This document shows, in pieces, positions 1 to 64,000 of a stretch of 64,000 bases of DNA. Source of the stretch: a virus; the IMG/VR virus record IMGVR_UViG_3300035698_022898, positions 1 to 64,000 of that record; one strand, 5' to 3'. Both the position numbers and the translations under genes were made by a program. A model generated the notes under the pieces. The model was not told where the DNA came from. It ran no database searches and saw only the letters and a list, made by a program, of their open reading frames with translations. Positions within the stretch are counted from its first letter, which is position 1. Every line of letters begins with the position of its first letter.

Positions 1-187
1 CCTCTATCTCTACCAATAATTCTTTTACCTTTGCCTTGAGCGAGAATATGTCATCCCTGGCCCCAGCGCACCAGTTGTCAACCTGCCCAACAAGCCCATT
101 GAGATCATCCCACGGATGGCATTGTGGTGCCATAGACTTGAAGAGTTCCCGCAAGGAATAGACGGCCAAACTACTTTCTGCCTTCAT
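1..187 (-). CDS. Unknown protein, N-terminal part only (runs off window)
   Basis: The first 62 codons are open from an ATG at 187 to the window edge, so the C-terminus is missing. The start follows a weak GGCCGAG ribosome site. The peptide is mixed alpha-helical in character, with a tryptophan/cysteine stretch (DNWCAGARDD) and a lysine/glutamate helix after it. No family is recognised. It lies at the distal end of the leftward early-type gene group. Confidence 0.5.
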   Translation of the reverse strand, partial: MKAESSLAVYSLRELFKSMAPQCHPWDDLNGLVGQVDNWCAGARDDIFSLKAKVKELLVEIE

Positions 188-221
188 CTCGGCCACGCTG
201 TTCCATGTATATCAATCACGA

Positions 222-356
222 TTACACCCCCCACAAATTAAAAAGTACAGCCCAAACAAGTACGAACAGGCCTAAAGTAAATCCTGTTGTGAAGGCTATG
301 ATTAATATTATTCCTATTTCAAAAATCACATAAGCAGTATCGTGGAATTTTTTCAT
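222..356 (-). CDS. Small single-pass or hairpin membrane protein (44 aa)
   Basis: The protein begins MKKFHDTAY and is then almost wholly hydrophobic (residues 10-40, FEIGIILIIAF then GLFVLVWAVLF), long enough for one long or two short membrane segments. The ATG lies one base beyond the stop of the upstream 56-residue gene, so translation is probably coupled. A longer reading in this frame runs into the upstream gene and lacks a ribosome site. Function is unknown. Confidence 0.55.
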   Translation of the reverse strand: MKKFHDTAYVIFEIGIILIIAFTTGFTLGLFVLVWAVLFNLWGV

Positions 357-357
357 G

Positions 358-528
358 TCAGTTCTTTTTTTCAAACAACGGGGCCAAGATGTCGTGAACG
401 TATTCAAGATCAATACATTCCATTTTGTCTGCCATTCGTTTTTCAACTGCAATCATAACTTCCCTGACAGCTTTTTGAGCAGCGCCATACGGAGCACGAA
501 ACTTTTTGTTTTTGAACGAGTGGGACAC
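358..528 (-). CDS. Small unknown protein (56 aa, GTG start)
   Basis: A TAGGAGG ribosome site at 534-540 stands five bases before a GTG start. The product is basic at the N-terminus (SHSFKNKKFRAPYG) and then forms a helix with alternating charge (REVMIAVEKRMADKM). It ends in EKKN just before the next gene. The strong ribosome site is the main evidence that it is real. No family is recognised. Confidence 0.6.
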   Translation of the reverse strand: MSHSFKNKKFRAPYGAAQKAVREVMIAVEKRMADKMECIDLEYVHDILAPLFEKKN

Positions 529-552
529 AGTTTCCTCCTATTTAAGGTTATA

Positions 553-1182
553 TCAAACCTCTTCAATTCGAAGTTCGGAATCTTTAGTAAATATATCTGT
601 TTTAGCACCTATAATTCTGAGATTTGTCAGTCTACTCACAATCTCACTTGTTTTTAGATCATAAAGATCTATTTGAGCTCGAACAGGGTATCTTTTGCTT
701 ACCCAGAAATTGACAGGATCTAAATAAGTTATGATAATTTGGGCGGTGTCTAGGTTTACTGTAAAAGGCATAGGCAACCAGTTGTTTTCTTTTACTTTTA
801 TTTCTTCAGAATGGTTTGTAATTCTTACGGTATACTTAGGCCACAACACTGTCAGGAGTATAATAAGTTCAGTCTCTTCTGATTCTATATCAGAATTCTC
901 GTCTTCGTCTTCTTCTTCATCTTGATGATGCATGTTTTCACCAGAAATAGGCTCCTCCCTCATAAGATCAATCTCGTCTTCATTGAGATCACCCTCTTCG
1001 GTCATGCGATCCATACAACGAAGAACGTCTGCAAGTTCCTTTTCCAACTGGAATTTATTATTATAATCAAAGTTCATATTACCGTGACGCAGAATCTTAC
1101 CTGCGGCTTGTACAGCTTCCCCAAGTTCTTCATTTAAATGGAACATACGCTCCATTTCTGCATCTGATAATTCGTTGTACAT
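553..1182 (-). CDS. MazG-like nucleotide pyrophosphohydrolase domain protein with unknown C-terminal domain
   Basis: Residues 15-62 carry the helical MazG-type signature: an EELGE motif, then about 30 residues later EKELADVL. In this family the acidic residues bind Mg2+ for hydrolysis of NTPs or of (p)ppGpp-like nucleotides. A very acidic linker follows (residues 87-105, mostly D and E). A beta-rich C-terminal domain of about 100 residues is not recognised. An AGGGG ribosome site lies nine bases upstream. The start overlaps the end of the upstream 66-residue gene by about 50 bases, so a later in-frame ATG (1155 or 1146) is possible. A second MazG-like gene lies nearby at 1714-2184. Confidence 0.6.
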   Translation of the reverse strand: MYNELSDAEMERMFHLNEELGEAVQAAGKILRHGNMNFDYNNKFQLEKELADVLRCMDRMTEEGDLNEDEIDLMREEPISGENMHHQDEEEDEDENSDIESEETELIILLTVLWPKYTVRITNHSEEIKVKENNWLPMPFTVNLDTAQIIITYLDPVNFWVSKRYPVRAQIDLYDLKTSEIVSRLTNLRIIGAKTDIFTKDSELRIEEV

Positions 1183-1330
1183 TGTTTTTAGCCCCTATTG
1201 GAATTTTATTGTTTCTATACTCTGGGTAACACCCTGTATTAAATTCATAGGATTTTTCTTCTGTCAACCATCGCCAATCCGGTTCAAACTCTGGCCATGG
1301 AATAGTCCATATTTCATAGATGAAGCTCAT
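1130..1330 (-). CDS. Unknown small protein (66 aa)
   Basis: The protein is rich in aromatic residues (IWTIPWPEFEPDWRWL). Its ATG directly abuts the TGA of the upstream gene, which suggests coupled translation, and its 3' end overlaps the MazG-like gene. No family is recognised. The overlap of about 50 bases is long, so either this stop or the next start may be misread. Confidence 0.45.
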   Translation of the reverse strand: MSFIYEIWTIPWPEFEPDWRWLTEEKSYEFNTGCYPEYRNNKIPIGAKNNVQRIIRCRNGAYVPFK

Positions 1331-1561
1331 TCATCTTCTCCTGCGCTTACGTTTACCGTGAAGTTTGGCAAATAGCTTTCCGTTGATGTATTTTTTGCAG
1401 GGGTTGGAACCAGGTTCTCCGGGGGTAAATGGAGTAGGCCAGGGTTTGTGTAAAACATCCAGATTGTTATACTGGATGCCCACAGTACCATATTCTGAAA
1501 TGGGGGAAATAACTTCTGGTAAAGGAGTAGGCAAAACATAATCTGTTCTGTCTTTTTTCAC
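1331..1561 (-). CDS. Unknown proline-rich small protein with basic tail (76 aa, GTG start)
   Basis: It starts with GTG; an AAGGGG sequence sits about 12 bases upstream, which is a weak signal. The middle is rich in proline and glycine (KPWPTPFTPGEPGSNP). The last ten residues are nearly all lysine and arginine (HGKRKRRRR), which suggests nucleic-acid or membrane contact. An overlapping reading in another frame is less likely because this frame abuts the next ATG. Confidence 0.4.
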   Translation of the reverse strand: MKKDRTDYVLPTPLPEVISPISEYGTVGIQYNNLDVLHKPWPTPFTPGEPGSNPCKKYINGKLFAKLHGKRKRRRR

Positions 1562-1713
1562 GGTAAATTAACCCCTTATGCTTTTTATGCAGTCTCCGCT
1601 GTACGGAAGACACGATATTCGTTAGTCTCATACGTCAGTTCTGTTTTTATGTCGTGAAGATGTACTAAACAACTACATACAAACATAAAATAGCGGAGAA
1701 CGCAAGATATTTT
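1562..1713. other. 152-base gap with a distant inverted repeat
   Basis: No gene with a ribosome site is seen. TCTCCGCT at 1593-1600 is matched by its reverse complement AGCGGAGA at 1692-1699. The arms are 91 bases apart, so a hairpin would have a large loop. The gap separates the two MazG-like genes and may hold a leftward promoter, but no convincing -35/-10 pair was found. Confidence 0.35.
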
Positions 1714-2184
1714 TTAAAATGCCTTTCCGCCATGCATGTGTTCTCGGCCGGCATTGAATATCATTTTAGCCAGGATAGCCTCAGCCACTCTCCAACCTCG
1801 AACTTCGGCACATTGCAGGATACGAATAATTACATCAGCCATTTCTTCCTCAACTCCCGAGAAAGCGGGAATTTTGTCAGACGGCAGGAATCCTTTCCGT
1901 ACGTTTTCCAATGCTTCGGAAAGTTCTGAGTGAATTAGAGCAATTTGTTCCCCGTCATTCCAGGGTTTTTCATAAAACCCTTTTGATTTAGCGTTTGCAT
2001 AGATTTTTCTTTGCACTCTGTGAACTGCTCTCAAGAAAGTTTCGTTCTGTTCTAATTCTCCATGTGCCATTTCTATCTCCCACATAAGGTTACACCCGTC
2101 ACAAATGGGCGGATAGCTGTATGCAATTCTGTGACCTCCACAAATCACACAAGTACAAGGATCCTCAAAATCAACTCCAGCCAT
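1714..2184 (-). CDS. MazG-like nucleotide pyrophosphohydrolase with N-terminal zinc ribbon
   Basis: The N-terminus has two cysteine pairs (CTCVICGG around residues 10-17 and CDGC around 28-31), typical of a zinc ribbon. The second half matches the MazG-like fold: IALIHSELSEALENVRKG, then GVEEEMADVIIRIL about 15 residues later, supplying the ExxE and ExxxD metal ligands. Such phage enzymes hydrolyse NTPs or alarmone-like nucleotides. The gene overlaps the upstream one by 14 bases. Its ribosome site is weak, so it probably depends on coupling. Confidence 0.75.
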   Translation of the reverse strand: MAGVDFEDPCTCVICGGHRIAYSYPPICDGCNLMWEIEMAHGELEQNETFLRAVHRVQRKIYANAKSKGFYEKPWNDGEQIALIHSELSEALENVRKGFLPSDKIPAFSGVEEEMADVIIRILQCAEVRGWRVAEAILAKMIFNAGREHMHGGKAF

Positions 2185-2563
2185 TTGTTTTTTCTATGTC
2201 AGACGTATGTGGAGTAAATTCTTGGATAAACCTGCGTGTTTGTTGGATGTATTCCATTACTTTAGATTTTTTTTCGGGGGGCAGAACTCTAAGTTGAACA
2301 GAGGGGTGTTTGCCGGGTTTAATTACGCATTCGGCTCCTAGAACACTCATTACTTCGGTAGGTATTAAGTGAAACGGTTGTTCTTTATTATGAAGTAAAA
2401 CAATGGTATCGTTGGCAATGTCTCTGTTATCTAGAGTAACTTCAATCATGGCCGGGATTCCGTTTTCTATTCTAGTTGCATCTTTTTTTCCGATACAACA
2501 AGGAAGAGAAATACACATTCTTTTCGTACCTAGAATATTTCCGGGTAGAATTGTATCAATCAT
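2171..2563 (-). CDS. Unknown protein (130 aa)
   Basis: The start MIDTILPG is chosen because GGAGG lies four bases upstream, and because the ATG shares bases with the TAA of the previous gene (TAATG). An in-frame upstream ATG would overlap that gene by about 50 bases. The product is beta-rich in the first 100 residues and ends with a helix (KKSKVMEYIQQTRRFIQEF). No family is recognised. Confidence 0.6.
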   Translation of the reverse strand: MIDTILPGNILGTKRMCISLPCCIGKKDATRIENGIPAMIEVTLDNRDIANDTIVLLHNKEQPFHLIPTEVMSVLGAECVIKPGKHPSVQLRVLPPEKKSKVMEYIQQTRRFIQEFTPHTSDIEKTNGWS

Positions 2564-2886
2564 TATTCCTCCACTTTTGTTGGTTTCTTCTCTTTTTTTG
2601 TTAGGCATATACCACATCTATCTTTCCAAAAAAAACCATGACACATAAAGGAATTATCTACGGCATCCGGGTCTTCTTTTATAAGAGCATACAGTCCGCC
2701 GAATGACAACATACAGGATAGAAAGGATCCTGTTGTGAAGAGGAAAGCACCTATCCAATCACCGGTTGTTGTTTCTGAATATAGAATTTTACCCCATGTT
2801 GTGCCGGCAATTAGGCATAGGAATACACCTAACGAAAATAGGAATACCATAACAATACTAACCTCCAGACGTTCTCGCTTGGTCAC
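2563..2886 (-). CDS. Membrane protein with two transmembrane segments (107 aa, GTG start)
   Basis: A GGAGG site stands six bases before the GTG start. Two hydrophobic stretches are clear, residues 11-30 (VMVFLFSLGVFLCLIAG) and 44-70 (WIGAFLFTTGSFL...GLYALI). A cytoplasm-like tail follows with cysteines (MCHGFFWKDRCGIC) and a lysine-rich end. It is the first gene of the leftward group and lies just behind the leftward promoter. Function is unknown. Confidence 0.7.
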   Translation of the reverse strand: MTKRERLEVSIVMVFLFSLGVFLCLIAGTTWGKILYSETTTGDWIGAFLFTTGSFLSCMLSFGGLYALIKEDPDAVDNSFMCHGFFWKDRCGICLTKKEKKPTKVEE

Positions 2887-2925
2887 GGGCTTCCTCCAAA
2901 AAGTGGTTGTCCCTTCATTTCATAT

Positions 2926-2954
2926 ATAATACAGCACTTTTTTTGATATGTAAA
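2926..2954 (-). promoter_or_regulatory. Leftward sigma-70-type promoter
   Basis: On the minus strand TTTACA (2949-2954) and TATTAT (2926-2931) are separated by exactly 17 bases. Transcription would start near 2919, about 30 bases before the GTG of the membrane protein gene. It stands back to back with the rightward promoter at 2977. Confidence 0.65.
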
Positions 2955-2976
2955 GCAGGTTTTTTATTTTTACCAT

Positions 2977-3005
2977 TTGACAGGCATGAAAAAGGGGTGT
3001 ATAGC
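2977..3005 (+). promoter_or_regulatory. Rightward sigma-70-type promoter for the structural operon
   Basis: TTGACA (2977-2982) and TATAGC (3000-3005) are separated by 17 bases. The start point would be near 3012, giving a very short leader before the AGGAGG site and the ATG at 3025. It is the only good promoter seen ahead of the long run of packaging and head genes. Confidence 0.65.
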
Positions 3006-3024
3006 GTATTTTAGGAGGAATGAT

Positions 3025-3627
3025 ATGAGAGATTCCGAGATGTTCAAACCCGTAGTTACTAAGGGTCATATAGTTACAGGACAACGATTAATCCTATGGG
3101 ATGCTATTCCAGAGTGTTCTGGAGAAAAGTGTAAAATATATGATGAGTGTCCTTATGGTAAATCGGGTAAATGTACCGTACAAACCAAATACCTCACCGC
3201 AGTTTTTGAATCTATACTGGCTGACATAGGTAAGACCATGACTCAGCCCCTTCTGAATAAAATAGCACTACACCTTATGCCGTTGTTTTCCCAATTGATT
3301 CGATTTAAAATGGAAGCATTATCTGTAACCGATGTGTTTTATGCCACGGCCAACGGAGCGTTAAAGCCGCATCCTGTATTCCGGGAGATTCGTGAAATCT
3401 TGAAATCCATTGAAAGTACCCAGAAGAGTATGGGTATGGATGGTGAGTATATGGCAGCTATTGGTGCCATGCGAGGTGGGGAAAAGGGTGGCTGGAAGGA
3501 ACCTTCAACGGATGGTGATCCAGAATACTACGAGCGAATGACTAAAGCGAATACTCAGCCGGATGTGTTCCCCGACGGGCCAGCCACCCATCCTATACGT
3601 TCAAAAAGAAGTGATCAACAGGAATAA
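3025..3627 (+). CDS. terS: Terminase small subunit (P27-like)
   Basis: It lies directly upstream of the large terminase. The central region (LNKIALHLMPLFSQLIRF, then HPVFREIREILKSIESTQ) resembles the helical core and the 'NP-x-R-xLRE' region of P27-type small terminases, which bind DNA and start packaging. The N-terminal part contains a cysteine cluster (CSGEKC, then DECPYGKSGKC) that may bind zinc. AGGAGG lies six bases before the ATG at 3025. A reading from 2977 would begin inside the promoter and is rejected. The family call rests on context plus modest similarity. Confidence 0.65.
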   Translation: MRDSEMFKPVVTKGHIVTGQRLILWDAIPECSGEKCKIYDECPYGKSGKCTVQTKYLTAVFESILADIGKTMTQPLLNKIALHLMPLFSQLIRFKMEALSVTDVFYATANGALKPHPVFREIREILKSIESTQKSMGMDGEYMAAIGAMRGGEKGGWKEPSTDGDPEYYERMTKANTQPDVFPDGPATHPIRSKRSDQQE

Positions 3628-3629
3628 TT

Positions 3630-5453
3630 ATGTCCGAAGAATCCAAAGAAACTAAAATTCCTATATCCGAGTATCGTAAAGGCGGAGAAGGTTTCATTCG
3701 TTGGTGTTCGGATCATGTTTGGATTGCAATCTATCCTGAGGGTTTGGATATTCCTATATGGCACCCTTTAGGGGATCTTCCACCCGAATATGGGGTAATT
3801 TGGGAAGAGCAAAAAGCTATCGGTAGAGCTAGTTTAGAAATGGAAAATGGAAGATTTATCCATAGACTCATTGTATTGTGTTGGATGCGTGGAGAAGGAA
3901 AATCTTTGTTTGCTTGTCTTATACAAATCTGGAAGTTCTTCTGTTGGCCGCGTCAACAAATAGTATTGGGTGCAAACTCAAAAGAACAAACTAAATTCGT
4001 CCATTATGATATTATAAAAGATATTATTTTGAATAGTCCAAAGCTGTTGGCTATTGTCGGTAAAAAGAATATACAAGAAAAAGATATTCGTCTTAAAGAT
4101 AGAAAAGGAAATATAGTATCTCAAATCAGAGCAATTTCTTCATTTTCAGGCATTGTTTCCAACATTACAGGGTACACGTTCTCTGAAATTTTTGATATGA
4201 AGAAGCCTAAGTTCTTCGTTCAGCTTGACGGTTCCATAAGAAACATACCCAATGCAATGGGTGTGATTGACTCCACAGTATCTGCCAAAACTCACATACT
4301 TTACAAACTTTATCAGACCGCCCAGAAAGGGGAAGATCCTTCTCTGTACTTTAGTCATCGTTGCAGTCCTGACGGGGATCCTAAAGATTATTGGAACCCC
4401 CATATGACCAAACAGCAGTTGCTTTCTTATAAAGGAAAGTTTCCTTTTGGAGAATATGAACGATACTTCCTCAACACGTGGTCTGCTGGTTCAAGAACGA
4501 TCTTTACTGAGGAGATGATATCTGCTTCCGAGTATCTGGGTGCAGACGGAGCTATCGGAAATCATGGAACAGTATCTACTGTAGTTAAAGAGTTATTGGA
4601 AGTAGAGAAATCTGAAAAAGATATGATTGAACGTCCTGGATTAGACCCGAAACCCAGAATTGCAACTATGTTCGATTTAAGAAGTAGACTTATGCCCGTT
4701 TCTTCCCGATATGAACTCAGTGACGAGTTCGGAAATGTGTGTGGAATATCCGCGGAAGCTTTACAGGGTCTGGGTGCCCTGTACGACACGGGGTGGGGAA
4801 TTATTGCAGGATTTGACCGTTCTGACCCAATGGCCACATCGCCTTTAGCTAGAACAATGTATTCCGTATTAGCTAAAGGTTTGCCGGGAAGTTTATCAAA
4901 CCCGTATAAGTTTTATGCTTCGGAATCTCCTCCGCAATATATTTATTTTCTTATTCAAATGACATGGTTAAAAGAGAACACGTTGGAGGAGATGAAGAAT
5001 CTTGTTTTAGGTACTACCAATGAATACGACGGAATGGACATGCTTTGCTCAGAAAGATGGGGTATGTGGGACTTACAGAAATGGTGTGAAGGTCAAGCAA
5101 TATCTTTTGAAGTAATTCATCCTACTTATGACAGACAGCGTTCTGCATTCTCAGAGTTGTACAACGCTTTTAAAGGCGGATTATTCAAAGCACCTATTAT
5201 ACCCATTGCAGGTTATAAGAAAGACGATTTGTTCAGAGAGGAATGTTCTGTATTCGATCATGATATAGATAAAAAGTGGTTCGGAAGTCCTGAAAAAGGG
5301 GAGTCCTCAGGTATACAGGACGACTCCGTTTACTCTGTGGGATGGGCTATGTATGGTGGTCGAAATGTGGGCATCGATCAGTTTAGGGTTAGAAAAGCTA
5401 CCCGATTTTTTGGGGCTTTTATACCAAATGAAAGTCTTATAGGAAATTATTAA
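3630..5453 (+). CDS. terL: Terminase large subunit (packaging ATPase/nuclease)
   Basis: At 607 residues it has the normal size. The ATPase Walker A loop is MRGEGKS (residues 86-92), preceded by the hydrophobic strand RLIVLCW. The nuclease half has an acidic motif AGFDRSDP and, near the C-terminus, QDDSVYSVGWA, which matches the final metal-binding aspartates of the RNase H-like nuclease. The enzyme drives DNA into the prohead through the portal and cuts the concatemer. It follows the small subunit after two bases. Confidence 0.85.
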   Translation: MSEESKETKIPISEYRKGGEGFIRWCSDHVWIAIYPEGLDIPIWHPLGDLPPEYGVIWEEQKAIGRASLEMENGRFIHRLIVLCWMRGEGKSLFACLIQIWKFFCWPRQQIVLGANSKEQTKFVHYDIIKDIILNSPKLLAIVGKKNIQEKDIRLKDRKGNIVSQIRAISSFSGIVSNITGYTFSEIFDMKKPKFFVQLDGSIRNIPNAMGVIDSTVSAKTHILYKLYQTAQKGEDPSLYFSHRCSPDGDPKDYWNPHMTKQQLLSYKGKFPFGEYERYFLNTWSAGSRTIFTEEMISASEYLGADGAIGNHGTVSTVVKELLEVEKSEKDMIERPGLDPKPRIATMFDLRSRLMPVSSRYELSDEFGNVCGISAEALQGLGALYDTGWGIIAGFDRSDPMATSPLARTMYSVLAKGLPGSLSNPYKFYASESPPQYIYFLIQMTWLKENTLEEMKNLVLGTTNEYDGMDMLCSERWGMWDLQKWCEGQAISFEVIHPTYDRQRSAFSELYNAFKGGLFKAPIIPIAGYKKDDLFREECSVFDHDIDKKWFGSPEKGESSGIQDDSVYSVGWAMYGGRNVGIDQFRVRKATRFFGAFIPNESLIGNY

Positions 5454-5505
5454 ATACCGAAAAAAAGGGCTTGACATTATACTTAGGGACTGTTATTCCA
5501 CATAT

Positions 5506-7140
5506 ATGGATGAGCCCGAAGCCCGTAAAGAACTGTTGGAATTGAGTGATGAAGCCCTTGCGGGGCTGTCTTTTGCAGTTCCTTACCAGTATGGTACTCC
5601 CTCCGAAAGAAAAGATTCCGACGGTTTTAGACTTTCCACCAACTCATATGCCGATGCACCGATAAATGCTCTCCAAACAGCTTGTTGGGAGAAGTTTAAT
5701 CGAAATCCACAGATCAGCACTTCTGTTCGTGACACAGTGGGCAGACTTACTGGAATGGGTTTTGGAATGTCTTCGGGTGTTCCTGAGGTGCAAGCGTTTA
5801 TTGATGAGCTAGTGGAAGATCCTAGAAACCGTTTGTACACTATGATGTCCAAATTTGTAGCCCGTTCTGAAATCGAAGGGGAGTTGTTTCTCGTTCTTAC
5901 TCTCCATAAAGACGGTTTTATTGAAATTGATTTTAAAGATCCTAGTGATCTTAAAGCAGGTGTTGTTTCTTCCAGATTATCCCCGAATGCGGATACCGGT
6001 ATTATAGTTCACCCCGCCAAGCCGACAATGCCTTTAGTTTACATATTTGGTGGTACTGATATATACGGTAGACCCATTCAGCAGCAGATACCAAGCATAT
6101 ATTGTGCATACTATCCGGAATTGCTTGCTGTTGCCAAGAGAAACTCAAAGTGTAGAGCGGGACTTCTTGGGGACAATCGAAGTAGGTCTCGGAAGTTTAA
6201 AAAGTTGAATGGTTTTTATCGTTTTGTTATTTCCTGGGACAAGAGTTATATTACCACCAGAAACGTATCCCATCTCAGAACAGTTTTGGAATGGCTCCAA
6301 CTCTACGAAGATCTTAAACGATATGAGATTGATCATAAAAAATCTTCGGGTGCTTACGTTTGGACCATTCAAGTTGAGGACCCTGCCACATTTAAAATGT
6401 GGTTAAGTCTTACGGACGATGAACGTCGTAAAACAGGAATTATGGCTAAGCTTACCCCGGGTGGACGTATGGTTCTTCCTCCTGGAATGAAGTTGTTGGC
6501 TGTCAGTCCTCAGCTTCCTAAAATTTCCGATTCAGACACAGATATTTTAGAAATGGCAGTTTCTGGACTTAATCAACCCAGCGATATGGTAACTGGTTCT
6601 AGTAAGGGGACTTTTTCTTCGGTCAAAGCATCCAGAGCCCCTCAGTCTGACCGCATTTCAGATCTACTTGCTTATTTTGAGCGTTTCCTTCGTTATGACT
6701 TCTGGCGTCCGATTATGTTTTTGAAAACTGCAATCGGGGACTTTCCTGAAACCTTTCCGACTCCTGTAGTAGTAAATTTTAAAAAGGGAAAGGGAAAGGA
6801 CGAACTCGGCAATCAAAAGTTCACTCCCCAGATAAAGAAGATCAACAAACCTGCCTGGAAGTGTGTGGACTTCTCTTTTCCTGTTTCAGCAATTACGGAT
6901 TTGGAAGCTGTCGCTCGCGCATTACTAGGAGTCAAGCACGGTTCGGTTGCAGACGTTTTGGGTATTCCCAAAGAAGAAATTGCCAAGAGGCTTGGTTTTT
7001 CCTCTTATGCCTCTCTACGTTTACAAGCTGCCACGGAAGAGGAATTATATCCTCCTTTGATGGCGAACGAAGATAACGAGAGCTTCCAGGAAAAAAGAGA
7101 AGCCGAACCGCCAAAATCGGGAGCCAAAAAAAATGAGTAA
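5506..7140 (+). CDS. Portal protein
   Basis: Its 544 residues, its position after the large terminase, and its pattern fit phage portal proteins. Features include an RDTVGRLTGMGFGM segment near the N-terminus, a long central helix (LRTVLEWLQLYEDLKRYEID) and a later stem/crown region. The protein forms the dodecameric ring at the capsid vertex. The ribosome site is poor: the nearest purine run, TTAGGGAC, is about 15 bases upstream. A TTGACA at 5471-5476 lies just ahead but has a weak -10 (TATTCC). The C-terminus is lysine- and glutamate-rich. Confidence 0.8.
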   Translation: MDEPEARKELLELSDEALAGLSFAVPYQYGTPSERKDSDGFRLSTNSYADAPINALQTACWEKFNRNPQISTSVRDTVGRLTGMGFGMSSGVPEVQAFIDELVEDPRNRLYTMMSKFVARSEIEGELFLVLTLHKDGFIEIDFKDPSDLKAGVVSSRLSPNADTGIIVHPAKPTMPLVYIFGGTDIYGRPIQQQIPSIYCAYYPELLAVAKRNSKCRAGLLGDNRSRSRKFKKLNGFYRFVISWDKSYITTRNVSHLRTVLEWLQLYEDLKRYEIDHKKSSGAYVWTIQVEDPATFKMWLSLTDDERRKTGIMAKLTPGGRMVLPPGMKLLAVSPQLPKISDSDTDILEMAVSGLNQPSDMVTGSSKGTFSSVKASRAPQSDRISDLLAYFERFLRYDFWRPIMFLKTAIGDFPETFPTPVVVNFKKGKGKDELGNQKFTPQIKKINKPAWKCVDFSFPVSAITDLEAVARALLGVKHGSVADVLGIPKEEIAKRLGFSSYASLRLQAATEEELYPPLMANEDNESFQEKREAEPPKSGAKKNE

Positions 7141-7459
7141 TTATACCAGAGGCATCGATCGGGAAGGAAACCCCAATGACGCATATCCTGCGTCCGAGAA
7201 TGTAAATGCTTTGGTTCTTATATCCAACACGGCTCAGTTGATTCCTATTCCCGCATCCGCACAGTTTGTACGGATGGAGGGCACTGTTACGTTTTATGCC
7301 GAATTTGACGGCACCCCCGCTGTACCGGCGGCCAGTACCATCAGCGGTGAGGCTCCTATTATGTTCACCGAACCCAGAACTCTTAAAACGGACACCTACG
7401 ACTCTATCGGCGTGGTTGCTGGAGCCAATGGTACCGTTACGATAGAGTTCTTCGATTAA
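7133..7459 (+). CDS. Unknown virion-module protein (108 aa)
   Basis: It overlaps the end of the portal gene by eight bases. The product is beta-rich and small-residue-rich (TPAVPAASTISGEAP) with no helix-forming stretch, like small capsid or head-fibre proteins. Its place between portal and protease supports a head role, but no family is recognised. Confidence 0.6.
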   Translation: MSNYTRGIDREGNPNDAYPASENVNALVLISNTAQLIPIPASAQFVRMEGTVTFYAEFDGTPAVPAASTISGEAPIMFTEPRTLKTDTYDSIGVVAGANGTVTIEFFD

Positions 7460-7469
7460 GGAGATCGCC

Positions 7470-8927
7470 ATGTTGGATGCTTTATTGTTTAATGCTCCCT
7501 GGGCAATACGGTTAGATGTTCTGGAAACTATGGTCCGGATATTCGAATCCAAAGCGTTCAGTGAGGATATACATCAACATCAACTGTACGCCGCTCGACC
7601 GAAAGAAGATAGCCCCGGTAGTAACAAGGCTTCGGGTCAGACTGCGATTGTTGCGGTGGATGGAACTCTGTCCAAAAGAACATTCGCTTTTGATTCTGGA
7701 ACCTCTTACGTGGCTTTGCAGACTACTATCCAACAGCTTCTCCAGGATGACACTGTAAATTCTATTGTTCTCGACATTGAGAGTCCTGGTGGTTCTGCTG
7801 CTGGTGTGTACGATTTGGCTGCTTTTATTCGCCAGGCCACCGAAGTAAAGCCTATTTATGCTTTCACTTCGGGTCAGGCTACCAGTGCAGCTTTCTGGTT
7901 GGCGGCTGCAGCTACCAAAATTTTTGCTTCTCCTATCGCCAACGTAGGATCCATAGGAGTTGTTGCAGCTCATGTGGATAACAGTAAGATGTACGAACAA
8001 GCAGGAATTAAAAAGACAATTATTTCCTCGGGGCATTACAAAGCAATCGCCAATGACACCGAACCCCTGTCCAAAGAAGCTCTGGCCTATTTGCAGAATA
8101 TTCTGGATTCGTCCTACAATGTATTTGTAGACTCCGTGGCAGATCTTCGAGGGTTGGATGTGAAAAAGTCAGGCGAGTGGGCTGAGGGAAAAATACACAC
8201 AGCGGAGCAGGCTTTGGCGTTGGGACTTATTGACCAAATCGGAACTATGCAGGATCTTTTAGTCGATTTGGCAAATGAAGTTTCTGTCAGAGCATCCAAC
8301 GATGTTGGGAATGCCCTCATGTTGGGGGCTGTAGGTAACCATATGGATAAGGAGGTGAGTAGTATGCCTTTCGATCCCAAGCAGTTCGAGGGCGACCCCG
8401 CTTTCCAGGAGTATGTAGCCTCCGAAAAAGGGAAAGCGGAAACGCAAGCCCGCGACGGATTGCAGAGCGAGCTGAGTACCAAAGATGCGGAACTCAAGCA
8501 AGCCCTGCAAGAAAAGCAGGCATTGGCAGAGGACAATGTGGCTCACAGCGAACGGCTGGCCGATCTGGAGAAAAAGGACGCTATGCGTTCTGAGAAGGAA
8601 ATCCAGTTGCGGGCCGATGCCGTTTTCGCTTCTGAAGCCTCGGAGACCGAGGTCCCCGCGCGACTCCATCCCAAAATCCGGCAGCATGTCGATCACGAGA
8701 AGAATATGGTCGACGGTGTTCTGGATGAGGTCTCTTTCCGAAAAGCATGTTCGGACGAGTTGGCCACGTGGGCGGAAGAGCTGGGTCCCACCAGTCGGGT
8801 TATGGGTGCCGGCGGTGCCGTCACCAAGGCCGCTAACCATGTAGACCACGACATGTCGGTAGACGGTTGTGTGGACCGCATGGCGAAGGCCCTGGCATTG
8901 GAGCCCCCCACCAAGACGGAAATGTAA
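7470..8927 (+). CDS. S49-family prohead protease fused to scaffold
   Basis: The N-terminal 290 residues are an S49 (SppA/lambda C-like) serine peptidase. DIESPGGSAAG (about 102-112) is the oxyanion-region motif. Ser139 in SGQATSAAFWLA is the likely nucleophile and Lys191 in SSGHYKAI the likely base. The C-terminal part is a charged coiled coil (EKGKAETQARDG to LADLEKKDAMRS) typical of scaffolds. Lambda C/Nu3 uses the same design. GGAG lies before the ATG. An internal ribosome site starts the scaffold alone (see nested gene). GC content rises sharply after the internal start. Confidence 0.85.
   Translation: MLDALLFNAPWAIRLDVLETMVRIFESKAFSEDIHQHQLYAARPKEDSPGSNKASGQTAIVAVDGTLSKRTFAFDSGTSYVALQTTIQQLLQDDTVNSIVLDIESPGGSAAGVYDLAAFIRQATEVKPIYAFTSGQATSAAFWLAAAATKIFASPIANVGSIGVVAAHVDNSKMYEQAGIKKTIISSGHYKAIANDTEPLSKEALAYLQNILDSSYNVFVDSVADLRGLDVKKSGEWAEGKIHTAEQALALGLIDQIGTMQDLLVDLANEVSVRASNDVGNALMLGAVGNHMDKEVSSMPFDPKQFEGDPAFQEYVASEKGKAETQARDGLQSELSTKDAELKQALQEKQALAEDNVAHSERLADLEKKDAMRSEKEIQLRADAVFASEASETEVPARLHPKIRQHVDHEKNMVDGVLDEVSFRKACSDELATWAEELGPTSRVMGAGGAVTKAANHVDHDMSVDGCVDRMAKALALEPPTKTEM
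8364..8927 (+). CDS. Nested scaffold protein from in-frame internal start (187 aa)
   Basis: Inside the protease gene, AAGGAGGTGA at 8349-8358 stands just before an in-frame ATG (MPFDPKQF). This is one of the best ribosome sites in the window, so a separate product of the C-terminal 187 residues is expected. It contains the coiled-coil scaffold (residues about 15-75) and a C-terminal part that may contact the capsid protein. This parallels lambda Nu3 inside C. The scaffold directs prohead assembly and is then removed. Confidence 0.75.
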   Translation: MPFDPKQFEGDPAFQEYVASEKGKAETQARDGLQSELSTKDAELKQALQEKQALAEDNVAHSERLADLEKKDAMRSEKEIQLRADAVFASEASETEVPARLHPKIRQHVDHEKNMVDGVLDEVSFRKACSDELATWAEELGPTSRVMGAGGAVTKAANHVDHDMSVDGCVDRMAKALALEPPTKTEM

Positions 8928-8958
8928 CCCCCGATTTACCTAAGGAGGTTAATCTAGT

Positions 8959-9672
8959 ATGAGCCCTGTAACCAGCAATCTGGGCGGTAGCATGCCGCAG
9001 CAGGTCTGGGGACCGCAGACTCGGGGAGCCAAAAGACTTTTTTACTCCCAGAGGGACATTGCTTTGTTCCTGGATAAGATGTGTCAAGAGGGGTATGGTG
9101 TTCTGCCCGCAGGCACCATCATGGCTGTCAACGACAACAACAACAACAAACTGGTTCCTTATGTTCCGCTCGATCATGACGGCACGGGTCAAGATTTTGT
9201 GGGCCGGGTCTATCTGGTCGCGGATGCAGTTAACGGAGCCTCCATCTTCTACACTACCCTGGACGACTCGTACAAGTTCCAGGTCGGCGACGAAATTGCC
9301 GCGGTTCGGGACAATAGCGGAAGTCCTGCGTACTGTGATTTGGGCACCGTGTCTTCGATCGATCGTACCACGTATTCCAACATGGCGGCGATCACGGTGT
9401 CTGGTACTTTTACGAGTGCCGATTTCACCGTTGCCAATACCGTCAACGTGTACATTCAGACCGAGGCGGCTTCTCACTACTCCGCAGCGGCTTACGTTTT
9501 GGATAAGGACGTGGACACAGGTACCGGCGCTGATTCCAGCGATAAGGGTGCTCAGACTTCTGTGTTCGTTTCGAACGCTGTGATCTATACCAACTCTCTG
9601 ACCGGTTTTGACGCCACGGCGTTGTCGGACATGAGCGCGACGAACGACGGAATGTTTACCATCTTCAAATAA
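8959..9672 (+). CDS. Putative head decoration / capsid-associated protein
   Basis: A strong AAGGAGG site precedes it. The 237-residue product is beta-rich; it has a GVLPAGTIMAVN segment like the self-folding part of lambda D-type decoration proteins and an inserted beta domain (VGDEIAAVRD to VSSIDRTTYSNMAAIT). It lies directly before the major capsid gene and shares its GC-rich, high-expression codon use. The decoration role rests on position and general fold. Confidence 0.6.
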   Translation: MSPVTSNLGGSMPQQVWGPQTRGAKRLFYSQRDIALFLDKMCQEGYGVLPAGTIMAVNDNNNNKLVPYVPLDHDGTGQDFVGRVYLVADAVNGASIFYTTLDDSYKFQVGDEIAAVRDNSGSPAYCDLGTVSSIDRTTYSNMAAITVSGTFTSADFTVANTVNVYIQTEAASHYSAAAYVLDKDVDTGTGADSSDKGAQTSVFVSNAVIYTNSLTGFDATALSDMSATNDGMFTIFK

Positions 9673-9708
9673 ACTGGGCGTAAAGAATACCAAGGAGGTG
9701 TTCCCCCC

Positions 9709-10929
9709 ATGGCCAAAGGCATCGAAAGCATTCCGGCCCTCCATTTGGAGGTTTTGAATCGAGTCGTCTCGATGCTGGACCCGGCACCCACGATGTTCTT
9801 TTCGAATATGTTCCCTGTTGTACAGAACGATTCGGACACCATCAGATGGGAAATTGAGTACGGATCCAGCGGAATGACTCCGTTCGTGTCCCCCGGCAGC
9901 GTGGCTCCAACCGTCGGTCAAGACGGTATGGGCTCAGCCGAGGCGCGAGCCGCTTACTGGAAAGAGAAGATGTACTTCGATGAAGAGTTCCTCAACAACC
10001 TGCGCGAGATCGGCACCTGGGCAACGTACCAGACCGCTGAAAGAAAACTCGCTCGTGGTCTGAGAAAACTCCGCTATCGTTGTGACCGTCGTCGTGAATG
10101 GATGATGGCGAAAGCTCTCATCGACGGTTCCTTCACTTACACCATCAAGGGCGGCCAGCGTTTCACCGTATCCTACGGAATCCCCACCACTCACCAGGTA
10201 TCCCTGGCCGCTTCCCGTTATTGGGGCACCGGCGCCAGTCGGAATCCGGTTGAGGACATCTTCGACGCCAAGACCGTCATCTCTGACGACTCTGGCGGAA
10301 TTGTGAATTGGGCAGTCTGTAACAGCGAGCTGATCAAGACTCTCATGATCGACTCCAAGATTCAGACTCTGGTACAGAAGTCTGCTTTCGGTGAAGGCGA
10401 CCTCTTCCGCGATCCGGCCCGTGTCATATCTTCCCTTCTGGGAATCGGCAGCCTGGTTGTCTACGACGAGCAATTCGAAGTCACCGGTTGGCTCGTAGCC
10501 GACACCTCCACGACCACGGTCTACGTGGACGATGCTTCCGACTTCGAGGTCGGCGGGACCGCTCGTTTCGTGGATATGTCTTCTCCGCGTACCTGGGAAG
10601 ACGAGACCATCACGGCTGTGGACACTACTCTCAACACCATCACTCTGGCTGCTGCGCCCTCCACGTCTTTCAAGGGCAACGAAGACAAGGTGACGATGCG
10701 GAAGAAGTTCATCGCCAATAACGTGTTCTTCATGATGGCCGACACCGTTGACGGCGAAAAGGTCATGGAGTTCATGGAAGCCCCTTACGGTTTGGACAGG
10801 CGCTGGGGTCAGTACACCGACCGCAAAGCTGAATGGGACCCCGAAGGTCTCTGGATGCGTGTCCAGGACAAAGGGCTCCCCGTGTTCTATCATCCCGACA
10901 CCACCTACAAGCTGACCGTCGGCGCCTAG
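9709..10929 (+). CDS. Major capsid protein (lambda E-like)
   Basis: Its 406 residues follow the scaffold and decoration genes and an AAGGAGGTG site. The N-terminal pattern (NMFPVVQNDSDTIRWEIEYG, then EKMYFDEEFLNNLREIG) and the RRREWMMAKALIDG helix match the E-type HK97-fold capsid family. A beta insertion at about residues 260-325 (VDDASDFEVGGTARFVDMSS) precedes the C-terminal axial part. GC-rich third positions set it apart from most neighbours and fit very high expression. Confidence 0.85.
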   Translation: MAKGIESIPALHLEVLNRVVSMLDPAPTMFFSNMFPVVQNDSDTIRWEIEYGSSGMTPFVSPGSVAPTVGQDGMGSAEARAAYWKEKMYFDEEFLNNLREIGTWATYQTAERKLARGLRKLRYRCDRRREWMMAKALIDGSFTYTIKGGQRFTVSYGIPTTHQVSLAASRYWGTGASRNPVEDIFDAKTVISDDSGGIVNWAVCNSELIKTLMIDSKIQTLVQKSAFGEGDLFRDPARVISSLLGIGSLVVYDEQFEVTGWLVADTSTTTVYVDDASDFEVGGTARFVDMSSPRTWEDETITAVDTTLNTITLAAAPSTSFKGNEDKVTMRKKFIANNVFFMMADTVDGEKVMEFMEAPYGLDRRWGQYTDRKAEWDPEGLWMRVQDKGLPVFYHPDTTYKLTVGA

Positions 10930-10961
10930 TCTGGCGCGGGTTGAAGGAAGGATAGATCAAA

Positions 10962-11429
10962 ATGACAATGAGAGGGCCGCGACCCAATCAAAGTTTTAGG
11001 GAGCAGGTCCAGTTTGCATCCCCGAATGCGAAGACCGAAGTTATTTCGGGGGAGATCACCGCTACCACTCCGGGGCGTCCGATGGGCGCCCCGTTGCTGG
11101 CCGGAAGTGTCAAATCCGTCCAGCTTTCGCTGGGAGCCAGTGGGAAGGACGATTCCAACACTCTGGCTCTAGAAGGCGATGTGAAGATTAACGGTGTGAC
11201 TTGCCTCACCACGAAGCCGAAGATTACCCACACCAGTGGCGAAGCTTCTGCTCAAAAGACCACAGCAGCTTCTGGTACGGGAATTGTTCAGGCCGTTGTT
11301 GATACGGATGCCAACACTTATAGTGCTGGTGACGTTATCACGGCCGACTTTAACCAGACCAGAACCGCTTCTCCGACAATGGAGCAGGCTAATGCGGTCC
11401 TCGTGGTTGAGCTGGACCCGGACGAATAA
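10962..11429 (+). CDS. Unknown capsid-region protein (155 aa)
   Basis: The product contains a beta-sandwich-like core (VKSVQLSLGASG, then LEGDVKINGVTCLTTKPKI) and an acidic end (VVVELDPDE is approximated by VLVVELDPDE). It sits directly after the capsid gene and is likely a minor head or decoration component. AAGGAAGG lies about ten bases before the ATG; a second ATG two codons in is also possible. Confidence 0.6.
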   Translation: MTMRGPRPNQSFREQVQFASPNAKTEVISGEITATTPGRPMGAPLLAGSVKSVQLSLGASGKDDSNTLALEGDVKINGVTCLTTKPKITHTSGEASAQKTTAASGTGIVQAVVDTDANTYSAGDVITADFNQTRTASPTMEQANAVLVVELDPDE

Positions 11430-11454
11430 CCTTTTAACAGGTAGGTCAATCGAT

Positions 11455-11760
11455 ATGTTAGTCGAAATCATGGAATCATTGAAAACGGGGAGTGGCGTTA
11501 TTCTTGAACCCGGTTCGGTATTTGACACGGATTCCAACGAAACACCCCTTGACGTTTTAGGGGAAGTGAATGTTGGTTCCAAGGCGGTGAGGGTCCTCAA
11601 AGCTGATGCGGCCCCTACCGTAACCGTGCAAACTTCTGTACCGGAGCCCGAGACGACTCCTGCCCCCCCGATTGAGGCCAAAATCGAGGAAGCACCACCC
11701 GTGGAAACCGCCACTGCGGCCCCATTAGCTAGAAGGTCGCGAAGGGTACAGGCAGAGTAA
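11455..11760 (+). CDS. Unknown head-region protein with proline-rich tail (101 aa)
   Basis: The start MLVEIMESL is chosen because the frame upstream overlaps the previous gene and reads as non-protein-like. Residues 1-55 are a compact beta-type domain. Residues 58-90 are proline/glutamate-rich (VPEPETTPAPPIEAK) and the end is basic (ARRSRRVQAE). The stop shares one base with the next ATG. Function is unknown. Confidence 0.6.
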   Translation: MLVEIMESLKTGSGVILEPGSVFDTDSNETPLDVLGEVNVGSKAVRVLKADAAPTVTVQTSVPEPETTPAPPIEAKIEEAPPVETATAAPLARRSRRVQAE

Positions 11761-12215
11761 TGACCGAAGCCGAAGCCATACTTGCTTCCACATACGAGTT
11801 GGGAGTCAATTTAGTGGCACTCCTGACAAGTGATCAACAGTCAAGGGCAGCAAAAATTGCCGGTCAAGAGACGGGGTGGTCATTCCCCGTCTCTGGCAAT
11901 TTTAAAGAAGTTTGGGTTGTAAAAAGGATAACCAGAAACTGTCTGGGGTTCCTAAGAAATGATGCCGCAGATCAGTTTAAGTACAAACAGATCAGCTTGC
12001 AGCATCGTTTCCAGCATTTTCAAGAGTTAATCACTCAATTAGATGCAGACTTCGAGAAAGCGGTTAAGGAAAATCCTGGCGAGTTTGCTGGGGTTGATGT
12101 AGCTAACATGTTTGGAACCAAGATTGACGCCGGTTTTGCATACGACCGGTTTGGTAGAGACATTACTTACGATCCAGAGCGAATTGTACTAGCAGAGCCA
12201 AATGAAAGTTCATGA
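11760..12215 (+). CDS. Putative head-tail connector/adaptor protein
   Basis: A mainly helical 151-residue protein that overlaps both neighbours by a few bases (TAATGA and ATGA junctions). Helices at residues 45-65 (VVKRITRNCLGFLRND) and 74-105 (LQHRFQHFQELITQLDADF) and the size are usual for gp6-type adaptors that bind beneath the portal. The call depends mostly on its position between the capsid genes and the stopper-like protein. Confidence 0.5.
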   Translation: MTEAEAILASTYELGVNLVALLTSDQQSRAAKIAGQETGWSFPVSGNFKEVWVVKRITRNCLGFLRNDAADQFKYKQISLQHRFQHFQELITQLDADFEKAVKENPGEFAGVDVANMFGTKIDAGFAYDRFGRDITYDPERIVLAEPNESS

Positions 12216-12832
12216 GCATATCGGTAAATATTCGAAACGTCCTGCGAAATCATGGATTAGCTTTTCGGATCCTGAGAGTAGCTGGGATAATTTCTGGGGA
12301 ATTTTTGGACTACGAGCCAAACGCCCAGGTGACGAAGCCGTTTATTCGTGAACATTTTTTAGAGTTTACCCTCCCTTTCGATACCCAAGTTATTTCAGGC
12401 GATGTAATTGAATTTGACACAGACGGTAGATTTTTTGTAGTAACACACCATTCTCCTGACCTCTTCAATAATGCCATCATTTCCTATGCTAGTGTAGGAT
12501 ATGGTGCCAATGTGACTAATGGTGTGCTCCAAAGACCTTCTGGAGAAATAGTCACGCAAAGTTACAGAACAGAAACCCACTGGAAACATATCACAGGGGA
12601 AATCAAAGCTGTTGTCTCCGACAAAATGTTTGGGTCTTACTTAGATGTGGATGAACCAGTAGGTGAGGTTAGTGTTAAAGCTCTCCAAGCATGGATTCCC
12701 AAGTCTGTTGGTGCACAAGTACATGACAGATTTTGGAGTGTCTCCGGAGAGACTTATTTCAAAGTTGGTTCTATTGAGTCCAACCACTTTGCCGGAGTAG
12801 ATGTTCTGGTATTAGAGGAAGATACCAGGTAA
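12212..12832 (+). CDS. Putative head-closure (stopper) protein
   Basis: This 206-residue beta-rich protein (VISGDVIEFDTDGRFFVVTH; YFKVGSIESNHFAG) follows the adaptor candidate with a four-base overlap. In siphoviruses this slot encodes the stopper or neck protein that holds DNA in the head. It is the last head gene before the sugar-enzyme block begins. No specific family motif is recognised. Confidence 0.5.
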   Translation: MSISVNIRNVLRNHGLAFRILRVAGIISGEFLDYEPNAQVTKPFIREHFLEFTLPFDTQVISGDVIEFDTDGRFFVVTHHSPDLFNNAIISYASVGYGANVTNGVLQRPSGEIVTQSYRTETHWKHITGEIKAVVSDKMFGSYLDVDEPVGEVSVKALQAWIPKSVGAQVHDRFWSVSGETYFKVGSIESNHFAGVDVLVLEEDTR

Positions 12833-12857
12833 ACACAATTCACCCAGGAGGTGAAAT

Positions 12858-14921
12858 ATGAAACGTGTACTGTTCGTTGGAGACCATCCTTTAAGAGGTT
12901 CTGGCAACGGTAATATGATGAATGCGATTCTGCAACAAGTGGATTCTACTAAATTCGACGCCACTGTTTTTGCAGTTGGGGAATCTGGTGTTCCAGATTC
13001 TTTAAATAATCGTTCTACTGTACCCATTATAGACGCACGGGATGGGGACGACATTTGGGGATGCCGTAAGCTCGTAAACATATTGAATGAGGGCAATGTG
13101 GATATTCTTGCCTTTATAGGTTTGGACATTTGGACTTATTCCCAGTTGTTTTCCACTATTGTAAAAATCAAGAAATCCAGAAATTTTAAAATTGTTGGGT
13201 TGTTCCCATACGATACTCCTTTTATTCGAAAGGACTGGATTAAGCTGATAAAATTCTTTGATATTCCTAGAGTGTACTCCCAGTTCGGGTATGATGTTTT
13301 ACACCCTATAGTTCCTGAGGTAGAATACTTTCGGCCCCCATTGTTTCATTCTTCTTCCTTCAAGCAATTAGATCCTGAGATTAGAAAAGCAGCTCGTACT
13401 AAATTGTTTCCTACGGCACCTGAGAACGCTTTTATTGTGGGTTTTGTTGGTGCAAATCAATTTAGAAAAGACCCCCTTAAGCTGATAAAAGGGCTTTTTA
13501 ATTTAAAGAAAGAGAAAGCTGTGGGCTTTATGAATGAAGAACTCAAAGGAGTATGTGACACAAGTAGATTACATTTATACATTCACGCCAACATGCAGGG
13601 CGTATACAATTTGCGCCAATACTGTAAAGACCAGGGGGCTCTCACTGGAAGTATTTCGATTAAAAATCAAACTGTTCCTTACGATACTACAAGAATGGTT
13701 GAGATGTATAATTGTCTGGATCTCCTTGTTAATACGTCTATGCAGGAAGGATTGAGCTGGACTATTTTGGAAGCCAAACTTTGTGGGGTCCCTATTGCAG
13801 CCACAAATACCACGGCACACATAGAACTTTTAGGAGAATCTATATTTCCTATTCGTTGTAACAGGGAAAGTTTCATACCTGTACTTACGGAAAGTGGAGA
13901 ATCTTTTATTGATGCCAAATGTTGTTCCTCCGAAGATGTAAGGGATACTCTTCTTAGTGTTTTAACTAAACCTAAAGAACGAGAAACTCGGGTTTTTAAT
14001 GGGGAACAAGAGGCTTTATACTGGTTACAAAAAGTAGATGATTTCAATACTGTTTTGGAAGAAGCTCAAGAACCTACAATTTATGTTGACACCAGAGACG
14101 ACACCTCCATTCTGTTTGCTCAGCATAGTGCAGCGGGTGACGTTTTGATGACCACACAATGTTTACCCGGAATCAGGGCTGCACACCCAGGTAAGAAAAT
14201 TGTGTATATGACTCAAAAAAAGTTTCAGGAGATCATTGTAAACAATCCTAATGTGGATTCAATTATAGATTGGGATGAGAGTCTTCTTTCCCGATTTAGT
14301 GTAGTTTATAACCCTCACGGTGAAAGAATTTTGCCCGGGGGTTTTAATAGTTTAGATGTGCGCCTCCACGACATGTACCCCTACTTTTGTCGCGTCAAAG
14401 CTGGACCCATGCAGATCGAAGAGGTATCAGTGTCTGACTTCCCTTTCAATGACAAAGATTATATTGTAGTTAATACAACGGGGGGTGACCGTACTTATCG
14501 CATGTACCAGCACATGGATCTGGTGTTTAAAAATTATGAAGGCAACATCGTCCAGTTAGGCTCTGTACTTGACAAAGTTCTCAAAGCCCCTGGAGTATTA
14601 GATTTGCGTGGCAAGACCAACTTTCGTGAAGCAGCCTGGGTAATGGCACATGCCGAAGCTTGTGTATGTATCGACAGTTTTATAGCTCATTTAGCAGGGG
14701 CTAAGGATATTCCTTCTGTAGTATTGTTTGGACCTGCTCCTGCTCGTGTTGTTGGGCCCAAAAGTAACGCCCGTCAAATATTCCTGGAACCCAACAAGTT
14801 AGACGTTTGTGAGCATCTAACTAATTGTTGGGGAGAAATACCTAGTTGTGCAACTCCGTGTATAAACACCATTAACCCCATGAATGTGCGAAAAGCATTG
14901 ATGGAACTCACAACCTCTTAA
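12858..14921 (+). CDS. Two-domain glycosyltransferase (GT4-like plus GT9/heptosyltransferase-like)
   Basis: The N-terminal 390 residues are GT4-like. RVLFVGDHPLRGSGNGNMM begins the first Rossmann fold, AFIVGFVGANQFRKD opens the second, and SMQEGLSWTILEAKLCGVP is the nucleotide-sugar ExxxxxxxE motif. The C-terminal 270 residues match GT9: AAGDVLMTTQCLPGIRAAHPG is split over the first strand and helix, followed by DLRGKTNFREAAWVMAHA and VCIDSFIAHLAGA. Together it could add two sugars in sequence. AGGAGG lies close upstream. The position between head and tail genes is odd for such an enzyme. Confidence 0.85.
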   Translation: MKRVLFVGDHPLRGSGNGNMMNAILQQVDSTKFDATVFAVGESGVPDSLNNRSTVPIIDARDGDDIWGCRKLVNILNEGNVDILAFIGLDIWTYSQLFSTIVKIKKSRNFKIVGLFPYDTPFIRKDWIKLIKFFDIPRVYSQFGYDVLHPIVPEVEYFRPPLFHSSSFKQLDPEIRKAARTKLFPTAPENAFIVGFVGANQFRKDPLKLIKGLFNLKKEKAVGFMNEELKGVCDTSRLHLYIHANMQGVYNLRQYCKDQGALTGSISIKNQTVPYDTTRMVEMYNCLDLLVNTSMQEGLSWTILEAKLCGVPIAATNTTAHIELLGESIFPIRCNRESFIPVLTESGESFIDAKCCSSEDVRDTLLSVLTKPKERETRVFNGEQEALYWLQKVDDFNTVLEEAQEPTIYVDTRDDTSILFAQHSAAGDVLMTTQCLPGIRAAHPGKKIVYMTQKKFQEIIVNNPNVDSIIDWDESLLSRFSVVYNPHGERILPGGFNSLDVRLHDMYPYFCRVKAGPMQIEEVSVSDFPFNDKDYIVVNTTGGDRTYRMYQHMDLVFKNYEGNIVQLGSVLDKVLKAPGVLDLRGKTNFREAAWVMAHAEACVCIDSFIAHLAGAKDIPSVVLFGPAPARVVGPKSNARQIFLEPNKLDVCEHLTNCWGEIPSCATPCINTINPMNVRKALMELTTS

Positions 14922-14933
14922 GGAGGAATTGAA

Positions 14934-15653
14934 ATGATCGTTGTAATGCAATGTGTTAATGAGGAAAAGGCGGTCCAAAGATGCATCGGTGACTTTCACG
15001 ATGAGGATTGGGTTGACCGTATTATCGTCATTGACGGAAAGAGCACTGACTACACAGTTGAGGAACTCCGATCTTTCCCCAAAGTGGAAGTTTACATCCA
15101 CGAATGGCTAGATTGGTACCACGACATGAATACCACCCAACGCAATATCGGCATGTCTTATGTGCCTCACGGACAGTGGTATCTGATGTGGGACTTCGAC
15201 GAGCGTATGTCCGAGGACCTCAAAAACTGTTTCCGTGTTGAGGAGTGGGCCACTCTACCCGACACAGTAGATCAAATTTGCTTCCATCGTCGAACTTATG
15301 AGCCGATGCGCTTCCCTGACTCTCCTCATGCTATGTTGGAAGAGGACGGCTGGCCCGTTATTTCCCATGCCATCGGTCAATACCCCGATCCTCAGGGTCG
15401 TCTTATCCGAAGAGCCCCTGGGATGGTTCACATGAACAGCCCCCATCACGTTTTAGCAGGTGCCCAACACATCGCAACCATGCCTTATGACATCCTTCAT
15501 TTTGAAAAGGATGACTTTCGAGACAGAGGTCGCATCGAAAGAAAATGGGCACGGGAACAAGCTACCAGAAGAAAGTTGGGGCTTACTCCGGATGCCTTTG
15601 AAACCAAACTGAAGCCTGAAAGCGCAAAATGGGGAGATCCTAATGCTTGGTAG
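14934..15653 (+). CDS. GT2-type glycosyltransferase
   Basis: The start VVMQCVNEEKAVQRCIGD matches the first strand and helix of GT2 enzymes. IIVIDGKSTDYTVEEL is the usual 'DGSTDxT' nucleotide-binding segment and WDFDERMS contains the DxD metal site. A conserved-looking histidine/asparagine loop follows (MVHMNSPHHV). AAGGAGG precedes the ATG and the end overlaps the next gene by 11 bases. It probably transfers a sugar from a nucleotide donor; the acceptor is unknown. Confidence 0.85.
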   Translation: MIVVMQCVNEEKAVQRCIGDFHDEDWVDRIIVIDGKSTDYTVEELRSFPKVEVYIHEWLDWYHDMNTTQRNIGMSYVPHGQWYLMWDFDERMSEDLKNCFRVEEWATLPDTVDQICFHRRTYEPMRFPDSPHAMLEEDGWPVISHAIGQYPDPQGRLIRRAPGMVHMNSPHHVLAGAQHIATMPYDILHFEKDDFRDRGRIERKWAREQATRRKLGLTPDAFETKLKPESAKWGDPNAW

Positions 15654-16185
15654 ACCCCCCATAGATGTTCGTATCCCTTTTGACCCCTCAGGGAATAATC
15701 TGGGGCAAGCATACAATAGGGAAATGGCAACTGTTTCAGGGTGGGTCATTTTCTTAGACCACGATGTCTACCTCTGTAACCCTAAGTGGTATAGAATCTG
15801 TCAGGATGTGATTGCACGGGAAGGTGACGGTATAGGTTTTGCAACCTGCATGACCAACGCTATTGGTTGTATGAAACAAAGAGACGACCAAGCACCGAAA
15901 ACGGATTCCCTAACCGATCATATCAGACATGCTAAAGGATTGTTCAGACAACACGGAACAAAATCTATCAATATGCCCAATGCAGTCTACCCGTTTAGTG
16001 GGTTTTTCATCCTTACTCATAAAACAGTTTGGATGAAATGCGGAGGGTTCAAGGACGGCTTTCTTACCGTGGATAATGATTATAGCAATAAGGTTGTGGC
16101 CCACGGTTTTCGCAGGGTAGTCATTCCAGGACTGTATGTGTATCATCGATACGAAAGTAAGGGTCTGGATGGTAACGATTGGTAG
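15643..16185 (+). CDS. Short GT2-like glycosyltransferase
   Basis: At 180 residues it is shorter than a usual GT2 catalytic domain. It keeps the middle of the fold: NLGQAYNREMATVSGWVIFL followed by the metal motif DHD (LDHDVYL), and FFILTHKTVWMKCGGFKDG followed by VDNDYSNKV, the usual acceptor-side 'GGFDE..F..ED' region. The N-terminal nucleotide-binding strand is partly missing, so it may act with a neighbour or on a different donor. Confidence 0.75.
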   Translation: MLGRPPIDVRIPFDPSGNNLGQAYNREMATVSGWVIFLDHDVYLCNPKWYRICQDVIAREGDGIGFATCMTNAIGCMKQRDDQAPKTDSLTDHIRHAKGLFRQHGTKSINMPNAVYPFSGFFILTHKTVWMKCGGFKDGFLTVDNDYSNKVVAHGFRRVVIPGLYVYHRYESKGLDGNDW

Positions 16186-16193
16186 GAGGAGTT

Positions 16194-16760
16194 ATGTCAC
16201 ATCAAGAACAAAGAGACTGGTGTCTCGAAGTAAAAGAATCCAACCACTATCGATTCAAGAACGCAAAAGTTCTGGATGTGGGTTCTTTGGATGTAAATGG
16301 TAACAATCGACACCTTTTCACAAACAGTGACTACACGGGTATTGATGTTGCCACCGGACCAAACGTGGATGTAGTATCCATTGCACATCTGTTCGAGCCT
16401 GTGACTTTGTATGATGTGGTGCTCTCCACCAATGCTTTGGAGCATGACAAATTCTTCCTTTTGACGATGAAGAAGATGTTTAATCTTTGCCGTCCTGGAG
16501 GATTGATTTTCTTCTCCGCAGCTTGTACTTGGCCTGAACACGGAACCATGAAAGTCAATCCTCATCACAGCGGCACGACTCAAATGGGTGAGGACTGGGC
16601 CAATTACTATCGAAATATCAACGAAGACGACATTCGGGAAGCTTTGGGTAATCTGGATGAATTATTCAGAACCGTAAACATCGAAGTATTCCGAAGAGAC
16701 ATTCGTTTCGTAGGTATCAAACTCGGAAGAAAAGGACAGGAAAATGTCACTGTACGATGA
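16194..16760 (+). CDS. SAM-dependent methyltransferase (class I)
   Basis: KVLDVGSLDVNGNNR is motif I of the SAM-binding fold, YTGIDVATGPNVD holds the acidic ribose-binding residue, and VVLSTNALEHDKF is the post-core motif of Methyltransf_11-type enzymes. The start at 16194 (MSHQEQRDW) is preceded by GGTAGGAGGAG; a frame start five codons earlier lies inside that ribosome site. It overlaps the next gene and probably methylates a sugar made by the surrounding transferases. Confidence 0.8.
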   Translation: MSHQEQRDWCLEVKESNHYRFKNAKVLDVGSLDVNGNNRHLFTNSDYTGIDVATGPNVDVVSIAHLFEPVTLYDVVLSTNALEHDKFFLLTMKKMFNLCRPGGLIFFSAACTWPEHGTMKVNPHHSGTTQMGEDWANYYRNINEDDIREALGNLDELFRTVNIEVFRRDIRFVGIKLGRKGQENVTVR

Positions 16761-18036
16761 CAACTGCCGACGAGTGTCGGATATAAATGAACACCTTCCC
16801 ATACTTAAAGCATATGGGTCACAGGTGAGTCATATAACAGAGTTCGGCGTTCGCACAGGTGTATCCACTTCCGCTTTTATTGCTGCTCGACCGAAAAGAA
16901 TTTTATCGTTCGACAAGCAAACACATCTGTTCCCACACAAACATTTCACCCCTGAGGAGATGCAGGGTATTAAGTTTGATTTGGTTAATAAAGATGTTCT
17001 TAAAGCCAATATCGAACCGACGGAACTGCTTTTCATCGACACGTGGCACACGGGTGACCAGTTGAGAGCGGAACTTGCCCGTCATGCCAGAAACGTGTCC
17101 AAGTATATTATTATGCACGACACGGTTACTTTCGGCGAGAAGGGGCAAGACGGAAAGCCTGGTCTTCGTTACGCCATTTCAGAGTTTCTGGAAGCTAACA
17201 AGGAGTGGGCTATTCTTGAAGACTTGCAGAACAATAACGGGCTAATGGTTTTGGGAAAGGGTATGCCTGCTGAGGAATGGCGAGAAACGTGTAGACTACC
17301 AGAACCTCATGCTCCTGTAATCAGGACCCGAAGAAGCCTTGTTAAGGCCCCCTCACAGTCTCCGATTGCATTGGCTACGGTTATACACAAAGCTCCATTT
17401 GCCAAGATGGCTGTAGTCATGCTTCGATCCTTGAAACGAAACAACCCAGAATTAAGTGTTCCGTTCTATGTATTTCACTACAATCTGCCTAAAGTACAGA
17501 AGGATGCACTAAGAGCAGAATACCCCAATCTTATTTTTCAGAAAGTTGATCTGGAAAAATATGTATCTCATGGGAAAGGGGAGTCCAAGTTTTGGGCTCT
17601 GGAAGCTTTTACCCTTACGGAATTTGACAAGGTTCTTTTTCTAGATGTAGATCTGCTTTGTATTGGGGATATACGACCTCTCCTTCGTATAGATTGTGGA
17701 ATAGGCATGGCTCAGGAGACTAGGCGTCCTTGTCATAATTCCGGAGTGGTTCTTACCAATAAGCAATTCCGCACTCAAAAAATTTATCAGGAACTTTTGT
17801 CCTTTGAGATCGATAAATCTAAATTCGGAAAAGACCAACAAATTTTTAATGAGTACTTCCGAGGCCGTATTTCCGTTTTGGATCGAAAGTTTAACACTTT
17901 AGTGAGTGAAGTTCCTGGTGAAGGTAGACAAGGATTTAAGGGCATACTATTTGTTCATTACATATACAAACCAGATGCAGCGTGGGATAGAATTCCTACG
18001 GAACTTCAAAAACTTTGGAGGTCTTACAATGGGTAA
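16744..18036 (+). CDS. Fusion of class I methyltransferase and GT8-like glycosyltransferase
   Basis: Residues 1-185 begin with ITEFGVRTGVSTSAFIAA and LLFIDTWHTGDQL, as in cephalosporin-hydroxylase/sugar O-methyltransferase-like proteins. Residues 210-430 are GT8-like: LATVIHKAPFAKMAVVMLRS, the DxD motif FLDVDLLC, HNSGVVLTN, DQQIFNEYF, and HYIYKPDAAW in place of the 'HxxGxxKPW' end. One polypeptide could therefore add and methylate a sugar. The fusion is unusual; both domains look intact. Confidence 0.8.
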   Translation: MSLYDDNCRRVSDINEHLPILKAYGSQVSHITEFGVRTGVSTSAFIAARPKRILSFDKQTHLFPHKHFTPEEMQGIKFDLVNKDVLKANIEPTELLFIDTWHTGDQLRAELARHARNVSKYIIMHDTVTFGEKGQDGKPGLRYAISEFLEANKEWAILEDLQNNNGLMVLGKGMPAEEWRETCRLPEPHAPVIRTRRSLVKAPSQSPIALATVIHKAPFAKMAVVMLRSLKRNNPELSVPFYVFHYNLPKVQKDALRAEYPNLIFQKVDLEKYVSHGKGESKFWALEAFTLTEFDKVLFLDVDLLCIGDIRPLLRIDCGIGMAQETRRPCHNSGVVLTNKQFRTQKIYQELLSFEIDKSKFGKDQQIFNEYFRGRISVLDRKFNTLVSEVPGEGRQGFKGILFVHYIYKPDAAWDRIPTELQKLWRSYNG

Positions 18037-18595
18037 CGGTTCCCAACCAATTAGCGGTATCCAGATGGTATTAGATCAAATCCGTCCTTCCTTCGAGTAC
18101 AATCTGACCTTCGTCAGTAAATTCTTGGGTGGAGATGGTTTGGATGCGGGGTGTGGAAATTGTCCACTTCTTCGGGAGAATTGCATTCATGTAGATGCTT
18201 CTCCCCAACCTATAACTTTGGAACAAATAGACCCTCGTTACTTTGTTCAAGGGGATGCAACCAAATATGTTCCTTCCATCATGCTCGACTATGTGTTTTC
18301 TTCTCATATGGTTGAGGATCTTCCTACCAGAGAAGCAATGATCGAATGCCTGCTTCACTGGAAGAAATATCTTAGACCAGAAGGACTTATTGTTCTTCTG
18401 ATACCTGACATGCAAGGCGGTCGTTACCCAAGCATTAAAGAAGATTGCGGGAATCCTTCACATCGAATAGATGTGGGTCTTCGCTTCTTCTCGGATTTGG
18501 CAGAAGACCTTCCCGGACTGAAAATCATTCAAATCGATACCATCCCCCATGAAATAAGTTGTACCATGGATGTGGTGTTTGAGATGACCGAGTAA
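18029..18595 (+). CDS. SAM-dependent methyltransferase-like protein
   Basis: GDGLDAGCGNCPLLREN is motif I. HVDASPQP and VQGDATKYVP follow as the acidic and adenine-binding segments, and YVFSSHMVEDLPTREAM and LRPEGLIVLLIPD match the last strands. GGAGG lies seven bases before the ATG at 18029. It overlaps the end of the GT8 fusion and shares a TAATG junction with the next gene. It is probably part of the same glycan pathway. Confidence 0.8.
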   Translation: MGNGSQPISGIQMVLDQIRPSFEYNLTFVSKFLGGDGLDAGCGNCPLLRENCIHVDASPQPITLEQIDPRYFVQGDATKYVPSIMLDYVFSSHMVEDLPTREAMIECLLHWKKYLRPEGLIVLLIPDMQGGRYPSIKEDCGNPSHRIDVGLRFFSDLAEDLPGLKIIQIDTIPHEISCTMDVVFEMTE

Positions 18596-19008
18596 TGTTG
18601 ACTTTGTTTGTTATACCTGGTGACAACTTCCCGAATGTAGGGAGGGCGATTGAATCGTGGGGTTCTGTAGTCTCTCGTTCTTTTGTTCTCCCTAACCGGG
18701 AAATACCATATAAAGATGTTCGTACAGAATGGTTTGCTTACTTATACCACGATGAGTATTTATCTAAAGATTTGACCTCTTGTATGAAAGTATTTCTAGA
18801 GTCTTCGGAGTTTGATGTTTACGATTTGATGAAAAAACTTATAGATGAAAAGGGAACTCCTAGAGTGTTTCAATCTTCTAGAATTTTTAGGGGAGGGACA
18901 ATCCTGCAAGATTCCTGTCTTCTGCCGTATGAATCAAAAACGCTGAGGTGTATACGCATACTTGACGGATGGTTGTTGGAGGATGACAGATGTCAATGTT
19001 TTGGGTAG
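18595..19008 (+). CDS. Small unknown protein with degenerate GT2-like features (137 aa)
   Basis: The segment WFAYLYHDEYLSKDL resembles the WDFDERMSEDL metal-site segment of the GT2 gene at 14934 in spacing and character, and the protein ends the sugar-enzyme block. Without a nucleotide-binding start it may be a reduced glycosyltransferase or an accessory subunit. The assignment is tentative. Confidence 0.45.
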   Translation: MLTLFVIPGDNFPNVGRAIESWGSVVSRSFVLPNREIPYKDVRTEWFAYLYHDEYLSKDLTSCMKVFLESSEFDVYDLMKKLIDEKGTPRVFQSSRIFRGGTILQDSCLLPYESKTLRCIRILDGWLLEDDRCQCFG

Positions 19009-19523
19009 AACTTGATACAAAACAATTAAGAGCCATTAGGGCAGCTCTGTTGCGTTTGAACAAGAGAGCTTTATATTGGAAAGATGAAATTCCTAGGCAG
19101 GGGGCCGCTTTATATGTTCAACAAGTAATCAACAATATAATATCTAATAAATTTAGTGCTTCTTACCCAGGGTATTCTGATATATATAAAAAATACAAAC
19201 CTGAGGGTTCCCCTTTTTGGAAGTTAGCAGGGGATCTTATAGCCGCTGTATCTTTTGAAAGACTCCAACAAGCAGGAGATAAAACTTGGTTCTTTGCCGG
19301 CATTAAAAGAGGTCTTTTTGACTCCGGAGGAAAAAATATAAAAGGTCGGGGAAAGCCTAAAGAAATATATTGGTATGCTATGATACAGGAATACGGAGGC
19401 ACTTTTAGAGGGCAAGTCCACCCGGCCCGACCTTTGTTTGGTCCTACGTTTAATAATCTTGCTGATACGTTTGACAAAAAGCTTGAGGTCGTGTATCGTG
19501 ACTTTAAAGGAGCCTGGAGATGA
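18990..19523 (+). CDS. Putative tail-completion / neck protein (HK97 gp10-like)
   Basis: The C-terminal segment YAMIQEYGGTFRGQVHPARP followed by LFGPTF is the hallmark of the HK97 gp10/virion-morphogenesis family (EfGg..... PARPFL). These proteins sit at the head-tail junction. The N-terminus is helical and basic. The gene overlaps the last sugar-block gene by 19 bases and the next gene by four. Confidence 0.7.
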   Translation: MSMFWVELDTKQLRAIRAALLRLNKRALYWKDEIPRQGAALYVQQVINNIISNKFSASYPGYSDIYKKYKPEGSPFWKLAGDLIAAVSFERLQQAGDKTWFFAGIKRGLFDSGGKNIKGRGKPKEIYWYAMIQEYGGTFRGQVHPARPLFGPTFNNLADTFDKKLEVVYRDFKGAWR

Positions 19524-19741
19524 AAGTCTTATCCGTTGTACCGTCAGATATAATGGTTACGTTTGAAATACCGTTATCTCAGCTTGTAGAATTAGAAAAG
19601 GGGTTGGCTATGTGCCAACTTAATTATGATAGCACCAACCCCGGAGAAGTGAAGACTAAGGAAATGTTCGAGGAGTTCTGTGAGGGATTAAGTAAAATGG
19701 TAGAAGGGGCGGAAAAACATGGCATTGGATCAGACAGCTAG
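19520..19741 (+). CDS. Small unknown protein (73 aa)
   Basis: It lies between tail-completion and tail-terminator genes with overlaps on both sides. A GGAG-type site precedes the ATG. The sequence has a short beta start (VLSVVPSDIMVTFEIP) and an acidic helical end (KEMFEEFCEGLSKMVEG). No family is recognised. Confidence 0.6.
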   Translation: MKVLSVVPSDIMVTFEIPLSQLVELEKGLAMCQLNYDSTNPGEVKTKEMFEEFCEGLSKMVEGAEKHGIGSDS

Positions 19742-20183
19742 GGAGACCAACGTACAGGATTCCATTCGCAAGTGGCTGATTGACAACATGCAGACCACGG
19801 AGGGAATTGCTGTTCACTTTGATCGTGGTATTGCCCCTCCCAATGATAATGTAGATAAATGGTTGTCTGTTCAAATAGGACCCATGAATCGCAATGAAAC
19901 ACTCTGCCAGTTATATCTAAAAATATTTGTATGCTCTCGAGAAGATACGGGCGGATTTAAAGTATCTCGCACATCTGATAAACTTATGGGTTATTTGTTC
20001 GATAGTACGAAAACAGATGGGATGGGAAGAATTGTTCTTTATCGCAGCACTGAATCTGGACCGTGGACCAATATAGGGTCTATTGTAGTTCAAGAAGTCG
20101 ATGAGGGTCAGCATAGTGAGGCCCCCGACGGTACGAAATTTAAACAAATCACCGCGAGGTTGAGATGGCCGGCGATAGTGTAA
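19719..20183 (+). CDS. Putative tail terminator protein
   Basis: The 154-residue alpha/beta protein (SIRKWLIDNM, then KWLSVQIGPMNRNETLCQ, then LYLKIFVCSRED) has the length and order of tail-terminator proteins (lambda U / HK97 gp10-neighbour). It ends with a beta hairpin (FKQITARLRWPAIV). It lies two genes before the tail tube, where terminators usually are. These proteins cap the finished tail. Confidence 0.55.
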   Translation: MALDQTARETNVQDSIRKWLIDNMQTTEGIAVHFDRGIAPPNDNVDKWLSVQIGPMNRNETLCQLYLKIFVCSREDTGGFKVSRTSDKLMGYLFDSTKTDGMGRIVLYRSTESGPWTNIGSIVVQEVDEGQHSEAPDGTKFKQITARLRWPAIV

Positions 20184-20452
20184 TTCCAGAAGTAGGTCAC
20201 TTTGTAAGGTGTACCGAGTGCGGCAAGAAGCTCATTAAGAGACTTCCCAACGGACTTTGGCATTTAGTATTTGGCAAGAGCAATCCCAATAGTTCTAGGC
20301 CTGCCCCTGTAAATGTCTTCATCCATGGTAGTGTGCGTATTCAATGCTCTGGGCGTAGATGTAGACACTGGAACACCTTGAACTACTTTCCGAATCAGAG
20401 CAATCAATTCCCAGGAATTGAAGACGCCCCAATTAAAGCGACCGAAGAGTAA
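20165..20452 (+). CDS. Zinc-finger protein, Mu Com-like (95 aa)
   Basis: Two cysteine pairs, RCTECGKKL near residue 16 and IQCSGRRCRHWNTL near residue 60, are spaced as in the Com family of phage Mu ('RC..C.K.L ... I.C..C...N'). Com binds mRNA and activates translation of the mom DNA-modification gene. Here it sits between tail terminator and tail tube and has an insertion between the pairs. Whether it binds RNA is unknown. Confidence 0.6.
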   Translation: MAGDSVIPEVGHFVRCTECGKKLIKRLPNGLWHLVFGKSNPNSSRPAPVNVFIHGSVRIQCSGRRCRHWNTLNYFPNQSNQFPGIEDAPIKATEE

Positions 20453-20464
20453 GGAGGATTTATT

Positions 20465-21052
20465 ATGGCCAGAAAAGGCCCGGTCACAAAGGACACATCC
20501 GCTATTGCATTGGGATTGGCCCAAGTTCGTATTGGTTCTTCGGCAGATAATATCGCCAAAGTAGAACCCCAGTTGGTAGCTTCCAATTCCATCGGGGCTC
20601 TTGCCAGTACGAAATTTATGGGAAACACCGACTTCTTCAAACTGGAATCCGGGTTTCCGCTTATTGAGGACTATACCGTCCCCATCAGGGAAGCTGCTTC
20701 TTTGGAATGTTCTTTCAAGGAAATCAGTCCCTACAACTTGGCAATGGCCAACGGCCTGGATCCTGACGGCGGCAGTTATGCCGAAGCCCACAGTGGGGAG
20801 ATTGCTCTGGGTGGAAAGCTGGCAGCGGAGTACCTGCGAATGGAGGCGGAGTTCACCTTCCCCAACGGTACGGACAAAATGACTGTCATTTTTCCCAGAG
20901 CACAGGTGACCAGTTCTCTCGAAATGGACCTGCAGGCGGAAGACGCCGTGGCAGTGCCTGTAGTTTTTGAATCGAAAAACTCCAGCTCTGACGTTTCTGG
21001 GGGTCATTCGATTTGGGACGACAAGCCCCTCGGCCGGATCGTTTTTACTTAA
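20465..21052 (+). CDS. Major tail tube protein
   Basis: A 195-residue beta-rich protein behind AAGGAGG, directly ahead of the tail chaperone and tape measure genes, which is the fixed place of the tube gene. GC-rich third positions like those of the capsid gene indicate high expression. The segments YTVPIREAASLECSFKEI and LEMDLQAEDAVAVPVVFESK fit the tube beta-barrel. A hairpin-rich gap follows. Confidence 0.75.
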   Translation: MARKGPVTKDTSAIALGLAQVRIGSSADNIAKVEPQLVASNSIGALASTKFMGNTDFFKLESGFPLIEDYTVPIREAASLECSFKEISPYNLAMANGLDPDGGSYAEAHSGEIALGGKLAAEYLRMEAEFTFPNGTDKMTVIFPRAQVTSSLEMDLQAEDAVAVPVVFESKNSSSDVSGGHSIWDDKPLGRIVFT

Positions 21053-21189
21053 TCTAAGGGTCGATAGTTTGTAGTGTGTCAATACATACAAACTTTAGAA
21101 TAAACGCTTAGAACGAAGGTATCGTAGTGTAAATGTGCGCTTCCTAAAGCAAAAGCTGAGGGAAGCGCACATAAAAAAGGAGCAGTAAT
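21053..21189 (+). promoter_or_regulatory. 137-base gap with two hairpins between tail tube and chaperone genes
   Basis: An 8-bp inverted repeat AGTTTGTA/TACAAACT (21066-21073 and 21087-21094) is followed by a 12-bp perfect stem, ATGTGCGCTTCC (21133-21144) and GGAAGCGCACAT (21161-21172). The second stem is followed by A-residues and the next gene's AAAGGAG, so it is not a normal terminator. It may protect the abundant tube mRNA or limit read-through. The sequence GCTTAGAACGAAG (21106-21118) recurs elsewhere (see findings). Confidence 0.55.
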
Positions 21190-21711
21190 ATGTCCGACAT
21201 GAATCCCGACATTGCTGAATTTCAGTACGGGAAAAAAGAACTCCAGACCATCAAAATTTACCCTTTATCAATCTCGGACCAATTTGAGTTGATCAGTGTG
21301 GTCCTTGAAGGGGTTGGAGAGCTTTTTCCTCCTGAGGATGTTGCCGACGAACCCAACGACAAGAAATCTGCAATCAAGAGAAAGATTGAACAGAACGATC
21401 AGCACTTTGCAAAAAAGTTCATCGACCTCTTGAAAAAGTATTTTCCTCGAATCCTTAAGTTTATTTCCGATGTGGAAGACAAGGATGAGGCCAACAAAAT
21501 ACTGCAAGGTATGACCAACAATCAACTCACTTATTTAGCTGACATGATCTGGGGAATGAATTATGAGGAAGCCTCAAAAAACGTGCAAGACCTGGTCGGG
21601 AAGGTCGGGGAAGCATTCACATCGACCAGGTCTACACAACCATCCTCGAACGATATCCCCAATTCAGACTCGAACATTTCTATCGACTCTCCTTCCGAGA
21701 CGGAGGATTAA
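21190..21711 (+). CDS. Tail assembly chaperone (lambda G-like)
   Basis: Its 173 residues lie directly between tail tube and tape measure. The sequence is helical and acidic (KKFIDLLKKYFPRILKFISD; NKILQGMTNNQLTYLADMIW), as in G-type chaperones that coat the tape measure. Most ribosomes should end here; a fraction shift frame at codon 131 and make the longer GT-type product. The residues after the shift site are low-complexity (SSNDIPNSDSNISIDSPSE), typical of the unshifted tail. Confidence 0.8.
   Translation: MSDMNPDIAEFQYGKKELQTIKIYPLSISDQFELISVVLEGVGELFPPEDVADEPNDKKSAIKRKIEQNDQHFAKKFIDLLKKYFPRILKFISDVEDKDEANKILQGMTNNQLTYLADMIWGMNYEEASKNVQDLVGKVGEAFTSTRSTQPSSNDIPNSDSNISIDSPSETED
21576..21633 (+). 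promoter_or_regulatory. Programmed -1 ribosomal frameshift signal
   Basis: The heptamer A AAA AAC (21576-21582) is in the correct register of the chaperone frame (TC[A AAA AAC]). After a five-base spacer comes a perfect 11-bp stem, AGACCTGGTCG (21588-21598) pairing with CGACCAGGTCT (21623-21633), with a 24-base loop. Slippery heptamer plus stem at this spacing is the classic -1 signal. Confidence 0.85.
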
Positions 21712-21980
21712 CCTTAAAACAGGCAATGACTCTGTTTGAGCATTCTGAAAAAAGAAAATATGAAGATTTTAAACTCAATGCTTTACTGCATGGGGTAGAC
21801 ATAGAAAAAGGAGAAGATAAACAATCTAAAAAATCTGGGACCAAAGCAACACCCGAGGGTGTATTCAAGGATCCTTCAGAATACGAAGGTTTGACTCAAG
21901 AAGAAAAAGAGAAGCTTACCAAAAAAATGAAAGGACAGATGTCTAGGTGGGCTAACGAGAAAGCACCCCTTGGGAGATAA
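21582..21980 (+). CDS. Tail assembly chaperone, GT-type C-terminal extension (read by -1 frameshift)
   Basis: The -1 frame is open without a stop from the slippery site to 21980. It encodes protein-like sequence (DQVYTTILERYPQFRLEHF, then YRLSFRDGGLTLKQAMTLFE), then a lysine/glutamate-rich end. Joined to the first 131 residues it gives a protein of about 263 residues. In lambda the GT form recruits tail tube subunits to the tape measure. An ATG at 21726 has no ribosome site, so separate translation is unlikely. Confidence 0.8.
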   Translation, partial: RARPGREGRGSIHIDQVYTTILERYPQFRLEHFYRLSFRDGGLTLKQAMTLFEHSEKRKYEDFKLNALLHGVDIEKGEDKQSKKSGTKATPEGVFKDPSEYEGLTQEEKEKLTKKMKGQMSRWANEKAPLGR

Positions 21981-21982
21981 AA

Positions 21983-24900
21983 ATGGCCACAAAAAACCTG
22001 GGACTTGGAGTAACATTTTACGGTCATATCGACCGTACGTTTATCCAAGCCACTGCCCGCCTAGAGCAAGTTCTTCGTAAGTTAAACGATACTCTAGGAC
22101 GTGCTTCCCAGCAACAAAGAAAATGGGCCTCGTCTCTGAAACAAACGGGAACGGCTGCAGCCAAAGCTTCCGGCCAACATGAAGTATACAATAAACAACT
22201 CTCCAAAATGGGTGGAGCCTTCGCCCAGACATTGAAAGGTGCTGTACGAGTAACCACTGCATACGGCATTGCTGCCCGAGCCATTTTTGGATTTACCGAA
22301 GCAGTTAGTGGAGGCGTTGTTGAAATCGTATTATACGATCAGGCACTCCGAAATCTGCAAGCCATCTCTGGTGCCACCGAAGCACAATTATCAGCCATGT
22401 CTAAAGAGATGGTTCGGGCAGCACAAAGCACAAAATTCTCCACCACAGAAATAGCAGAAGGTATGGTTCTTCTAGCTCAAGCAGGCTTGACTGCGGGTGA
22501 GGCGATGGATTCTGTCAATCCTACGATCACACTTGCTGCGGGTACTCTGAGTGATATGAAGTTTACGACTGACTTGATGACCACAACCTTGAGGGCATTT
22601 AATCTCCAAGCCATAGAATCTGCTCGTGTTGCAGATGTTATGGCAAATGCCATCAACAGATCCAAACTCACAATCGACAAATTGCGTACTGCATTTAACT
22701 ATGTAGGTGCGGGTGCTGCACAGATAGGGCTTTCACTCGAAGAAACCGCTGCCAGTATGATGGTACTTGCTAATAATGGTATGAGAGCAAGCACTATTGG
22801 TACTGGTCTTAGACAAGTTTTGAGTAGACTTGTTGGTCCAAATAAAAAACTTCGAGAAGAGTTCAAAGCGTATGGTATTTCTTTACAAGATGTTAACCCG
22901 AGAATAGTGGGATACCAAAAAGCTTTGGAGAACCTGGCTCCTGTTTTGTGGGATGTAGAAAAAGCTCAAGTTGATATGACAAAAGCGTATGCCCTTTTTG
23001 GATTGAGAGGGGCTCAAGCTTCCGCAGTTTTAATCAAGTCTCTTGTTAGTGGAGACTATCAAAAGATGTTGGATTATACTTATAGGGTAGGGTCTGCTAA
23101 TAAAATGGCAGCTACTCAGGCTGAAGGTCTCGGTTTTAAATTTAAGCAGTTGGTAGACATCGCAAAGACATTAGCGTTGGCACTCGGGGATGCCGGTATA
23201 GAAGGTGCTCTTCATACGTTTGTGGACACTTTAAGAACAGGCACCAAAGCAGCGGCCGACTTTGTTGAAACGGGCCTTGGTCGACTTATTACCAAAGCTA
23301 CTTTGATAATTCCTTTACTTTTGGGTGTAGCCCTCGCTGCCAAAGGAGCTATGTTGGCAGTACGTGGTTTAGGAATGGCTTTAGAATTTGTAAAGTTACA
23401 TCCTGTGGTACTAGCAATTTCTTTACTCACGGGTGGACTTGCTCTGCTTGCATCCATAGTAGATGAGGTTGTTAGTGCAGAAAGACGCTGGTTCACAGAG
23501 TTGGAGGTTGTAGCTGTTCAATTGGAAAGAACGTTGGCCGCCTCAAAGTCTTATTTAGGATTTTTTAAAGCCCTGCATGAAAAGTTCGGTGAAGGTGTTG
23601 AAGAAACCGAGGAGTACAAAAGCACTGTAATTCGACTTAAGGAACAGCTTCCCGAACTTTCTAGTATGATAGATGAAAATACGGACTCTGTGGATGATTT
23701 GGTAAAGTCTTTGGAAGACTTTACCAATTCAAAAGCTGAGGAAGCCTTCTCCGCTTTGGTTACTACCATGGCCATAGCTCAAAGGAAAGCCAGGGAGTTA
23801 GACGATACTCCAGCTTTTAAGAATTTTAAAAAGCACATGTCCATATCCCAAGGTTTTATAGGAAGTTTAGCAGCCTTGGGTAAAGAACTTAAATTAGAAC
23901 CTTATCAAGGTAAAAAAGCTGAGGTTGATAAAAAGTATACGGCATTTTTTAAGGCCATGCTTAGGGATATGCCCAACGAGCTTTTAACAATAGAAGGTAT
24001 TCAAGAAAGGATGAATCGCCTTTTAGTGGATAGAAATGTAACTGTAGAGTTTTCGGAAGAAATAATGGAGCGTTCTTCGGAGGCTCTTGCAAAATATGTT
24101 ACGAGTACTCGTGAAGGACTTTTGGTTTTAAGTAAAGAAAGTAGAGCACTTCCTCAGAATTTTAAAGAGTCTATGGAAAGGTTAATGAACTCTTCCGAAA
24201 GAAGTGTAGCCATTTCCATAGCACAACAAAAAGTATATTTTGAGAAAGGAAAGGTCACTGAGGAAGAATATACTAGATTCAAAGAAAATCAGGAATTAAA
24301 ACTTTTGGATCTTAAGGTAAAAAATTTAACGGTAATGCGGAATGCTTTAGGGGTTTCTTTAGGTTGGGAGACTGAGGAGTACCTGGCAGCCAATGAAGAA
24401 ATTGTGGCAGCTAGGAGTGAAAAAGTAGAAAAGGAACTAGAAATAGAGGCGGATAGGGCCGAACGTGAAAGGGAATTGCGTTTGGAAGAAACCAAGGATT
24501 CTTTAAAACTATTCGATAAAATTAAAAAAGCTAGAGAAAAAAGTGCAGATGATCAAGTAAAAAAGATATCAGCAGAAATCAAAGCTACTGAAAAGATAGC
24601 TAAACTTCGATATGATATAGAAGTAGCGACCATACAGGCTATATTCAATATCAATAAACATATGTGGCGTTTGTCGGAACAAATAGATATTAAGAAAGCT
24701 GAGGAAAATCGTCGTCGTCGTGAGAAAGACGCTAAAGACCAAATCAAGGATGCAATAGAACTTGCCCAAGTTTTAGAGCTTATTCGTATGGAACATGAAG
24801 CTAAAATGGCAGAACTTCATGAGAAATATGCTGACCAACGCATAGCTGAGGAAGGCGGTGTAATAGATCAGATTAACCGGGGTTTGAAGAATGCTCAAAA

Positions 24901-25555
24901 GTCCGTTCAAACTTGGGGGATGTTTGTTATAAAAACCACGGAACAAGTGGCTGAAAGATTTGCCGACGGAATGTCCTCAGCATTTACCGACTTTATTATG
25001 GGAACAGAAAAAGCCGGAAAAGCGTTTGAAGAGTTTGCCAAAGAGACATTATCTTGGCTTATTCAAATGATCATACGTCAACAACTGTACAATGCTTTAG
25101 TTGGTTCGCCGGGGGGCGGGGGCGGTCTTTTAGGAATGGCAACCAACTTAATAGGATCTTTTTTTTCACCGACTATGGGAGCAGGAGCCACAACCTCCGG
25201 AGTTGCTGCTTCTGGTGCAACAGGTTACGCCGCTTCACCTTCATTTGTTGTACACGGTGGGATGGATACAGGAAATGTAATTAGAGGCATATCCAACGGT
25301 CTTAAAGGAATGCACGTTCGACATAGTGGATTAGGTTCTGATGAAGTTCCAGCCATTCTACGAAAAAACGAGACCGTGTTGACACCTGCTCAGTTGGCCA
25401 GTGTATCAAAACCAGGATTAAATTTTAAAATGATTGTTCATAATGAAATGCCTGAACAAGCATATGTATCTTCTAAACCTCCTAAATTTGATGGAGTTCG
25501 TTGGGTATCAGAAATGTATATTGAAGGAAAAAAACGTAAAATGATTCCTAGTTAG
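21983..25555 (+). CDS. Tail tape measure protein
   Basis: The longest tail-body gene (1190 residues) follows the chaperones. Residues 90-330 resemble the tape-measure core (TTEIAEGMVLLAQAGLTAGE; LNMAAATQ-like ALFGLRGAQASAVL). Hydrophobic segments lie at about 430-490 (LIIPLLLGVALAAKGAM; VVLAISLLTGGLALLAS) and a long charged coiled coil at 770-970. A glycine-rich end follows. At roughly 1.5 angstrom per residue it predicts a tail near 170-180 nm. Confidence 0.9.
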   Translation: MATKNLGLGVTFYGHIDRTFIQATARLEQVLRKLNDTLGRASQQQRKWASSLKQTGTAAAKASGQHEVYNKQLSKMGGAFAQTLKGAVRVTTAYGIAARAIFGFTEAVSGGVVEIVLYDQALRNLQAISGATEAQLSAMSKEMVRAAQSTKFSTTEIAEGMVLLAQAGLTAGEAMDSVNPTITLAAGTLSDMKFTTDLMTTTLRAFNLQAIESARVADVMANAINRSKLTIDKLRTAFNYVGAGAAQIGLSLEETAASMMVLANNGMRASTIGTGLRQVLSRLVGPNKKLREEFKAYGISLQDVNPRIVGYQKALENLAPVLWDVEKAQVDMTKAYALFGLRGAQASAVLIKSLVSGDYQKMLDYTYRVGSANKMAATQAEGLGFKFKQLVDIAKTLALALGDAGIEGALHTFVDTLRTGTKAAADFVETGLGRLITKATLIIPLLLGVALAAKGAMLAVRGLGMALEFVKLHPVVLAISLLTGGLALLASIVDEVVSAERRWFTELEVVAVQLERTLAASKSYLGFFKALHEKFGEGVEETEEYKSTVIRLKEQLPELSSMIDENTDSVDDLVKSLEDFTNSKAEEAFSALVTTMAIAQRKARELDDTPAFKNFKKHMSISQGFIGSLAALGKELKLEPYQGKKAEVDKKYTAFFKAMLRDMPNELLTIEGIQERMNRLLVDRNVTVEFSEEIMERSSEALAKYVTSTREGLLVLSKESRALPQNFKESMERLMNSSERSVAISIAQQKVYFEKGKVTEEEYTRFKENQELKLLDLKVKNLTVMRNALGVSLGWETEEYLAANEEIVAARSEKVEKELEIEADRAERERELRLEETKDSLKLFDKIKKAREKSADDQVKKISAEIKATEKIAKLRYDIEVATIQAIFNINKHMWRLSEQIDIKKAEENRRRREKDAKDQIKDAIELAQVLELIRMEHEAKMAELHEKYADQRIAEEGGVIDQINRGLKNAQKSVQTWGMFVIKTTEQVAERFADGMSSAFTDFIMGTEKAGKAFEEFAKETLSWLIQMIIRQQLYNALVGSPGGGGGLLGMATNLIGSFFSPTMGAGATTSGVAASGATGYAASPSFVVHGGMDTGNVIRGISNGLKGMHVRHSGLGSDEVPAILRKNETVLTPAQLASVSKPGLNFKMIVHNEMPEQAYVSSKPPKFDGVRWVSEMYIEGKKRKMIPS

Positions 25556-25569
25556 GTTAGGAGGAAACT

Positions 25570-25953
25570 ATGCATATAGCTGGACAAAAAGTAAAAGATC
25601 CGCTTCTTCCTATTAAGGAAGTTAAAATAAAAAAGATGGTAAGAACCAGCAAAGAAGCTTCTTACACTCAAATTCGTTCTCGTAGTACTCGCACTAGGAG
25701 AAAATGGACTTTAGAATGGAAGAATGAGGGTTGTTTGACCGAAGTGGATTTTCAAAAACTTATGGATATACAAGACGATTATTGGGGGTCTGTTTTAGAA
25801 TGGACACACCCTTTTACCAACGAAACCTACACTAATGTTTTTATAGCCGATGAGGAATTATCCAGTGAAGTAGTTATTCCTTCTCATGTTAGTGGAGAAG
25901 CTATAGCCTGTGGTGGTTATAGATCTCTAACTTTACATTTGGAGCAGATATAA
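25570..25953 (+). CDS. Minor tail protein, lambda M-like
   Basis: A 127-residue beta protein (RRKWTLEWKNEGCLTEVDFQ; WGSVLEWTHPFTNETYTNVF) directly behind the tape measure, in the slot and of the size of lambda gpM, part of the tail tip. AGGAGG precedes the ATG. The spacing to the next gene is one base. Confidence 0.7.
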   Translation: MHIAGQKVKDPLLPIKEVKIKKMVRTSKEASYTQIRSRSTRTRRKWTLEWKNEGCLTEVDFQKLMDIQDDYWGSVLEWTHPFTNETYTNVFIADEELSSEVVIPSHVSGEAIACGGYRSLTLHLEQI

Positions 25954-25954
25954 A

Positions 25955-26572
25955 ATGCATCCTTTAAGCACAGCTGCCATTCAAGAAAAAAACAAACTTT
26001 CTTCAACCGAAGTATGGTGTTGGTTGTTGGAAGTTGCCATTGACACAGGTACGTTGCGTGTGACAGATAACGGTGAAGATATAGTTTGGCCTTCTTCCGG
26101 CAGCAATACTTATATCGCGTTTCCGTTTGAAATCGATGTTATCGCCGAAACGAGGACAGGGGAACTGCCCTACGTTGAAATTAGAATAAGTAATGTTACT
26201 AGAGCGATAGAACAGTATTTAGAGAATGAAATTCTTAGAACCGGGCAAGCTGTGTATCTTCGATTAGTAAATACAACTGCTCTAGCCAACACTTCATCTG
26301 AAATAGACTTTATTTTTTCTATCAACGGTATATCCTCCAATGCACAATGGGTCACTTTTAAATTGGGGGCTCGAGATATTTTTACAAGACGATTTCCTAG
26401 AAATCGTATTCATAAAAACAAGTGCAATGTTCGTAGATTTAAAGATGGTCATTGTGGGTATGCCGGTGCAGAAACCGTGTGTGATAGAACTTATGCCCGT
26501 TGTGTTGAACTAGGCAATCAATCCAGGTTTGGTGGGTATCCTGGAGTTGGAAGGAAGGGTTTGTATGTTTAG
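25955..26572 (+). CDS. Tail tip protein, lambda L-like, with C-terminal cysteine cluster
   Basis: The N-terminal two-thirds are beta-rich (ELPYVEIRISNVTRAIEQYL). The last 45 residues hold four cysteines (KCNVRRFKDGHCGYAG, then CDRTYARC) and end GGYPGVGRKG. In lambda gpL the C-terminal cysteines bind an iron-sulphur cluster, and the same pattern is present here. It lies before an NlpC/P60 gene, as L precedes K in lambda. Confidence 0.75.
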   Translation: MHPLSTAAIQEKNKLSSTEVWCWLLEVAIDTGTLRVTDNGEDIVWPSSGSNTYIAFPFEIDVIAETRTGELPYVEIRISNVTRAIEQYLENEILRTGQAVYLRLVNTTALANTSSEIDFIFSINGISSNAQWVTFKLGARDIFTRRFPRNRIHKNKCNVRRFKDGHCGYAGAETVCDRTYARCVELGNQSRFGGYPGVGRKGLYV

Positions 26573-27002
26573 TGCCTATAAATACCTCAGAGTTCCTTTT
26601 GTTGCATTTGGTAAAGACCTCAACGGATTGGATTGTTGGGGGCTTGTGGTACAAGTCTTTAAGGATTTTGGAATGGATCTTCCTGACTACTATCAAGCTT
26701 GTTATGATAAAATTATTGAAATTCAAGGGCAAGTGGTGCCTGACCCTATTTGGTTAAATAAAGCCATTGAAAGTCATCGACCAGATTGGATACCGTTAGA
26801 AGAACCAGAAATTCCCTGCCTTGTAGTTTTTAGAGGCACATACATTGAAAACATTCATTTGAATGGACATTTAGGTGTTTATATAGGAAATGGAAAAATG
26901 CTTCATACTTTTCCGAAAAAGGGAGTTCATAAAACTAGGCTGGACAACCCTTTATGGAAAAACAAAATAGAAGGGTTCTACAGGTATGTTGGCAAAAAAT
27001 AA
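26565..27002 (+). CDS. NlpC/P60 tail tip peptidase, lambda K-like
   Basis: GLDCWGLVVQ gives the catalytic Cys24 and GHLGVYIGNGKMLHT supplies His102 plus a second polar residue, as in NlpC/P60 cysteine peptidases that cut peptidoglycan during entry. The start at 26565 has AAGGAAGG upstream and overlaps the L-like stop; a start at 26529 would overlap far into it. The end overlaps the J-like gene by 17 bases. Confidence 0.8.
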   Translation: MFSAYKYLRVPFVAFGKDLNGLDCWGLVVQVFKDFGMDLPDYYQACYDKIIEIQGQVVPDPIWLNKAIESHRPDWIPLEEPEIPCLVVFRGTYIENIHLNGHLGVYIGNGKMLHTFPKKGVHKTRLDNPLWKNKIEGFYRYVGKK

Positions 27003-30000
27003 AGTTCTTCTTACGGTTGTTCACAACCCGTTTCGGTTCGTTTCTAATCCTCATGAGGGACGAATTGTAAAGGTTATGGACTTTATTCCGGGAAAAACTT
27101 CTCAGGAATACTATGAAGAAGTGGAACCCCTTCTCAAAAGGGACATGGGCTTTTCTGTTTCAATAGACGGAAAACCTGTTCCCTTTGAGTTTTTAGGAAC
27201 TAAAGAAGTAGAACCAGGAAGTAATATTGTTATTTGTCCTACTTATCACGGAGGTGGTGGTGGTCTTAAACTTGTGGCTATGATAGCCGTTGTTGTAATA
27301 GCTGCGATAGTTGCCCCTTATTTAGCCCCAATGATAGGCAAGGGAATGGTTGCCATGGGAGTAGGGACCACGACCTTGACTGTAAGCGGAGGAGTAATAT
27401 CTGCAGCCACAATGGCTACGGCCACCAGTATTGCTTTTAGTGCCGTAGCAATGATAGGTGCTTTTGCTGTAAATGCATTGATGCCTGCCCCTACTCCTTC
27501 TCTACCTTCAATAGGCGGATTAGGTGGTGCAATAGGAGGTTCTACTGGAACCAGTGTATCCTTAGATAAAGAGTCACCTACTTATTCTTGGCAATTAAGC
27601 AATAATACTTTGGAAGAGGGCGGAGTAGAGCCTGCTCTTTATGGATCTTTTAAAGTAACCCCGCCCATTATATCTAGACATATTACCACAGGAACAGATA
27701 ATAAACAGTATCTTAATTTACTTTTATTGGTAACTGGACATGAATTAGATTCCATCACAGACATACAATTAAACGATAACCCAATAGCCAACTTTACGGG
27801 TGTATCCACAGAAACTAGGTTAGGCACTTTAGACCAATCTGTGATTTCCTATTTTAATGACACAATAACCGATCAAGCTGTCGGGGCAACAATGTCTACC
27901 TCTTGGATTACTCGGGTAACTTCGGGTAATTCTGTTGAAGGTTTGGGCATTGTTTTTACTTTTTTTGGTGGATTGTTTTGTCAAGCTACTACTGGAGAAC
28001 TGGAATCTACTTCCGTAACCATAGAAATGCAATATCAAAAGGATGCCGAGGGCTGGACATCTTGGCAAACGGTTACTGTTTCAGGAGCAACCTCAGCCCC
28101 TGTTCGAAAATATTACAGAGTTAACGATCTTACTCCTGGTTCATATAGTGTAAGAGCTCGTTTTACGACTACACCAGAATCCGGTGTTCGTTATCAAAAC
28201 GGGTGTGTGCTAGATTACCTACAAGAAATTCTATATTCAGATTTTTCTTACCCAGGAAAATCTTTGTTGGCAATAAGAGCATTAGCCACAGACCAATTAT
28301 CAGGGGGAGTTCCTAGAATAACTTGTGTAACAACCAGAAGCACCGTACAAGTTTGGAATGGAAGTAGTTGGGTTTCTAAAGGGGCAACCAACCCTGCTTG
28401 GGCTTCTTACGATATGCTTGTAAATGGGTACTACGGCGGAGAAGCAGATGAAACCAAAGTAAACTACGACGAGTTTTCGGAATGGGCAGATTGGTGTACT
28501 CTTAAAGGGTATGCTTGTGCAATTTATTGGGATGTGGAAACAGCCATCCCGTTAGCTTTAGGACGTGTATCCGAAGTAGGTAGAGGCACTGTTATTCAAA
28601 GGGGAGTCAACTATGGTGTGCTGGTTGACAAAAAAGACGACCCCGTACAATTTTTTTCAGTCGGCAGTATAGCGGAAGACAGTTTAAACATGGAGTTCAT
28701 GGATCTAAGCGCACGATCAAATGCTGTCGAAATAACTTACTTTGACGCAACAAAAAACTACGATAGACACACAGTTTTTGTTCAGAACGATCAATATGAC
28801 GATACGTCAGAATTGGATAAAGTTACGAATCAAACGATGTACGCTTGTACGAATAGAACAGTTGCAGCTCAGTTCGCTCAATTTCTTTTAAACGGCAATG
28901 CTTACCTTAAACGAATAATCAGTTTTCAAGTAGATGTAGACGGTGTTGGTTGTCAACCTGGGGATGTAATTGAAGTTCAACATGATGTCCCCCAGTGGGG
29001 TTATGGTGGACGCATATTGTCTGCAACCACTTTTTCAGTTGTGTTGGATCGAGATGTTTTATTGGAAGTTGGAGTTGCTTATGTTGTAAAGGTAACTCAC
29101 TCCCAATTACCTCCTAATTGGAATAATATTACTGGTTATGCTCAGGGGGATTATGTTGTTCATGAAGGCTATATGTATAAAGCCAAATTGTCGAACACCG
29201 ATCAAGTACCCACTGTTCCTGCATATTGGCGTGCTGTTTCAGATTATTACGAACAGCAGAGTGTGGCTGCTGTTTTGGTCGAGACTACCACAAATGAAAT
29301 TACTTTGTCAGGGTCTTGGGATGTAACTCCTTCTGAATACGATGTATTTAGTTTTGGTACCACTGCCAATGTTATTAAAAAGTTCAGGCTTTTATCCATA
29401 GAAAGAAGTCAGGATGTTCTTTGTGACTTGACTATGATGGAATACTTTGATGAAATTTATGAGGATGGAGTAGAAATTCCAGAGTACCCAAATGAATCTT
29501 CTTTAGTAACATTAGCCGGCCTTGCTGGGGTTGCTTCTTGGTCCATAGTAGGAGGATCCGGTGTTCCTAGTGTGTACTTGACTTGGAGAGGTCAATCCAT
29601 AGGGTGGGAAGTTTTTTATAAGGATGAAGCTGACACGGAATGGACTCTGTACTCCAATGCTAAGAATCCAAATTGCACCATAACCGGCTTGATCCCTGGA
29701 AAAACTTATGACTTTAAGGTAAACGGTGTAGCCGAAGAACAAGGAGCAGAAGAAGTATCCGTGGCATATACTTTTAATGTTCCCCCTCCTCAATTAGGAA
29801 CTATTGTTTCAGACGAGTCTTCACTTTTATCAACAGCAAGTGGAGACTTGATTAGTAGAATTCAAATACCTTTTGAAACAAGCTACAATGCATGGAACGG
29901 TCCTTACATAGATTTTGATACGGAGGTGCAATCTAAGAAATCTGCAGATGCAGATTGGGTTTCCTCCGGAACGGTAGCCTCCTCTTCTGAATTGGTTTTC

Positions 30001-31134
30001 GTATCCCCTGTAGACGATGGGGAAGATTACGATATTAGACTTAGAAACGGGAAGGCAGGGTTTTACTCTGAATGGGTGTATTCCTATGACAACACTGTAA
30101 TAGGTAAATCCTCTTTACCACCTGATATAGATTCTATGTTTTTAAACGGCACTCGTTTAGTATGGAGATACCCGTCTCCCCCCAGAGACTTTGCAGGGTT
30201 TAAACTGAAAATAGGTTTTGATTCTAATGCAAACTGGAACACAGCTCAACTTTTACACGATGATTTAATTTTAGATTTATTCTTTAATATCCCCACAGTA
30301 ACGGGGTATGCTGCATTTATGGTCAAAGCTGTTGATGTTGCTGGCAACGAGAGCTCCAATTTTGCTTATGTTATAACAGGTTTTGGAGACGCTATTGTTG
30401 GTAATTTAATCACTACTTATGACCATCGTATATTAGGATGGCCTGGAGAAAAAACAGGGTGTACTCCTTTTGCAGGTGATTTGGATGCAGACGGGACTGT
30501 AGCTTTTTGGACTGAGGATGGGAATGTCTTTTGGACTGAGGATGGGAATGCCTTTTGGAGAGCTATGTATTCCCAGATGACCTACATAGCAGAATATAAT
30601 CCTATTGTAAATGAGTATACGGAAGAGCTCAAATGGGATTATACTGTAGAAGGCACGAACGTACGAGCTTATTATGCTTTGGATAATAGACAAATCTTTT
30701 GGCCTTCATCTGAAACAGAATTATTTTGGGCAACTACACATCCCGATGCGGATTTATTTTGGGAGGAACTTACTTGGGATGTTTGGCAAGGATCTTGGTC
30801 TCCCATAAGTGAGGGTTTTGCTTATTTTAAATTGCTTATAGCCGGCGGTATTGTAGGTGGAGAAGTTTCAGAATTTAAATTGTACATCGATGCAGAAGAT
30901 ATATTGGAACATTTTGAGGATGTGGTAATAAGTGTGGGCGGTTCTAGGCTTTCTTTAACCAAAACTTATAGAGTTATTCAAAACGTTCAAACGTCATTAC
31001 AATATGACGGGGGTTCCGCTAAAAGAGTAGAGACTTTAGATAAAGATAGTGCATTGGGACCTCTGCTCGTATGCTATGACAATTCAGATGTTTCTGTATC
31101 GGGAACTATTGATGCAGACATTCAAGGGTACTAA
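26986..31134 (+). CDS. Tail tip attachment protein, lambda J-like
   Basis: The first 100 residues hold an I-like region that ends NIVICPTYHGGGGG, followed by a hydrophobic segment (MIAVVVIAAIVAPYLAPMIG) and another near residue 150. This mirrors an I-J fusion. The central part has the J core (SPTYSWQLSNNTLEEGGVEP; WASYDMLVNGYYGG). Fibronectin type III-like domains follow (CTITGLIPGKTYDFKVNG). Near residue 1175 a short FW-rich repeat occurs. The protein should contact the host receptor and set host range. Confidence 0.85.
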   Translation: MLAKNKVLLTVVHNPFRFVSNPHEGRIVKVMDFIPGKTSQEYYEEVEPLLKRDMGFSVSIDGKPVPFEFLGTKEVEPGSNIVICPTYHGGGGGLKLVAMIAVVVIAAIVAPYLAPMIGKGMVAMGVGTTTLTVSGGVISAATMATATSIAFSAVAMIGAFAVNALMPAPTPSLPSIGGLGGAIGGSTGTSVSLDKESPTYSWQLSNNTLEEGGVEPALYGSFKVTPPIISRHITTGTDNKQYLNLLLLVTGHELDSITDIQLNDNPIANFTGVSTETRLGTLDQSVISYFNDTITDQAVGATMSTSWITRVTSGNSVEGLGIVFTFFGGLFCQATTGELESTSVTIEMQYQKDAEGWTSWQTVTVSGATSAPVRKYYRVNDLTPGSYSVRARFTTTPESGVRYQNGCVLDYLQEILYSDFSYPGKSLLAIRALATDQLSGGVPRITCVTTRSTVQVWNGSSWVSKGATNPAWASYDMLVNGYYGGEADETKVNYDEFSEWADWCTLKGYACAIYWDVETAIPLALGRVSEVGRGTVIQRGVNYGVLVDKKDDPVQFFSVGSIAEDSLNMEFMDLSARSNAVEITYFDATKNYDRHTVFVQNDQYDDTSELDKVTNQTMYACTNRTVAAQFAQFLLNGNAYLKRIISFQVDVDGVGCQPGDVIEVQHDVPQWGYGGRILSATTFSVVLDRDVLLEVGVAYVVKVTHSQLPPNWNNITGYAQGDYVVHEGYMYKAKLSNTDQVPTVPAYWRAVSDYYEQQSVAAVLVETTTNEITLSGSWDVTPSEYDVFSFGTTANVIKKFRLLSIERSQDVLCDLTMMEYFDEIYEDGVEIPEYPNESSLVTLAGLAGVASWSIVGGSGVPSVYLTWRGQSIGWEVFYKDEADTEWTLYSNAKNPNCTITGLIPGKTYDFKVNGVAEEQGAEEVSVAYTFNVPPPQLGTIVSDESSLLSTASGDLISRIQIPFETSYNAWNGPYIDFDTEVQSKKSADADWVSSGTVASSSELVFVSPVDDGEDYDIRLRNGKAGFYSEWVYSYDNTVIGKSSLPPDIDSMFLNGTRLVWRYPSPPRDFAGFKLKIGFDSNANWNTAQLLHDDLILDLFFNIPTVTGYAAFMVKAVDVAGNESSNFAYVITGFGDAIVGNLITTYDHRILGWPGEKTGCTPFAGDLDADGTVAFWTEDGNVFWTEDGNAFWRAMYSQMTYIAEYNPIVNEYTEELKWDYTVEGTNVRAYYALDNRQIFWPSSETELFWATTHPDADLFWEELTWDVWQGSWSPISEGFAYFKLLIAGGIVGGEVSEFKLYIDAEDILEHFEDVVISVGGSRLSLTKTYRVIQNVQTSLQYDGGSAKRVETLDKDSALGPLLVCYDNSDVSVSGTIDADIQGY
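30505..30552 (+). repeat. Tandem 24-base repeat inside the J-like gene (two units)
   Basis: Two near-identical 24-base units (30505-30528, 30529-30552) differ at one position and encode FWTEDGNV and FWTEDGNA. They continue a looser FW spacing further on (IFWPSS, LFWATT, LFWEEL). Slippage could change copy number. Confidence 0.75.
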
Positions 31135-31145
31135 GGAGAAATAAA

Positions 31146-32279
31146 ATGGCTGATTATCCTGCTGCTGGAGAAATTTCGGATGTGTCTGCTAATGAAGCTC
31201 AAATGAAAGCTAGGTTTGAGGAATGGTTAGCTGCAACAAAACAAAGTTTGGGTGGACTTCCTTACGCCGCATATACCATTTCTTCGGGGGATGTAACTCC
31301 TGTGGTGGGTTTATTTACTGTCGATGAGGAAGTTAACGGTATACCTGATAATTTAGATCATGTTGTATATACCAGTTTGAGAGACGGTGCTTTAATAGCC
31401 ATTCAAGCCGCCGACGATGATGCAGTTATTACGGTCAGACATGCTCAGGGAGGAAACGGTCAATTTACCTTAGCCAGCGGTGCTGACAAAGTCCTTAAAA
31501 GTGATCGATGGATGCTTTTTTTTAGAAACGGGACAGTGTGGGTTGAGCTTTCTTTGGAATCCTCTCTTCCTTCTTCAAATATACTAACCACAGACACCGC
31601 TCAAGATATTTCTGGAGACAAAGAGTTCCAAGATGGAAACAAAGTATTGTTTGGAACGGATGGCGACACAGAAGTTTACCACGATGGTAGTAATTTTAAG
31701 TTACTAAACACCACAGGGGATGCGCAGTTTTATTCCAATACTGCAAAGTTAGGTCTGGTGTTAGTTCCCGATGCCGGTGTGCATCTGTACTTCAATGCCG
31801 TTTTGAAGGCACAAACCACAGCTCTGGGACTACAACTTTCTGCAACAAATACCCTTATGGATCTTAATCAGGGTCAGTTGTTGGTGCACGAAACCCCTGC
31901 CTCGGACTTGACTGTTACCGGTGAAATTGTATCCTTAACTGCGGGGGAATTACTCGCTTTTGGTGATGTTTGTTATATAAAAGCGGCGGACGGGAAACTT
32001 TGGAAAGCAAACGCCACAGTTAGGGCAACCATGCCTTGTTTTGCTTTAGCTACTGCTGCCATTGCTGCTGATGCGACAGGTCTTTTCTTACTCACTGGGT
32101 TTGCGAGAAAGTCTACTTGGTCTTGGACTATTGGAAGTCTTATGTTTGTAAACACTTCCGATGGGGAATTAACACAAACTCAACCTAGTAGTTCTGGCGA
32201 ACAAATTCAAATAGTCGGTATAGCTACTCATGCAAACAGAATATGGTTCCGACCTGAATTGATTATGGCCGAGGTTTAA
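31146..32279 (+). CDS. Tail fibre protein, single YHDGSN-type repeat
   Basis: The N-terminal 150 residues form a domain shared with the next gene (AAGEISDVSANEAQMKARFE). One repeat module follows (LFGTDGDTEVYHDGSNFKLL), a beta-structured unit common in phage fibres and side fibres. The C-terminal domain (LTAGELLAFGDVCYIK to IVGIATHANRIWF) is also shared. AAGGAG precedes the ATG. Probably a trimeric fibre. Confidence 0.7.
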   Translation: MADYPAAGEISDVSANEAQMKARFEEWLAATKQSLGGLPYAAYTISSGDVTPVVGLFTVDEEVNGIPDNLDHVVYTSLRDGALIAIQAADDDAVITVRHAQGGNGQFTLASGADKVLKSDRWMLFFRNGTVWVELSLESSLPSSNILTTDTAQDISGDKEFQDGNKVLFGTDGDTEVYHDGSNFKLLNTTGDAQFYSNTAKLGLVLVPDAGVHLYFNAVLKAQTTALGLQLSATNTLMDLNQGQLLVHETPASDLTVTGEIVSLTAGELLAFGDVCYIKAADGKLWKANATVRATMPCFALATAAIAADATGLFLLTGFARKSTWSWTIGSLMFVNTSDGELTQTQPSSSGEQIQIVGIATHANRIWFRPELIMAEV

Positions 32280-32295
32280 TTTAAGGAGAAATAAA

Positions 32296-33924
32296 ATGGC
32301 TGACTTCCCTACCGCAGGACAGTTTGAGAGTAATACCGCAACTGGTGCTGAAATGAAGGCCCGGTTTGAAGCTCAATTGGCTGCTACCAAACAGTTAATA
32401 GGTGCTGAGTATAAAGAGGATCTCATCATTTCTGCAGGAACGGTAACTCCGACCTCTGTAGTTCTTACTATTGATGAAGAAACTGGTGGGATTGCTGATG
32501 ATTTAGATAATATAGAACTCACCAATTTTAGGGACGGAACTATTTTAGCTCTTAAAGCTTATGATGCAGATGCAGCCATTACCTTAAAGCATATGAGTGG
32601 GGGTTCTGGAGAAATATCTTTATCCAGTGGAGCAGATCAAGTATTGTCTTCTTCTGACTGGACTTTGTTGATTCGGGAAGGAGGGCAGTGGGATGAAATG
32701 GTGTTCAACTTCACCACTGCTCCTGGTACTACTCTAATGACTTTGGATACCGATCAAGATGTTTCTTCTAATAAAGAGTTTCAGGACGGCAAGAAAGTTC
32801 TTTTTGGAAGTGATGGGGATACTGAAAACTATCATGACGGGAGCAATTTTTATCTTATCAATACTACCGGTAGTATGTACTTTAGGCCCAAAGCTGGAGA
32901 AGAAGGTATCGTTATTGCCCCAGACGGAGCAGTGTCTCTTTACCACAATGCTCTGTTGAAATTTGCTACCAGTGCAACCGGTGCTTCTGTTACCGGGTCT
33001 TTGGTTGCTACCGGGTTTTCTTTATTAGACGGTAATTTTATGTACTTTGGTACTGATAATGATGCCAGTGTACAACACGACGGTTCCGATTTTTACTTAC
33101 TGAATACCACAGGGACCATGTACTTTAGGCCCAAGACCGGAGAAGTTGGACTTTCTTTAGTTCCAGACGGAGCGGCCTCCCTGTATTATGATAATTCTGT
33201 AAAGTTTGCTACTTCGGCGACCGGAGCTACTTTAACAGGAGATCTTGTTGCAGATAGTTTTTCATTGTTGGACGGTAAAAAAATGTTTTTTGGTAGTGAT
33301 GATGATACTGAAATCTATCACGACGGAAGTAATTTTTATCTCCTCAATACTACCGGAAGCATACATTTTAGACCTAAGTCTGGAGAAGAAGGAATCATTA
33401 TTGCTCCAGATGGAGCAGTAACCTTTTATCACGATAATGTGTCTAAATTAGCTACGACGGCAGATGGAATGGCTCTTTCTCAAACCAATGATGAAGTAGA
33501 CCTAAATTCTGGCACAGTTGAGATTGGTGCCGCTGGGGGTGGTTCAGACCATACTGTTTCAGGTCAGACCATTACTTTGACTGCTGGGGAAGCCCTCACT
33601 TTTGGTCAACTTTGTTACATGAAATCTGACGGAAAACTTTGGAAAGCCCGAGCAAATGCAGTTGGAACCATGCCGGCTTTGTTTATGGCTACCGCTAGTA
33701 TAAGTGCAGACACCACAGGAAAGTTTTTAAAGGATGGAACAGCAGTAGACGCCAGCTGGTCTTGGACTGCTGGACAAATTCTCTACACTTCTGAAACCAC
33801 CGCGGGGTCAATGGAAAGCACAGCCCCGGCGGTTAGTGGAGATCAACTACAAGCCGTTGGAATAGCTCTCAGTGCCACGGTTGTTTTATTCGATCCGGAT
33901 AAGATCCAAGGAGAGGTGCTGTAA
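32296..33924 (+). CDS. Tail fibre protein, three 81-residue repeats
   Basis: A paralogue of the preceding gene: the first dozen residues and the upstream AAGGAGAAATAAAATGGCTGA are nearly the same. The middle contains three modules beginning at residues 164, 245 and 326, an exact 81-residue period, with the core FGSDxDxEIYHDGSNFYLL. The C-terminal domain matches that of the paralogue. Its stop overlaps the next ATG region. Confidence 0.75.
   Translation: MADFPTAGQFESNTATGAEMKARFEAQLAATKQLIGAEYKEDLIISAGTVTPTSVVLTIDEETGGIADDLDNIELTNFRDGTILALKAYDADAAITLKHMSGGSGEISLSSGADQVLSSSDWTLLIREGGQWDEMVFNFTTAPGTTLMTLDTDQDVSSNKEFQDGKKVLFGSDGDTENYHDGSNFYLINTTGSMYFRPKAGEEGIVIAPDGAVSLYHNALLKFATSATGASVTGSLVATGFSLLDGNFMYFGTDNDASVQHDGSDFYLLNTTGTMYFRPKTGEVGLSLVPDGAASLYYDNSVKFATSATGATLTGDLVADSFSLLDGKKMFFGSDDDTEIYHDGSNFYLLNTTGSIHFRPKSGEEGIIIAPDGAVTFYHDNVSKLATTADGMALSQTNDEVDLNSGTVEIGAAGGGSDHTVSGQTITLTAGEALTFGQLCYMKSDGKLWKARANAVGTMPALFMATASISADTTGKFLKDGTAVDASWSWTAGQILYTSETTAGSMESTAPAVSGDQLQAVGIALSATVVLFDPDKIQGEVL
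32785..33513 (+). repeat. Three tandem 243-base coding repeats
   Basis: Units begin at 32785, 33028 and 33271, each 243 bases (81 codons). The paralogue upstream has only one unit, so the array grew by duplication. Amino-acid identity is high around the YHDGSNFYLLNTTG core and lower at the ends. Confidence 0.75.
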
Positions 33925-34934
33925 TGGCGGATGTTGGTAAAATATGGGCCACTACTGCAAGTGAGCTAGGCGGAGATTTATTGGGAACCGCTTATGAAGA
34001 CGTAAGCAAATTGTGGGGAACTTCTGTACCACATGGACCAGCGGATGGTTTATATTTTGCTTTTTGCCGGTATATCTCCTCTCCATATTATCGCGATGAT
34101 ACTTTTTGGTACGACCCCGTAGGAAATTCTTGGGCTACTTTAACAGACCAGCCCTTATCTGCGGGATCATGGGATACCGGTCCATGTTCTCAACCGGAGG
34201 ATGGTCTTTGGTATAATTTTTCTTACTATATTACCAGTTACCAGCAAAAAACAAACATTTGGAATTTGGGGGCGGATTCTTGGTCCACTGGATCAGATGG
34301 TTCAGGAACATCTGGGTATGGAAAAATTGCGACCTTCGATGGAGGGGACACTTTTTATAGATACCTGGCCGCTGACAACTTGTGTTATAAATATACGGTC
34401 AGCACAGACACCTGGTTAGTTAGAACTGCTCCAATCTTTACTAGTTATTATGGTGGACACGCACTTAATACGCAGGGGGATCGTTGTTTGTCCGTCACTG
34501 GGAATGGGGGTGGATGGAATACTAATCTATGCCATTATTACGATTCTGGCTCAAATTCTTGGGGTTCCGTTGCTAACCACCCTGTGACTATGTGTGGTCC
34601 AGGTGGAGGAAATAATCAAGCAAGCGATCAAAGTTATTCCATGGGGGGAAGAAGCTATGCTGCTGGAGGCTCTTCTTTAAGTGCCAGTTATAAATTTGAT
34701 TATTCGGCCAATTCTTGGTCAGCTATTACTTCTTTAAATATAGCGGATTCGGACTGTGGTGGCGGAAATCCAATCATAGACGATGATGTATGGTGTGCGG
34801 TTGGATATAATAAAAACGGTTCACCAGAACATGGTGGGAGATGTCAAATGTATGATATTTCAGCTAATACTTGGACTACCAAGACCCAAGGAACCACCGG
34901 TTATAACGGAATGCCAGGTTGGTCGAACACGTAA
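33924..34934 (+). CDS. Kelch-like beta-propeller fibre or adhesin
   Basis: The 336-residue sequence is made of irregular 45-60-residue repeats with the kelch pattern of aromatic and glycine positions: WYDPVGNSWATL, IWNLGADSWST, KYTVSTDTWLV, YDSGSNSWGSV, FDYSANSWSAI, YDISANTWTTK. Six blades would make one propeller. It sits in the fibre region and may bind a host surface molecule. Tyrosine, serine and glycine are very frequent. Confidence 0.7.
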   Translation: MADVGKIWATTASELGGDLLGTAYEDVSKLWGTSVPHGPADGLYFAFCRYISSPYYRDDTFWYDPVGNSWATLTDQPLSAGSWDTGPCSQPEDGLWYNFSYYITSYQQKTNIWNLGADSWSTGSDGSGTSGYGKIATFDGGDTFYRYLAADNLCYKYTVSTDTWLVRTAPIFTSYYGGHALNTQGDRCLSVTGNGGGWNTNLCHYYDSGSNSWGSVANHPVTMCGPGGGNNQASDQSYSMGGRSYAAGGSSLSASYKFDYSANSWSAITSLNIADSDCGGGNPIIDDDVWCAVGYNKNGSPEHGGRCQMYDISANTWTTKTQGTTGYNGMPGWSNT

Positions 34935-34950
34935 ATCAAGGGAGAATAAA

Positions 34951-35730
34951 ATGAGTTTAAAAGTATTTTTAGAAGATCATAATTCTGGCATGTCTGCATT
35001 CCAAGAAAAATATTTCGTCATTGGCAGCAATGGTTGTACGGCCTTTGGACAATACCATCAGTGTTTGCGAGAATTGATGACTCGGGTAGGAGAACTCCAT
35101 AACGATTTAAATGGTCGACAGGGGTACCTTAGTCTTCTGCTTAAAATAGAAAAACAAGAAGAGGTGGTAAAAACCACTGGAGAAGAAACTATAAAACGTG
35201 GAGCAATTTTAGAAATTGTTCGATTTCGATCTCAGATAGTCACCGTGCTTATTCGTATGAAAAGTAATTGGAAAGCTTTTCTTCATTTTAAAGCAATGGC
35301 CACTAGATTGAAACAAATAGTAGGGGAACTTACTCCAGAACATACCTTAAAGTTAGAGCGGGAAGAGTGGGCACAGCATTTTCAAACTCTTGCAGCTTTA
35401 AATATTTTGGGGGAGGGTCGGATCAGAACATCCACTTGGAGATTGGTGCGCACTCTTCCTGAACCGGAAAGGTCCAGAGTGGCTGCTTTGATGATGGCGA
35501 ACCCCCCGGTTGATTCGGATGGGCGTATTTGTGGTATTCACCCTGTGGTAGCCTGGTACTTGAATCAATCGCCGAGTCAAATATTTGATATGGATTCTCT
35601 TGTTTCAGAAGAAGTGGATATTTTAAAAATGCTTCCTTCTATTCAAGATGCAGTTGAGCATTACCAAGCCACAGGGGCAACCATGGTTGGTTTATCTTCA
35701 TCCAAAGCACTGGAGGAATCTAATGTCTAA
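34951..35730 (+). CDS. Unknown protein in fibre region (259 aa)
   Basis: The start MSLKVFLEDH follows GGGAG; a longer reading from 34783 would overlap the kelch-like gene by about 150 bases and is rejected. The sequence is helical and charged (LREMLTR-like CLRELMTRVGELHNDLNG; RFRSQIVTVLIRMKSNWKAF). It has no repeats or membrane segments. A fibre-assembly or chaperone role is possible from position only. Confidence 0.55.
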   Translation: MSLKVFLEDHNSGMSAFQEKYFVIGSNGCTAFGQYHQCLRELMTRVGELHNDLNGRQGYLSLLLKIEKQEEVVKTTGEETIKRGAILEIVRFRSQIVTVLIRMKSNWKAFLHFKAMATRLKQIVGELTPEHTLKLEREEWAQHFQTLAALNILGEGRIRTSTWRLVRTLPEPERSRVAALMMANPPVDSDGRICGIHPVVAWYLNQSPSQIFDMDSLVSEEVDILKMLPSIQDAVEHYQATGATMVGLSSSKALEESNV

Positions 35731-36298
35731 TTTTGAGCCCATTATATTATCCACTGGTAGAATTATCAAGTCAACAAGAGAAGAGCTGGTATTGGATAAT
35801 GGTCTGGTGATAAAAGGAAATGGGTGGACAGACCCCGATCGTCTGGCTGAAATGACTAGAACAATAACCTATAAAATGTATGTTGACAATCCTCCTTATT
35901 ATGGAAAATTTCATTTACGAGTACAGGGAGAACCGGTCGAAACAGATACGGTATATGAGGAAATATATTCAGTTATTCCCAACCCTCTTTGGAGTGAAGA
36001 TTTGCCGGCATTAAAAACAGAAGTAATAAACGAGGTAAAGTACAAAGTCAGAATGTTCCTGTCTCAATTTTCAGGGCTGCGTTGGGAAGTGGAAAGGGCT
36101 ATTGCTACGGCCCAGGACGCCAATCCAATTCCAGTTAGTGATGAAACAAAGCTTTTTAGAAAACAAGTTCTTAAAGTAGTTGAAGATTACGAGCAAGCAG
36201 TAAACGATGCAGGAACCTTTGAAGCCATTTTGGCTATCAAACAACCGCTTGAACCTAATCCAGCCGAGATGGATAAAATTCGGCTTGTAGAGGTGTAG
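35723..36298 (+). CDS. Unknown protein in fibre region (191 aa)
   Basis: A TGGAGGAATC site precedes the ATG at 35723, which overlaps the previous gene by eight bases. The N-terminal half is beta-rich (IKSTREELVLDNGLVIKG) and the C-terminal half helical (EVINEVKYKVRMFLSQF, KVVEDYEQAVNDA). No family is recognised. It may be a linker or chaperone for the next gene product. Confidence 0.55.
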   Translation: MSNFEPIILSTGRIIKSTREELVLDNGLVIKGNGWTDPDRLAEMTRTITYKMYVDNPPYYGKFHLRVQGEPVETDTVYEEIYSVIPNPLWSEDLPALKTEVINEVKYKVRMFLSQFSGLRWEVERAIATAQDANPIPVSDETKLFRKQVLKVVEDYEQAVNDAGTFEAILAIKQPLEPNPAEMDKIRLVEV

Positions 36299-36299
36299 A

Positions 36300-37361
36300 G
36301 TGTCAAATGCCACTAAATTGTTTGATGTAGATATCAATAATATAGTAAAGCTTTATGATACTGATAGAGCAAATTTGTCATCTGTAATGGACGGCGTGGT
36401 CATAGCTGTTCCTATGCCTGCAGGTTTGATTATTCTTTTAAATGACAACGCGGCCCCTGCTGGTTGGACTCCGCTTGCGGCTGCGGATGGCCGAATGATC
36501 GTAGTGGCTGGAAATACTTATGCAGTGAAAGAGTCTGGTGGTAGTTGGACCACCGCTTCTCAAGTAACTAGCTCTACAGACGGCACGCATGTCAATCACC
36601 CATCTGTGGGCGGCAAAATGGCTGTAGGTGGAAAACCAGATACGGATATATATGGAGGAGCTCATTCACACGAAGTAGGTGTAGTACATAAACCTGCGCG
36701 TCAAGAATGCCTTCTTATAAAAGCCGATGCTGAAGAGACCGTGTTGCCAACTAATGCGGTAATGTTAGCAGACCAGGCTATTGGAGCTCTATCCACTATT
36801 TTTAATGACGGTCATTATTTGTATGGCGGTACTGTAGTACAAACAGTGGCTTTGGAAACCAATGAAGATATAGCGGCAGCTGGTACCCACGACCATGTAA
36901 AAGACCAATCAGGTACCGGTGGGTATGTTGGTAAGCTTAGACATATTTCATCTGGATCACATGATAGTGAACACGGAATAACTGGTTTAACAGTCACCGA
37001 AAAAATTAAAAAAGTGGTATTGCGGGCGCTTAATTGCTCTGGACAAAATTTACAGGCGGATTTAATTGGTCTTTGGGATGGAGCCACCATCCCTTCTGGA
37101 TGGTCTGAGCTTTCCAGCTTACAAGATTATTTTATAGAATTAGATGCCGCAGGGGATGGAACTAAATCCGGTACGAATGAATTGGAATTGTCCGGCGGGA
37201 TAGACACATATGCTTGGTTACATGCTCATTTGGGGATAAACGATTCATACTTGAATGCTCCAAGTGGAACAATGACTGCCTCGCATAGCCACACTGTTGC
37301 GGGGGATGTGGATTACGTTCCTTCTTATTATGCTCTTAAATTAATCAAATATACTGGATAG
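36300..37361 (+). CDS. Tail collar/fibre tip protein with HxH metal motifs (GTG start)
   Basis: Two copies of a collar-like segment occur, APAGWTPLAAADGRMIVV (about residue 52) and IPSGWSELSSLQDYFIEL (about 265). They are followed by histidine pairs HSHEVG, HDHVKD, HAHLG and HSHTVAGD. The C-terminus ends VPSYYALKLIKYTG. T4 gp12/gp37-type tips hold metal ions between such HxH motifs in the trimer. The protein is probably a receptor-binding tip. Confidence 0.65.
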   Translation: MSNATKLFDVDINNIVKLYDTDRANLSSVMDGVVIAVPMPAGLIILLNDNAAPAGWTPLAAADGRMIVVAGNTYAVKESGGSWTTASQVTSSTDGTHVNHPSVGGKMAVGGKPDTDIYGGAHSHEVGVVHKPARQECLLIKADAEETVLPTNAVMLADQAIGALSTIFNDGHYLYGGTVVQTVALETNEDIAAAGTHDHVKDQSGTGGYVGKLRHISSGSHDSEHGITGLTVTEKIKKVVLRALNCSGQNLQADLIGLWDGATIPSGWSELSSLQDYFIELDAAGDGTKSGTNELELSGGIDTYAWLHAHLGINDSYLNAPSGTMTASHSHTVAGDVDYVPSYYALKLIKYTG

Positions 37362-37373
37362 GAGAGGCACAAC

Positions 37374-37943
37374 ATGGAAAAGTATACTCATGACAAATGG
37401 CCAATGTTGTTGGTAGAGAAAGGCACGATTGTTTGTGTTCGTGATGGTTTAGTTGAGGTTTACTTTGACATAGGAGAATTTAAGGCCTATTCTGGGTATG
37501 ACCTTACTGATAAAACATACTTGGATTACCAACCGGATCGTAAGCATCATATAGATGAATCTTTGGGGATAAAAAAGTTCACCGAAAGGATTCCTGCGTA
37601 CGATTCCATAATTTCTTCTGCCAAAGTTCTTAAAGAACGCCGTAATGACCCCTTCTTTGGAAAATCCTTAGAGGAGACAAAAGAAATAAAGATCATGCAG
37701 ATCAAAATGGAAGCATCCGCAAAGCTTAGATTGGTTTGGGCGGAACACAAACAGACCAACGCTGCCATCGGTGGGATACTAAAACGTGAGGACGAAGTTG
37801 CGATTAAGGCAGATATCAAAAAGACAATCCTCGCAGTGGCTAAAACCAAAACAAAGATTTTAAGTGCCAGAAACCACGAACAAGTTTTAAAGATCGTCCT
37901 TTCCGTCTTCACATTGACAAAGAGAGGAATCTCCAATGATTAA
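37374..37943 (+). CDS. Unknown protein after the fibre genes (189 aa)
   Basis: The N-terminal third is beta-rich (LLVEKGTIVCVRDGLVEVYF) and the rest is charged and helical (EETKEIKIMQIKMEASAKLR; KADIKKTILAVAKTKTK). GGAGAGG precedes the ATG. Proteins of this size after a fibre tip are often assembly chaperones, but no family is recognised. Confidence 0.55.
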   Translation: MEKYTHDKWPMLLVEKGTIVCVRDGLVEVYFDIGEFKAYSGYDLTDKTYLDYQPDRKHHIDESLGIKKFTERIPAYDSIISSAKVLKERRNDPFFGKSLEETKEIKIMQIKMEASAKLRLVWAEHKQTNAAIGGILKREDEVAIKADIKKTILAVAKTKTKILSARNHEQVLKIVLSVFTLTKRGISND

Positions 37944-38373
37944 ATTACTTGAGGGTTGGAAAGAACGTTGGTTGAAAAAGGAAGAATTTGTAGATACTTA
38001 CTCTCAAATTCTTCCTCCCGAAGTTATAATCGATGCCAAAACAAGTAGTGGTTACGCTGTTGGTACCAACGACATAAACACTCTGTTCTACTTTAAAACA
38101 AAACTCAGGACGATACTATATGTGCTTCTGTATTTTCCTGGGTGTGTCTATGACTTCTTTCTTATCACTCATGAACGAACGCATCCCATCCATAAAACAA
38201 ATGGATGGGATATGAAAGATTGTGAGAAGAAAACCTGTGTCATGTCTCAATATAAAGATGCTTTCACTCGAATCAAAATAGTAATTTGGGGAATTGGAAG
38301 ATATTTGAGGAGGGAGGATAATCCTTTTCATTGTCGAGAGTGTGACTTTCGATTGCGTGTTCATAAAACCTAG
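37936..38373 (+). CDS. Unknown protein with one hydrophobic segment and CxxC motifs (145 aa)
   Basis: Residues 53-75 (TKLRTILYVLLYFPGCVYDFF) are hydrophobic. The rest is polar and rich in histidine and cysteine, ending FHCRECDFRLRVHKT with a CxxC pair. It overlaps the previous gene by eight bases; AGAGAGGAATC precedes the ATG. Its position before membrane-protein genes suggests a lysis or envelope role, but this is weak. Confidence 0.5.
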   Translation: MIKLLEGWKERWLKKEEFVDTYSQILPPEVIIDAKTSSGYAVGTNDINTLFYFKTKLRTILYVLLYFPGCVYDFFLITHERTHPIHKTNGWDMKDCEKKTCVMSQYKDAFTRIKIVIWGIGRYLRREDNPFHCRECDFRLRVHKT

Positions 38374-38383
38374 GAGCCGATAT

Positions 38384-38899
38384 ATGGGAAAAAACCCATC
38401 AGGTGGTTTTTCTGTGGACCCCGAGAGTTCTACTTCTTTTCTTCCTCCGGATGAAGCTTGGATTCTGAAAAAAATCAAAGAAGGAATATCTGCTGAATCT
38501 GATATACAATCCACTAAATTGGCAAAAGCTGTTGTTGCCATTTTGGAGGAACTTGAGCCCGCTCTTATTCGAAGTGCCGCCGCCGCCGCCGTACAAGCTA
38601 TAAACGCAAAACCTCCTTGTGGAATGGATTCTAAAGTTCTTTCTCAAGCAGTTCATTCTTTGCACATGTTAGGGGATTTAGGTGGGGGTGGAGGTAGTGC
38701 CGAAGCTATCTCCCGCGGTATTGAAGAATCCAGAGAAAATCATAAGTACGTTAAAGATTTACGAGAACGATCGCGTCGGTTACGAGAACGAGTAGCCTCA
38801 GGTTGTATCGTGGGAGTTATTGTTCTTGTTTTAGGTGGCATAGGCACTCTTATTTGGTTTGCTATAACGTACGGCGGAAAATCAGGAGTGGGAGTTTAA
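38384..38899 (+). CDS. C-terminally membrane-anchored protein (171 aa)
   Basis: TAGGAG lies before the ATG at 38384, which is preferred over 38342. A helical basic stretch (HKYVKDLRERSRRLRERVAS) leads to one transmembrane segment (GCIVGVIVLVLGGIGTLIWF) near the C-terminus. The first 120 residues would face the cytoplasm and include an alanine run and a GGGGG linker. It may be a holin-associated or spanin-like factor; unproven. Confidence 0.55.
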   Translation: MGKNPSGGFSVDPESSTSFLPPDEAWILKKIKEGISAESDIQSTKLAKAVVAILEELEPALIRSAAAAAVQAINAKPPCGMDSKVLSQAVHSLHMLGDLGGGGGSAEAISRGIEESRENHKYVKDLRERSRRLRERVASGCIVGVIVLVLGGIGTLIWFAITYGGKSGVGV

Positions 38900-38926
38900 A
38901 CCTGCATACATCGTATAGGATTATTG

Positions 38927-39376
38927 GTGCAAACAATGCTCGATGTGTATATACTCCGGGATGAAACAAGTTACCAAGGAACATTTGGCCGTCTTATTAT
39001 TCCAGGCAAACTAACTCTATTTGTAGGGGAGTTGCCCTGGAGAGATAACGAGCAGATGTATTCCTGTATTCTCTCGGGGACGTACATCGTAGTACCCGGG
39101 GTTCCCAATAATAGGCGTCTGCTAGCCGGTCTTCCTTACATTTATCGAATAAAAAACATCCCCAACCGTTCTGGTGTATTTGTACACAGTGGAAACCTCT
39201 GTGGTGATAGAAGACAAAACCTGATAAGTCACTCCAGAGGGTGTCCTTTATTGGGCAGACGTTTAGGCACCCTCAGAGGGCAACAAGCTGTATTGGTATC
39301 TAGACCTGCCGTTAGAGACTTAATAAACTGTATTGGGGAACAATCTTGGAAGCTTCATATCCTATGGAATATTTAA
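38927..39376 (+). CDS. DUF5675-like protein
   Basis: The pattern fits the phage DUF5675 family: a start YILRDETSYQGTFGRLIIPG, then VGELPWRDNEQMYSCILSGT, then NRSGVFVHSGN and a short glycine/leucine segment RGCPLLGRRLG. The function of the family is not settled; it is often found near lysis genes. GTG at 38927 is chosen because AGGA lies six bases upstream; TTG 38924 or ATG 38936 are alternatives. Confidence 0.65.
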   Translation: MQTMLDVYILRDETSYQGTFGRLIIPGKLTLFVGELPWRDNEQMYSCILSGTYIVVPGVPNNRRLLAGLPYIYRIKNIPNRSGVFVHSGNLCGDRRQNLISHSRGCPLLGRRLGTLRGQQAVLVSRPAVRDLINCIGEQSWKLHILWNI

Positions 39377-39386
39377 GGAGGTGTAT

Positions 39387-39965
39387 ATGGAATGGGTAGC
39401 AAGTTTAATGGGCGGTCCTTTTTCCGCTATCTTTGGTGGGGTGTTGGGAGCCGCTGCTGGTATTTTTAAACAGTGGCAAGAACTCAAAGCCATTCGTGAG
39501 CAAAACCGTCATAAAGAAAATATGATGGAAAAAGAAATGCTCATGATGGAAAAGGAACTAGCTTCCACCGAAAAACTACAACAAATCAACGCCGACAAAG
39601 AACGGGATGTTGCTCAAGAAGGAACTTTCCGGGAAGCTGTTCGTCAAGAAGGCAAAGATATTTTGGGAAGCATATCCCAAGGAGCTCCTGACTGGGCACG
39701 GGGCATTGTGATGGTAGTGCTCACACCTGTTGAAGTCTTACGTAGAGGTATACGACCTGGCGTATTTATTTACCTGACATATAAAGTGGTGGGTTTTATG
39801 AATGAATTCAAAGCTGCGGGGATTGCTATGACCCCCGCAGTAGCTGGGGATTTGTATTTACTCACTGTCAATGCAATCATAGCCGGGTTTATGACTGCAC
39901 TCAATTTCTGGTTCGTAGGTCGGAGTAAATTTGTTCAAAACAAATTGGAGAAAATGACCAGCTAG
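39387..39965 (+). CDS. Membrane protein of lysis region, holin-like
   Basis: AAGGAGG lies just before the ATG at 39387. Residues 5-28 are hydrophobic (LMGGPFSAIFGGVLGAAAG). A charged helix of about 60 residues follows (EQNRHKENMMEKEMLMMEKE), then two or three hydrophobic segments to the end (VFIYLTYKVVGF; YLLTVNAIIAGFMTALNFWF). This architecture is common for proteins of phage lysis regions. The stop overlaps the convergent gene by four bases. Confidence 0.6.
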   Translation: MEWVASLMGGPFSAIFGGVLGAAAGIFKQWQELKAIREQNRHKENMMEKEMLMMEKELASTEKLQQINADKERDVAQEGTFREAVRQEGKDILGSISQGAPDWARGIVMVVLTPVEVLRRGIRPGVFIYLTYKVVGFMNEFKAAGIAMTPAVAGDLYLLTVNAIIAGFMTALNFWFVGRSKFVQNKLEKMTS

Positions 39966-40525
39966 TTTCGGGGGCCGCCACCTACTCGACCTCCTTCACT
40001 ACCATATCCAGAGGTGGAGTAATCGTCTGCTTCTCGAATTGCTGCCCAACACTCCTCACATCGATAATTAGAGGTGGGTTTTCCGCAAGTAGTACATACG
40101 CGAGACCCACCTCTTGAATTTTTTTGTACTCTTATATTAGCTTTTTTTAGACAAGACGGACAGAGTTTTTTATAGGATCTAATGTCTCCCATGGGGTGTA
40201 TTTCTAAGCACTGAGAACAAGGTGCTTTTCCTTCACAACGTAATTCTTTTTTATGTTGATTTGTGGCGATTCTTATCTGCCGTACGAACTTTTCGTAGTT
40301 GAAGACTACATTACCCTTATAGTGTTTCATTAAGGAGAACAAAGATATCTTGACGAGACCGCCGTCTCCTGTTGTAAGGACATAGTGTGCATTGCTATTC
40401 CCCGCTGTAACAATAATGGGAAAGGAAAATAGGCCCTCTTTTTTAATTCTAAGTCGAGTAGAAATGAAGTGGTCAGGGTATCCTTCATACGGCTGCCACG
40501 TCTCTGGTGGTATTTTCTTTTTCAT
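39962..40525 (-). CDS. Zinc-finger protein of unknown function (187 aa)
   Basis: Four cysteine pairs occur in the second half: CSQCLE, CPSCLKK, CTTCGKP and CEECWAA. They are spaced as two zinc ribbons. The N-terminal region (WQPYEGYPDHFISTRLRIKK; VNFEKFV-like VVFNYEKFVRQIRIATNQ) has the look of a DNA-binding NUMOD4-type start, but no HNH nuclease motif is visible. The glycine-rich end is GSEGGRVGGGPRN. It overlaps the Rad50 C-terminal gene. Confidence 0.6.
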   Translation of the reverse strand: MKKKIPPETWQPYEGYPDHFISTRLRIKKEGLFSFPIIVTAGNSNAHYVLTTGDGGLVKISLFSLMKHYKGNVVFNYEKFVRQIRIATNQHKKELRCEGKAPCSQCLEIHPMGDIRSYKKLCPSCLKKANIRVQKNSRGGSRVCTTCGKPTSNYRCEECWAAIREADDYSTSGYGSEGGRVGGGPRN

Positions 40526-41147
40526 TGATTACCTTTATGGTTTGTTCCTTTACCTTCACCATCCCCTCATCCACTTCAAAAACAGTGTCCGCGGATTCTA
40601 TAATTCTAGGCAGATGAGAGATCATGATTATTTGGATGCCCAACTTCTCCGAAATCATTTTAAGCATCTCTGAACAAGCTTCTTGAAGATCTACAGATAC
40701 ATATTTGAACGGTTCATCCAGAATGACTACTCGTCTCTGGTTGGCTAAGCTTATGAAAGCTATCCTAAGAGCAAAGGATGCAACATCCATCGGTCCACAA
40801 CCAGAAGCATCCTCAGGCTTTAAGAGTTCTTCACCACGTTTGAACCACAGCATTGCTTCTGTCTGGTTCCTCCTCTCTACGAATTCTAATACAAACTCGT
40901 AGGGGTCAGGAAAAACAGAACTCAACGCCAAGGAAACTATGGAGGCTATATGGAGTTCTAGTTTAGATAGTGTGGATTTGGCAACATCCTGCACAACGGC
41001 ACGAGCTTGAACCAGATACTCTGCTGACTGCACATTAGTATCTAACTTGATTTTTTCAGAGGCAAGTTGTTCGTTCAAGACTTTTCGTTCCCCTTCAAAC
41101 TGGGAGATTCTTCTAAGGATTTTGTTCAATTCTTCTTTAGGAGTCAC
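40485..41147 (-). CDS. Rad50/SbcC-like ATPase, C-terminal half (split gene)
   Basis: It holds the C-terminal ABC-type ATPase lobe only. A coiled coil covers residues 5-60. The signature region is SGCGPMDVASFALRIAF (about 115-131), the Walker B motif RRVVILDEPFKYV has Asp144/Glu145, and the switch histidine is in IMISHLPRI. There is no Walker A; that lies in the separate gene at 42542. The two must pair around the Mre11-like nuclease. The start overlaps the small coiled-coil gene by 11 bases. Confidence 0.8.
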   Translation of the reverse strand: MTPKEELNKILRRISQFEGERKVLNEQLASEKIKLDTNVQSAEYLVQARAVVQDVAKSTLSKLELHIASIVSLALSSVFPDPYEFVLEFVERRNQTEAMLWFKRGEELLKPEDASGCGPMDVASFALRIAFISLANQRRVVILDEPFKYVSVDLQEACSEMLKMISEKLGIQIIMISHLPRIIESADTVFEVDEGMVKVKEQTIKVINEKENTTRDVAAV

Positions 41148-41379
41148 CTAAAGCCTCCTTGATAGATGCTAAGACTTCGGTAATCTGTCCTTCCAGAAGA
41201 TCGGCCTCCTTCTGGAAAGTACACAGAAGCTCGTCACCCTCTTTGGTAGAGGTGACACTAAATTCTTTTTCCAGTTGGTCTCGATTAGCAGAGAGTTGAC
41301 CCTCGACACGAGCTTTACTCTGTTCCGCTTCACTTACTTTTTTATCAAGTCGTTCTAATTCACTAACTATTGGGTCCAT
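41137..41379 (-). CDS. Small coiled-coil protein (80 aa), likely part of the Rad50 assembly
   Basis: It is almost fully helical with heptad spacing (ELERLDKKVSEAEQSKARVE; ADLLEGQITEVLASIKEAL). It lies between the Mre11-like gene and the Rad50 C-terminal gene, overlapping both (17 and 11 bases). It resembles a cut-out segment of the Rad50 coiled-coil arm. No catalytic motif is present. Confidence 0.65.
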   Translation of the reverse strand: MDPIVSELERLDKKVSEAEQSKARVEGQLSANRDQLEKEFSVTSTKEGDELLCTFQKEADLLEGQITEVLASIKEALGDS

Positions 41380-42295
41380 CGTCTATCTCCTCAAATGCTC
41401 TTTGTATAACGTCCTTTACACCCAAAGGAACGCTTTCAACAACCTTCCCTAAGTTTTCTCTAAAATTGAGAGTCACTTCATGTTGGACGGTTAAAGAAGT
41501 AACAAACTCCTCCAGCTTCTCGTTTCGATCCGAGACAATCTGCACCCTGTCAAGATCCATAACTTCTTCAATAGGTTCGATAGGAATAAGATATTTTTCC
41601 AAACTTGTATCGTCCGTATCATAAACATAGAAACAGGGTTGGTGTTTTGTTTGAGCAATCGTAGTACGCATCATAGAACCACAATTAACTAAGTAACGCA
41701 TCCTGTATGTTTGATCAAACGAAGTATGATTATCTCCAGATATAATTAAATCATATGGATGATTTTTTAAGAACGCACTACAAAAATCAAAGGATTCCTG
41801 CCCAGCCCAAAGTTTTTCATTTACAATCATTCTGTGGAGTATAAGAATGTTGGTCACTCCGGGAACAGATTTTATTTTAGGGACTTCTTCTCCCCAGGCC
41901 GCAAAATGGAAATTAACAGTTCTGTTTGAAGTTACAGTGATTGGGTTAGTCGCCAATCCTATTTCCAAAACGCCTGCTTTTTGTAATGTAGTTAACGGGG
42001 TATTGAACCTGGATTGTAAAGAGTGATAACGAAGATCATGCTGTCCGAAAGTAGTATATATCGGAACAGGTGTGATAAACCCTTTTAAGTAATCCAGGTA
42101 TTTGTTTAGTAAAGAGTAGGGCGGAGAATGAAAATCAAAGAAATCTCCAGGTTGTGCAATCGCATCAACAAAATTATCTATCGCCCACTCGTAAATGTAA
42201 CAAAATTTATCGAATTGAGTTTCAAGATAATCGTCCATGCGATTCTTAGGGCGGGAAGCCCTTAAGTGAACATCCCCTAAACAAAGTATTTTCAT
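41363..42295 (-). CDS. Mre11/SbcD-like nuclease
   Basis: The phosphoesterase motifs are in order: CLGDVHL (Asp8, His10), IAQPGDFFDFH, TTFGQHDLR (usual GNHD with Q), ILILHRM, and ISGDNHTSFD. With Rad50 the family trims DNA ends and hairpins; phage versions (T4 gp47, T5 D12-type) act in recombination and DNA breakdown. At 310 residues it has the typical size. It overlaps the 90-residue gene upstream by four bases. Confidence 0.85.
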   Translation of the reverse strand: MKILCLGDVHLRASRPKNRMDDYLETQFDKFCYIYEWAIDNFVDAIAQPGDFFDFHSPPYSLLNKYLDYLKGFITPVPIYTTFGQHDLRYHSLQSRFNTPLTTLQKAGVLEIGLATNPITVTSNRTVNFHFAAWGEEVPKIKSVPGVTNILILHRMIVNEKLWAGQESFDFCSAFLKNHPYDLIISGDNHTSFDQTYRMRYLVNCGSMMRTTIAQTKHQPCFYVYDTDDTSLEKYLIPIEPIEEVMDLDRVQIVSDRNEKLEEFVTSLTVQHEVTLNFRENLGKVVESVPLGVKDVIQRAFEEIDDGPNS

Positions 42296-42564
42296 CTGGT
42301 AGCCCTTCTAGTTCTGGATTCCACCACAGTATCACTCTTTTGTTCTGCCAATTGTTCTAAGGCAAAATCTGAGGGGGTTGTGAACATAGGAGCGGCTTCT
42401 TTATCTGAATCCTCTACTTTCATAGTGATACATCTTCCGCTTACAACCCCTAAAATTTTATGTTCTTCACCATCCAGAACAATAGTTTTGCCTTTTCCGA
42501 AAAGATTTAAAAGGTAACCCAAATCTTCTCTGTCCTTAGTTTCAGGAACCATTGCTATGGTCAT
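42292..42564 (-). CDS. Unknown small protein (90 aa)
   Basis: GGGAGGAG lies before the ATG at 42564 (MTIAMVPET). The product has a small beta-domain (KTIVLDGEEHKILGVVSGR) and a polar arginine-rich end. It sits between the two halves of the Mre11-Rad50 genes and overlaps the zinc-hook gene by about 20 bases. Its role is unknown; it may be a subunit of that complex. Confidence 0.6.
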   Translation of the reverse strand: MTIAMVPETKDREDLGYLLNLFGKGKTIVLDGEEHKILGVVSGRCITMKVEDSDKEAAPMFTTPSDFALEQLAEQKSDTVVESRTRRATR

Positions 42565-43687
42565 GTGACTCCTCCCAGGGTTTTTTGCACACAGGACAGA
42601 CACCTATTTTCTTTCGGTAAAGTCTCAGAGCTTCCTGTGCATCATATAATTTTTCTTGTTCGCCTTCTTCAAAAAAGTATAGATCTTTTGATTGCTTTAT
42701 GAGTGTAACCAAGGATTTTATTTTTCGATCCAATTCAGTTTTTTTATTTAGAACCACACGAACAGGCTCTAGAAAACTTCTACATGCTATAATTCCATCA
42801 AAAGTAGGTAACTTTTCATCCAATTCTTTAATGCTGTTCAGTAAGGGTCCCAGTTTACCTATTTTCTTATCTAGTTCTACTTTATCCCCCACCAAACCTC
42901 GCAATAAATCTATCATTTTGCGTTGTAAAGCTATCTTGGCAAACTTTCTACGATTAGCATTTTGAGTATCTATAAAATCAAGTATAAAAATCAACCTTTC
43001 AATTTTTTCTCGTAATTTCTCAAGTGCAACTACTTTAGATTGGAGACCCTCAGCTTGCTGTTTGATATCATCTAGTCCGTCATAACTCAGCAATCGTTCT
43101 TCGGTGTCAGTGATAACACCTCTACCTGTTTCGATATCTCTGTTAGTGCCCAGAGTCCATTTATTGATTATCTTAAAGACAGCTTGAATATCTTCTAATC
43201 CAACTACAGAGTTCAACTCCCGCATAACTTCGCCAGGTGTGGATCTGATAAGAAAGTGCTCGTCAAGCTGGGGTTGTAAGCTATATTTGGATATGTTGAG
43301 AAGAGAAGCAACCTCAGGGGGAACATCGGATTTTATGGCTTCATACTTATTAGAGTCATCTGTTTTTCCTTCCCCTCTGGATCTACGAAGAACCCCGTCT
43401 TCTCGTTGTGCTTTGGAAACTAGATATACATTCTCTCCTTCCGTTTTTCTTCTGGTGATTGTTTGTTCATCTATATCTAAGTTAACGGTTACAAGACCGC
43501 CTTTTCCGCAGTCCCAATTACGAAAGGCAAAACCTCCAGGTCGGTTTAGAATAACCCAACGTAATGCCCTGAATACAGAAGACTTGCCGTTATCAGAACT
43601 TCCTACGATGGCGTTGACACCGGGCCCGAATCCCATGAAGGATTCTTTATGGATCTGGAAGTTCTTTATGCGTAGGCTTCGTATCAT
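42542..43687 (-). CDS. Rad50/SbcC-like ATPase, N-terminal half with zinc hook
   Basis: The N-terminal lobe starts RSLRIKNFQIHKESFMGFG and has the Walker A loop GSSDNGKSS (about 29-37). A coiled coil runs from residue 180 to 355. It ends in GVCPVCKKPW (Cys364 and Cys367), the CxxC zinc hook of Rad50. The protein stops 14 residues later, so the return coil and C-terminal lobe are missing and encoded separately. Confidence 0.85.
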   Translation of the reverse strand: MIRSLRIKNFQIHKESFMGFGPGVNAIVGSSDNGKSSVFRALRWVILNRPGGFAFRNWDCGKGGLVTVNLDIDEQTITRRKTEGENVYLVSKAQREDGVLRRSRGEGKTDDSNKYEAIKSDVPPEVASLLNISKYSLQPQLDEHFLIRSTPGEVMRELNSVVGLEDIQAVFKIINKWTLGTNRDIETGRGVITDTEERLLSYDGLDDIKQQAEGLQSKVVALEKLREKIERLIFILDFIDTQNANRRKFAKIALQRKMIDLLRGLVGDKVELDKKIGKLGPLLNSIKELDEKLPTFDGIIACRSFLEPVRVVLNKKTELDRKIKSLVTLIKQSKDLYFFEEGEQEKLYDAQEALRLYRKKIGVCPVCKKPWEESHDHSNGS

Positions 43688-43725
43688 TTTTGAAGTCCTT
43701 ATAGTTCCTAAATATATACTTGATA

Positions 43726-45123
43726 TTATAGATCGTCCCGCACCCGTTGAAAGATGGGGAAGAACAAACTCTTGTCCTCAGTCTCACTCTCTGCAAATAC
43801 TTCTATGATCTGTGGGGTATTGGTCATAAAATCTACTCGTTGTGCTTCGGAGTACCCGCCACCCACACTTACTTCCACACCATTGTAGTCGCATATTAAG
43901 GAGCCCATACAATCTTTGAACTTTCCTGTGGGCTTTCCGTATTCCCATCTAAGAACGGGCAAGTCAACTTCAACTCCAGAACCTTTAATGTACAATGCTT
44001 TATTTTTGCACCACTGATTGTCTCTTTTTCTTTTGTATCCACCATCTATCTTTTTAAGAACCAAACCTTCACATTTCTTAGAAATGAAAGCTTTGGTCAG
44101 TTGATCAACATCCTCTTTCGATCTTAAATCATGATTAAAAACGTGTTGCAAAGTAAGAACTTTATTGGGAACATTCAACTCTGCAGGTATGCCCGTTTGT
44201 ATGGGAAAGTGTTGAGTTAGAAGATCGTATCGAGCATAAAAAGGAAGATCACAAATTACATCAAAGATAAAGAATCTAAAAGTGGACGGGTCCATTTCTT
44301 TTTGTCTTCGAACTTGAGTCATAACTTTCTGGAATCGAACATCTGTTGTGGTCACTTCACCATCAAGTTCTAACGGCCAACCTACATTGTGCATATTTTG
44401 AATATGCTCTGCTTGAGCAAGGATCTCTTCATTTAATACAGCAAAATTGGGGTACGGAAGACCGTTGCGGGAAATATGATGTATATCTCCGTGTTCGAAA
44501 ACCATAGCCGTATTGCGTACACCGTTCATCTTTACGGAGTAACAAAACATATCCCAGAAACAGGAATTATAAGCGTCCATACCTGCTACAGCTTTTCGGA
44601 ATTTATTGAAATCTCTTTGACAAAGCATAACCTCATAAATCTCAAAGTCGGGCCATACTTTCTGGATGGTCTTAGCACCCACACCACAACGAAGGTCCTT
44701 GGTCACAATCCTACGTATCACTTCCACAGTTTGTCTATCGTAAGAGGAAAGTACATCCAAGGCTGCTCTTTCATCGTTGGTACAACCCCGTTTCTTTGCT
44801 AAAATCTCCAGGTAGTCTAGGGCCGCTTCTGCATCAGCCATAGCTGTACGGCCTAAAAAATTTACTTGTGTGGTATTAAATCGAAGAAGAGGATCATATG
44901 CCATAAAGAATATTCTTTTGAAGACCCCGCCTAGCTTTTGGTACTCTTCTGCAAGTATATCCTGTTTGGCATTTTTACTACTTACCGCCGCCAACCTTTC
45001 GAGGGCATTAAAAACTACTGCTAACGATGCAGTCGAGTCCTCGGCAGTAACTTCTGCAACCTGCCTATGAATTCTTCGCACTTTAGGAGCATCGGCTAAG
45101 GAAAAAAATTTGTTGTCTGACAT
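43726..45123 (-). CDS. ATP-dependent DNA ligase
   Basis: Nucleotidyltransferase motifs are complete: motif I YSVKMNGVRN with Lys198 as the AMP-bound residue, motif III ELDGEVTT, IIIa FRFFIFDVI, IV CEGLVLKK, and V ALYIKGSGVEVD. The C-terminal half is an OB-fold (GSLICDYNGVEVSVG). An N-terminal helical domain (about 180 residues) resembles larger ligases rather than T7. GTGAGGAG precedes the ATG at 45123. It is the first gene after the leader at 45124-45265. Confidence 0.9.
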   Translation of the reverse strand: MSDNKFFSLADAPKVRRIHRQVAEVTAEDSTASLAVVFNALERLAAVSSKNAKQDILAEEYQKLGGVFKRIFFMAYDPLLRFNTTQVNFLGRTAMADAEAALDYLEILAKKRGCTNDERAALDVLSSYDRQTVEVIRRIVTKDLRCGVGAKTIQKVWPDFEIYEVMLCQRDFNKFRKAVAGMDAYNSCFWDMFCYSVKMNGVRNTAMVFEHGDIHHISRNGLPYPNFAVLNEEILAQAEHIQNMHNVGWPLELDGEVTTTDVRFQKVMTQVRRQKEMDPSTFRFFIFDVICDLPFYARYDLLTQHFPIQTGIPAELNVPNKVLTLQHVFNHDLRSKEDVDQLTKAFISKKCEGLVLKKIDGGYKRKRDNQWCKNKALYIKGSGVEVDLPVLRWEYGKPTGKFKDCMGSLICDYNGVEVSVGGGYSEAQRVDFMTNTPQIIEVFAESETEDKSLFFPIFQRVRDDL

Positions 45124-45265
45124 ACAAGAACTCCTCACTTTTCCGTTAAAACTCGCTACGAGCTCTTCGTTCTAAGCATAGGTAAAGTGTTTTCTTGACA
45201 TAGTATACATAGCTTTTTTGTTCCAGCGTTCTCCGTGAAATTTCCCTAGTTGTAATCATTGAAGT
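45124..45265 (-). promoter_or_regulatory. 142-base leader of the ligase/Mre11-Rad50 genes with a recurrent sequence
   Basis: The gap holds, on the minus strand, TATACT (a possible -10), TCAAGAAAAC, CTTTA and GCTTAGAACGAAG (45165-45177). The last 13 bases occur identically in the tail tube/chaperone gap (21106-21118, plus strand). A similar run (TCAAGAAAAC...AGAACGAGGAGCTC) lies before the 50-residue gene at 63434. No good -35 match was found for the TATACT. Confidence 0.45.
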
Positions 45266-45517
45266 TTAATGTATGATACCAGCAGACGCACGCCTTGTGA
45301 TATCTGCAACCGTGCCTTCAAACTCTGCAGAGTGATTGTCTCTACGAGCAACAGCATCCATGAGCGAAATATTCAGTTCGTTTGCTGCCAGTGATACGGT
45401 GATCAGTTCGTCGAAGGAACCCAGCTTTTGAAGAGCACCTCTGACAGTCAAGGGGTTCTCCCCCAAAGTAGTTGCTACAGATTCGACTAGGTTGTTGAAT
45501 AGTTCTGTGGTTTCCAT
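45266..45517 (-). CDS. Unknown small protein (83 aa)
   Basis: A helical protein (FNNLVESVATTLGENPLTVR; VSLAANELNISLMDAVARRD), possibly a small DNA-binding or regulatory domain; the sequence LTVRGALQKLGSFDELITVS could form a helix-turn-helix but no family is recognised. It has its own promoter and a palindrome upstream. AAAGGAAATC lies before the ATG. Confidence 0.65.
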   Translation of the reverse strand: METTELFNNLVESVATTLGENPLTVRGALQKLGSFDELITVSLAANELNISLMDAVARRDNHSAEFEGTVADITRRASAGIIH

Positions 45518-45559
45518 TTCGATTTCCTTTTAATAGATTAAATCTAATGCATGTACTTA

Positions 45560-45605
45560 TAATATATGTATTTTTTAGATTTAGCAAGTCGTTCTTATAG
45601 AACGT
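45560..45605 (-). promoter_or_regulatory. Leftward promoter with adjacent palindrome (possible operator)
   Basis: On the minus strand TTGCTA (45583-45588) and TATTAT (45560-45565) are 17 bases apart. Immediately upstream the perfect palindrome CGTTCT-TAT-AGAACG (45591-45605) overlaps the end of the RuvC-like gene. It could bind a dimeric regulator of the 83-residue gene. AGAACG also occurs in the recurrent 13-base sequence. Confidence 0.5.
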
Positions 45606-46165
45606 TTTATTTTCCCCATAGGGTATGTATAATTGTTTTGGTGTGCCAAAGACAGTAGAGACTCGTCTACACGACCTGGGTTTCCCCCTTTGGAATGAAA
45701 CAACATATAAATCATTTTAGCCAGTCCGACTGCATCGGCTTCGTCGTCACACCTAGACTCAATTCCCCAAGTTTTGAATACTTCCAACATCATTTTATCT
45801 TTTTGAGCGTTACCCTTACCGGCAACGAAAATCTTTAATGTAGTAGGAGAAACATCCAGAATGTTTCTTACAGGAACCGCCATTTCCTGTGCCAAAATAT
45901 AGCGCAGTACGCCGCCCAACTCAGCTATGTCAAAAGTTCTGCCCTTTGCCCCCATAGCATACCCTTCAAACAGAACGAACGTGTCTGTCTTGATATCAGA
46001 AATAAAGGAATTAAGAAACACATCCGCAATCATCAAAACACGTTGAACTTTAGTAACCTGTTTCTTGGAGGGGATAGAACCTAAACCCACAACCTCTCCT
46101 TCTTCATCAAGAAGACACCAGCCTGTATTAGATAGACTTACATCCAATCCTAGGTAGTTAGGCAT
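45581..46165 (-). CDS. RuvC-like Holliday junction resolvase
   Basis: The RNase H-fold acidic residues are in place: Asp8 in LGLDVSLSNTG, Glu67 in VLFEGYAMG, and Asp140-Asp144 in CDDEADAVGLAK. The length (194) and motif order match RuvC and its phage relatives, which cut four-way junctions before packaging. It overlaps the exonuclease gene by eight bases. Confidence 0.85.
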   Translation of the reverse strand: MPNYLGLDVSLSNTGWCLLDEEGEVVGLGSIPSKKQVTKVQRVLMIADVFLNSFISDIKTDTFVLFEGYAMGAKGRTFDIAELGGVLRYILAQEMAVPVRNILDVSPTTLKIFVAGKGNAQKDKMMLEVFKTWGIESRCDDEADAVGLAKMIYMLFHSKGGNPGRVDESLLSLAHQNNYTYPMGKIKRSIRTTC

Positions 46166-47006
46166 TAAAAAATATCCTTTTCCAGTTAGTTAAGGAGTTC
46201 CCCGAGTTGAGGGACATAAAAGAATATCTATCACAAACAGCAAGAAATCCATCTATATCAAATTCGTCTTCTACTAATGTGATGGGGTTTGTTCTTGGGT
46301 GAGGAAGTCTTACCAAAGTTTCATTCAAAGGAAACTGAGGGTCAGCTTTAAATTCTAATATTGCAGGTAGCTTAGACACTACAGCACCCTTAAGATATTT
46401 GATAGCAGTTTTTACTCCTACACCCTTTACCCCAGGAACACAGTCACCAGGGCAACCCATAAGCTGTTTTGCTTTCCACCATAAGGAAGGTTCGATTCCA
46501 AACTCTTCAATGAAATCCTTTTTGGAGTACACACCCTTCTTCCGAAGTTTATACATTTTACAGTAGTCTAACAACTGATATAAATCCTCATCTGAGGATA
46601 CTAAAATATTAGATCCGGGGGTATGCATGACGATCTCAGCAACCAGATCGTCTGCTTCCATTCCGTTTTGTATAAATATGTTACGAAATCCTATTTCTGG
46701 AAGAACTTTTGTGCGTAAAAGATTAAATTGATCAATCGCTAACCGTTGTAAGTTTTTCTCTTCCTCGGTCATCTCCTTTCTTCTGTTGGACTTATATCCA
46801 TCGTATACAGCATGGCGACAAGAAAGAGGGGAGTCCCAGGCAAACGCGAATCTCTTTGTCTGGAACTCCACCGCTAACTTGAGCACCTGTCGCAGGAACC
46901 CGTACATCACACCCGTCTGTTGGTCCTCGAAAGACATGTCTTTGATTGAGTGTTTTACAGTATGCCCAACCGCATGAGAATCGAAGACAACAAGGGTGTT
47001 ATCCAT
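46158..47006 (-). CDS. FEN-like 5'-3' exonuclease
   Basis: Motifs of the T4 RNase H/T5 D15 family: VVFDSHAVGH, AFAWDSPLSCRHAVYDGYK, GMEADDLVAEI, VSSDEDLYQLL and the helix-hairpin-helix-like MGCPGDCVPGVKGVGVKTA. The enzyme removes RNA primers and flaps. It overlaps both neighbours by eight bases, in line with the RuvC and RecA-like genes forming one operon. Confidence 0.9.
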   Translation of the reverse strand: MDNTLVVFDSHAVGHTVKHSIKDMSFEDQQTGVMYGFLRQVLKLAVEFQTKRFAFAWDSPLSCRHAVYDGYKSNRRKEMTEEEKNLQRLAIDQFNLLRTKVLPEIGFRNIFIQNGMEADDLVAEIVMHTPGSNILVSSDEDLYQLLDYCKMYKLRKKGVYSKKDFIEEFGIEPSLWWKAKQLMGCPGDCVPGVKGVGVKTAIKYLKGAVVSKLPAILEFKADPQFPLNETLVRLPHPRTNPITLVEDEFDIDGFLAVCDRYSFMSLNSGNSLTNWKRIFFNA

Positions 47007-48117
47007 GGAACTTCGCCTTTCGTGTAAGTTTTAAAGAGTCCTCTCTGTCAAGCCATACCGTCCTAGCTATTTCAAAGAGTTTATCCTCCAGTCCTTGTTC
47101 CTCAATTTCTTGAATCAACTCAGCTTGGGAACCCCCCATGTCGAGGTCGAAGGCGTCGATTTCACGAGTACGAGCAGCACGTTTCCAGTGCTTCTCCTCA
47201 ACTAGAAAATCGAACACGGATGTGATATCATCCACACCGTAGTCGTCAAAGATGGAAAATTCCACCTTTCTTTTCTTTCCAGTAACTTTGTTTTTGGATA
47301 CTTTACCAATAACTTTGTTTCCAATTTGTTGCCCCTTGGCCTTCTCTGCTCCCCGCCCAGCTAACCAGATTTCATGGGTAGAGTAAAACTTGAGAGCCCT
47401 GCCTCCAGAGCGAACATTCTTGGGGTCCCAGGGGCTTTTTGCTTTCATGTTATCCCTTGTTTGGGAGATAACGAGAAGCATACCCTCAGACTTGAGAATG
47501 TCCCGAGCAACAACCCGAAACAACTCACTCATAAGGCGTTGTTTGTCTGTCTTGAAAGAACCACCTACCTCTTCTTCATTAGCGTACTCGTCAGAGCGTT
47601 CAACCTCAGCTTTGGAAGTGAGGGCGTCCAAACTGTCAAGGACATAGATGAAGGGTTTGTTTTTCCGGATTGCTTTTAGAATGTTAGTGTAAAATTCTTC
47701 CACAGTCCCTGACATGACATCCTTGGTAAGTCTTTGGACCAAGTTCGGTCCAAACATTGCCTCCATGTTGAACTGTCGAGCAGCTTCCGCGTCGTCGTGA
47801 ATAAGATCATAATCTTTCCAACGATCGTGGTTAGCCATTTCAGCCAGCCCCGAAAGAGCAAGCAATGACTTACCTGCGGAACTATCCCCGATCAAGTTTG
47901 CCATTCTGCCGACACCGTAACCCCCAAAAGGGTCGTTACTACAAGCAAGGTTCAGCATAACGGATCCTGTCGGAAGAAAAATACGAGGTGCAGGAGCATC
48001 CTTTAAAAAAGAATTATCTCCTTCATCATCTCCTTCCTTAAACCCGTCGTCGTCAGGAGGTGCTTCGGGTTGTTTTTCAGGAGTTGTGGAACGTCGGGCC
48101 CTTCTCAACTCTGCCAT
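46999..48117 (-). CDS. RecA-like recombinase (UvsX type)
   Basis: The core carries Walker A GDSSAGKS (77-84), the Walker B strand FIYVLDSLDAL, and the loop/strand LLVISQTRDNM. An acidic N-terminal tail (PPDDDGFKEGDDEGD) precedes it. It should form filaments on single-stranded DNA for strand exchange. Neighbours are SSB upstream and FEN nuclease downstream. A hairpin separates it from the SSB gene. Confidence 0.88.
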   Translation of the reverse strand: MAELRRARRSTTPEKQPEAPPDDDGFKEGDDEGDNSFLKDAPAPRIFLPTGSVMLNLACSNDPFGGYGVGRMANLIGDSSAGKSLLALSGLAEMANHDRWKDYDLIHDDAEAARQFNMEAMFGPNLVQRLTKDVMSGTVEEFYTNILKAIRKNKPFIYVLDSLDALTSKAEVERSDEYANEEEVGGSFKTDKQRLMSELFRVVARDILKSEGMLLVISQTRDNMKAKSPWDPKNVRSGGRALKFYSTHEIWLAGRGAEKAKGQQIGNKVIGKVSKNKVTGKKRKVEFSIFDDYGVDDITSVFDFLVEEKHWKRAARTREIDAFDLDMGGSQAELIQEIEEQGLEDKLFEIARTVWLDREDSLKLTRKAKFHG

Positions 48118-48135
48118 GTGTTCCTCTTTTGAGTT

Positions 48136-48157
48136 AAGGGGGAGTTTCCTCCCCCTT
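48136..48157 (-). terminator. Stable hairpin between SSB and RecA-like genes
   Basis: On the minus strand AAGGGGGAG-GAAA-CTCCCCCTT is a perfect 9-bp stem with a GNRA tetraloop, seven bases after the SSB stop. It is followed by AAC rather than a T tract, so it may act as a partial terminator or mRNA end-stabiliser that keeps SSB more abundant than the downstream genes. Confidence 0.5.
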
Positions 48158-48163
48158 TATTTA

Positions 48164-49417
48164 CTACGCTCCGCCACCCCGTCTACGGGAAACGGGGGTC
48201 TCTTCTTTGGCGGAAGAAGCTCTGCGGGCAGTTCCGGAAGGTGTCTGAGCTTTACGAGCATGTTCTAGCTCGTCTGCTTTTTTCATGCATTCCTCCCAGA
48301 CAGCACAGGGTTTGGAACAATGATCCAAAGTGTCGATGTCCTTGCCGAAGGTCCCACCACCCGGACATGCTCCCTGAGCAACCTTTTCCGGGGCTTTCTG
48401 TTCCGGGGGTTCTTCTGCGGTCTCAGGTTCTTTGGGGGTGTCTGAGCCTTCTTCAAAAGGGATATCGTCCTCGGGAGGCGTATCCGGCTCTTGTTCGGGT
48501 TCTTGTTCCGGCTCTTGTTCCGGTGTTGCTGCCCGTCGTTTCGGGGAAGCTTCATCCGGTGCCGGAGTTCCTGTTTGAGGAGCACCACCAGCTCGACGAG
48601 AAGTACGAGGAGCATCTGCAGGGGTGTCGTCGGATTTATTCTTCTCGCCAGTATTGAATAAAGCTTCACCCGAAGCACCCGCATAGAACATAGCGCAGAG
48701 TTCCTCGTAATTCTTGATGTGTAGTCTCTCGTCCAGTTGGATACAAGCTTCGAGTTCGTCGTCGGAGATTTTGTAATCCCTTTCGAGGAACTCGTGGGCC
48801 GAGTACTCCGTGGAGTTCATGGTAGTACCGGTGCGTGTGAAGAAAACCTGCTTACCCTCGTCGGGGTCGGTGAAGAGCATGAAACCGCCGTCTTTCTTGT
48901 TACGAGCACGCTCTGCCAGATGTTTCTGCATGTAGAAATGGGAGACTTCCCAAACCTGCACACCTTTTCGTTCTTCGTTACCGTCGTAACAAATGAGGTT
49001 GTACATAGTTCGACGGGCAGCACGAATCTTTCCGATCATCTTCTTGAGAGGTTCCTTGTCGGCGTCAGGGTCTTTGCGAAGTTCGTTCACGTATTCGCAG
49101 ACAGGACAGGGCAACCCGTAGTTGGCCAAGGGGCAAACGATCGAGTCGTCACCGGCACCGATGTTGCGATGGATCCATACGTCCAAGAAGTACGCCCACT
49201 TTCCAGGAACGATGTTTGCATAGTTTTTGGTTGGGTATTTGGTTCCAACTTGCCAAGGAAGAATGTCCACATAGTGGTCACCCTCAGCACATTTCCAGAG
49301 TTTCATGTTTGCTTTGTCAAAGAACGTTCCGAATCGACCAGAGTCATCCTTGTTCTGATATGACTCCTCACTTCGACCCAGAAGGTCATCCTTCATTGCT
49401 TTACGATCAATCCCCAT
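48164..49417 (-). CDS. Single-stranded DNA-binding protein, T4 gp32-like
   Basis: The N-terminal core has gp32-type features: LWKCAEGDHYVDILPWQVG, a zinc site CPLANYGLPCPVC (C-x8-C-x2-C) and a following helical segment. The C-terminal third is low-complexity and acidic, with four EPEQ/EPDT-type repeats and DDIPFEEGSDT. A second cysteine cluster (CPGGGTFGKDID, CSKPCAVWEEC) follows, then a short basic end (SRRRGGG). GC-rich third positions imply high expression. Confidence 0.8.
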   Translation of the reverse strand: MGIDRKAMKDDLLGRSEESYQNKDDSGRFGTFFDKANMKLWKCAEGDHYVDILPWQVGTKYPTKNYANIVPGKWAYFLDVWIHRNIGAGDDSIVCPLANYGLPCPVCEYVNELRKDPDADKEPLKKMIGKIRAARRTMYNLICYDGNEERKGVQVWEVSHFYMQKHLAERARNKKDGGFMLFTDPDEGKQVFFTRTGTTMNSTEYSAHEFLERDYKISDDELEACIQLDERLHIKNYEELCAMFYAGASGEALFNTGEKNKSDDTPADAPRTSRRAGGAPQTGTPAPDEASPKRRAATPEQEPEQEPEQEPDTPPEDDIPFEEGSDTPKEPETAEEPPEQKAPEKVAQGACPGGGTFGKDIDTLDHCSKPCAVWEECMKKADELEHARKAQTPSGTARRASSAKEETPVSRRRGGGA

Positions 49418-49901
49418 TGGCTTTCCTCCTTTCTTCTATTTTTTGTAATCGGGGGTTGTTACCTAAACCAGCAGAAGTTTCTTGTTGTTCCTCAACCTCC
49501 TTTTTAGAGAAATGAGAATCGGCATAGTAAGCCGCAAAATATAATCGTTGTAGGCTTTCCAGAGCAACCTTTCTGTCCTGTAAAGCAAACACTCTACCGC
49601 GTAACATGTTGGCGTGTTTGTTGGCATAAATCAATTTTAATTGCATTGCTTGAAGCTCAGGATCTCTTATTATGGCTTTAGGAATGGCAGTTTCTGCAGG
49701 CTTATATTGGAAATCATAGACCTCAGGGTTTTCCCTAATGTCTTTGTCCAACAAAGCTTCCCTGTTTCGTATGTCGTTGGCGATTAAATCCCGTGTTTCC
49801 ATCGCTTCGGCTAACTCGTCCTGGTACGCTTCAACTAACTCTGGTTGAAGTTCCCACTCTGTATCTAACGACCATTTATCTATGACGGGTAGTTTTTCCA
49901 T
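49407..49901 (-). CDS. Unknown helical protein beside SSB (possible recombination mediator)
   Basis: The 164-residue protein is a run of helices (QPELVEAYQDELAEAMETRD; LKLIYANKHANMLRGRVFAL followed by QDRKVALESLQRLYFAAYYA). T4 UvsY, which loads UvsX, has a similar size and helical makeup. Its place beside SSB and RecA-like genes makes a mediator role plausible, but there is no sequence proof. The ribosome site is weak. Confidence 0.5.
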   Translation of the reverse strand: MEKLPVIDKWSLDTEWELQPELVEAYQDELAEAMETRDLIANDIRNREALLDKDIRENPEVYDFQYKPAETAIPKAIIRDPELQAMQLKLIYANKHANMLRGRVFALQDRKVALESLQRLYFAAYYADSHFSKKEVEEQQETSAGLGNNPRLQKIEERRKANGD

Positions 49902-49951
49902 AGCTTCATTTTAACTTATCGCGTTTAAAAAGCAAGATATATTTTGCGGGG

Positions 49952-50893
49952 TTATGCTTTGCAGCACATATAGATTTGGGCTGTGAGCCCCGGCATCCCC
50001 GAGTACATGACCGACTCCGAAAGTACAACCAACATCCTGGCTATCGAATCATCCCCGTTGGCTTTTCCTACCAACACTTTACTCAAGTATGTGAGTAAAG
50101 CATAACGGGATTTTTCTGCATCTTCTTCCAAAATCTTCAACACAGGAATTATGCGTGTCCACTTGCTGGCAAAGTCACCTTTGTCTGCAAGCACCCTGCA
50201 TACTTCGATAATAGATGCTTCATCGGGAGAAAAAGATTCAATGGCAGCCAGAGCCCCCGCGTCACTTGGAATATCTATTATTTGATCTAAAATCTTAATT
50301 CCTGCTCTCGGAGAACCTTCCGCTACTTTGACAATAGCTTGTATGATGTTATCCGGAAAATTTACTCCCTCTTCTTTACAAATGGAGTTCAAAAGCCTGG
50401 TCATTTGTGACCGTTGCAGACTGGACACTTTGAAAGTAGAACACCTGTTTCGGATTGTTCCCAGAAGTTTTTGAGGATCCGTAGTACAAAGAATGAAGTA
50501 TACATGATCAGGAGGATACTCCAATATACGAAGTAGAGCATTCTGAGCCTCGTTGGTCAGCTTATGACACTCGTCCAAGAGATATACTTTCGTAGGACCA
50601 GCCATGGGTCTGTATGACGCTTTGGCAGTCAAGTCCCTGATGGTGTCAATGCCCCTCAAATTGGAAGTATTCAAATACATGAAGTCCGTATCCGCACACT
50701 TGAGGTATTGTTGCAGGATGAATCCTAGGGTAGTCTTCCCACAACCTGATGGTCCGTGAAATAGAAACGCATGGGGAAGACCTGTTTCCCTTGCAACGAT
50801 AGTTCCTAAGCTTTCCAGGATGCTTTCATTCCCCATCATTTCAGCGAAGTTTCTGGGGCGATATTTTTCGGGGAGGTTCCTAGTTGCGTCCAT
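49952..50893 (-). CDS. Clamp loader ATPase (gp44/RFC small-subunit-like)
   Basis: AAA+ motifs are clear: LPEKYRPRNFAEMMGNE at the start, Walker A GPSGCGKTT (47-55), Walker B VYLLDECHKL, sensor 1 FILCTTDPQKL, the RC of SRC box as NRCSTF, and sensor 2 GSPRAGIKIL. The complex opens the sliding clamp (DnaN-like gene at 54319). AGGAG precedes the ATG. It overlaps the small upstream gene. Confidence 0.9.
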   Translation of the reverse strand: MDATRNLPEKYRPRNFAEMMGNESILESLGTIVARETGLPHAFLFHGPSGCGKTTLGFILQQYLKCADTDFMYLNTSNLRGIDTIRDLTAKASYRPMAGPTKVYLLDECHKLTNEAQNALLRILEYPPDHVYFILCTTDPQKLLGTIRNRCSTFKVSSLQRSQMTRLLNSICKEEGVNFPDNIIQAIVKVAEGSPRAGIKILDQIIDIPSDAGALAAIESFSPDEASIIEVCRVLADKGDFASKWTRIIPVLKILEEDAEKSRYALLTYLSKVLVGKANGDDSIARMLVVLSESVMYSGMPGLTAQIYMCCKA

Positions 50894-51056
50894 GTTTTTT
50901 AACTCCTTTCCACATTAAGAAATGCTTATTGAATTCCCTACCATCCCCGTGCCAGAAAAAGGAGAAGATTCTATTTCCCCCTACTCGGAGGATCATATCT
51001 TCTCTCATTATGCCCGTTTTTCCGTTACCGGAATTACCTGCTAGGTATAAATTCAC
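50880..51056 (-). CDS. Small protein of the 'YLAG' family (58 aa, GTG start)
   Basis: Sequence starts NLYLAGNSGNGKTG and continues to NRIFSFFWHGDGREF. It shares the start and the aromatic motif with the genes at 53936, 55825 and 56327. The GNSGNGKT run looks like a P-loop, but the protein is too short for an ATPase. It overlaps the clamp loader ATG by 14 bases and the upstream gene by 23. The ribosome site (AAGAG) is weak, which lowers confidence; the shared motif raises it. Confidence 0.6.
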   Translation of the reverse strand: MNLYLAGNSGNGKTGIMREDMILRVGGNRIFSFFWHGDGREFNKHFLMWKGVKKHGRN

Positions 51057-51249
51057 GTTTTATACACTCTTCAGTGTTGATTTTAAGATCGTGGATCTTT
51101 TGTTCGAAGTCTCTAAACTTCCTATCCAATTCCATAAGATGCACATCCACATCTATTTCATGAATAGGGTTTTGAACTAGAGCAGCAAGGTCTGCCGCAT
51201 CCTCGGTCACACTTTCCGTCCACGCTAGGAATACTTCTTTCCGTGTCAT
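51034..51249 (-). CDS. Unknown small acidic protein (71 aa)
   Basis: TTAGGAG precedes the ATG. The protein is helical with an acidic middle (TEDAADLAALVQNPIHEIDV) and a charged C-terminal helix. It lies directly between the DNA polymerase and clamp loader genes. No family is recognised. Confidence 0.6.
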   Translation of the reverse strand: MTRKEVFLAWTESVTEDAADLAALVQNPIHEIDVDVHLMELDRKFRDFEQKIHDLKINTEECIKREFIPSR

Positions 51250-51257
51250 AGGTTCTC

Positions 51258-53939
51258 CTAATGAACTAGGTTGTACTCAACACCCTTCTTGTCTTTCCAG
51301 GTGTTGTCAGTAAAGGTGACTTCCGTCTTGTCGAACCAACTCCCGTCAATGGGGGTGAACTCTGTTTCAATGTCAAGTGGAACGATAATCCAGGGGTGTT
51401 CCTCTCTGATGTATTCACAAGAGATAGTTCGTATGGTAGACACCACTTTGTTTTGTTCTTCGGGAACAGTATCCGTGAGCATACAGTCATGTATCTGCCC
51501 TATAAGGTCAGAATCCCACCCAGCAGCCTTAGCTTCCTCGTTAACCTCATTTGCTGACCAAAGCAGACAGTGAAAAGCAGTCCCCTGAATCTTTGTATTG
51601 ATAATCTCGTTTTTCGATAGGTATCCAGAGCGTCTATGTCCAAAGAACATTTCCACATACCCATCGCGAACAAAATCTTTGATGGATTTTTCTTGCCACT
51701 TCTTGGTAGCTGCAAGGCGTGTCCAGAAATCATCTTCAACATCTTTCATGTGTTTTTCAAAATCTTGGAATACATGAATGCCTATATCATGGAAGTGTTC
51801 TTGTATGGGTATACCGTCTTCGGTCTTCATATTGGTAACCCAACAGGCATCCCAAATAGTTCTGGCACATGCTTTATACCATGAACCGTAAACCATGGGA
51901 AAGACTTGTCCGTTTTTAGCATGGAAACGTAACATCTTAGCAACTTGATCTTGGCGCAACTGAAAAATCTTCATTGCTTGGTCCCTGTGCATATCTGTAG
52001 TTGGGTCTTGAATATAATTTACTAACACAGGGTCCTGAGTATAACATGCTAAAATACGAATTTCAATCGCGCCGTAATCGTTTTCAGCCAAACGTCTTCC
52101 GGGTGAAGCTTTTACACCGCTCCTACAAGCTCTACGTGCCGCTTCATCTCTTACAGGAACATTATGAAAATTAGGTTTACTACTAGAACTACGATATGTT
52201 CGAGCAGTATGTAGATCGAAGAAGGGGTGGATTTTTTCATCGTCGTCAATTTCCCTGAGGAATTGAGCCATATAAGTATCACATATCTTTTCTAACTTCC
52301 TCAAGCGCATGAGGCGTTTAATGAATGGATTATCCATCCCTACAAGCACTTCCTCATCTACGGAAGCAAGCCCGGACTCTGTTTTCTTTTCAGGAACCAT
52401 CCCCATGAGGTCAAACAATAAGTACCTAAGATCTTTATCCGATCCTATTTTAATGCGACGACCGGTATTCTTTATAAAAATCTCTGCTTCGAGAGAATCT
52501 TGTAGTCGGATAGTTATTCTATTTATCTGTTCTCGTAGGCGTTTTTCTTCCTCAAGATAGTATTGTCTATCCATGGGGATGCCTTTCCGTTGCATCTCAC
52601 CACATACAACTAATCCTTGTTGCCAGAAACGACGAGCCCGAAGCAACCCGTTCTTTCCCTTTAATTCTGCACGTTGTTCCAAGTACAGTCTCTTAGTGAG
52701 CAGAGAATCTATTCCGTTGTATTTTAAAACATGGGGGAGTGGCACTTCCTCCATACGATTAAAGAATTCTCCAGGAGCCGATTTTTTGTAAGGGTCTATG
52801 TCTTTATCATATTCTTCTACACCCCATCGAACATAAGCTTGAAATTTTAATCCCGATACTTTCTTTCTATCATCAAGTAGGTGAGCCGTGTTCATGGAAC
52901 ACCAACTTAAATTCTGAACCTCAACACCGTGTATTTCTCTATCCCACTCCCCCTCAAATTTAGAGTTATGAGCAATTTTTAGTATTTCTTTATGCTCTAA
53001 GATCCGTTTCCACATGTCCGTGATGCCCTTGAGTTGATTGGAGTCCCAATAAGACTTCCACATCATAGGCCAAGCATAAGCAAGATCATCGTATCCTAAA
53101 GAAGTGGTCAGTATTTTGCAACCGCGTCTGTACGGTTTCAAGGCGTTGGTTTCTATGTCATAAGAAATAGGAGGCTTTTGATCTAATACATTCTTAAACA
53201 TTCCGATAACATCTTCATACTTATATAAACAATGTACAGTGGTTTCTATGTCCACAGGAGCTGGCATTTTCCTTTTGAGGCATTGTACAGCAAACTCTAA
53301 ATCCTTACGAAAGACAGATAAGGTAACATCACTTCGGTCCTTTCTATCCCGATAAGCATAAGAAGGGTGAAATAAAGGTATAATGAGTGCGTTTAAGAAA
53401 TGATCTGGAATACAGAACTTGCGAAACCGAGAAGCTGTGATTTGAGAGAACCTACCCATAAACATCGACTCCATAGGTGCTTTACCCAGAAGCCATATAT
53501 GAGTAGGTTTAAGGTCTCTAATAGCCTTCATCACATAAGGCTTGCAACATTTTAATTCTGTTTTGTTCGGGGGTCTGTTGGCAGGGGGGCGACAATTTGC
53601 GGCATTGATTACATGTGCGTCTCTAAATACATTTATTCCAAAGGATTTAAGTTCATCTCGAAACCAGTTACCTATAGATCCTTGTAGCGGCATCCCGTTA
53701 TTATCTCCTACTTCATCCGGAGCCTCAAGAATAATCAACAGTCGTTTCTCCCCTTTGCCCATCCAAGGCATTCTAGGAGTCACACAACCTTTGTCTAGCC
53801 CGCAAGACTCACACATAGGTGGGCCGGGGTTCATATAAGTGTAAGGATTTGGAAGAGATGTTCCAAAAGGGGTAGCATTCTTGGATAAACTGACACAAGT
53901 ATTGCCGGGCATATCTTTAATAGAGAAAAATCCGTTCAT
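51258..53939 (-). CDS. DNA polymerase, family A, with N-terminal uracil-DNA-glycosylase-like domain
   Basis: Residues 1-230 are a family 4/5-type UDG domain. Cysteines at 43, 46, 52 and about 115 could bind an Fe-S cluster; LEAPDEVGDNNGMPLQG is the uracil-pocket motif and PLFHPSYAYR the second active-site motif. Residues 260-430 are a 3'-5' exonuclease (ISYDIETNAL; HNSKFEGEWD; YNGIDSLLT). Residues 600-880 are the polymerase: motif A ENDYGAIEIRILA, motif B RFHAKNGQVFPMVYGSW, motif C GQIHDCML with Cys in place of the usual Glu. It is the replicative polymerase of the window. Confidence 0.88.
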   Translation of the reverse strand: MNGFFSIKDMPGNTCVSLSKNATPFGTSLPNPYTYMNPGPPMCESCGLDKGCVTPRMPWMGKGEKRLLIILEAPDEVGDNNGMPLQGSIGNWFRDELKSFGINVFRDAHVINAANCRPPANRPPNKTELKCCKPYVMKAIRDLKPTHIWLLGKAPMESMFMGRFSQITASRFRKFCIPDHFLNALIIPLFHPSYAYRDRKDRSDVTLSVFRKDLEFAVQCLKRKMPAPVDIETTVHCLYKYEDVIGMFKNVLDQKPPISYDIETNALKPYRRGCKILTTSLGYDDLAYAWPMMWKSYWDSNQLKGITDMWKRILEHKEILKIAHNSKFEGEWDREIHGVEVQNLSWCSMNTAHLLDDRKKVSGLKFQAYVRWGVEEYDKDIDPYKKSAPGEFFNRMEEVPLPHVLKYNGIDSLLTKRLYLEQRAELKGKNGLLRARRFWQQGLVVCGEMQRKGIPMDRQYYLEEEKRLREQINRITIRLQDSLEAEIFIKNTGRRIKIGSDKDLRYLLFDLMGMVPEKKTESGLASVDEEVLVGMDNPFIKRLMRLRKLEKICDTYMAQFLREIDDDEKIHPFFDLHTARTYRSSSSKPNFHNVPVRDEAARRACRSGVKASPGRRLAENDYGAIEIRILACYTQDPVLVNYIQDPTTDMHRDQAMKIFQLRQDQVAKMLRFHAKNGQVFPMVYGSWYKACARTIWDACWVTNMKTEDGIPIQEHFHDIGIHVFQDFEKHMKDVEDDFWTRLAATKKWQEKSIKDFVRDGYVEMFFGHRRSGYLSKNEIINTKIQGTAFHCLLWSANEVNEEAKAAGWDSDLIGQIHDCMLTDTVPEEQNKVVSTIRTISCEYIREEHPWIIVPLDIETEFTPIDGSWFDKTEVTFTDNTWKDKKGVEYNLVH

Positions 53940-54130
53940 CGCACCCTCTCTGCAAAATCTTTAAATTGGGAACTATCTACATCCAAACCCTTGTAATATT
54001 GAAGGGTCACTACTGTCTTTTGAGTGTAGAAAAAGGTGACGAGTCGATTTGTCATATCCCCCCTTTCCAAGAGTTCTACTTCACGTTGTTTTTGAGCCCC
54101 GCCTGGAACACCTGCAAAATATATAATCAT
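53936..54130 (-). CDS. Small protein of the 'YLAG' family (64 aa)
   Basis: It begins IIYFAGVPGGAQKQREVELL and then MTNRLVTFFYTQKTV, matching the other three small paralogues. It ends four bases into the DNA polymerase gene (ATGA overlap), so the two are co-translated. The only nearby ribosome-like sequence is AGGGCAAC, within a short GGG/CCC hairpin, which could hide it. Confidence 0.65.
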   Translation of the reverse strand: MIIYFAGVPGGAQKQREVELLERGDMTNRLVTFFYTQKTVVTLQYYKGLDVDSSQFKDFAERVR

Positions 54131-54318
54131 AATATCGGGTTGTTGCCCTTATTTTAAATTGGAATAGACCCTTGGCTACCCCCGGAGTCTAGGCCTCTCT
54201 GTGTGCGAATTTGCGGGTGAGAGCCTCTCAGAGCGTGCAGGGCAACAACACTGCAGTCCCTCTGAGCATGATTGTTGCCCGCTTCAACGATTGCGAATAT
54301 GACTGCGGGATGGCAAGA
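54131..54318 (-). ncRNA. 188-base structured non-coding gap (possible regulatory RNA or leader)
   Basis: No open gene is seen. GGGCAACAA (54240-54248) pairs with TTGTTGCCC (54272-54280) as a 9-bp stem. A third copy of the motif (GGGTTGTTGCCC, 54137-54148) lies beside the next gene's start. GGCAAG/CTTGCC (54312-54317, 54325-54330) forms a hairpin over the clamp stop codon. It lies between sliding clamp and polymerase operon and could be a leader, an attenuator or a replication signal. Confidence 0.45.
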
Positions 54319-55350
54319 TTATGACTTGCCGCTATTACTCACGGGCAGGGATATCAGGTGCTTGAAAGTACCTGAGGTAAACAACGCTGCCCCTTCCGCG
54401 ATTGTGAGTATGGTTGCTTTCTCCAGAATCTGAGAAAGAAAACTCGGGTTGATGACAAAGCGAACCGGATCTCTTTTGAACTCGAAGTCCAGTTGCTTTT
54501 CGATCCAGCCCACTTCCTTCTCTGCGCGACAGGAGATTACCTTTCCAGTCACGTTGACGTCCACTCTCTTATCGAGAGAAACTTCACCCTCTGTCATAAA
54601 AGAGATGGAGTCAATAAGGTCTTTGAGTTCCCCAGGAAGTTTGAGTTTCGTCCCCTCCACGTCCAAAAATTTGGAAAGATCGGGGAAGTCGCCGACCAGG
54701 ATGCGGGAACTGAAAACCACACCTTCTTCCGTTGTGAAGTGGATCCAGTTGTCGGTCATGGCATACTTGACGACGTTGAATTTGACAAGCTCAGCGACGG
54801 AACGTGCGGGGATAAGCACTTGCATACCCGTGTCGCTTTCCAGCTGGTAGATGCTGATTCTCGTTTCATCTGACGACATCAAACGAGGGCCGTCAACGTA
54901 AACGCAAGTCAAAACGCCTTGCGTCATGTCCGAAGCAGCGGCAAACATTGTGAGAAACATTCCCTGGATGAAATCGGGGGGAACAGGTTTCCACATTTCC
55001 GTAAGCCTGGGCAGATCGAGAACAGCAATCAGTTTTTCCGCTTCCTGTTCCACAGTAGTTGAAAGGCCGGCTTTGGTCTTTCCCGAGTTGACATTCAACT
55101 GACCGTCTTCAAAAGAAATGTCTATCTCTTCTTCCTGGATGCCGGCAAGCATCTTGTGAAGGTCATCGGCCTTAACCGAACAAGCGAAGTCTGTCTCAAA
55201 AGGGTGACAGATACAGAGTGTGTCGTTGTAGGTCACAACCTCACCACCTGTGAAGATGAAGTGAGTAAACTGTTCAACGATTGCTTTCTTCGCCAAACCA
55301 GGTTTGACTTTAGTAAGAACAGTGATTGCGGTGTTTCGATTAAGCTTCAC
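54319..55350 (-). CDS. Sliding clamp, DnaN-like (GTG start)
   Basis: The 343-residue protein has the three-domain beta-clamp pattern: KLNRNTAITVLTKVKPGLAK, LMSSDETRISIYQLESDTG, VLIPARSVAEL and ILVGDFPDLSKFL, which corresponds to the 'GxFPDxxxxI' segment. AGGAGG lies five bases before the GTG. It tethers the polymerase to DNA. The start is moved 12 codons into the longer reading because of the ribosome site. GC-rich third positions suggest high expression. Confidence 0.85.
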   Translation of the reverse strand: MKLNRNTAITVLTKVKPGLAKKAIVEQFTHFIFTGGEVVTYNDTLCICHPFETDFACSVKADDLHKMLAGIQEEEIDISFEDGQLNVNSGKTKAGLSTTVEQEAEKLIAVLDLPRLTEMWKPVPPDFIQGMFLTMFAAASDMTQGVLTCVYVDGPRLMSSDETRISIYQLESDTGMQVLIPARSVAELVKFNVVKYAMTDNWIHFTTEEGVVFSSRILVGDFPDLSKFLDVEGTKLKLPGELKDLIDSISFMTEGEVSLDKRVDVNVTGKVISCRAEKEVGWIEKQLDFEFKRDPVRFVINPSFLSQILEKATILTIAEGAALFTSGTFKHLISLPVSNSGKS

Positions 55351-55435
55351 GGAAACCTCCTGTAATTTCAATAAGAAATAGCACAATTAAAAATGGTATG
55401 CAAGCATTACCACTACCCCAATTTAATTTTCTCCA

Positions 55436-55813
55436 TTAGTGTGTTATTTCAGAATAAATCCTTTCTTTTTTACCTTTTAAGTAAGCAACAAAACCAATGG
55501 CGTCCTCTACAGCATCGAACAAAGTGTTTTCTGAAAAAGATAAATTTCCTGTTTCTAATTTTTTCCAGTAATATTTTTTATCGCTTCCTTTAACAATGAT
55601 AAACCCTTTAGGTAAATCCTTTATAGTATACATTTGTTTTTGAGTATGAACTTTTTTAATCGACTTCTTTTTAACACTTTGAGTTTTGGATAAAACACCT
55701 TCATTGAAACTGTTGATAGCCAAAGAAAAATTTGGTTGTGAACCTATAAATCCTCCCAATGCAACCGAAAGAAGTATAATACCAAGTAAAGTAAACGCTT
55801 TCGGTGTGTCCAT
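55436..55813 (-). CDS. Membrane-anchored or exported unknown protein (125 aa)
   Basis: A short positive start (MDTPKAF) is followed by a hydrophobic segment, residues 8-25 (TLLGIILLSVALGGFIG), without a clear signal-peptidase site. The rest is basic (SVKKKSIKKVHTQKQ) with a small beta-domain (GFIIVKGSDKKYYWKKLE). AAGGGGG lies before the ATG. Function is unknown. The gap to the clamp gene (55351-55435) holds nothing evident. Confidence 0.6.
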   Translation of the reverse strand: MDTPKAFTLLGIILLSVALGGFIGSQPNFSLAINSFNEGVLSKTQSVKKKSIKKVHTQKQMYTIKDLPKGFIIVKGSDKKYYWKKLETGNLSFSENTLFDAVEDAIGFVAYLKGKKERIYSEITH

Positions 55814-55824
55814 AAGACCCCCTT

Positions 55825-56016
55825 TTATAGGTTATTCATATCCTCAGGTAGTACAGAGTTGGTTATATTTTGCCAACTACGCCTACGGAACTTAAATCCT
55901 GCTAGGAATAAATCATAAAAAGAAAATATAACCGTGGGTTTAACTCCAGCCTTTTCACAAGCACCCTCTACACAATCCCACAAATCGTCTCCTGCCCCTG
56001 CTAAATAGATATGCAT
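55825..56016 (-). CDS. Small protein of the 'YLAG' family (63 aa)
   Basis: Starts HIYLAGAGDDLWDCVEGACE and later VIFSFYDLFLAG, the same layout as the three other small paralogues. The C-terminus is basic (FKFRRRSWQNITNSV). GGAGAATT precedes the ATG. It is directly downstream of the terminator after the 7-deazaguanine gene group. Confidence 0.65.
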   Translation of the reverse strand: MHIYLAGAGDDLWDCVEGACEKAGVKPTVIFSFYDLFLAGFKFRRRSWQNITNSVLPEDMNNL

Positions 56017-56032
56017 AATTCTCCAAATTAAA

Positions 56033-56060
56033 AGGGGAGGGGGTGTTGCCCGCCTCCCCT
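56033..56060 (-). terminator. Intrinsic terminator of the modification gene group
   Basis: On the minus strand AGGGGAGG-C-GGG-CAACA-CCC-CCTCCCCT forms an 11-bp stem with one bulge, followed by TTTTAATTT. It ends transcription after the 92-residue gene. The loop GGGCAACA repeats the sequence seen in the 54131-54318 gap. Confidence 0.7.
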
Positions 56061-56082
56061 GTAGATAGGGTCAGAGCCCTCC

Positions 56083-56361
56083 TTACCCTACATGAAACAA
56101 GTGCCAAATATCGAAGTTTGCTCTGTTTTCCCAGGAGCCTAAGTAGACCCCCTTTTTGGGTAATTTATGTCCAGTTCCTACAGCTTCAAACGTGTGTGTG
56201 ATTTTGACGGCATCCGTATCCACCTCTATCCACATGCAGGCTTGATCGTCTTGTGTATCTACTCGTATAATTCTTTCCCAAATGCATTTGCCACTTGCGG
56301 GCGGTATTTCTAAGGCAAATTTACCACTACTCGGGATTAGGTACTTCCAAATCGTTTTCAT
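56083..56361 (-). CDS. DUF7352-like small protein (92 aa)
   Basis: The product begins MKTIWKYLIPSSGKFALEIP, has a beta strand pair with QDDQACMWIEVDTDA, and continues to FEAVGTGHKLPKK and YLGSW. This pattern is common in phage genomes (family named DUF7352); function unknown. The start at 56361 has GGGAG upstream. It overlaps the next gene upstream by 35 bases. Confidence 0.65.
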   Translation of the reverse strand: MKTIWKYLIPSSGKFALEIPPASGKCIWERIIRVDTQDDQACMWIEVDTDAVKITHTFEAVGTGHKLPKKGVYLGSWENRANFDIWHLFHVG

Positions 56362-56524
56362 CTTCCACTCCCAGAGCCCGGAACACCGTTTCGCAATCCC
56401 CTTTATAGTAGAATGCCAACAGTCTGGCATAATGAGGACTCCGTTGAAGAACTAGATCACGCATACCTCGTTCCAAATCCGGGCTCTTCATTTGGGGAAA
56501 GTTCCCTGCGTGAAATATGATCAT
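56327..56524 (-). CDS. Small protein of the 'YLAG' family (65 aa)
   Basis: It starts IIFHAGNFPQMKSPDLERGM and later ARLLAFYYKGDCETVF, giving the fullest version of the shared motif. It is two genes downstream of the TGT/DpdA-like gene. Phage TGT-like proteins sometimes start with such a segment, so this may be a detached domain. The ATG follows AAGGGTAAGAG. Confidence 0.7.
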   Translation of the reverse strand: MIIFHAGNFPQMKSPDLERGMRDLVLQRSPHYARLLAFYYKGDCETVFRALGVEDENDLEVPNPE

Positions 56525-56530
56525 GTACTC

Positions 56531-56908
56531 TTACCCTTTGTTAGCAGGGTTGAGGTGTTTGGGGATAATGAGTCCTGTGGGAGGAGCAGCTACTTTGGAG
56601 GGGCCTTGAATATGGGCCTCCTTAGCCCTGGCTACGGACTCTTCCCACTCAATCATTTTCCGAACAAGGATGGAATTGGCCTTGTAAGTGATTACAATTT
56701 TGTCCTTGGAAACAGCTTTGCAGCTTTTGAAATCCGAGAATATCAACCAGTCTTCAATTTGAAGACCTTTCATCATAGGTTGTTCGGGGTTGGTGTGGAC
56801 AATTATACTCCTGGGATTATGCCACAAATCATCACCAGGGACTTTGTAATAGGCTATAAGTTGCCCGGAGACGAGTTCTGCCACATGTAATTCTTTTTCC
56901 TTAACCAT
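56531..56908 (-). CDS. Unknown protein next to the TGT/DpdA-like gene (125 aa)
   Basis: AGGGAGG precedes the ATG. The N-terminal half is beta-rich (VAELVSGQLIAYYKVPGDDL; QIEDWLIFSDFKSCKAVSKD). A helix follows (VRKMIEWEESVARAKEAHI). It overlaps the transglycosylase gene by eight bases, so it may work with it. No family is recognised. Confidence 0.6.
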   Translation of the reverse strand: MVKEKELHVAELVSGQLIAYYKVPGDDLWHNPRSIIVHTNPEQPMMKGLQIEDWLIFSDFKSCKAVSKDKIVITYKANSILVRKMIEWEESVARAKEAHIQGPSKVAAPPTGLIIPKHLNPANKG

Positions 56909-58010
56909 TGTTTCCTCCCTGTAAGTCCTTCAAACAGAAGAGCTTGGGTTGTGATTGTTGTTTTACCTTATGTTGAAACACCCAGGGCCATTCTGGAATA
57001 CTTTTTTCCAGATCTAAATAATAAAGGATGTTTAGTTCATCCCTTTTCCGATAATCGTTAGACAAGCCTCGAATAAGAATTTTCTCGACACTACGTTGAC
57101 CGTCAACGGCTTTTCCGTCCCAACGCTCGTCTTCTTCGAGTTTGTAGTCTGACGGTTCCATGCGAAACTCGGATTCTCCGAGAACGAACCCTTTTTCTTC
57201 AAAGTAGCGAGTAATGAATTTTCGCTCAGCATCGGTAAAGTTTTTCAAATGCTTTCCTTCAATCTTAATAGAAGGTGAGCGGGTAGAGACGACAACGGAC
57301 CACGCAGGCTCGTCATAAATGTATTCTCCTGACCTCCATCTAGGTACACACACAATGCCATATTTTCCGAACTTGACCCAACTGGTACTGTCACAACTAT
57401 ACCAGGGGTAACGATTGACAAGCTTTGCAGATGTGACCGCGAACCCATGTACTTTGACAAGGGGCATTCCTTTGTCGTCGGTTAACATGGTAGACCAAAT
57501 TCTGTCAAGGTTGGGGATAAGCACTTTGGGAGGGTTAGGAATCATACCGCCCATAGCAATGTAAGTATATCCCAATTCCAAGTACATTTCCAACCACTTT
57601 TCATCACACCCGAAATGAAATACTGGAATAGGTGTCAACCCGAAAGACTCTAGGTACTTCTGATTATCCCATGTCGCTTCTGGGTTGTTAATCACATCCA
57701 AATTTGCGTAAACCTCCAGATGGTCTTTGTACTTTAGAATAAATTGTACATAACCGTCTCTGTACTCTAAATATATTTTCCTACTACTGCATATTTCAGA
57801 AAGAGGACAAGATAAACAGGGCTCCGCATTTTCCCAAGTACCGTAGTCCCTACTATTGGGACATTGGTGAACATCTAAAAAAGGGTAAACGTCAAATTTC
57901 CTATCCTCAAGATAGGAGCCCATATAGGTAGCCTTTTTGTCTTTACGCACCAGAGTGTTGTAAAGACTAGGGGCACCAGAGTCAAGAAATATTCTTACAT
58001 TCTCGGTCAC
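56901..58010 (-). CDS. dpdA: TGT/DpdA-like DNA base transglycosylase
   Basis: The barrel begins RIFLDSGAPSLYN (Asp10), typical of phage TGT-like proteins. HGFAVTSAKLVNRYPWYSC leads to DSTSW, where Asp207 is in the place of the catalytic nucleophile that attacks the sugar. A cysteine cluster (Cys50, Cys65, Cys68, Cys74) may bind metal. DpdA enzymes swap guanine in DNA for a 7-deazaguanine base. FolE, QueD and QueE in the same operon supply the base. Whether the target is DNA or tRNA is inferred. GTG start behind GAGG; it overlaps the glycosyltransferase by four bases. Confidence 0.8.
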   Translation of the reverse strand: MTENVRIFLDSGAPSLYNTLVRKDKKATYMGSYLEDRKFDVYPFLDVHQCPNSRDYGTWENAEPCLSCPLSEICSSRKIYLEYRDGYVQFILKYKDHLEVYANLDVINNPEATWDNQKYLESFGLTPIPVFHFGCDEKWLEMYLELGYTYIAMGGMIPNPPKVLIPNLDRIWSTMLTDDKGMPLVKVHGFAVTSAKLVNRYPWYSCDSTSWVKFGKYGIVCVPRWRSGEYIYDEPAWSVVVSTRSPSIKIEGKHLKNFTDAERKFITRYFEEKGFVLGESEFRMEPSDYKLEEDERWDGKAVDGQRSVEKILIRGLSNDYRKRDELNILYYLDLEKSIPEWPWVFQHKVKQQSQPKLFCLKDLQGGNNG

Positions 58011-59005
58011 AGAAGCCTCATCTCGTTGATCATTTTGGGGATGGCTTTTTCACCCATTCTCCGAAGAACTTTTTGAGTAACTTTAATTTGAGTATCAAAT
58101 AATTGGTTATTTACGGGGTTCTGAATCATATGGATTTTGTCAACTAAATCATTCCAGCTTGTATAAATGAATCTTTTGGGGTATAATTCAGGATAACTGA
58201 GGTCATTGGGCACCAAGGGGATACACCCACAGAAAAGAGCTTCCTGCATGGCAATTCCCCACGTTTCTTGTAAAGCAAAGGAAACGGCTATTTTTCCAGT
58301 GCCCAACAATTCATAGTACGACCGTTTATCCATGCAAGCATTTTTGGTTCTGAGGAATCTTGTTTCTGGTAATTGAAATTCCAAGTTATCGAAAAGATCC
58401 GGTCGTTTTTCAGGATCCAAACGGTGAGGAAACAGGATGCACTCCCTTTCGGCGTCGGGTTCTGTTTCTGGAATAAATTCGTCGGGGTACATGGGGAATC
58501 TTGTTACTTTCACCTTTTTCGCGGATCTGGTCTTTAACAAAAGATTCCTGTGATAATCTGTGGCTACAAAGATGCAGTCTATGAAGTTGAACCAGGCATT
58601 CTCTTGAAAAGAAGCCCAATATCGCATTCCTTTACGAGTAAGGAAATCCTGGGAATCGTAAGTCCCTGCGTGAAGGCACCCAGCGATTTTGAAATTTATG
58701 TCATTTCCTTGACGGATGTATTGCAAAGCTTCCAGCCCAGGAAACCACAAATCATGGAAAAACAGTATGTCTCCGTCCTTCAACAAATGTAGATTTTTTA
58801 TGAACCATTGAAGTTGGGAAAGCTTGTAATGGTTGGTAGAAACCACATCCAAGAAAGCACCTGTGATGATGGAATCTGTCAGAGCTATTCCGGGAACGTC
58901 AATCACAGGAATGTCATGATTGGCAAACTCCCGCAGAAACCACTTTGCCCATTGGCCTGAGTATCTTTCTTCCAGAGGCTCTATGGAGAAGTTCCAAATT
59001 CTCAT
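58007..59005 (-). CDS. GT4-type glycosyltransferase in the modification cluster
   Basis: The second Rossmann half is clear: ILFPHRLDPEKRPDLF and then VSFALQETWGIAMQEALFCG, the donor-binding ExxxxxxxE motif. The N-terminal half has HDLWFPGLEALQYI and LHAGTYDSQDFL, typical of acceptor-side GT4 folds. The ATG at 59005 overlaps the radical SAM stop (ATGA). Position between radical SAM and TGT genes suggests a sugar may be put on the modified base; acceptor unproven. Confidence 0.82.
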   Translation of the reverse strand: MRIWNFSIEPLEERYSGQWAKWFLREFANHDIPVIDVPGIALTDSIITGAFLDVVSTNHYKLSQLQWFIKNLHLLKDGDILFFHDLWFPGLEALQYIRQGNDINFKIAGCLHAGTYDSQDFLTRKGMRYWASFQENAWFNFIDCIFVATDYHRNLLLKTRSAKKVKVTRFPMYPDEFIPETEPDAERECILFPHRLDPEKRPDLFDNLEFQLPETRFLRTKNACMDKRSYYELLGTGKIAVSFALQETWGIAMQEALFCGCIPLVPNDLSYPELYPKRFIYTSWNDLVDKIHMIQNPVNNQLFDTQIKVTQKVLRRMGEKAIPKMINEMRLL

Positions 59006-60324
59006 AAAATTCCCAACCTTCCACAAATTGCGTAATATGTGGAAATATCTTCGAGACTAATCTCGAGTACTTTGGATTGTTTCAAATGATCTTTTACAGT
59101 CTTTCCCGAAAAGTCGGACATGTTGTAAGGGTCGATTTTATACATTCTAAACCAAACAAGATCTGAATCTTGAATATCCCTTTTGTACACGATTTCCTCA
59201 TTCAAAAAGGAATTGGGGATAAAACTCGGAAGCAGTCTCATTGGACGTTCTGTGAGAATAAACCCGTCTTCCCAAGTAACTTCGGCCGCCGTTCCGTGAT
59301 AAGGTTGAAAGAACTGACCCAACCCTGCTTCGGTCCCGTTAGTTTGCACCCTGCTGTACAGTTCTTCGGGCTTAAACCCGTATTTTCGCAGGAAGTCTCC
59401 CGTCATATTGAGAGTCTTGAAAGTTTCTCCAGGGAAGAAAGTCATCGTAAGCCAGAAAATATTTGTGGGTTGGTTTTCCGCAAGTTCCATACAGGAACGA
59501 ATTACACCGCTTTTTTTCATTTCCGAAGCCACTTCGGGGGAAGCAGTTTCCAAACCGACTTCAAGAAGGCGTACACCCTGTTCACGGAAAGTTTCGTGTC
59601 CGTATTTTTGGGTGTACTTGAGAACGCTTATGGGTTCTGCCAAGGCGATGAAGTTAAAGCCCCCCAATTTGCGGGCATATTCCAAAATGTGGTAAGCACG
59701 ATCAGTATCGAAAAGGAAGTTTTCATCAGTGAAATGCAGATTTCTTATTCCACGATCGTGCATTTCATGAAGAATATTACAAACTACACTCTCAGGCAAC
59801 GCTAATCGTTTTCGTTCACAATTCCTTGTGGCGGGGCAAAAAGTGCAACCCTTGGGGCATCCGTATGAAGTAAAAAACGGATAAACCTGACCTTCGTATT
59901 CTCGTAAGTGCATATCACAATCACTCAGGAGAATTGTTTGAAAATCCTCATAATATCTATGATACTTGGAAATCCCTTCAAGTATGCGATGATTGGGGAT
60001 TACTTCCGAGGGCAAACAGTATCTGTCGATCAGCGGGTAATAGCCGAAGAAGACTTTGTAGCCCTCAAGGAAACGATTTATTACTTGACAAGCCTCAATC
60101 TGCGGGTATGACCACAAAGCAACCATGTACTTCTTTGCTTTGGGAAGATTGTCCAAATTGGCAACAGTGAAATCCTCAATCAGGAGGGTATCCAAACCAT
60201 CTGCCTTACATGAAGCATAGAGAATGTAAGGTAGGTAGCAGAAGCTTCCCCTGTTAAACTCGGTAGATGCAGGGTCTATGATAACTACATCGTAGACCTT
60301 ATCCTTCGACAGATTTACAGTCAT
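59002..60324 (-). CDS. Radical SAM enzyme, B12-binding-like type
   Basis: The 4Fe-4S site is GCPKGCTFCPA (Cys156, Cys160, Cys163). The N-terminal 120 residues form a Rossmann-like domain (VYDVVIIDPASTEFNRGSF), as in radical SAM enzymes with a cobalamin-binding start, but the DxHxxG ligand motif is not evident. A SAM-binding segment (LLEVGLETASPEVASEMKKS) follows. The ATG at 60324 lies behind GGAGG. It may alter the 7-deazaguanine side chain or act on its own substrate. Confidence 0.82.
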   Translation of the reverse strand: MTVNLSKDKVYDVVIIDPASTEFNRGSFCYLPYILYASCKADGLDTLLIEDFTVANLDNLPKAKKYMVALWSYPQIEACQVINRFLEGYKVFFGYYPLIDRYCLPSEVIPNHRILEGISKYHRYYEDFQTILLSDCDMHLREYEGQVYPFFTSYGCPKGCTFCPATRNCERKRLALPESVVCNILHEMHDRGIRNLHFTDENFLFDTDRAYHILEYARKLGGFNFIALAEPISVLKYTQKYGHETFREQGVRLLEVGLETASPEVASEMKKSGVIRSCMELAENQPTNIFWLTMTFFPGETFKTLNMTGDFLRKYGFKPEELYSRVQTNGTEAGLGQFFQPYHGTAAEVTWEDGFILTERPMRLLPSFIPNSFLNEEIVYKRDIQDSDLVWFRMYKIDPYNMSDFSGKTVKDHLKQSKVLEISLEDISTYYAICGRLGIL

Positions 60325-60667
60325 AATAAGCCTCCGCTCCATTTTCGTTATCCTCAAATACCGAGGTGTAAGCAGCACCGAATCTGTCTATCAGTTCGGC
60401 ACACATCATTTCGCATGACATTTTACCTAAGTCTTGGTCCCACCAGTTATCTTTAAGGAACTTTTCGACGAGCATTTTTTTGCTGATAAATTCAATATCT
60501 CTATCATCATGAAATACCGGCCATTTCATAGTAATGTGGAATACATGACGATGGGGAGTCTTTAGGAAGGATACAGCTTCAATGGGACATTCGGGCCAAC
60601 AATGGATAGCGGGGAAACTTGTCTTTATGATAACCGAGGATATTTTCCTAACGCTCATAATTGTCAT
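60299..60667 (-). CDS. Putative T-fold (QueD-like) protein, unknown role
   Basis: The segment FPAIHCWPECP, then HRHVFHITMKWPVFHDDRDI and SCEMMCAELIDRFG, resembles QueD/6-pyruvoyl-tetrahydropterin synthase fold in layout: two histidines in an HxH, a following strand, then an acidic helix. The zinc histidine pair plus His20 are present, but the CxxxHGH of true QueD is absent. It ends EDNENGAEAY. It overlaps the radical SAM gene and follows folE. Confidence 0.55.
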   Translation of the reverse strand: MTIMSVRKISSVIIKTSFPAIHCWPECPIEAVSFLKTPHRHVFHITMKWPVFHDDRDIEFISKKMLVEKFLKDNWWDQDLGKMSCEMMCAELIDRFGAAYTSVFEDNENGAEAYYDCKSVEG

Positions 60668-60694
60668 TTCCGACTCCGGGTAAAGTGTTAATCA

Positions 60695-60724
60695 AAGAAG
60701 GGGTTGTGGAGGTAACCCCTTCTT
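60695..60724 (-). terminator. Hairpin after folE
   Basis: On the minus strand AAGAAGGGGTT (60714-60724) pairs with AACCCCTTCTT (60695-60705) around an 8-base loop, then TGATTAAC follows. It is a strong 11-bp stem with a poor T tract. It may reduce transcription into the radical SAM gene, or stabilise folE mRNA. Confidence 0.5.
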
Positions 60725-60734
60725 CTCAAAGACT

Positions 60735-61313
60735 TTAACCTTGTTTAATGGATAAGTGAATGAGGGATAGCGCCTCCCCTCGAGCTTTGGCGTCTTTTTC
60801 ATGAACACCATACACCGCTGATGTTGTCATAGAGGCTCCACCATACTGGTTAACACCCCTACAAGTCATACAGCCGTGTTCTGCTCTCATGACCACAATA
60901 ACCCCAGCGGGATCTACGGTTTTGACGATGCAGTCCAGAACTTGTTTACAGAGGTTCTCCTGCAACTGAGGACGAGCTGCGAAATGGTTGACAATTCTTG
61001 AGGGCTTGGACGCTCCCAAAAGAAAATCTTTGGGAACGTAAGCGATCCAAGCCTTCCCGTAAAAGGGAAGGAAGTGGTGGGAACACATGGAAACGAAATG
61101 AATGGTGTCTAGTAGGATCAGCTCGTTATACTTCTCGTCGTTGGGGAATACCGTGACTTTGGGGGGCTTCTCATTCAAGCCTTTTAAGAACTCCGTACAC
61201 CACATTTTTGCAATGCGTTTCGGAGTTTCCTTCAGGTTGGGGTCAGACAAGTCCAACCCCAACCCTTTGGATAGAATCTCCGTTAGGAGATCGGTAATCA
61301 GTGCTTGGTTCAT
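60735..61313 (-). CDS. folE: GTP cyclohydrolase I
   Basis: All zinc ligands are present: Cys77 with His79/His80 in SMCSHHFLPFYG and Cys148/Cys151 in EHGCMTCRGV. The pocket residues GASKPSRIVNHFAARPQLQE and QYGGASMTTS match the FolE family. The enzyme turns GTP into dihydroneopterin triphosphate, the first step to 7-deazaguanines. At 192 residues it is of usual size. The ribosome site is weak. Confidence 0.92.
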   Translation of the reverse strand: MNQALITDLLTEILSKGLGLDLSDPNLKETPKRIAKMWCTEFLKGLNEKPPKVTVFPNDEKYNELILLDTIHFVSMCSHHFLPFYGKAWIAYVPKDFLLGASKPSRIVNHFAARPQLQENLCKQVLDCIVKTVDPAGVIVVMRAEHGCMTCRGVNQYGGASMTTSAVYGVHEKDAKARGEALSLIHLSIKQG

Positions 61314-61325
61314 GAAGGTGCCGGA

Positions 61326-61994
61326 TTACTTGGTTTTGGCGTCGGTGGCCGGCGCGGCAGTTTCCGTTTTGGTCTCGGCGGCTTTTTCAGCAGGGGCTTC
61401 CGTTTTGGTCTCGGCGGCTTTTTCAGCAGGCTTCTCGGCGGGCTTTTCCTTCTTTTCCGGCTTGAGGGATTCGCGGGCCTTGGTGGCGAAGGCGATCTGG
61501 TCGGCGGTGTAGGTCTTTTTCTCGTTTTTGATGACCCGTTTGGCGCCGATATCGTAGTAGATCTTGGCACGGCCGGCGATGAAGGTGGCGTCGGTCTGAC
61601 CCTTGGCTTTGTAGATCTCGGTATAGAGGGCCACGGCATCAGGCATGCCCTTGCCGGCGGCAACCAGGTCTTCGGCTTTCTGCTCGTTGTTCGGGCCGCG
61701 TTCCTTGGGCTCCTTCTTCTTCTTGGCCGCTTGCTCTTCTTCCGTGGGGTCTACCCCGTCCACGATGGAGTTGAACATGTCGATGACGCTCTCGGGGATT
61801 TTCTTTTCATCCTCGGAGCCTTCGGGAACGGATTCCACACCGGCCAGAAAGTCCTTCACGAGCTGTTCCTTCTTGGAGCCCATGGTCTGGATTTTGCGGA
61901 GTTTGCCGTCGGCGTCTTTGAGCACGCCGGCATGATTGAGAATCCCGATTTCCACTCGCAGGTTTTTTGCGTTTACAAATTCCGGTGACAACAT
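61326..61994 (-). CDS. Unknown charged protein with Ala/Lys/Glu repeat tail (222 aa)
   Basis: The N-terminal region (residues 1-165) is globular and helical (SKKEQLVKDFLAGVESVPEG; AEDLVAAGKGMPDAVALYTE). The last 45 residues repeat a 12-residue unit (APAEKAAETKTE). GC content is far above the neighbours. AAAGGAGG and a strong promoter precede it, so it is probably abundant; a histone-H1-like DNA-binding role is possible. It interrupts the queE-folE order. Confidence 0.65.
   Translation of the reverse strand: MLSPEFVNAKNLRVEIGILNHAGVLKDADGKLRKIQTMGSKKEQLVKDFLAGVESVPEGSEDEKKIPESVIDMFNSIVDGVDPTEEEQAAKKKKEPKERGPNNEQKAEDLVAAGKGMPDAVALYTEIYKAKGQTDATFIAGRAKIYYDIGAKRVIKNEKKTYTADQIAFATKARESLKPEKKEKPAEKPAEKAAETKTEAPAEKAAETKTETAAPATDAKTK
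61362..61430 (-). repeat. Two 33-base direct repeats with 36-base period
   Basis: TTCCGTTTTGGTCTCGGCGG and the following 13 bases occur at 61362-61394 and again at 61398-61430 without change. They encode the 12-residue AEKAAETKTE-type unit. Both copies are identical at the DNA level, so the duplication is recent or kept by recombination. Confidence 0.8.
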
Positions 61995-62069
61995 TGTTGG
62001 CTTCCTCCTTTAGAGGTTTTAAGAGGTTAATGACCTTTCCTGTAAATTGTCCTCCACGTACAAAAAAAT

Positions 62070-62097
62070 ACTATACAGGAGTTCACAGCTTTGTAAA
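62070..62097 (-). promoter_or_regulatory. Leftward sigma-70-type promoter of the 222-residue protein gene
   Basis: On the minus strand TTTACA (62092-62097) and TATAGT (62070-62075) are 16 bases apart. The leader would be about 70 bases, ending in AAAGGAGG before the ATG at 61994. It would also feed folE and the genes below it. Confidence 0.6.
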
Positions 62098-62131
62098 GAG
62101 GTTTATTTGGTATTTATTAAAAGTATCGTTT

Positions 62132-62773
62132 TTACTCCAACCCTAAAAGTTTGTGAAGTTGAACATTGAGCACGGCAGTACAGCATTGTGCTTCCAAAGC
62201 ACTCAATATCTTTTTGGGGTGTATGGCAAAACCATTATTGTCACAAACAGGAGAGATTGCAAAACGAGCTTCGGTTGCAGATTGCAAAGATTTAATAATC
62301 TTGATAGCCCTAAGAAGTTGCGGCTCGTTAGCAATCACAAACTTAATAAAATCTTTAAATCGAAGCTTCGGCAAATTCTCTGCCAAAAAGTAAGAATTTT
62401 CGGTTAACTTGTAATCAATAACCCAGAAACAATCTGCATTGTACCAAACTTCTTGAGTACCGTTAGTTTCTACAGTGACAGAGTATCCCTCTATTCCCAA
62501 GGCTTCAACAAGTAAACGTAAATCTTTTTGGAGGAGAGGTTCACCCCCCGTAATTGTTACCTTTTTGGTGTGTGAGTATTGAGGCAACTCCTTAACTATT
62601 CTACTTGCAGCCATATTTCGATCCGATTCATTATACTCTTTTGCCTCGGGGGCATCACAGTAAACACAGTCCAGATTACACCCTGCAAGACGAATAAAAA
62701 TTGACATGGTTCCTTGACCAAAGGCGTTGACCTCACCGTCAATGGAAGAAAAAATATTATTCACCCGAAGCAT
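62132..62773 (-). CDS. queE: 7-carboxy-7-deazaguanine synthase
   Basis: A short radical SAM protein of 213 residues. The cluster is GCNLDCVYCDAPEAK (Cys32, Cys36, Cys39), and TITGGEPLLQKDLRLLVEAL is the GGE segment. SIDGEVNAFGQGTMSIFIRL fits the substrate-binding start of QueE. It forms 7-carboxy-7-deazaguanine from the QueD product. AAAAGGAG precedes the ATG at 62773. It overlaps the small upstream gene by 17 bases. Confidence 0.9.
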   Translation of the reverse strand: MLRVNNIFSSIDGEVNAFGQGTMSIFIRLAGCNLDCVYCDAPEAKEYNESDRNMAASRIVKELPQYSHTKKVTITGGEPLLQKDLRLLVEALGIEGYSVTVETNGTQEVWYNADCFWVIDYKLTENSYFLAENLPKLRFKDFIKFVIANEPQLLRAIKIIKSLQSATEARFAISPVCDNNGFAIHPKKILSALEAQCCTAVLNVQLHKLLGLE

Positions 62774-63002
62774 CGTGAAACTCCTTTTCTGGAAGAGTTT
62801 TGTATGGTTTAGCCACACATTCTATCAAATGTTTTTCTGGATTATGAATAATTCGTATAATTCTAAAACTGACCGGTCCTTTCAAATCTAAGGACTTTTC
62901 AAGAACAAGAGACTCCCCTTCTCTAGGTAGTATATCCAGAAATAAATCTAACTGATCTACTGGTCCACCCTTCCACCTTTTGAAGAGGAGTCTAATTTTC
63001 AT
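62757..63002 (-). CDS. Unknown small protein between queD and queE (81 aa)
   Basis: The ATG at 63002 lies just after the queD stop. The product is mostly beta (MKIRLLFKRWKGGPVDQLDL; GPVSFRIIRIIHNPEKHLIE). It has no cysteine pair or known motif. Coupled translation suggests a role in the same pathway. Confidence 0.55.
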   Translation of the reverse strand: MKIRLLFKRWKGGPVDQLDLFLDILPREGESLVLEKSLDLKGPVSFRIIRIIHNPEKHLIECVAKPYKTLPEKEFHDASGE

Positions 63003-63004
63003 GG

Positions 63005-63421
63005 CTATTCCGTATCCGTCCATTCTGCGTAACAAGTGGATGTTTCCCAAATCCTGACACGGGTAAGTCCACAGCCGATGGGTGTTTGATGGATTTTGTC
63101 CCGAACATAGAGACACATGTGTTCTGCGGTAGGAGGAAGGTACCTGCCGGTGTACTCTGGTCTAGCCAAAACTTCATTGAGATTGGCATGATCCAAAGAA
63201 TCGATGATCGGATTGAGATACTCCTTCAATTCACCAAAGTCGAGGACCATGCCCGTTGAATCGTCCTCATTTGGGTATCGTATTTCCTCGTTGTGATCGA
63301 GCAGACGGAACTCCACCTCAATCTTGGCGTTGTGTCCGTGGGGGTTTTTGCATTTCCCAGGATGTTCCGGAAGTACATGAGCATACGCCACGTTCTCAAA
63401 AATCTTAACTACACTGAGCAT
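63005..63421 (-). CDS. queD: 6-carboxytetrahydropterin synthase
   Basis: Zinc and active-site residues of QueD are present: AYAH with His15, CKNPHGHN with Cys24, His28 and His30, LDFGELKEYL, LDHANLNE with Asp77/His78, and PTAEHMC with Glu100. It converts dihydroneopterin triphosphate to 6-carboxytetrahydropterin. AAGGAGG lies seven bases before the ATG at 63421; an ATG two codons earlier is too near. Confidence 0.92.
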   Translation of the reverse strand: MLSVVKIFENVAYAHVLPEHPGKCKNPHGHNAKIEVEFRLLDHNEEIRYPNEDDSTGMVLDFGELKEYLNPIIDSLDHANLNEVLARPEYTGRYLPPTAEHMCLYVRDKIHQTPIGCGLTRVRIWETSTCYAEWTDTE

Positions 63422-63433
63422 TTTCATTCCTCC

Positions 63434-63586
63434 TTACTTGTGATCTTCCAAGTGACGATTAAGATCTGCCAAAAAACTAGAACCTTTCAAAAGTTGTTGC
63501 CCCTTATCCGTATATACAATTTTTGTGGGTTTATGTCCTAATTCACACAAAGGACAAAGCTTTACGTCCCGTTTATCTTTTTTCAT
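63434..63586 (-). CDS. Small CxxC protein (50 aa)
   Basis: A GAGGAG site lies close before an ATG (KKDKRDVKLCPLCELGHKPT). The cysteine pair and a nearby histidine suggest one zinc knuckle. It ends AADLNRHLEDHK-like (LADLNRHLEDHK). The gene begins directly after a promoter and sits ahead of queD. No function is assigned. Confidence 0.65.
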   Translation of the reverse strand: MKKDKRDVKLCPLCELGHKPTKIVYTDKGQQLLKGSSFLADLNRHLEDHK

Positions 63587-63606
63587 AAGAGCTCCTCGTT
63601 CTATGT

Positions 63607-63635
63607 ATTGTATAAAAGTTTTCTTGATAATGCAA
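63607..63635 (-). promoter_or_regulatory. Leftward promoter ahead of the queD operon
   Basis: On the minus strand TTGCAT (63630-63635) and TACAAT (63607-63612) are 17 bases apart. The leader is short and its AGAACGAGGAGCTC serves as the ribosome site of the 50-residue gene. The -35 is weak, the -10 good. The region resembles the ligase leader. Confidence 0.55.
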
Positions 63636-63655
63636 GAGAATCAAGAAAATATATC

Positions 63656-64000
63656 TTAGGATGTTCCATCTTCATCCTCAGGGGATACAATCTGTTGTTC
63701 AACGTATATTTCACCATCCAAGAAAGGCTGCCCCAAATACAGACATTGCAGAAGTTCCGCTTGTAAGAACTCGTCAAAGAAATGGTGCCTGTGAGCTAAT
63801 AGACCAATACGCATGATTCCGTTTCTCTTTTCTATAGGTGTCTGATTTAAAACAATCATCATATCCAAGTGAGCAAGCTTTCTAATATCCTCACCGGTGT
63901 GTTTCTGCTTCACGTTTTTACGGTCAAAGGAATCCCTGTTTGACTGGGTAGCAGTAACTACCAAACAACCTCTGGATTGTGCCATTCCTTTCAAAGCTTT
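63656..64000 (-). CDS. DnaB-like replicative helicase, C-terminal part (runs off window)
   Basis: The frame is open to the window edge, so the N-terminal part is missing. GCLVVTATQSNRDSFDRKNV matches the RecA-core motif in which the sensor Gln lies (VTxTQxNR), and LAHLDMMIVLNQTP is the following strand and helix. IGLLAHRHHFFDEF is near the arginine-finger/strand end. Ring helicases of this class unwind the fork ahead of the polymerase. Confidence 0.75.
   Translation of the reverse strand, partial: KALKGMAQSRGCLVVTATQSNRDSFDRKNVKQKHTGEDIRKLAHLDMMIVLNQTPIEKRNGIMRIGLLAHRHHFFDEFLQAELLQCLYLGQPFLDGEIYVEQQIVSPEDEDGTS

Follow-up and report, generated by a model that had tools for sequence, protein, structure and literature searches.

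Why should a phage place a run of sugar enzymes among the genes for its head and tail? The question is raised by a stretch of viral DNA of 64,000 nucleotides (positions 1 to 64,000 of IMG/VR record IMGVR_UViG_3300035698_022898), which we call the window. An initial annotation pointed to a glycan-building block at 12858-19008, and the open reading frames confirm it: seven tightly packed plus-strand genes fill this interval, six of which encode glycosyltransferases and methyltransferases. Judging from sequence comparisons, we think that the block is probably a late-expressed, modular cassette for the cytoplasmic glycosylation of virion proteins. The block and the virion genes nearest to it are:

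9709 to 10929, plus strand: major capsid protein, lambda E-like (phrog_29, E 9e-39)
10962 to 11429, plus strand: protein A, 155 aa, predicted jelly roll, candidate glycan acceptor or platform (cassette linkage, AlphaFold2)
12212 to 12832, plus strand: head-completion gene by its lambda FII position, the cassette's upstream border
12858 to 14921, plus strand: gene 1, 687 aa GT4-GT9 fusion, the fixed first cassette gene (Pfam GT9 2e-10, GT4 2e-7; NCBIfam)
14934 to 15653, plus strand: gene 2, 239 aa GT2 glycosyltransferase (Pfam GT2 8e-7)
15643 to 16185, plus strand: gene 3, 180 aa small GT2-like glycosyltransferase (phrog_26101 1.4e-13, phrog_14179 6e-11)
16179 to 16760, plus strand: gene 4, 193 aa SAM-dependent methyltransferase (Methyltransf_23 2e-8; phrog_32762 2e-28)
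16744 to 18036, plus strand: gene 5, 430 aa GT8 glycosyltransferase with a probable N-terminal methyltransferase domain (GT8 7e-14)
18029 to 18595, plus strand: gene 6, SAM-dependent methyltransferase (Pfam Methyltransf_11 1.3e-4)
18595 to 19008, plus strand: gene 7 or orf137, 137 aa small GT-A-like protein by its model, the fixed last cassette gene (48 loci, AlphaFold2)
18990 to 19523, plus strand: tail completion/Neck1 protein at the lambda Z position, the downstream border (phrog_222, phrog_26)

Identity of the genes in the block

The seven genes had been described as contiguous and overlapping. Genes 1 and 2 are in fact 12 nt apart, and the remaining genes abut or overlap. Of the two GT2 genes that were proposed, gene 2 is recognized by Pfam, while gene 3 is below the threshold in Pfam and is supported by a phage glycosyltransferase family in PHROGs (phrog_26101, at 1e-13). 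Similarly, the GT8 part of the proposed methyltransferase-GT8 fusion is clear, and the match of its N-terminal part to methyltransferases is sub-threshold (0.031 in Pfam). Gene 6 was listed as an open frame from 17906 (17906-18595, 229 aa), and its true start is likely the ATG at 18029, which would overlap gene 5 by 8 nt.

Gene 1 has the hallmarks of both of its families. It matches GT9 (PF01075, 2e-10), and D428 and D606 are invariant in an alignment of 11 sequences; we presume the roles of these residues by analogy to WaaC. It also matches GT4 (PF13692, 1.7e-7), with E297 and E305 forming the E-x7-E motif in the same alignment, and four cysteines near the C terminus are conserved across the 11 sequences. 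The TibC/AAH-type protein O-heptosyltransferases are GT9 enzymes that glycosylate proteins directly, and they have a C-terminal cysteine cluster. The GT9 domain of the cassette, whose activity is putative, differs from these in being fused to GT4. Furthermore, TibC was not among the PDB hits for GT4-GT9, and the spacing of the four cysteines presumably differs as well.

The block within the virion operon

Around the block, PHROGs recognizes the terminase, portal, protease, major head protein, tape measure, and J. The block lies between the gene at the lambda FII position and the tail-completion gene. The tail-completion assignment in the initial annotation is supported, as 6 of 7 members of the family match phrog_222 and phrog_26 is matched at 2.8e-5. 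The gene at 12212-12832 had been called stopper-like, and this is an assignment by position: its family is conserved in 130 loci, and its product has no profile or PDB match in database and PDB sequence searches. The U-position protein also has no PDB match by sequence. Promoter-like sites are not in excess between 9 and 22 kb (18 found, 17.1 expected), so we reject a separate promoter for the block. We infer late transcription from the gene packing.

Phage glycosyltransferases frequently target DNA (work cited in PMC12619734), and the enzymes of the block might likewise glycosylate or otherwise modify the phage's DNA. We consider this highly improbable, as Pfam and PHROGs find no base-modifying partner genes in the window's block, and as a separate candidate cluster for DNA modification lies elsewhere in the window, on the minus strand:

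56901 to 58010, minus strand: DpdA-like
58007 to 59026, minus strand: GT-like
59002 to 60378, minus strand: radical SAM
60735 to 61313, minus strand: FolE

A fixed frame around a variable interior

The initial annotation had proposed comparing related genomes with and without the block at the same junction. We found 76 loci of uncultivated relatives that carry GT4-GT9 almost directly after the stop codon of the FII-position gene; in nearly all of them, GT4-GT9 starts at -100 to +81 nt from that stop codon. The cassette occupies the same junction in dozens of phages that have diverged from one another. It is absent from at least 36 other relatives, and 36 empty loci together with 2 that have orf137 only make up our cassette-free comparison set of 38. 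We do not name a host, because the cassette is on only two MAG contigs, which were binned with Melioribacter (L153) and with Alphaproteobacteria (L154). A tblastn search with GT4-GT9 and GT2 against 50,697 phage records gave no useful cultured relatives: the only matches were to Tetrasphaera phage TJE1 and to one Enterococcus phage. We do not view TJE1 as a cultured counterpart, since its 24%-identical GT4 lies upstream of its terminase, at a different junction.

At the other end of the cassette, orf137 was first described as a GT2-like remnant. We reject decay, as this is a conserved stand-alone family that is found at a fixed place in 48 loci, and in most loci where the contigs reach, it abuts or overlaps the tail-completion gene. 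So it brackets the cassette. It has no sequence match in the databases. Its AlphaFold2 model (pLDDT 80) has weak fold matches to GT-A enzymes and suggests a small GT-A-like fold.

The interior between these two brackets may be empty (L119, L120, L142, and L153) or may reach about 9 kb (L133, whose left end is cut). It is rich in methyltransferases, radical SAM proteins, GT2, GT4, and GT8 enzymes, acyl- and pyruvyltransferases, and sugar-nucleotide enzymes; other families include a NolO-like carbamoyltransferase. The commonest interior family is the GT2 of 14934-15653, which is in 26 of the 30 cassettes with at least two interior genes. Turnover is high: phages whose capsids are 82-88% identical may nevertheless share as few as 1 of 8-9 interior families.

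This strong turnover, along with the HNH endonucleases in a few cassettes, might suggest that the junction is a passive hot spot for the insertion of morons that have no common function. But random cargo would not be expected to have two fixed brackets, a consistent glycan-type content, and a linked capsid neighbor (see below), and we give the hot-spot idea almost no credence.

Another idea is that a phage peptide or protein is the substrate of the radical SAM enzymes, methyltransferases, and glycosyltransferases, which would alter its amino acids as in RiPP tailoring and would not make a classical glycan. The last interior gene in the relatives' cassettes is often a B12-type radical SAM protein, and the weak fold matches of orf137 are led by SunS/ThuS, which are peptide S-glycosyltransferases. 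On the other hand, radical SAM genes are missing from the window's own cassette, we did not find a precursor peptide family, and sugar-type enzymes and methyltransferases dominate the interior. RiPP-like tailoring therefore seems very unlikely to us.

A simple hydropathy scan of 38 cassettes found no multi-pass membrane proteins, and just 5 interior ORFs have a single marginal hydrophobic segment. These cassettes thus lack a flippase, a polymerase, or an oligosaccharyltransferase.

A capsid neighbor linked to the cassette

In an unbiased scan of neighboring families, protein A was the only one that was positively associated with the cassette (Fisher p 6e-15). It is present in 52 of 71 cassette loci, as compared to 0 of 36 empty loci and 0 of 2 loci with orf137 only. 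In a separate search seeded with protein A, all 44 evaluable contigs have the cassette. The apparent shortage of tail families in cassette loci arises from their displacement by the cassette beyond the end of the contig or locus. On the capsid tree, about 3 events agree with the link between A and the cassette and none oppose it, which are few independent events and not significant. The gene for A is nearly always within about 10-40 nt of the capsid gene. The functional unit probably extends upstream of the 12858-19008 block that was first delimited, to include 10962-11429.

The AlphaFold2 model of protein A is all beta (pLDDT 91) and suggests a jelly roll. Its fold weakly matches C1q/TNF-like domains and phage fiber domains, and the sequence has no PDB match. 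Several Thr/Ser columns are conserved in its alignment. We did not find a conserved N-glycosylation sequon in it (the window's copy reads N-G-V-T). Interiors measure 655-2802 residues in cassettes with A and 0-854 residues in cassettes without A whose capsid region is visible. As short cassettes lack A, this protein could not serve as the acceptor for every cassette.

Could the cassette instead remodel the LPS core or another surface glycan of the host late in infection, so that progeny avoid sticking to debris or to infected cells? The GT9 domain is similar to LPS heptosyltransferases and the block's GT8 domain is similar to an LPS galactosyltransferase. More broadly, GT9, GT4, and GT8 together with methyltransferases are typical of LPS-core synthesis, and some cassettes encode a heptose-1-phosphate adenylyltransferase-like protein. 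Also, LPS-core enzymes work in the cytoplasm, so phage membrane proteins would not be needed. Nevertheless, the position in the virion operon is fixed across dozens of divergent phages, and the cassette is exclusively linked to a jelly-roll protein next to the capsid. Serotype-conversion cassettes usually lie outside the virion operon and encode membrane proteins such as a flippase. We view LPS remodeling as unlikely, albeit the most serious of the alternatives.

How the coat might be built

The initial annotation had suggested that the block is coexpressed with structural genes and either glycosylates virion proteins or makes a surface decoration late in infection. The fixed junction, the lack of multi-pass membrane proteins, and the linkage to protein A all support coexpression and a virion target, with glycosylation as the putative activity. 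We propose that GT4-GT9 would start or extend a short core glycan from nucleotide sugars in the host's cytoplasm; the GT9 domain makes heptose a plausible component of this core. The exchangeable interior enzymes would lengthen the glycan and cap it with more sugars and methyl groups; the window's phage would use two GT2, one GT8, and two or three methyltransferases for this. In addition, orf137 may be a reduced GT-A-like partner. The acceptor would be a virion protein, with protein A as the leading candidate where the cassette is long. Swapping the interior would then alter the glycan and give related phages different coats, with whatever benefit this may bring them.

A broader reading, which we hold tentatively and with a bit less than even confidence, is that uncultivated lambda-order phages have a family-wide system for varying their coats. 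Gene sets for sugar, methyl, and radical-SAM chemistry would be exchanged in one recombination slot that is framed by GT4-GT9 and its reduced GT-A-like partner, and protein A would be a dedicated carrier, associated with the capsid, on which close relatives show different glycan "serotypes". If this is correct, then many phages in the environment spend up to about 9 kb of their morphogenesis operon on making and varying a glycan coat, by way of a conserved core enzyme, exchangeable decorations, and a dedicated carrier protein. The purpose of these glycans could be tested with natural relatives that have an empty junction or a cassette, and protein A would be a concrete acceptor to assay. The cassettes would also be a naturally varied collection of glycan enzymes, including radical-SAM enzymes.

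Comparison with known systems

The initial annotation held that such enzymes are usually kept apart from virion genes and that the arrangement and enzyme set look unusual. There is a precedent, however: gp35-gp38 of mycobacteriophage Corndog (Cluster O) are an O-methyltransferase and glycosyltransferases, are encoded between the portal and the protease, and were proposed to modify the capsid (PMC4351075). PMC12363180, which cites Freeman 2023, reports that Corndog virions are glycosylated. So, glycosyltransferases within a virion operon are a known kind of system. The window's block likewise has glycosyltransferase and methyltransferase genes inside the virion structural operon, and the cassette may work as Corndog's system does. 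The likeness is of kind and not of sequence: our tblastn search of phage records with GT4-GT9 and GT2 found no homology to the glycosyltransferases of Corndog or Che8, and at the sensitivity used, no mycobacteriophage has relatives of the window's GT4-GT9, GT2, A, or orf137. Also, the Corndog locus has just four genes, and no counterpart of GT4-GT9, orf137, or A has been reported for it. Among cultured phages and in the literature that we searched, we did not find a framed, swappable cassette with a linked protein.

Bacterial O-antigen and capsule loci resemble the cassette in that their borders are fixed and the glycosyltransferases and tailoring enzymes inside can be swapped. Unlike those loci, the cassette sits in a phage morphogenesis operon and has no flippase, polymerase, or lipid-carrier enzyme; the hydropathy scan of 38 cassettes also gave no initiating membrane transferase.

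Finally, the capsid N-glycans of chlorovirus PBCV-1 are made in the cytoplasm by multidomain transferases that the virus encodes (A111/114R and A064R, the latter a GT-GT-methyltransferase fusion), and they have a conserved core (PMC7826918). PBCV-1 infects eukaryotes and its glycans are N-linked; only the logic and the fold class are in common, and one fixed cassette locus is not described in the chlorovirus literature that we searched. The best match of the GT4 part of gene 1 to a solved structure is the glycosyltransferase B736L, a chlorovirus protein.

A variable cassette at the head-tail junction

The window covers bases 1-64000 of an IMG/VR virus record that totals 86,234 bases, and it is laid out like a lambda-like siphovirus: terminase, portal, S49-type protease, decoration-position gene, major capsid, small head genes, tail completion, tail tube, tape measure, and J. 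Between the gene at the place of lambda FII (12212-12832; the FII-position gene) and the tail-completion gene (18990-19523) are seven close-packed genes on the plus strand. By profiles these are, in order, GT4+GT9, GT2, GT2-like, methyltransferase, a weak methyltransferase fused to GT8, methyltransferase, and an unmatched 137-aa protein (orf137). So gene calls and profile matches bear out the initial annotation, which had described a seven-gene block of glycan enzymes at this junction. The head genes (window 7.0-11.8 kb) have GC of 0.50-0.56 and GC3 of up to 0.70, as compared to about 0.40-0.44 around them, which suggests that the head module was recently exchanged.

We gathered relatives of GT4-GT9 in searches that started from one protein or from an alignment, gathered relatives of the capsid independently, and compared both sets by iterated profiles. 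In 76 loci, the GT4-GT9 gene comes after the FII-position gene, and the gap is nearly always within about 80 nt (a few have inserts of 0.65-1.75 kb). Wherever the contig extends far enough, the final cassette gene belongs to the orf137 family, and in most cases it abuts the tail-completion gene or overlaps it. In 29 other relatives, the tail-completion gene directly follows the FII-position gene and there is no cassette; seven further cassette-free relatives have more divergent tail genes, and two encode orf137 without the rest of the cassette. These counts are partly non-independent because the loci include near-identical contigs from different assemblies. Four relatives (L007, L014, L013, and L025) have similar capsids and different tails, which suggests that head modules are common to siphovirus- and myovirus-like phages: 3' of the FII-position gene, they have a gene of 423-459 aa and then one of 153-154 aa, possibly sheath and tube.

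We counted 38 cassettes as complete (including L133 and L147, which are cut on the left; a few pairs are near-duplicates). These contain 0-14 interior ORFs, and the families include:

Transferases: methyltransferases, GT2, GT4, GT8, acyl- and pyruvyltransferases, aminotransferase
Radical SAM proteins, some of which have B12 or SPASM domains
Others: sugar dehydratases/epimerases, heptose-1-phosphate adenylyltransferase-like, NolO-like carbamoyltransferase

Judging from sequence comparisons, the interior gene content is exchanged fast. For example, the capsid proteins of L093 and L101 are 88% identical and their GT4-GT9 proteins are 71% identical, and just one interior family is common to their sets of 9 and 8.

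A capsid-neighbor protein linked to the cassette

Just downstream of the capsid gene lies the gene for a 155-aa protein (10962-11429; protein A). Its family is in 52 of 71 cassette loci, 0 of 36 empty loci, and 0 of 2 orf137-only loci. In an unbiased scan of neighboring families, no other family had a positive association with the cassette (Fisher p 6e-15 for protein A), but these statistics have limited weight because the loci share ancestry: of the independent pairs, about 3 are concordant and 0 are discordant. A search seeded with protein A alone gave 65 loci, and GT4-GT9 was present in all 44 with a visible junction (43 loci plus L169, in which the gene begins at the contig edge); many of these contigs overlap with those found via GT4-GT9, although the search seed was different. 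Among cassettes with a visible capsid region, the interior has 655-2802 residues with protein A and 0-854 without it. Because further head genes lie in between, protein A and the cassette are linked yet not adjacent.

Protein A is predicted with high confidence to be all-beta (pLDDT 91). Its top fold matches are weak and are to jelly rolls of the C1q/TNF-lectin and capsid type; it also resembles proteins of uncultured phages, one at TM 0.80. At the same place, L079 has two tandem beta-type proteins of ~105 aa (around 6300-6900) that keep the N-terminal GPWPS motif, so this might be a docking motif with exchangeable domains. In L083 and L084, a 5.6 kb stretch with ORFs of 668 and 484 aa is inserted behind protein A, between the capsid and FII-position genes.

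The cassette's presence or absence requires four changes on the capsid tree, in which the window and L002 are nested within a clade that otherwise lacks it. The window's capsid is nearest to those of empty-junction phages, while its protein A, GT4-GT9, and interior genes are nearest to those of cassette phages. This suggests that the lineage regained protein A and the cassette through recombination, with the direction being tentative.

What the cassette might modify

Minimal cassettes contain only GT4-GT9 and orf137 (L119, L120, L142, and L153), which shows that this pair can stand alone. Conserved motifs in the GT4 and GT9 halves suggest that both are active. Orf137 has a reduced GT-A-like fold that keeps the usual D-x-D motif only in part, and it could act as a partner without being an enzyme itself. 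Given the GT9 half and an occasional heptose-activating gene, heptose is a plausible component of the glycan. A simple hydropathy scan of the 38 cassettes found no ORFs with several membrane segments and five with one marginal segment, which indicates that transfer would be cytoplasmic. The main rival explanation is that the cassette modifies the LPS core, as GT9, GT4, and GT8 are LPS-core families too and this role would not need a phage membrane protein. We infer that the acceptor is a virion protein; where the cassette is long, the top candidate is protein A.

That viruses glycosylate their own particles is already known in kind. Corndog encodes an O-methyltransferase and glycosyltransferases, proposed to modify the capsid, between portal and protease (PMC4351075) rather than between the FII-position and tail-completion genes. 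Glycosylated virions have been reported for Che8, Corndog, and Myrna (PMC12363180). In chloroviruses, multidomain enzymes encoded by the virus act in the cytoplasm to glycosylate the capsid, and the glycan core is conserved (PMC7826918). As far as our searches of part of the literature go, what is new is a fixed slot with two bracket genes, a swappable interior, and natural empty junctions, as well as an exclusively linked capsid-neighbor protein in a large uncultivated group.

Other features of the record

The window also contains a candidate cluster for 7-deazaguanine DNA modification (56901-61313, minus strand):

56901-58010, minus strand, DpdA-like queuine-type transglycosylase (phrog_887, 3e-36)
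58007-59026, minus strand, GT4-like gene (weak match)
59002-60378, minus strand, radical SAM
60735-61313, minus strand, FolE

It would be unusual for DpdA to have glycosyltransferase and radical SAM genes as neighbors. The DNA polymerase A (51258-53939, minus strand) is a single protein whose N-terminal domain belongs to the uracil-DNA-glycosylase superfamily. Finally, a transposase-like gene lies amid replication genes on the minus strand of the window's own record, at 68.4-69.4 kb (4927-5919 of L216).
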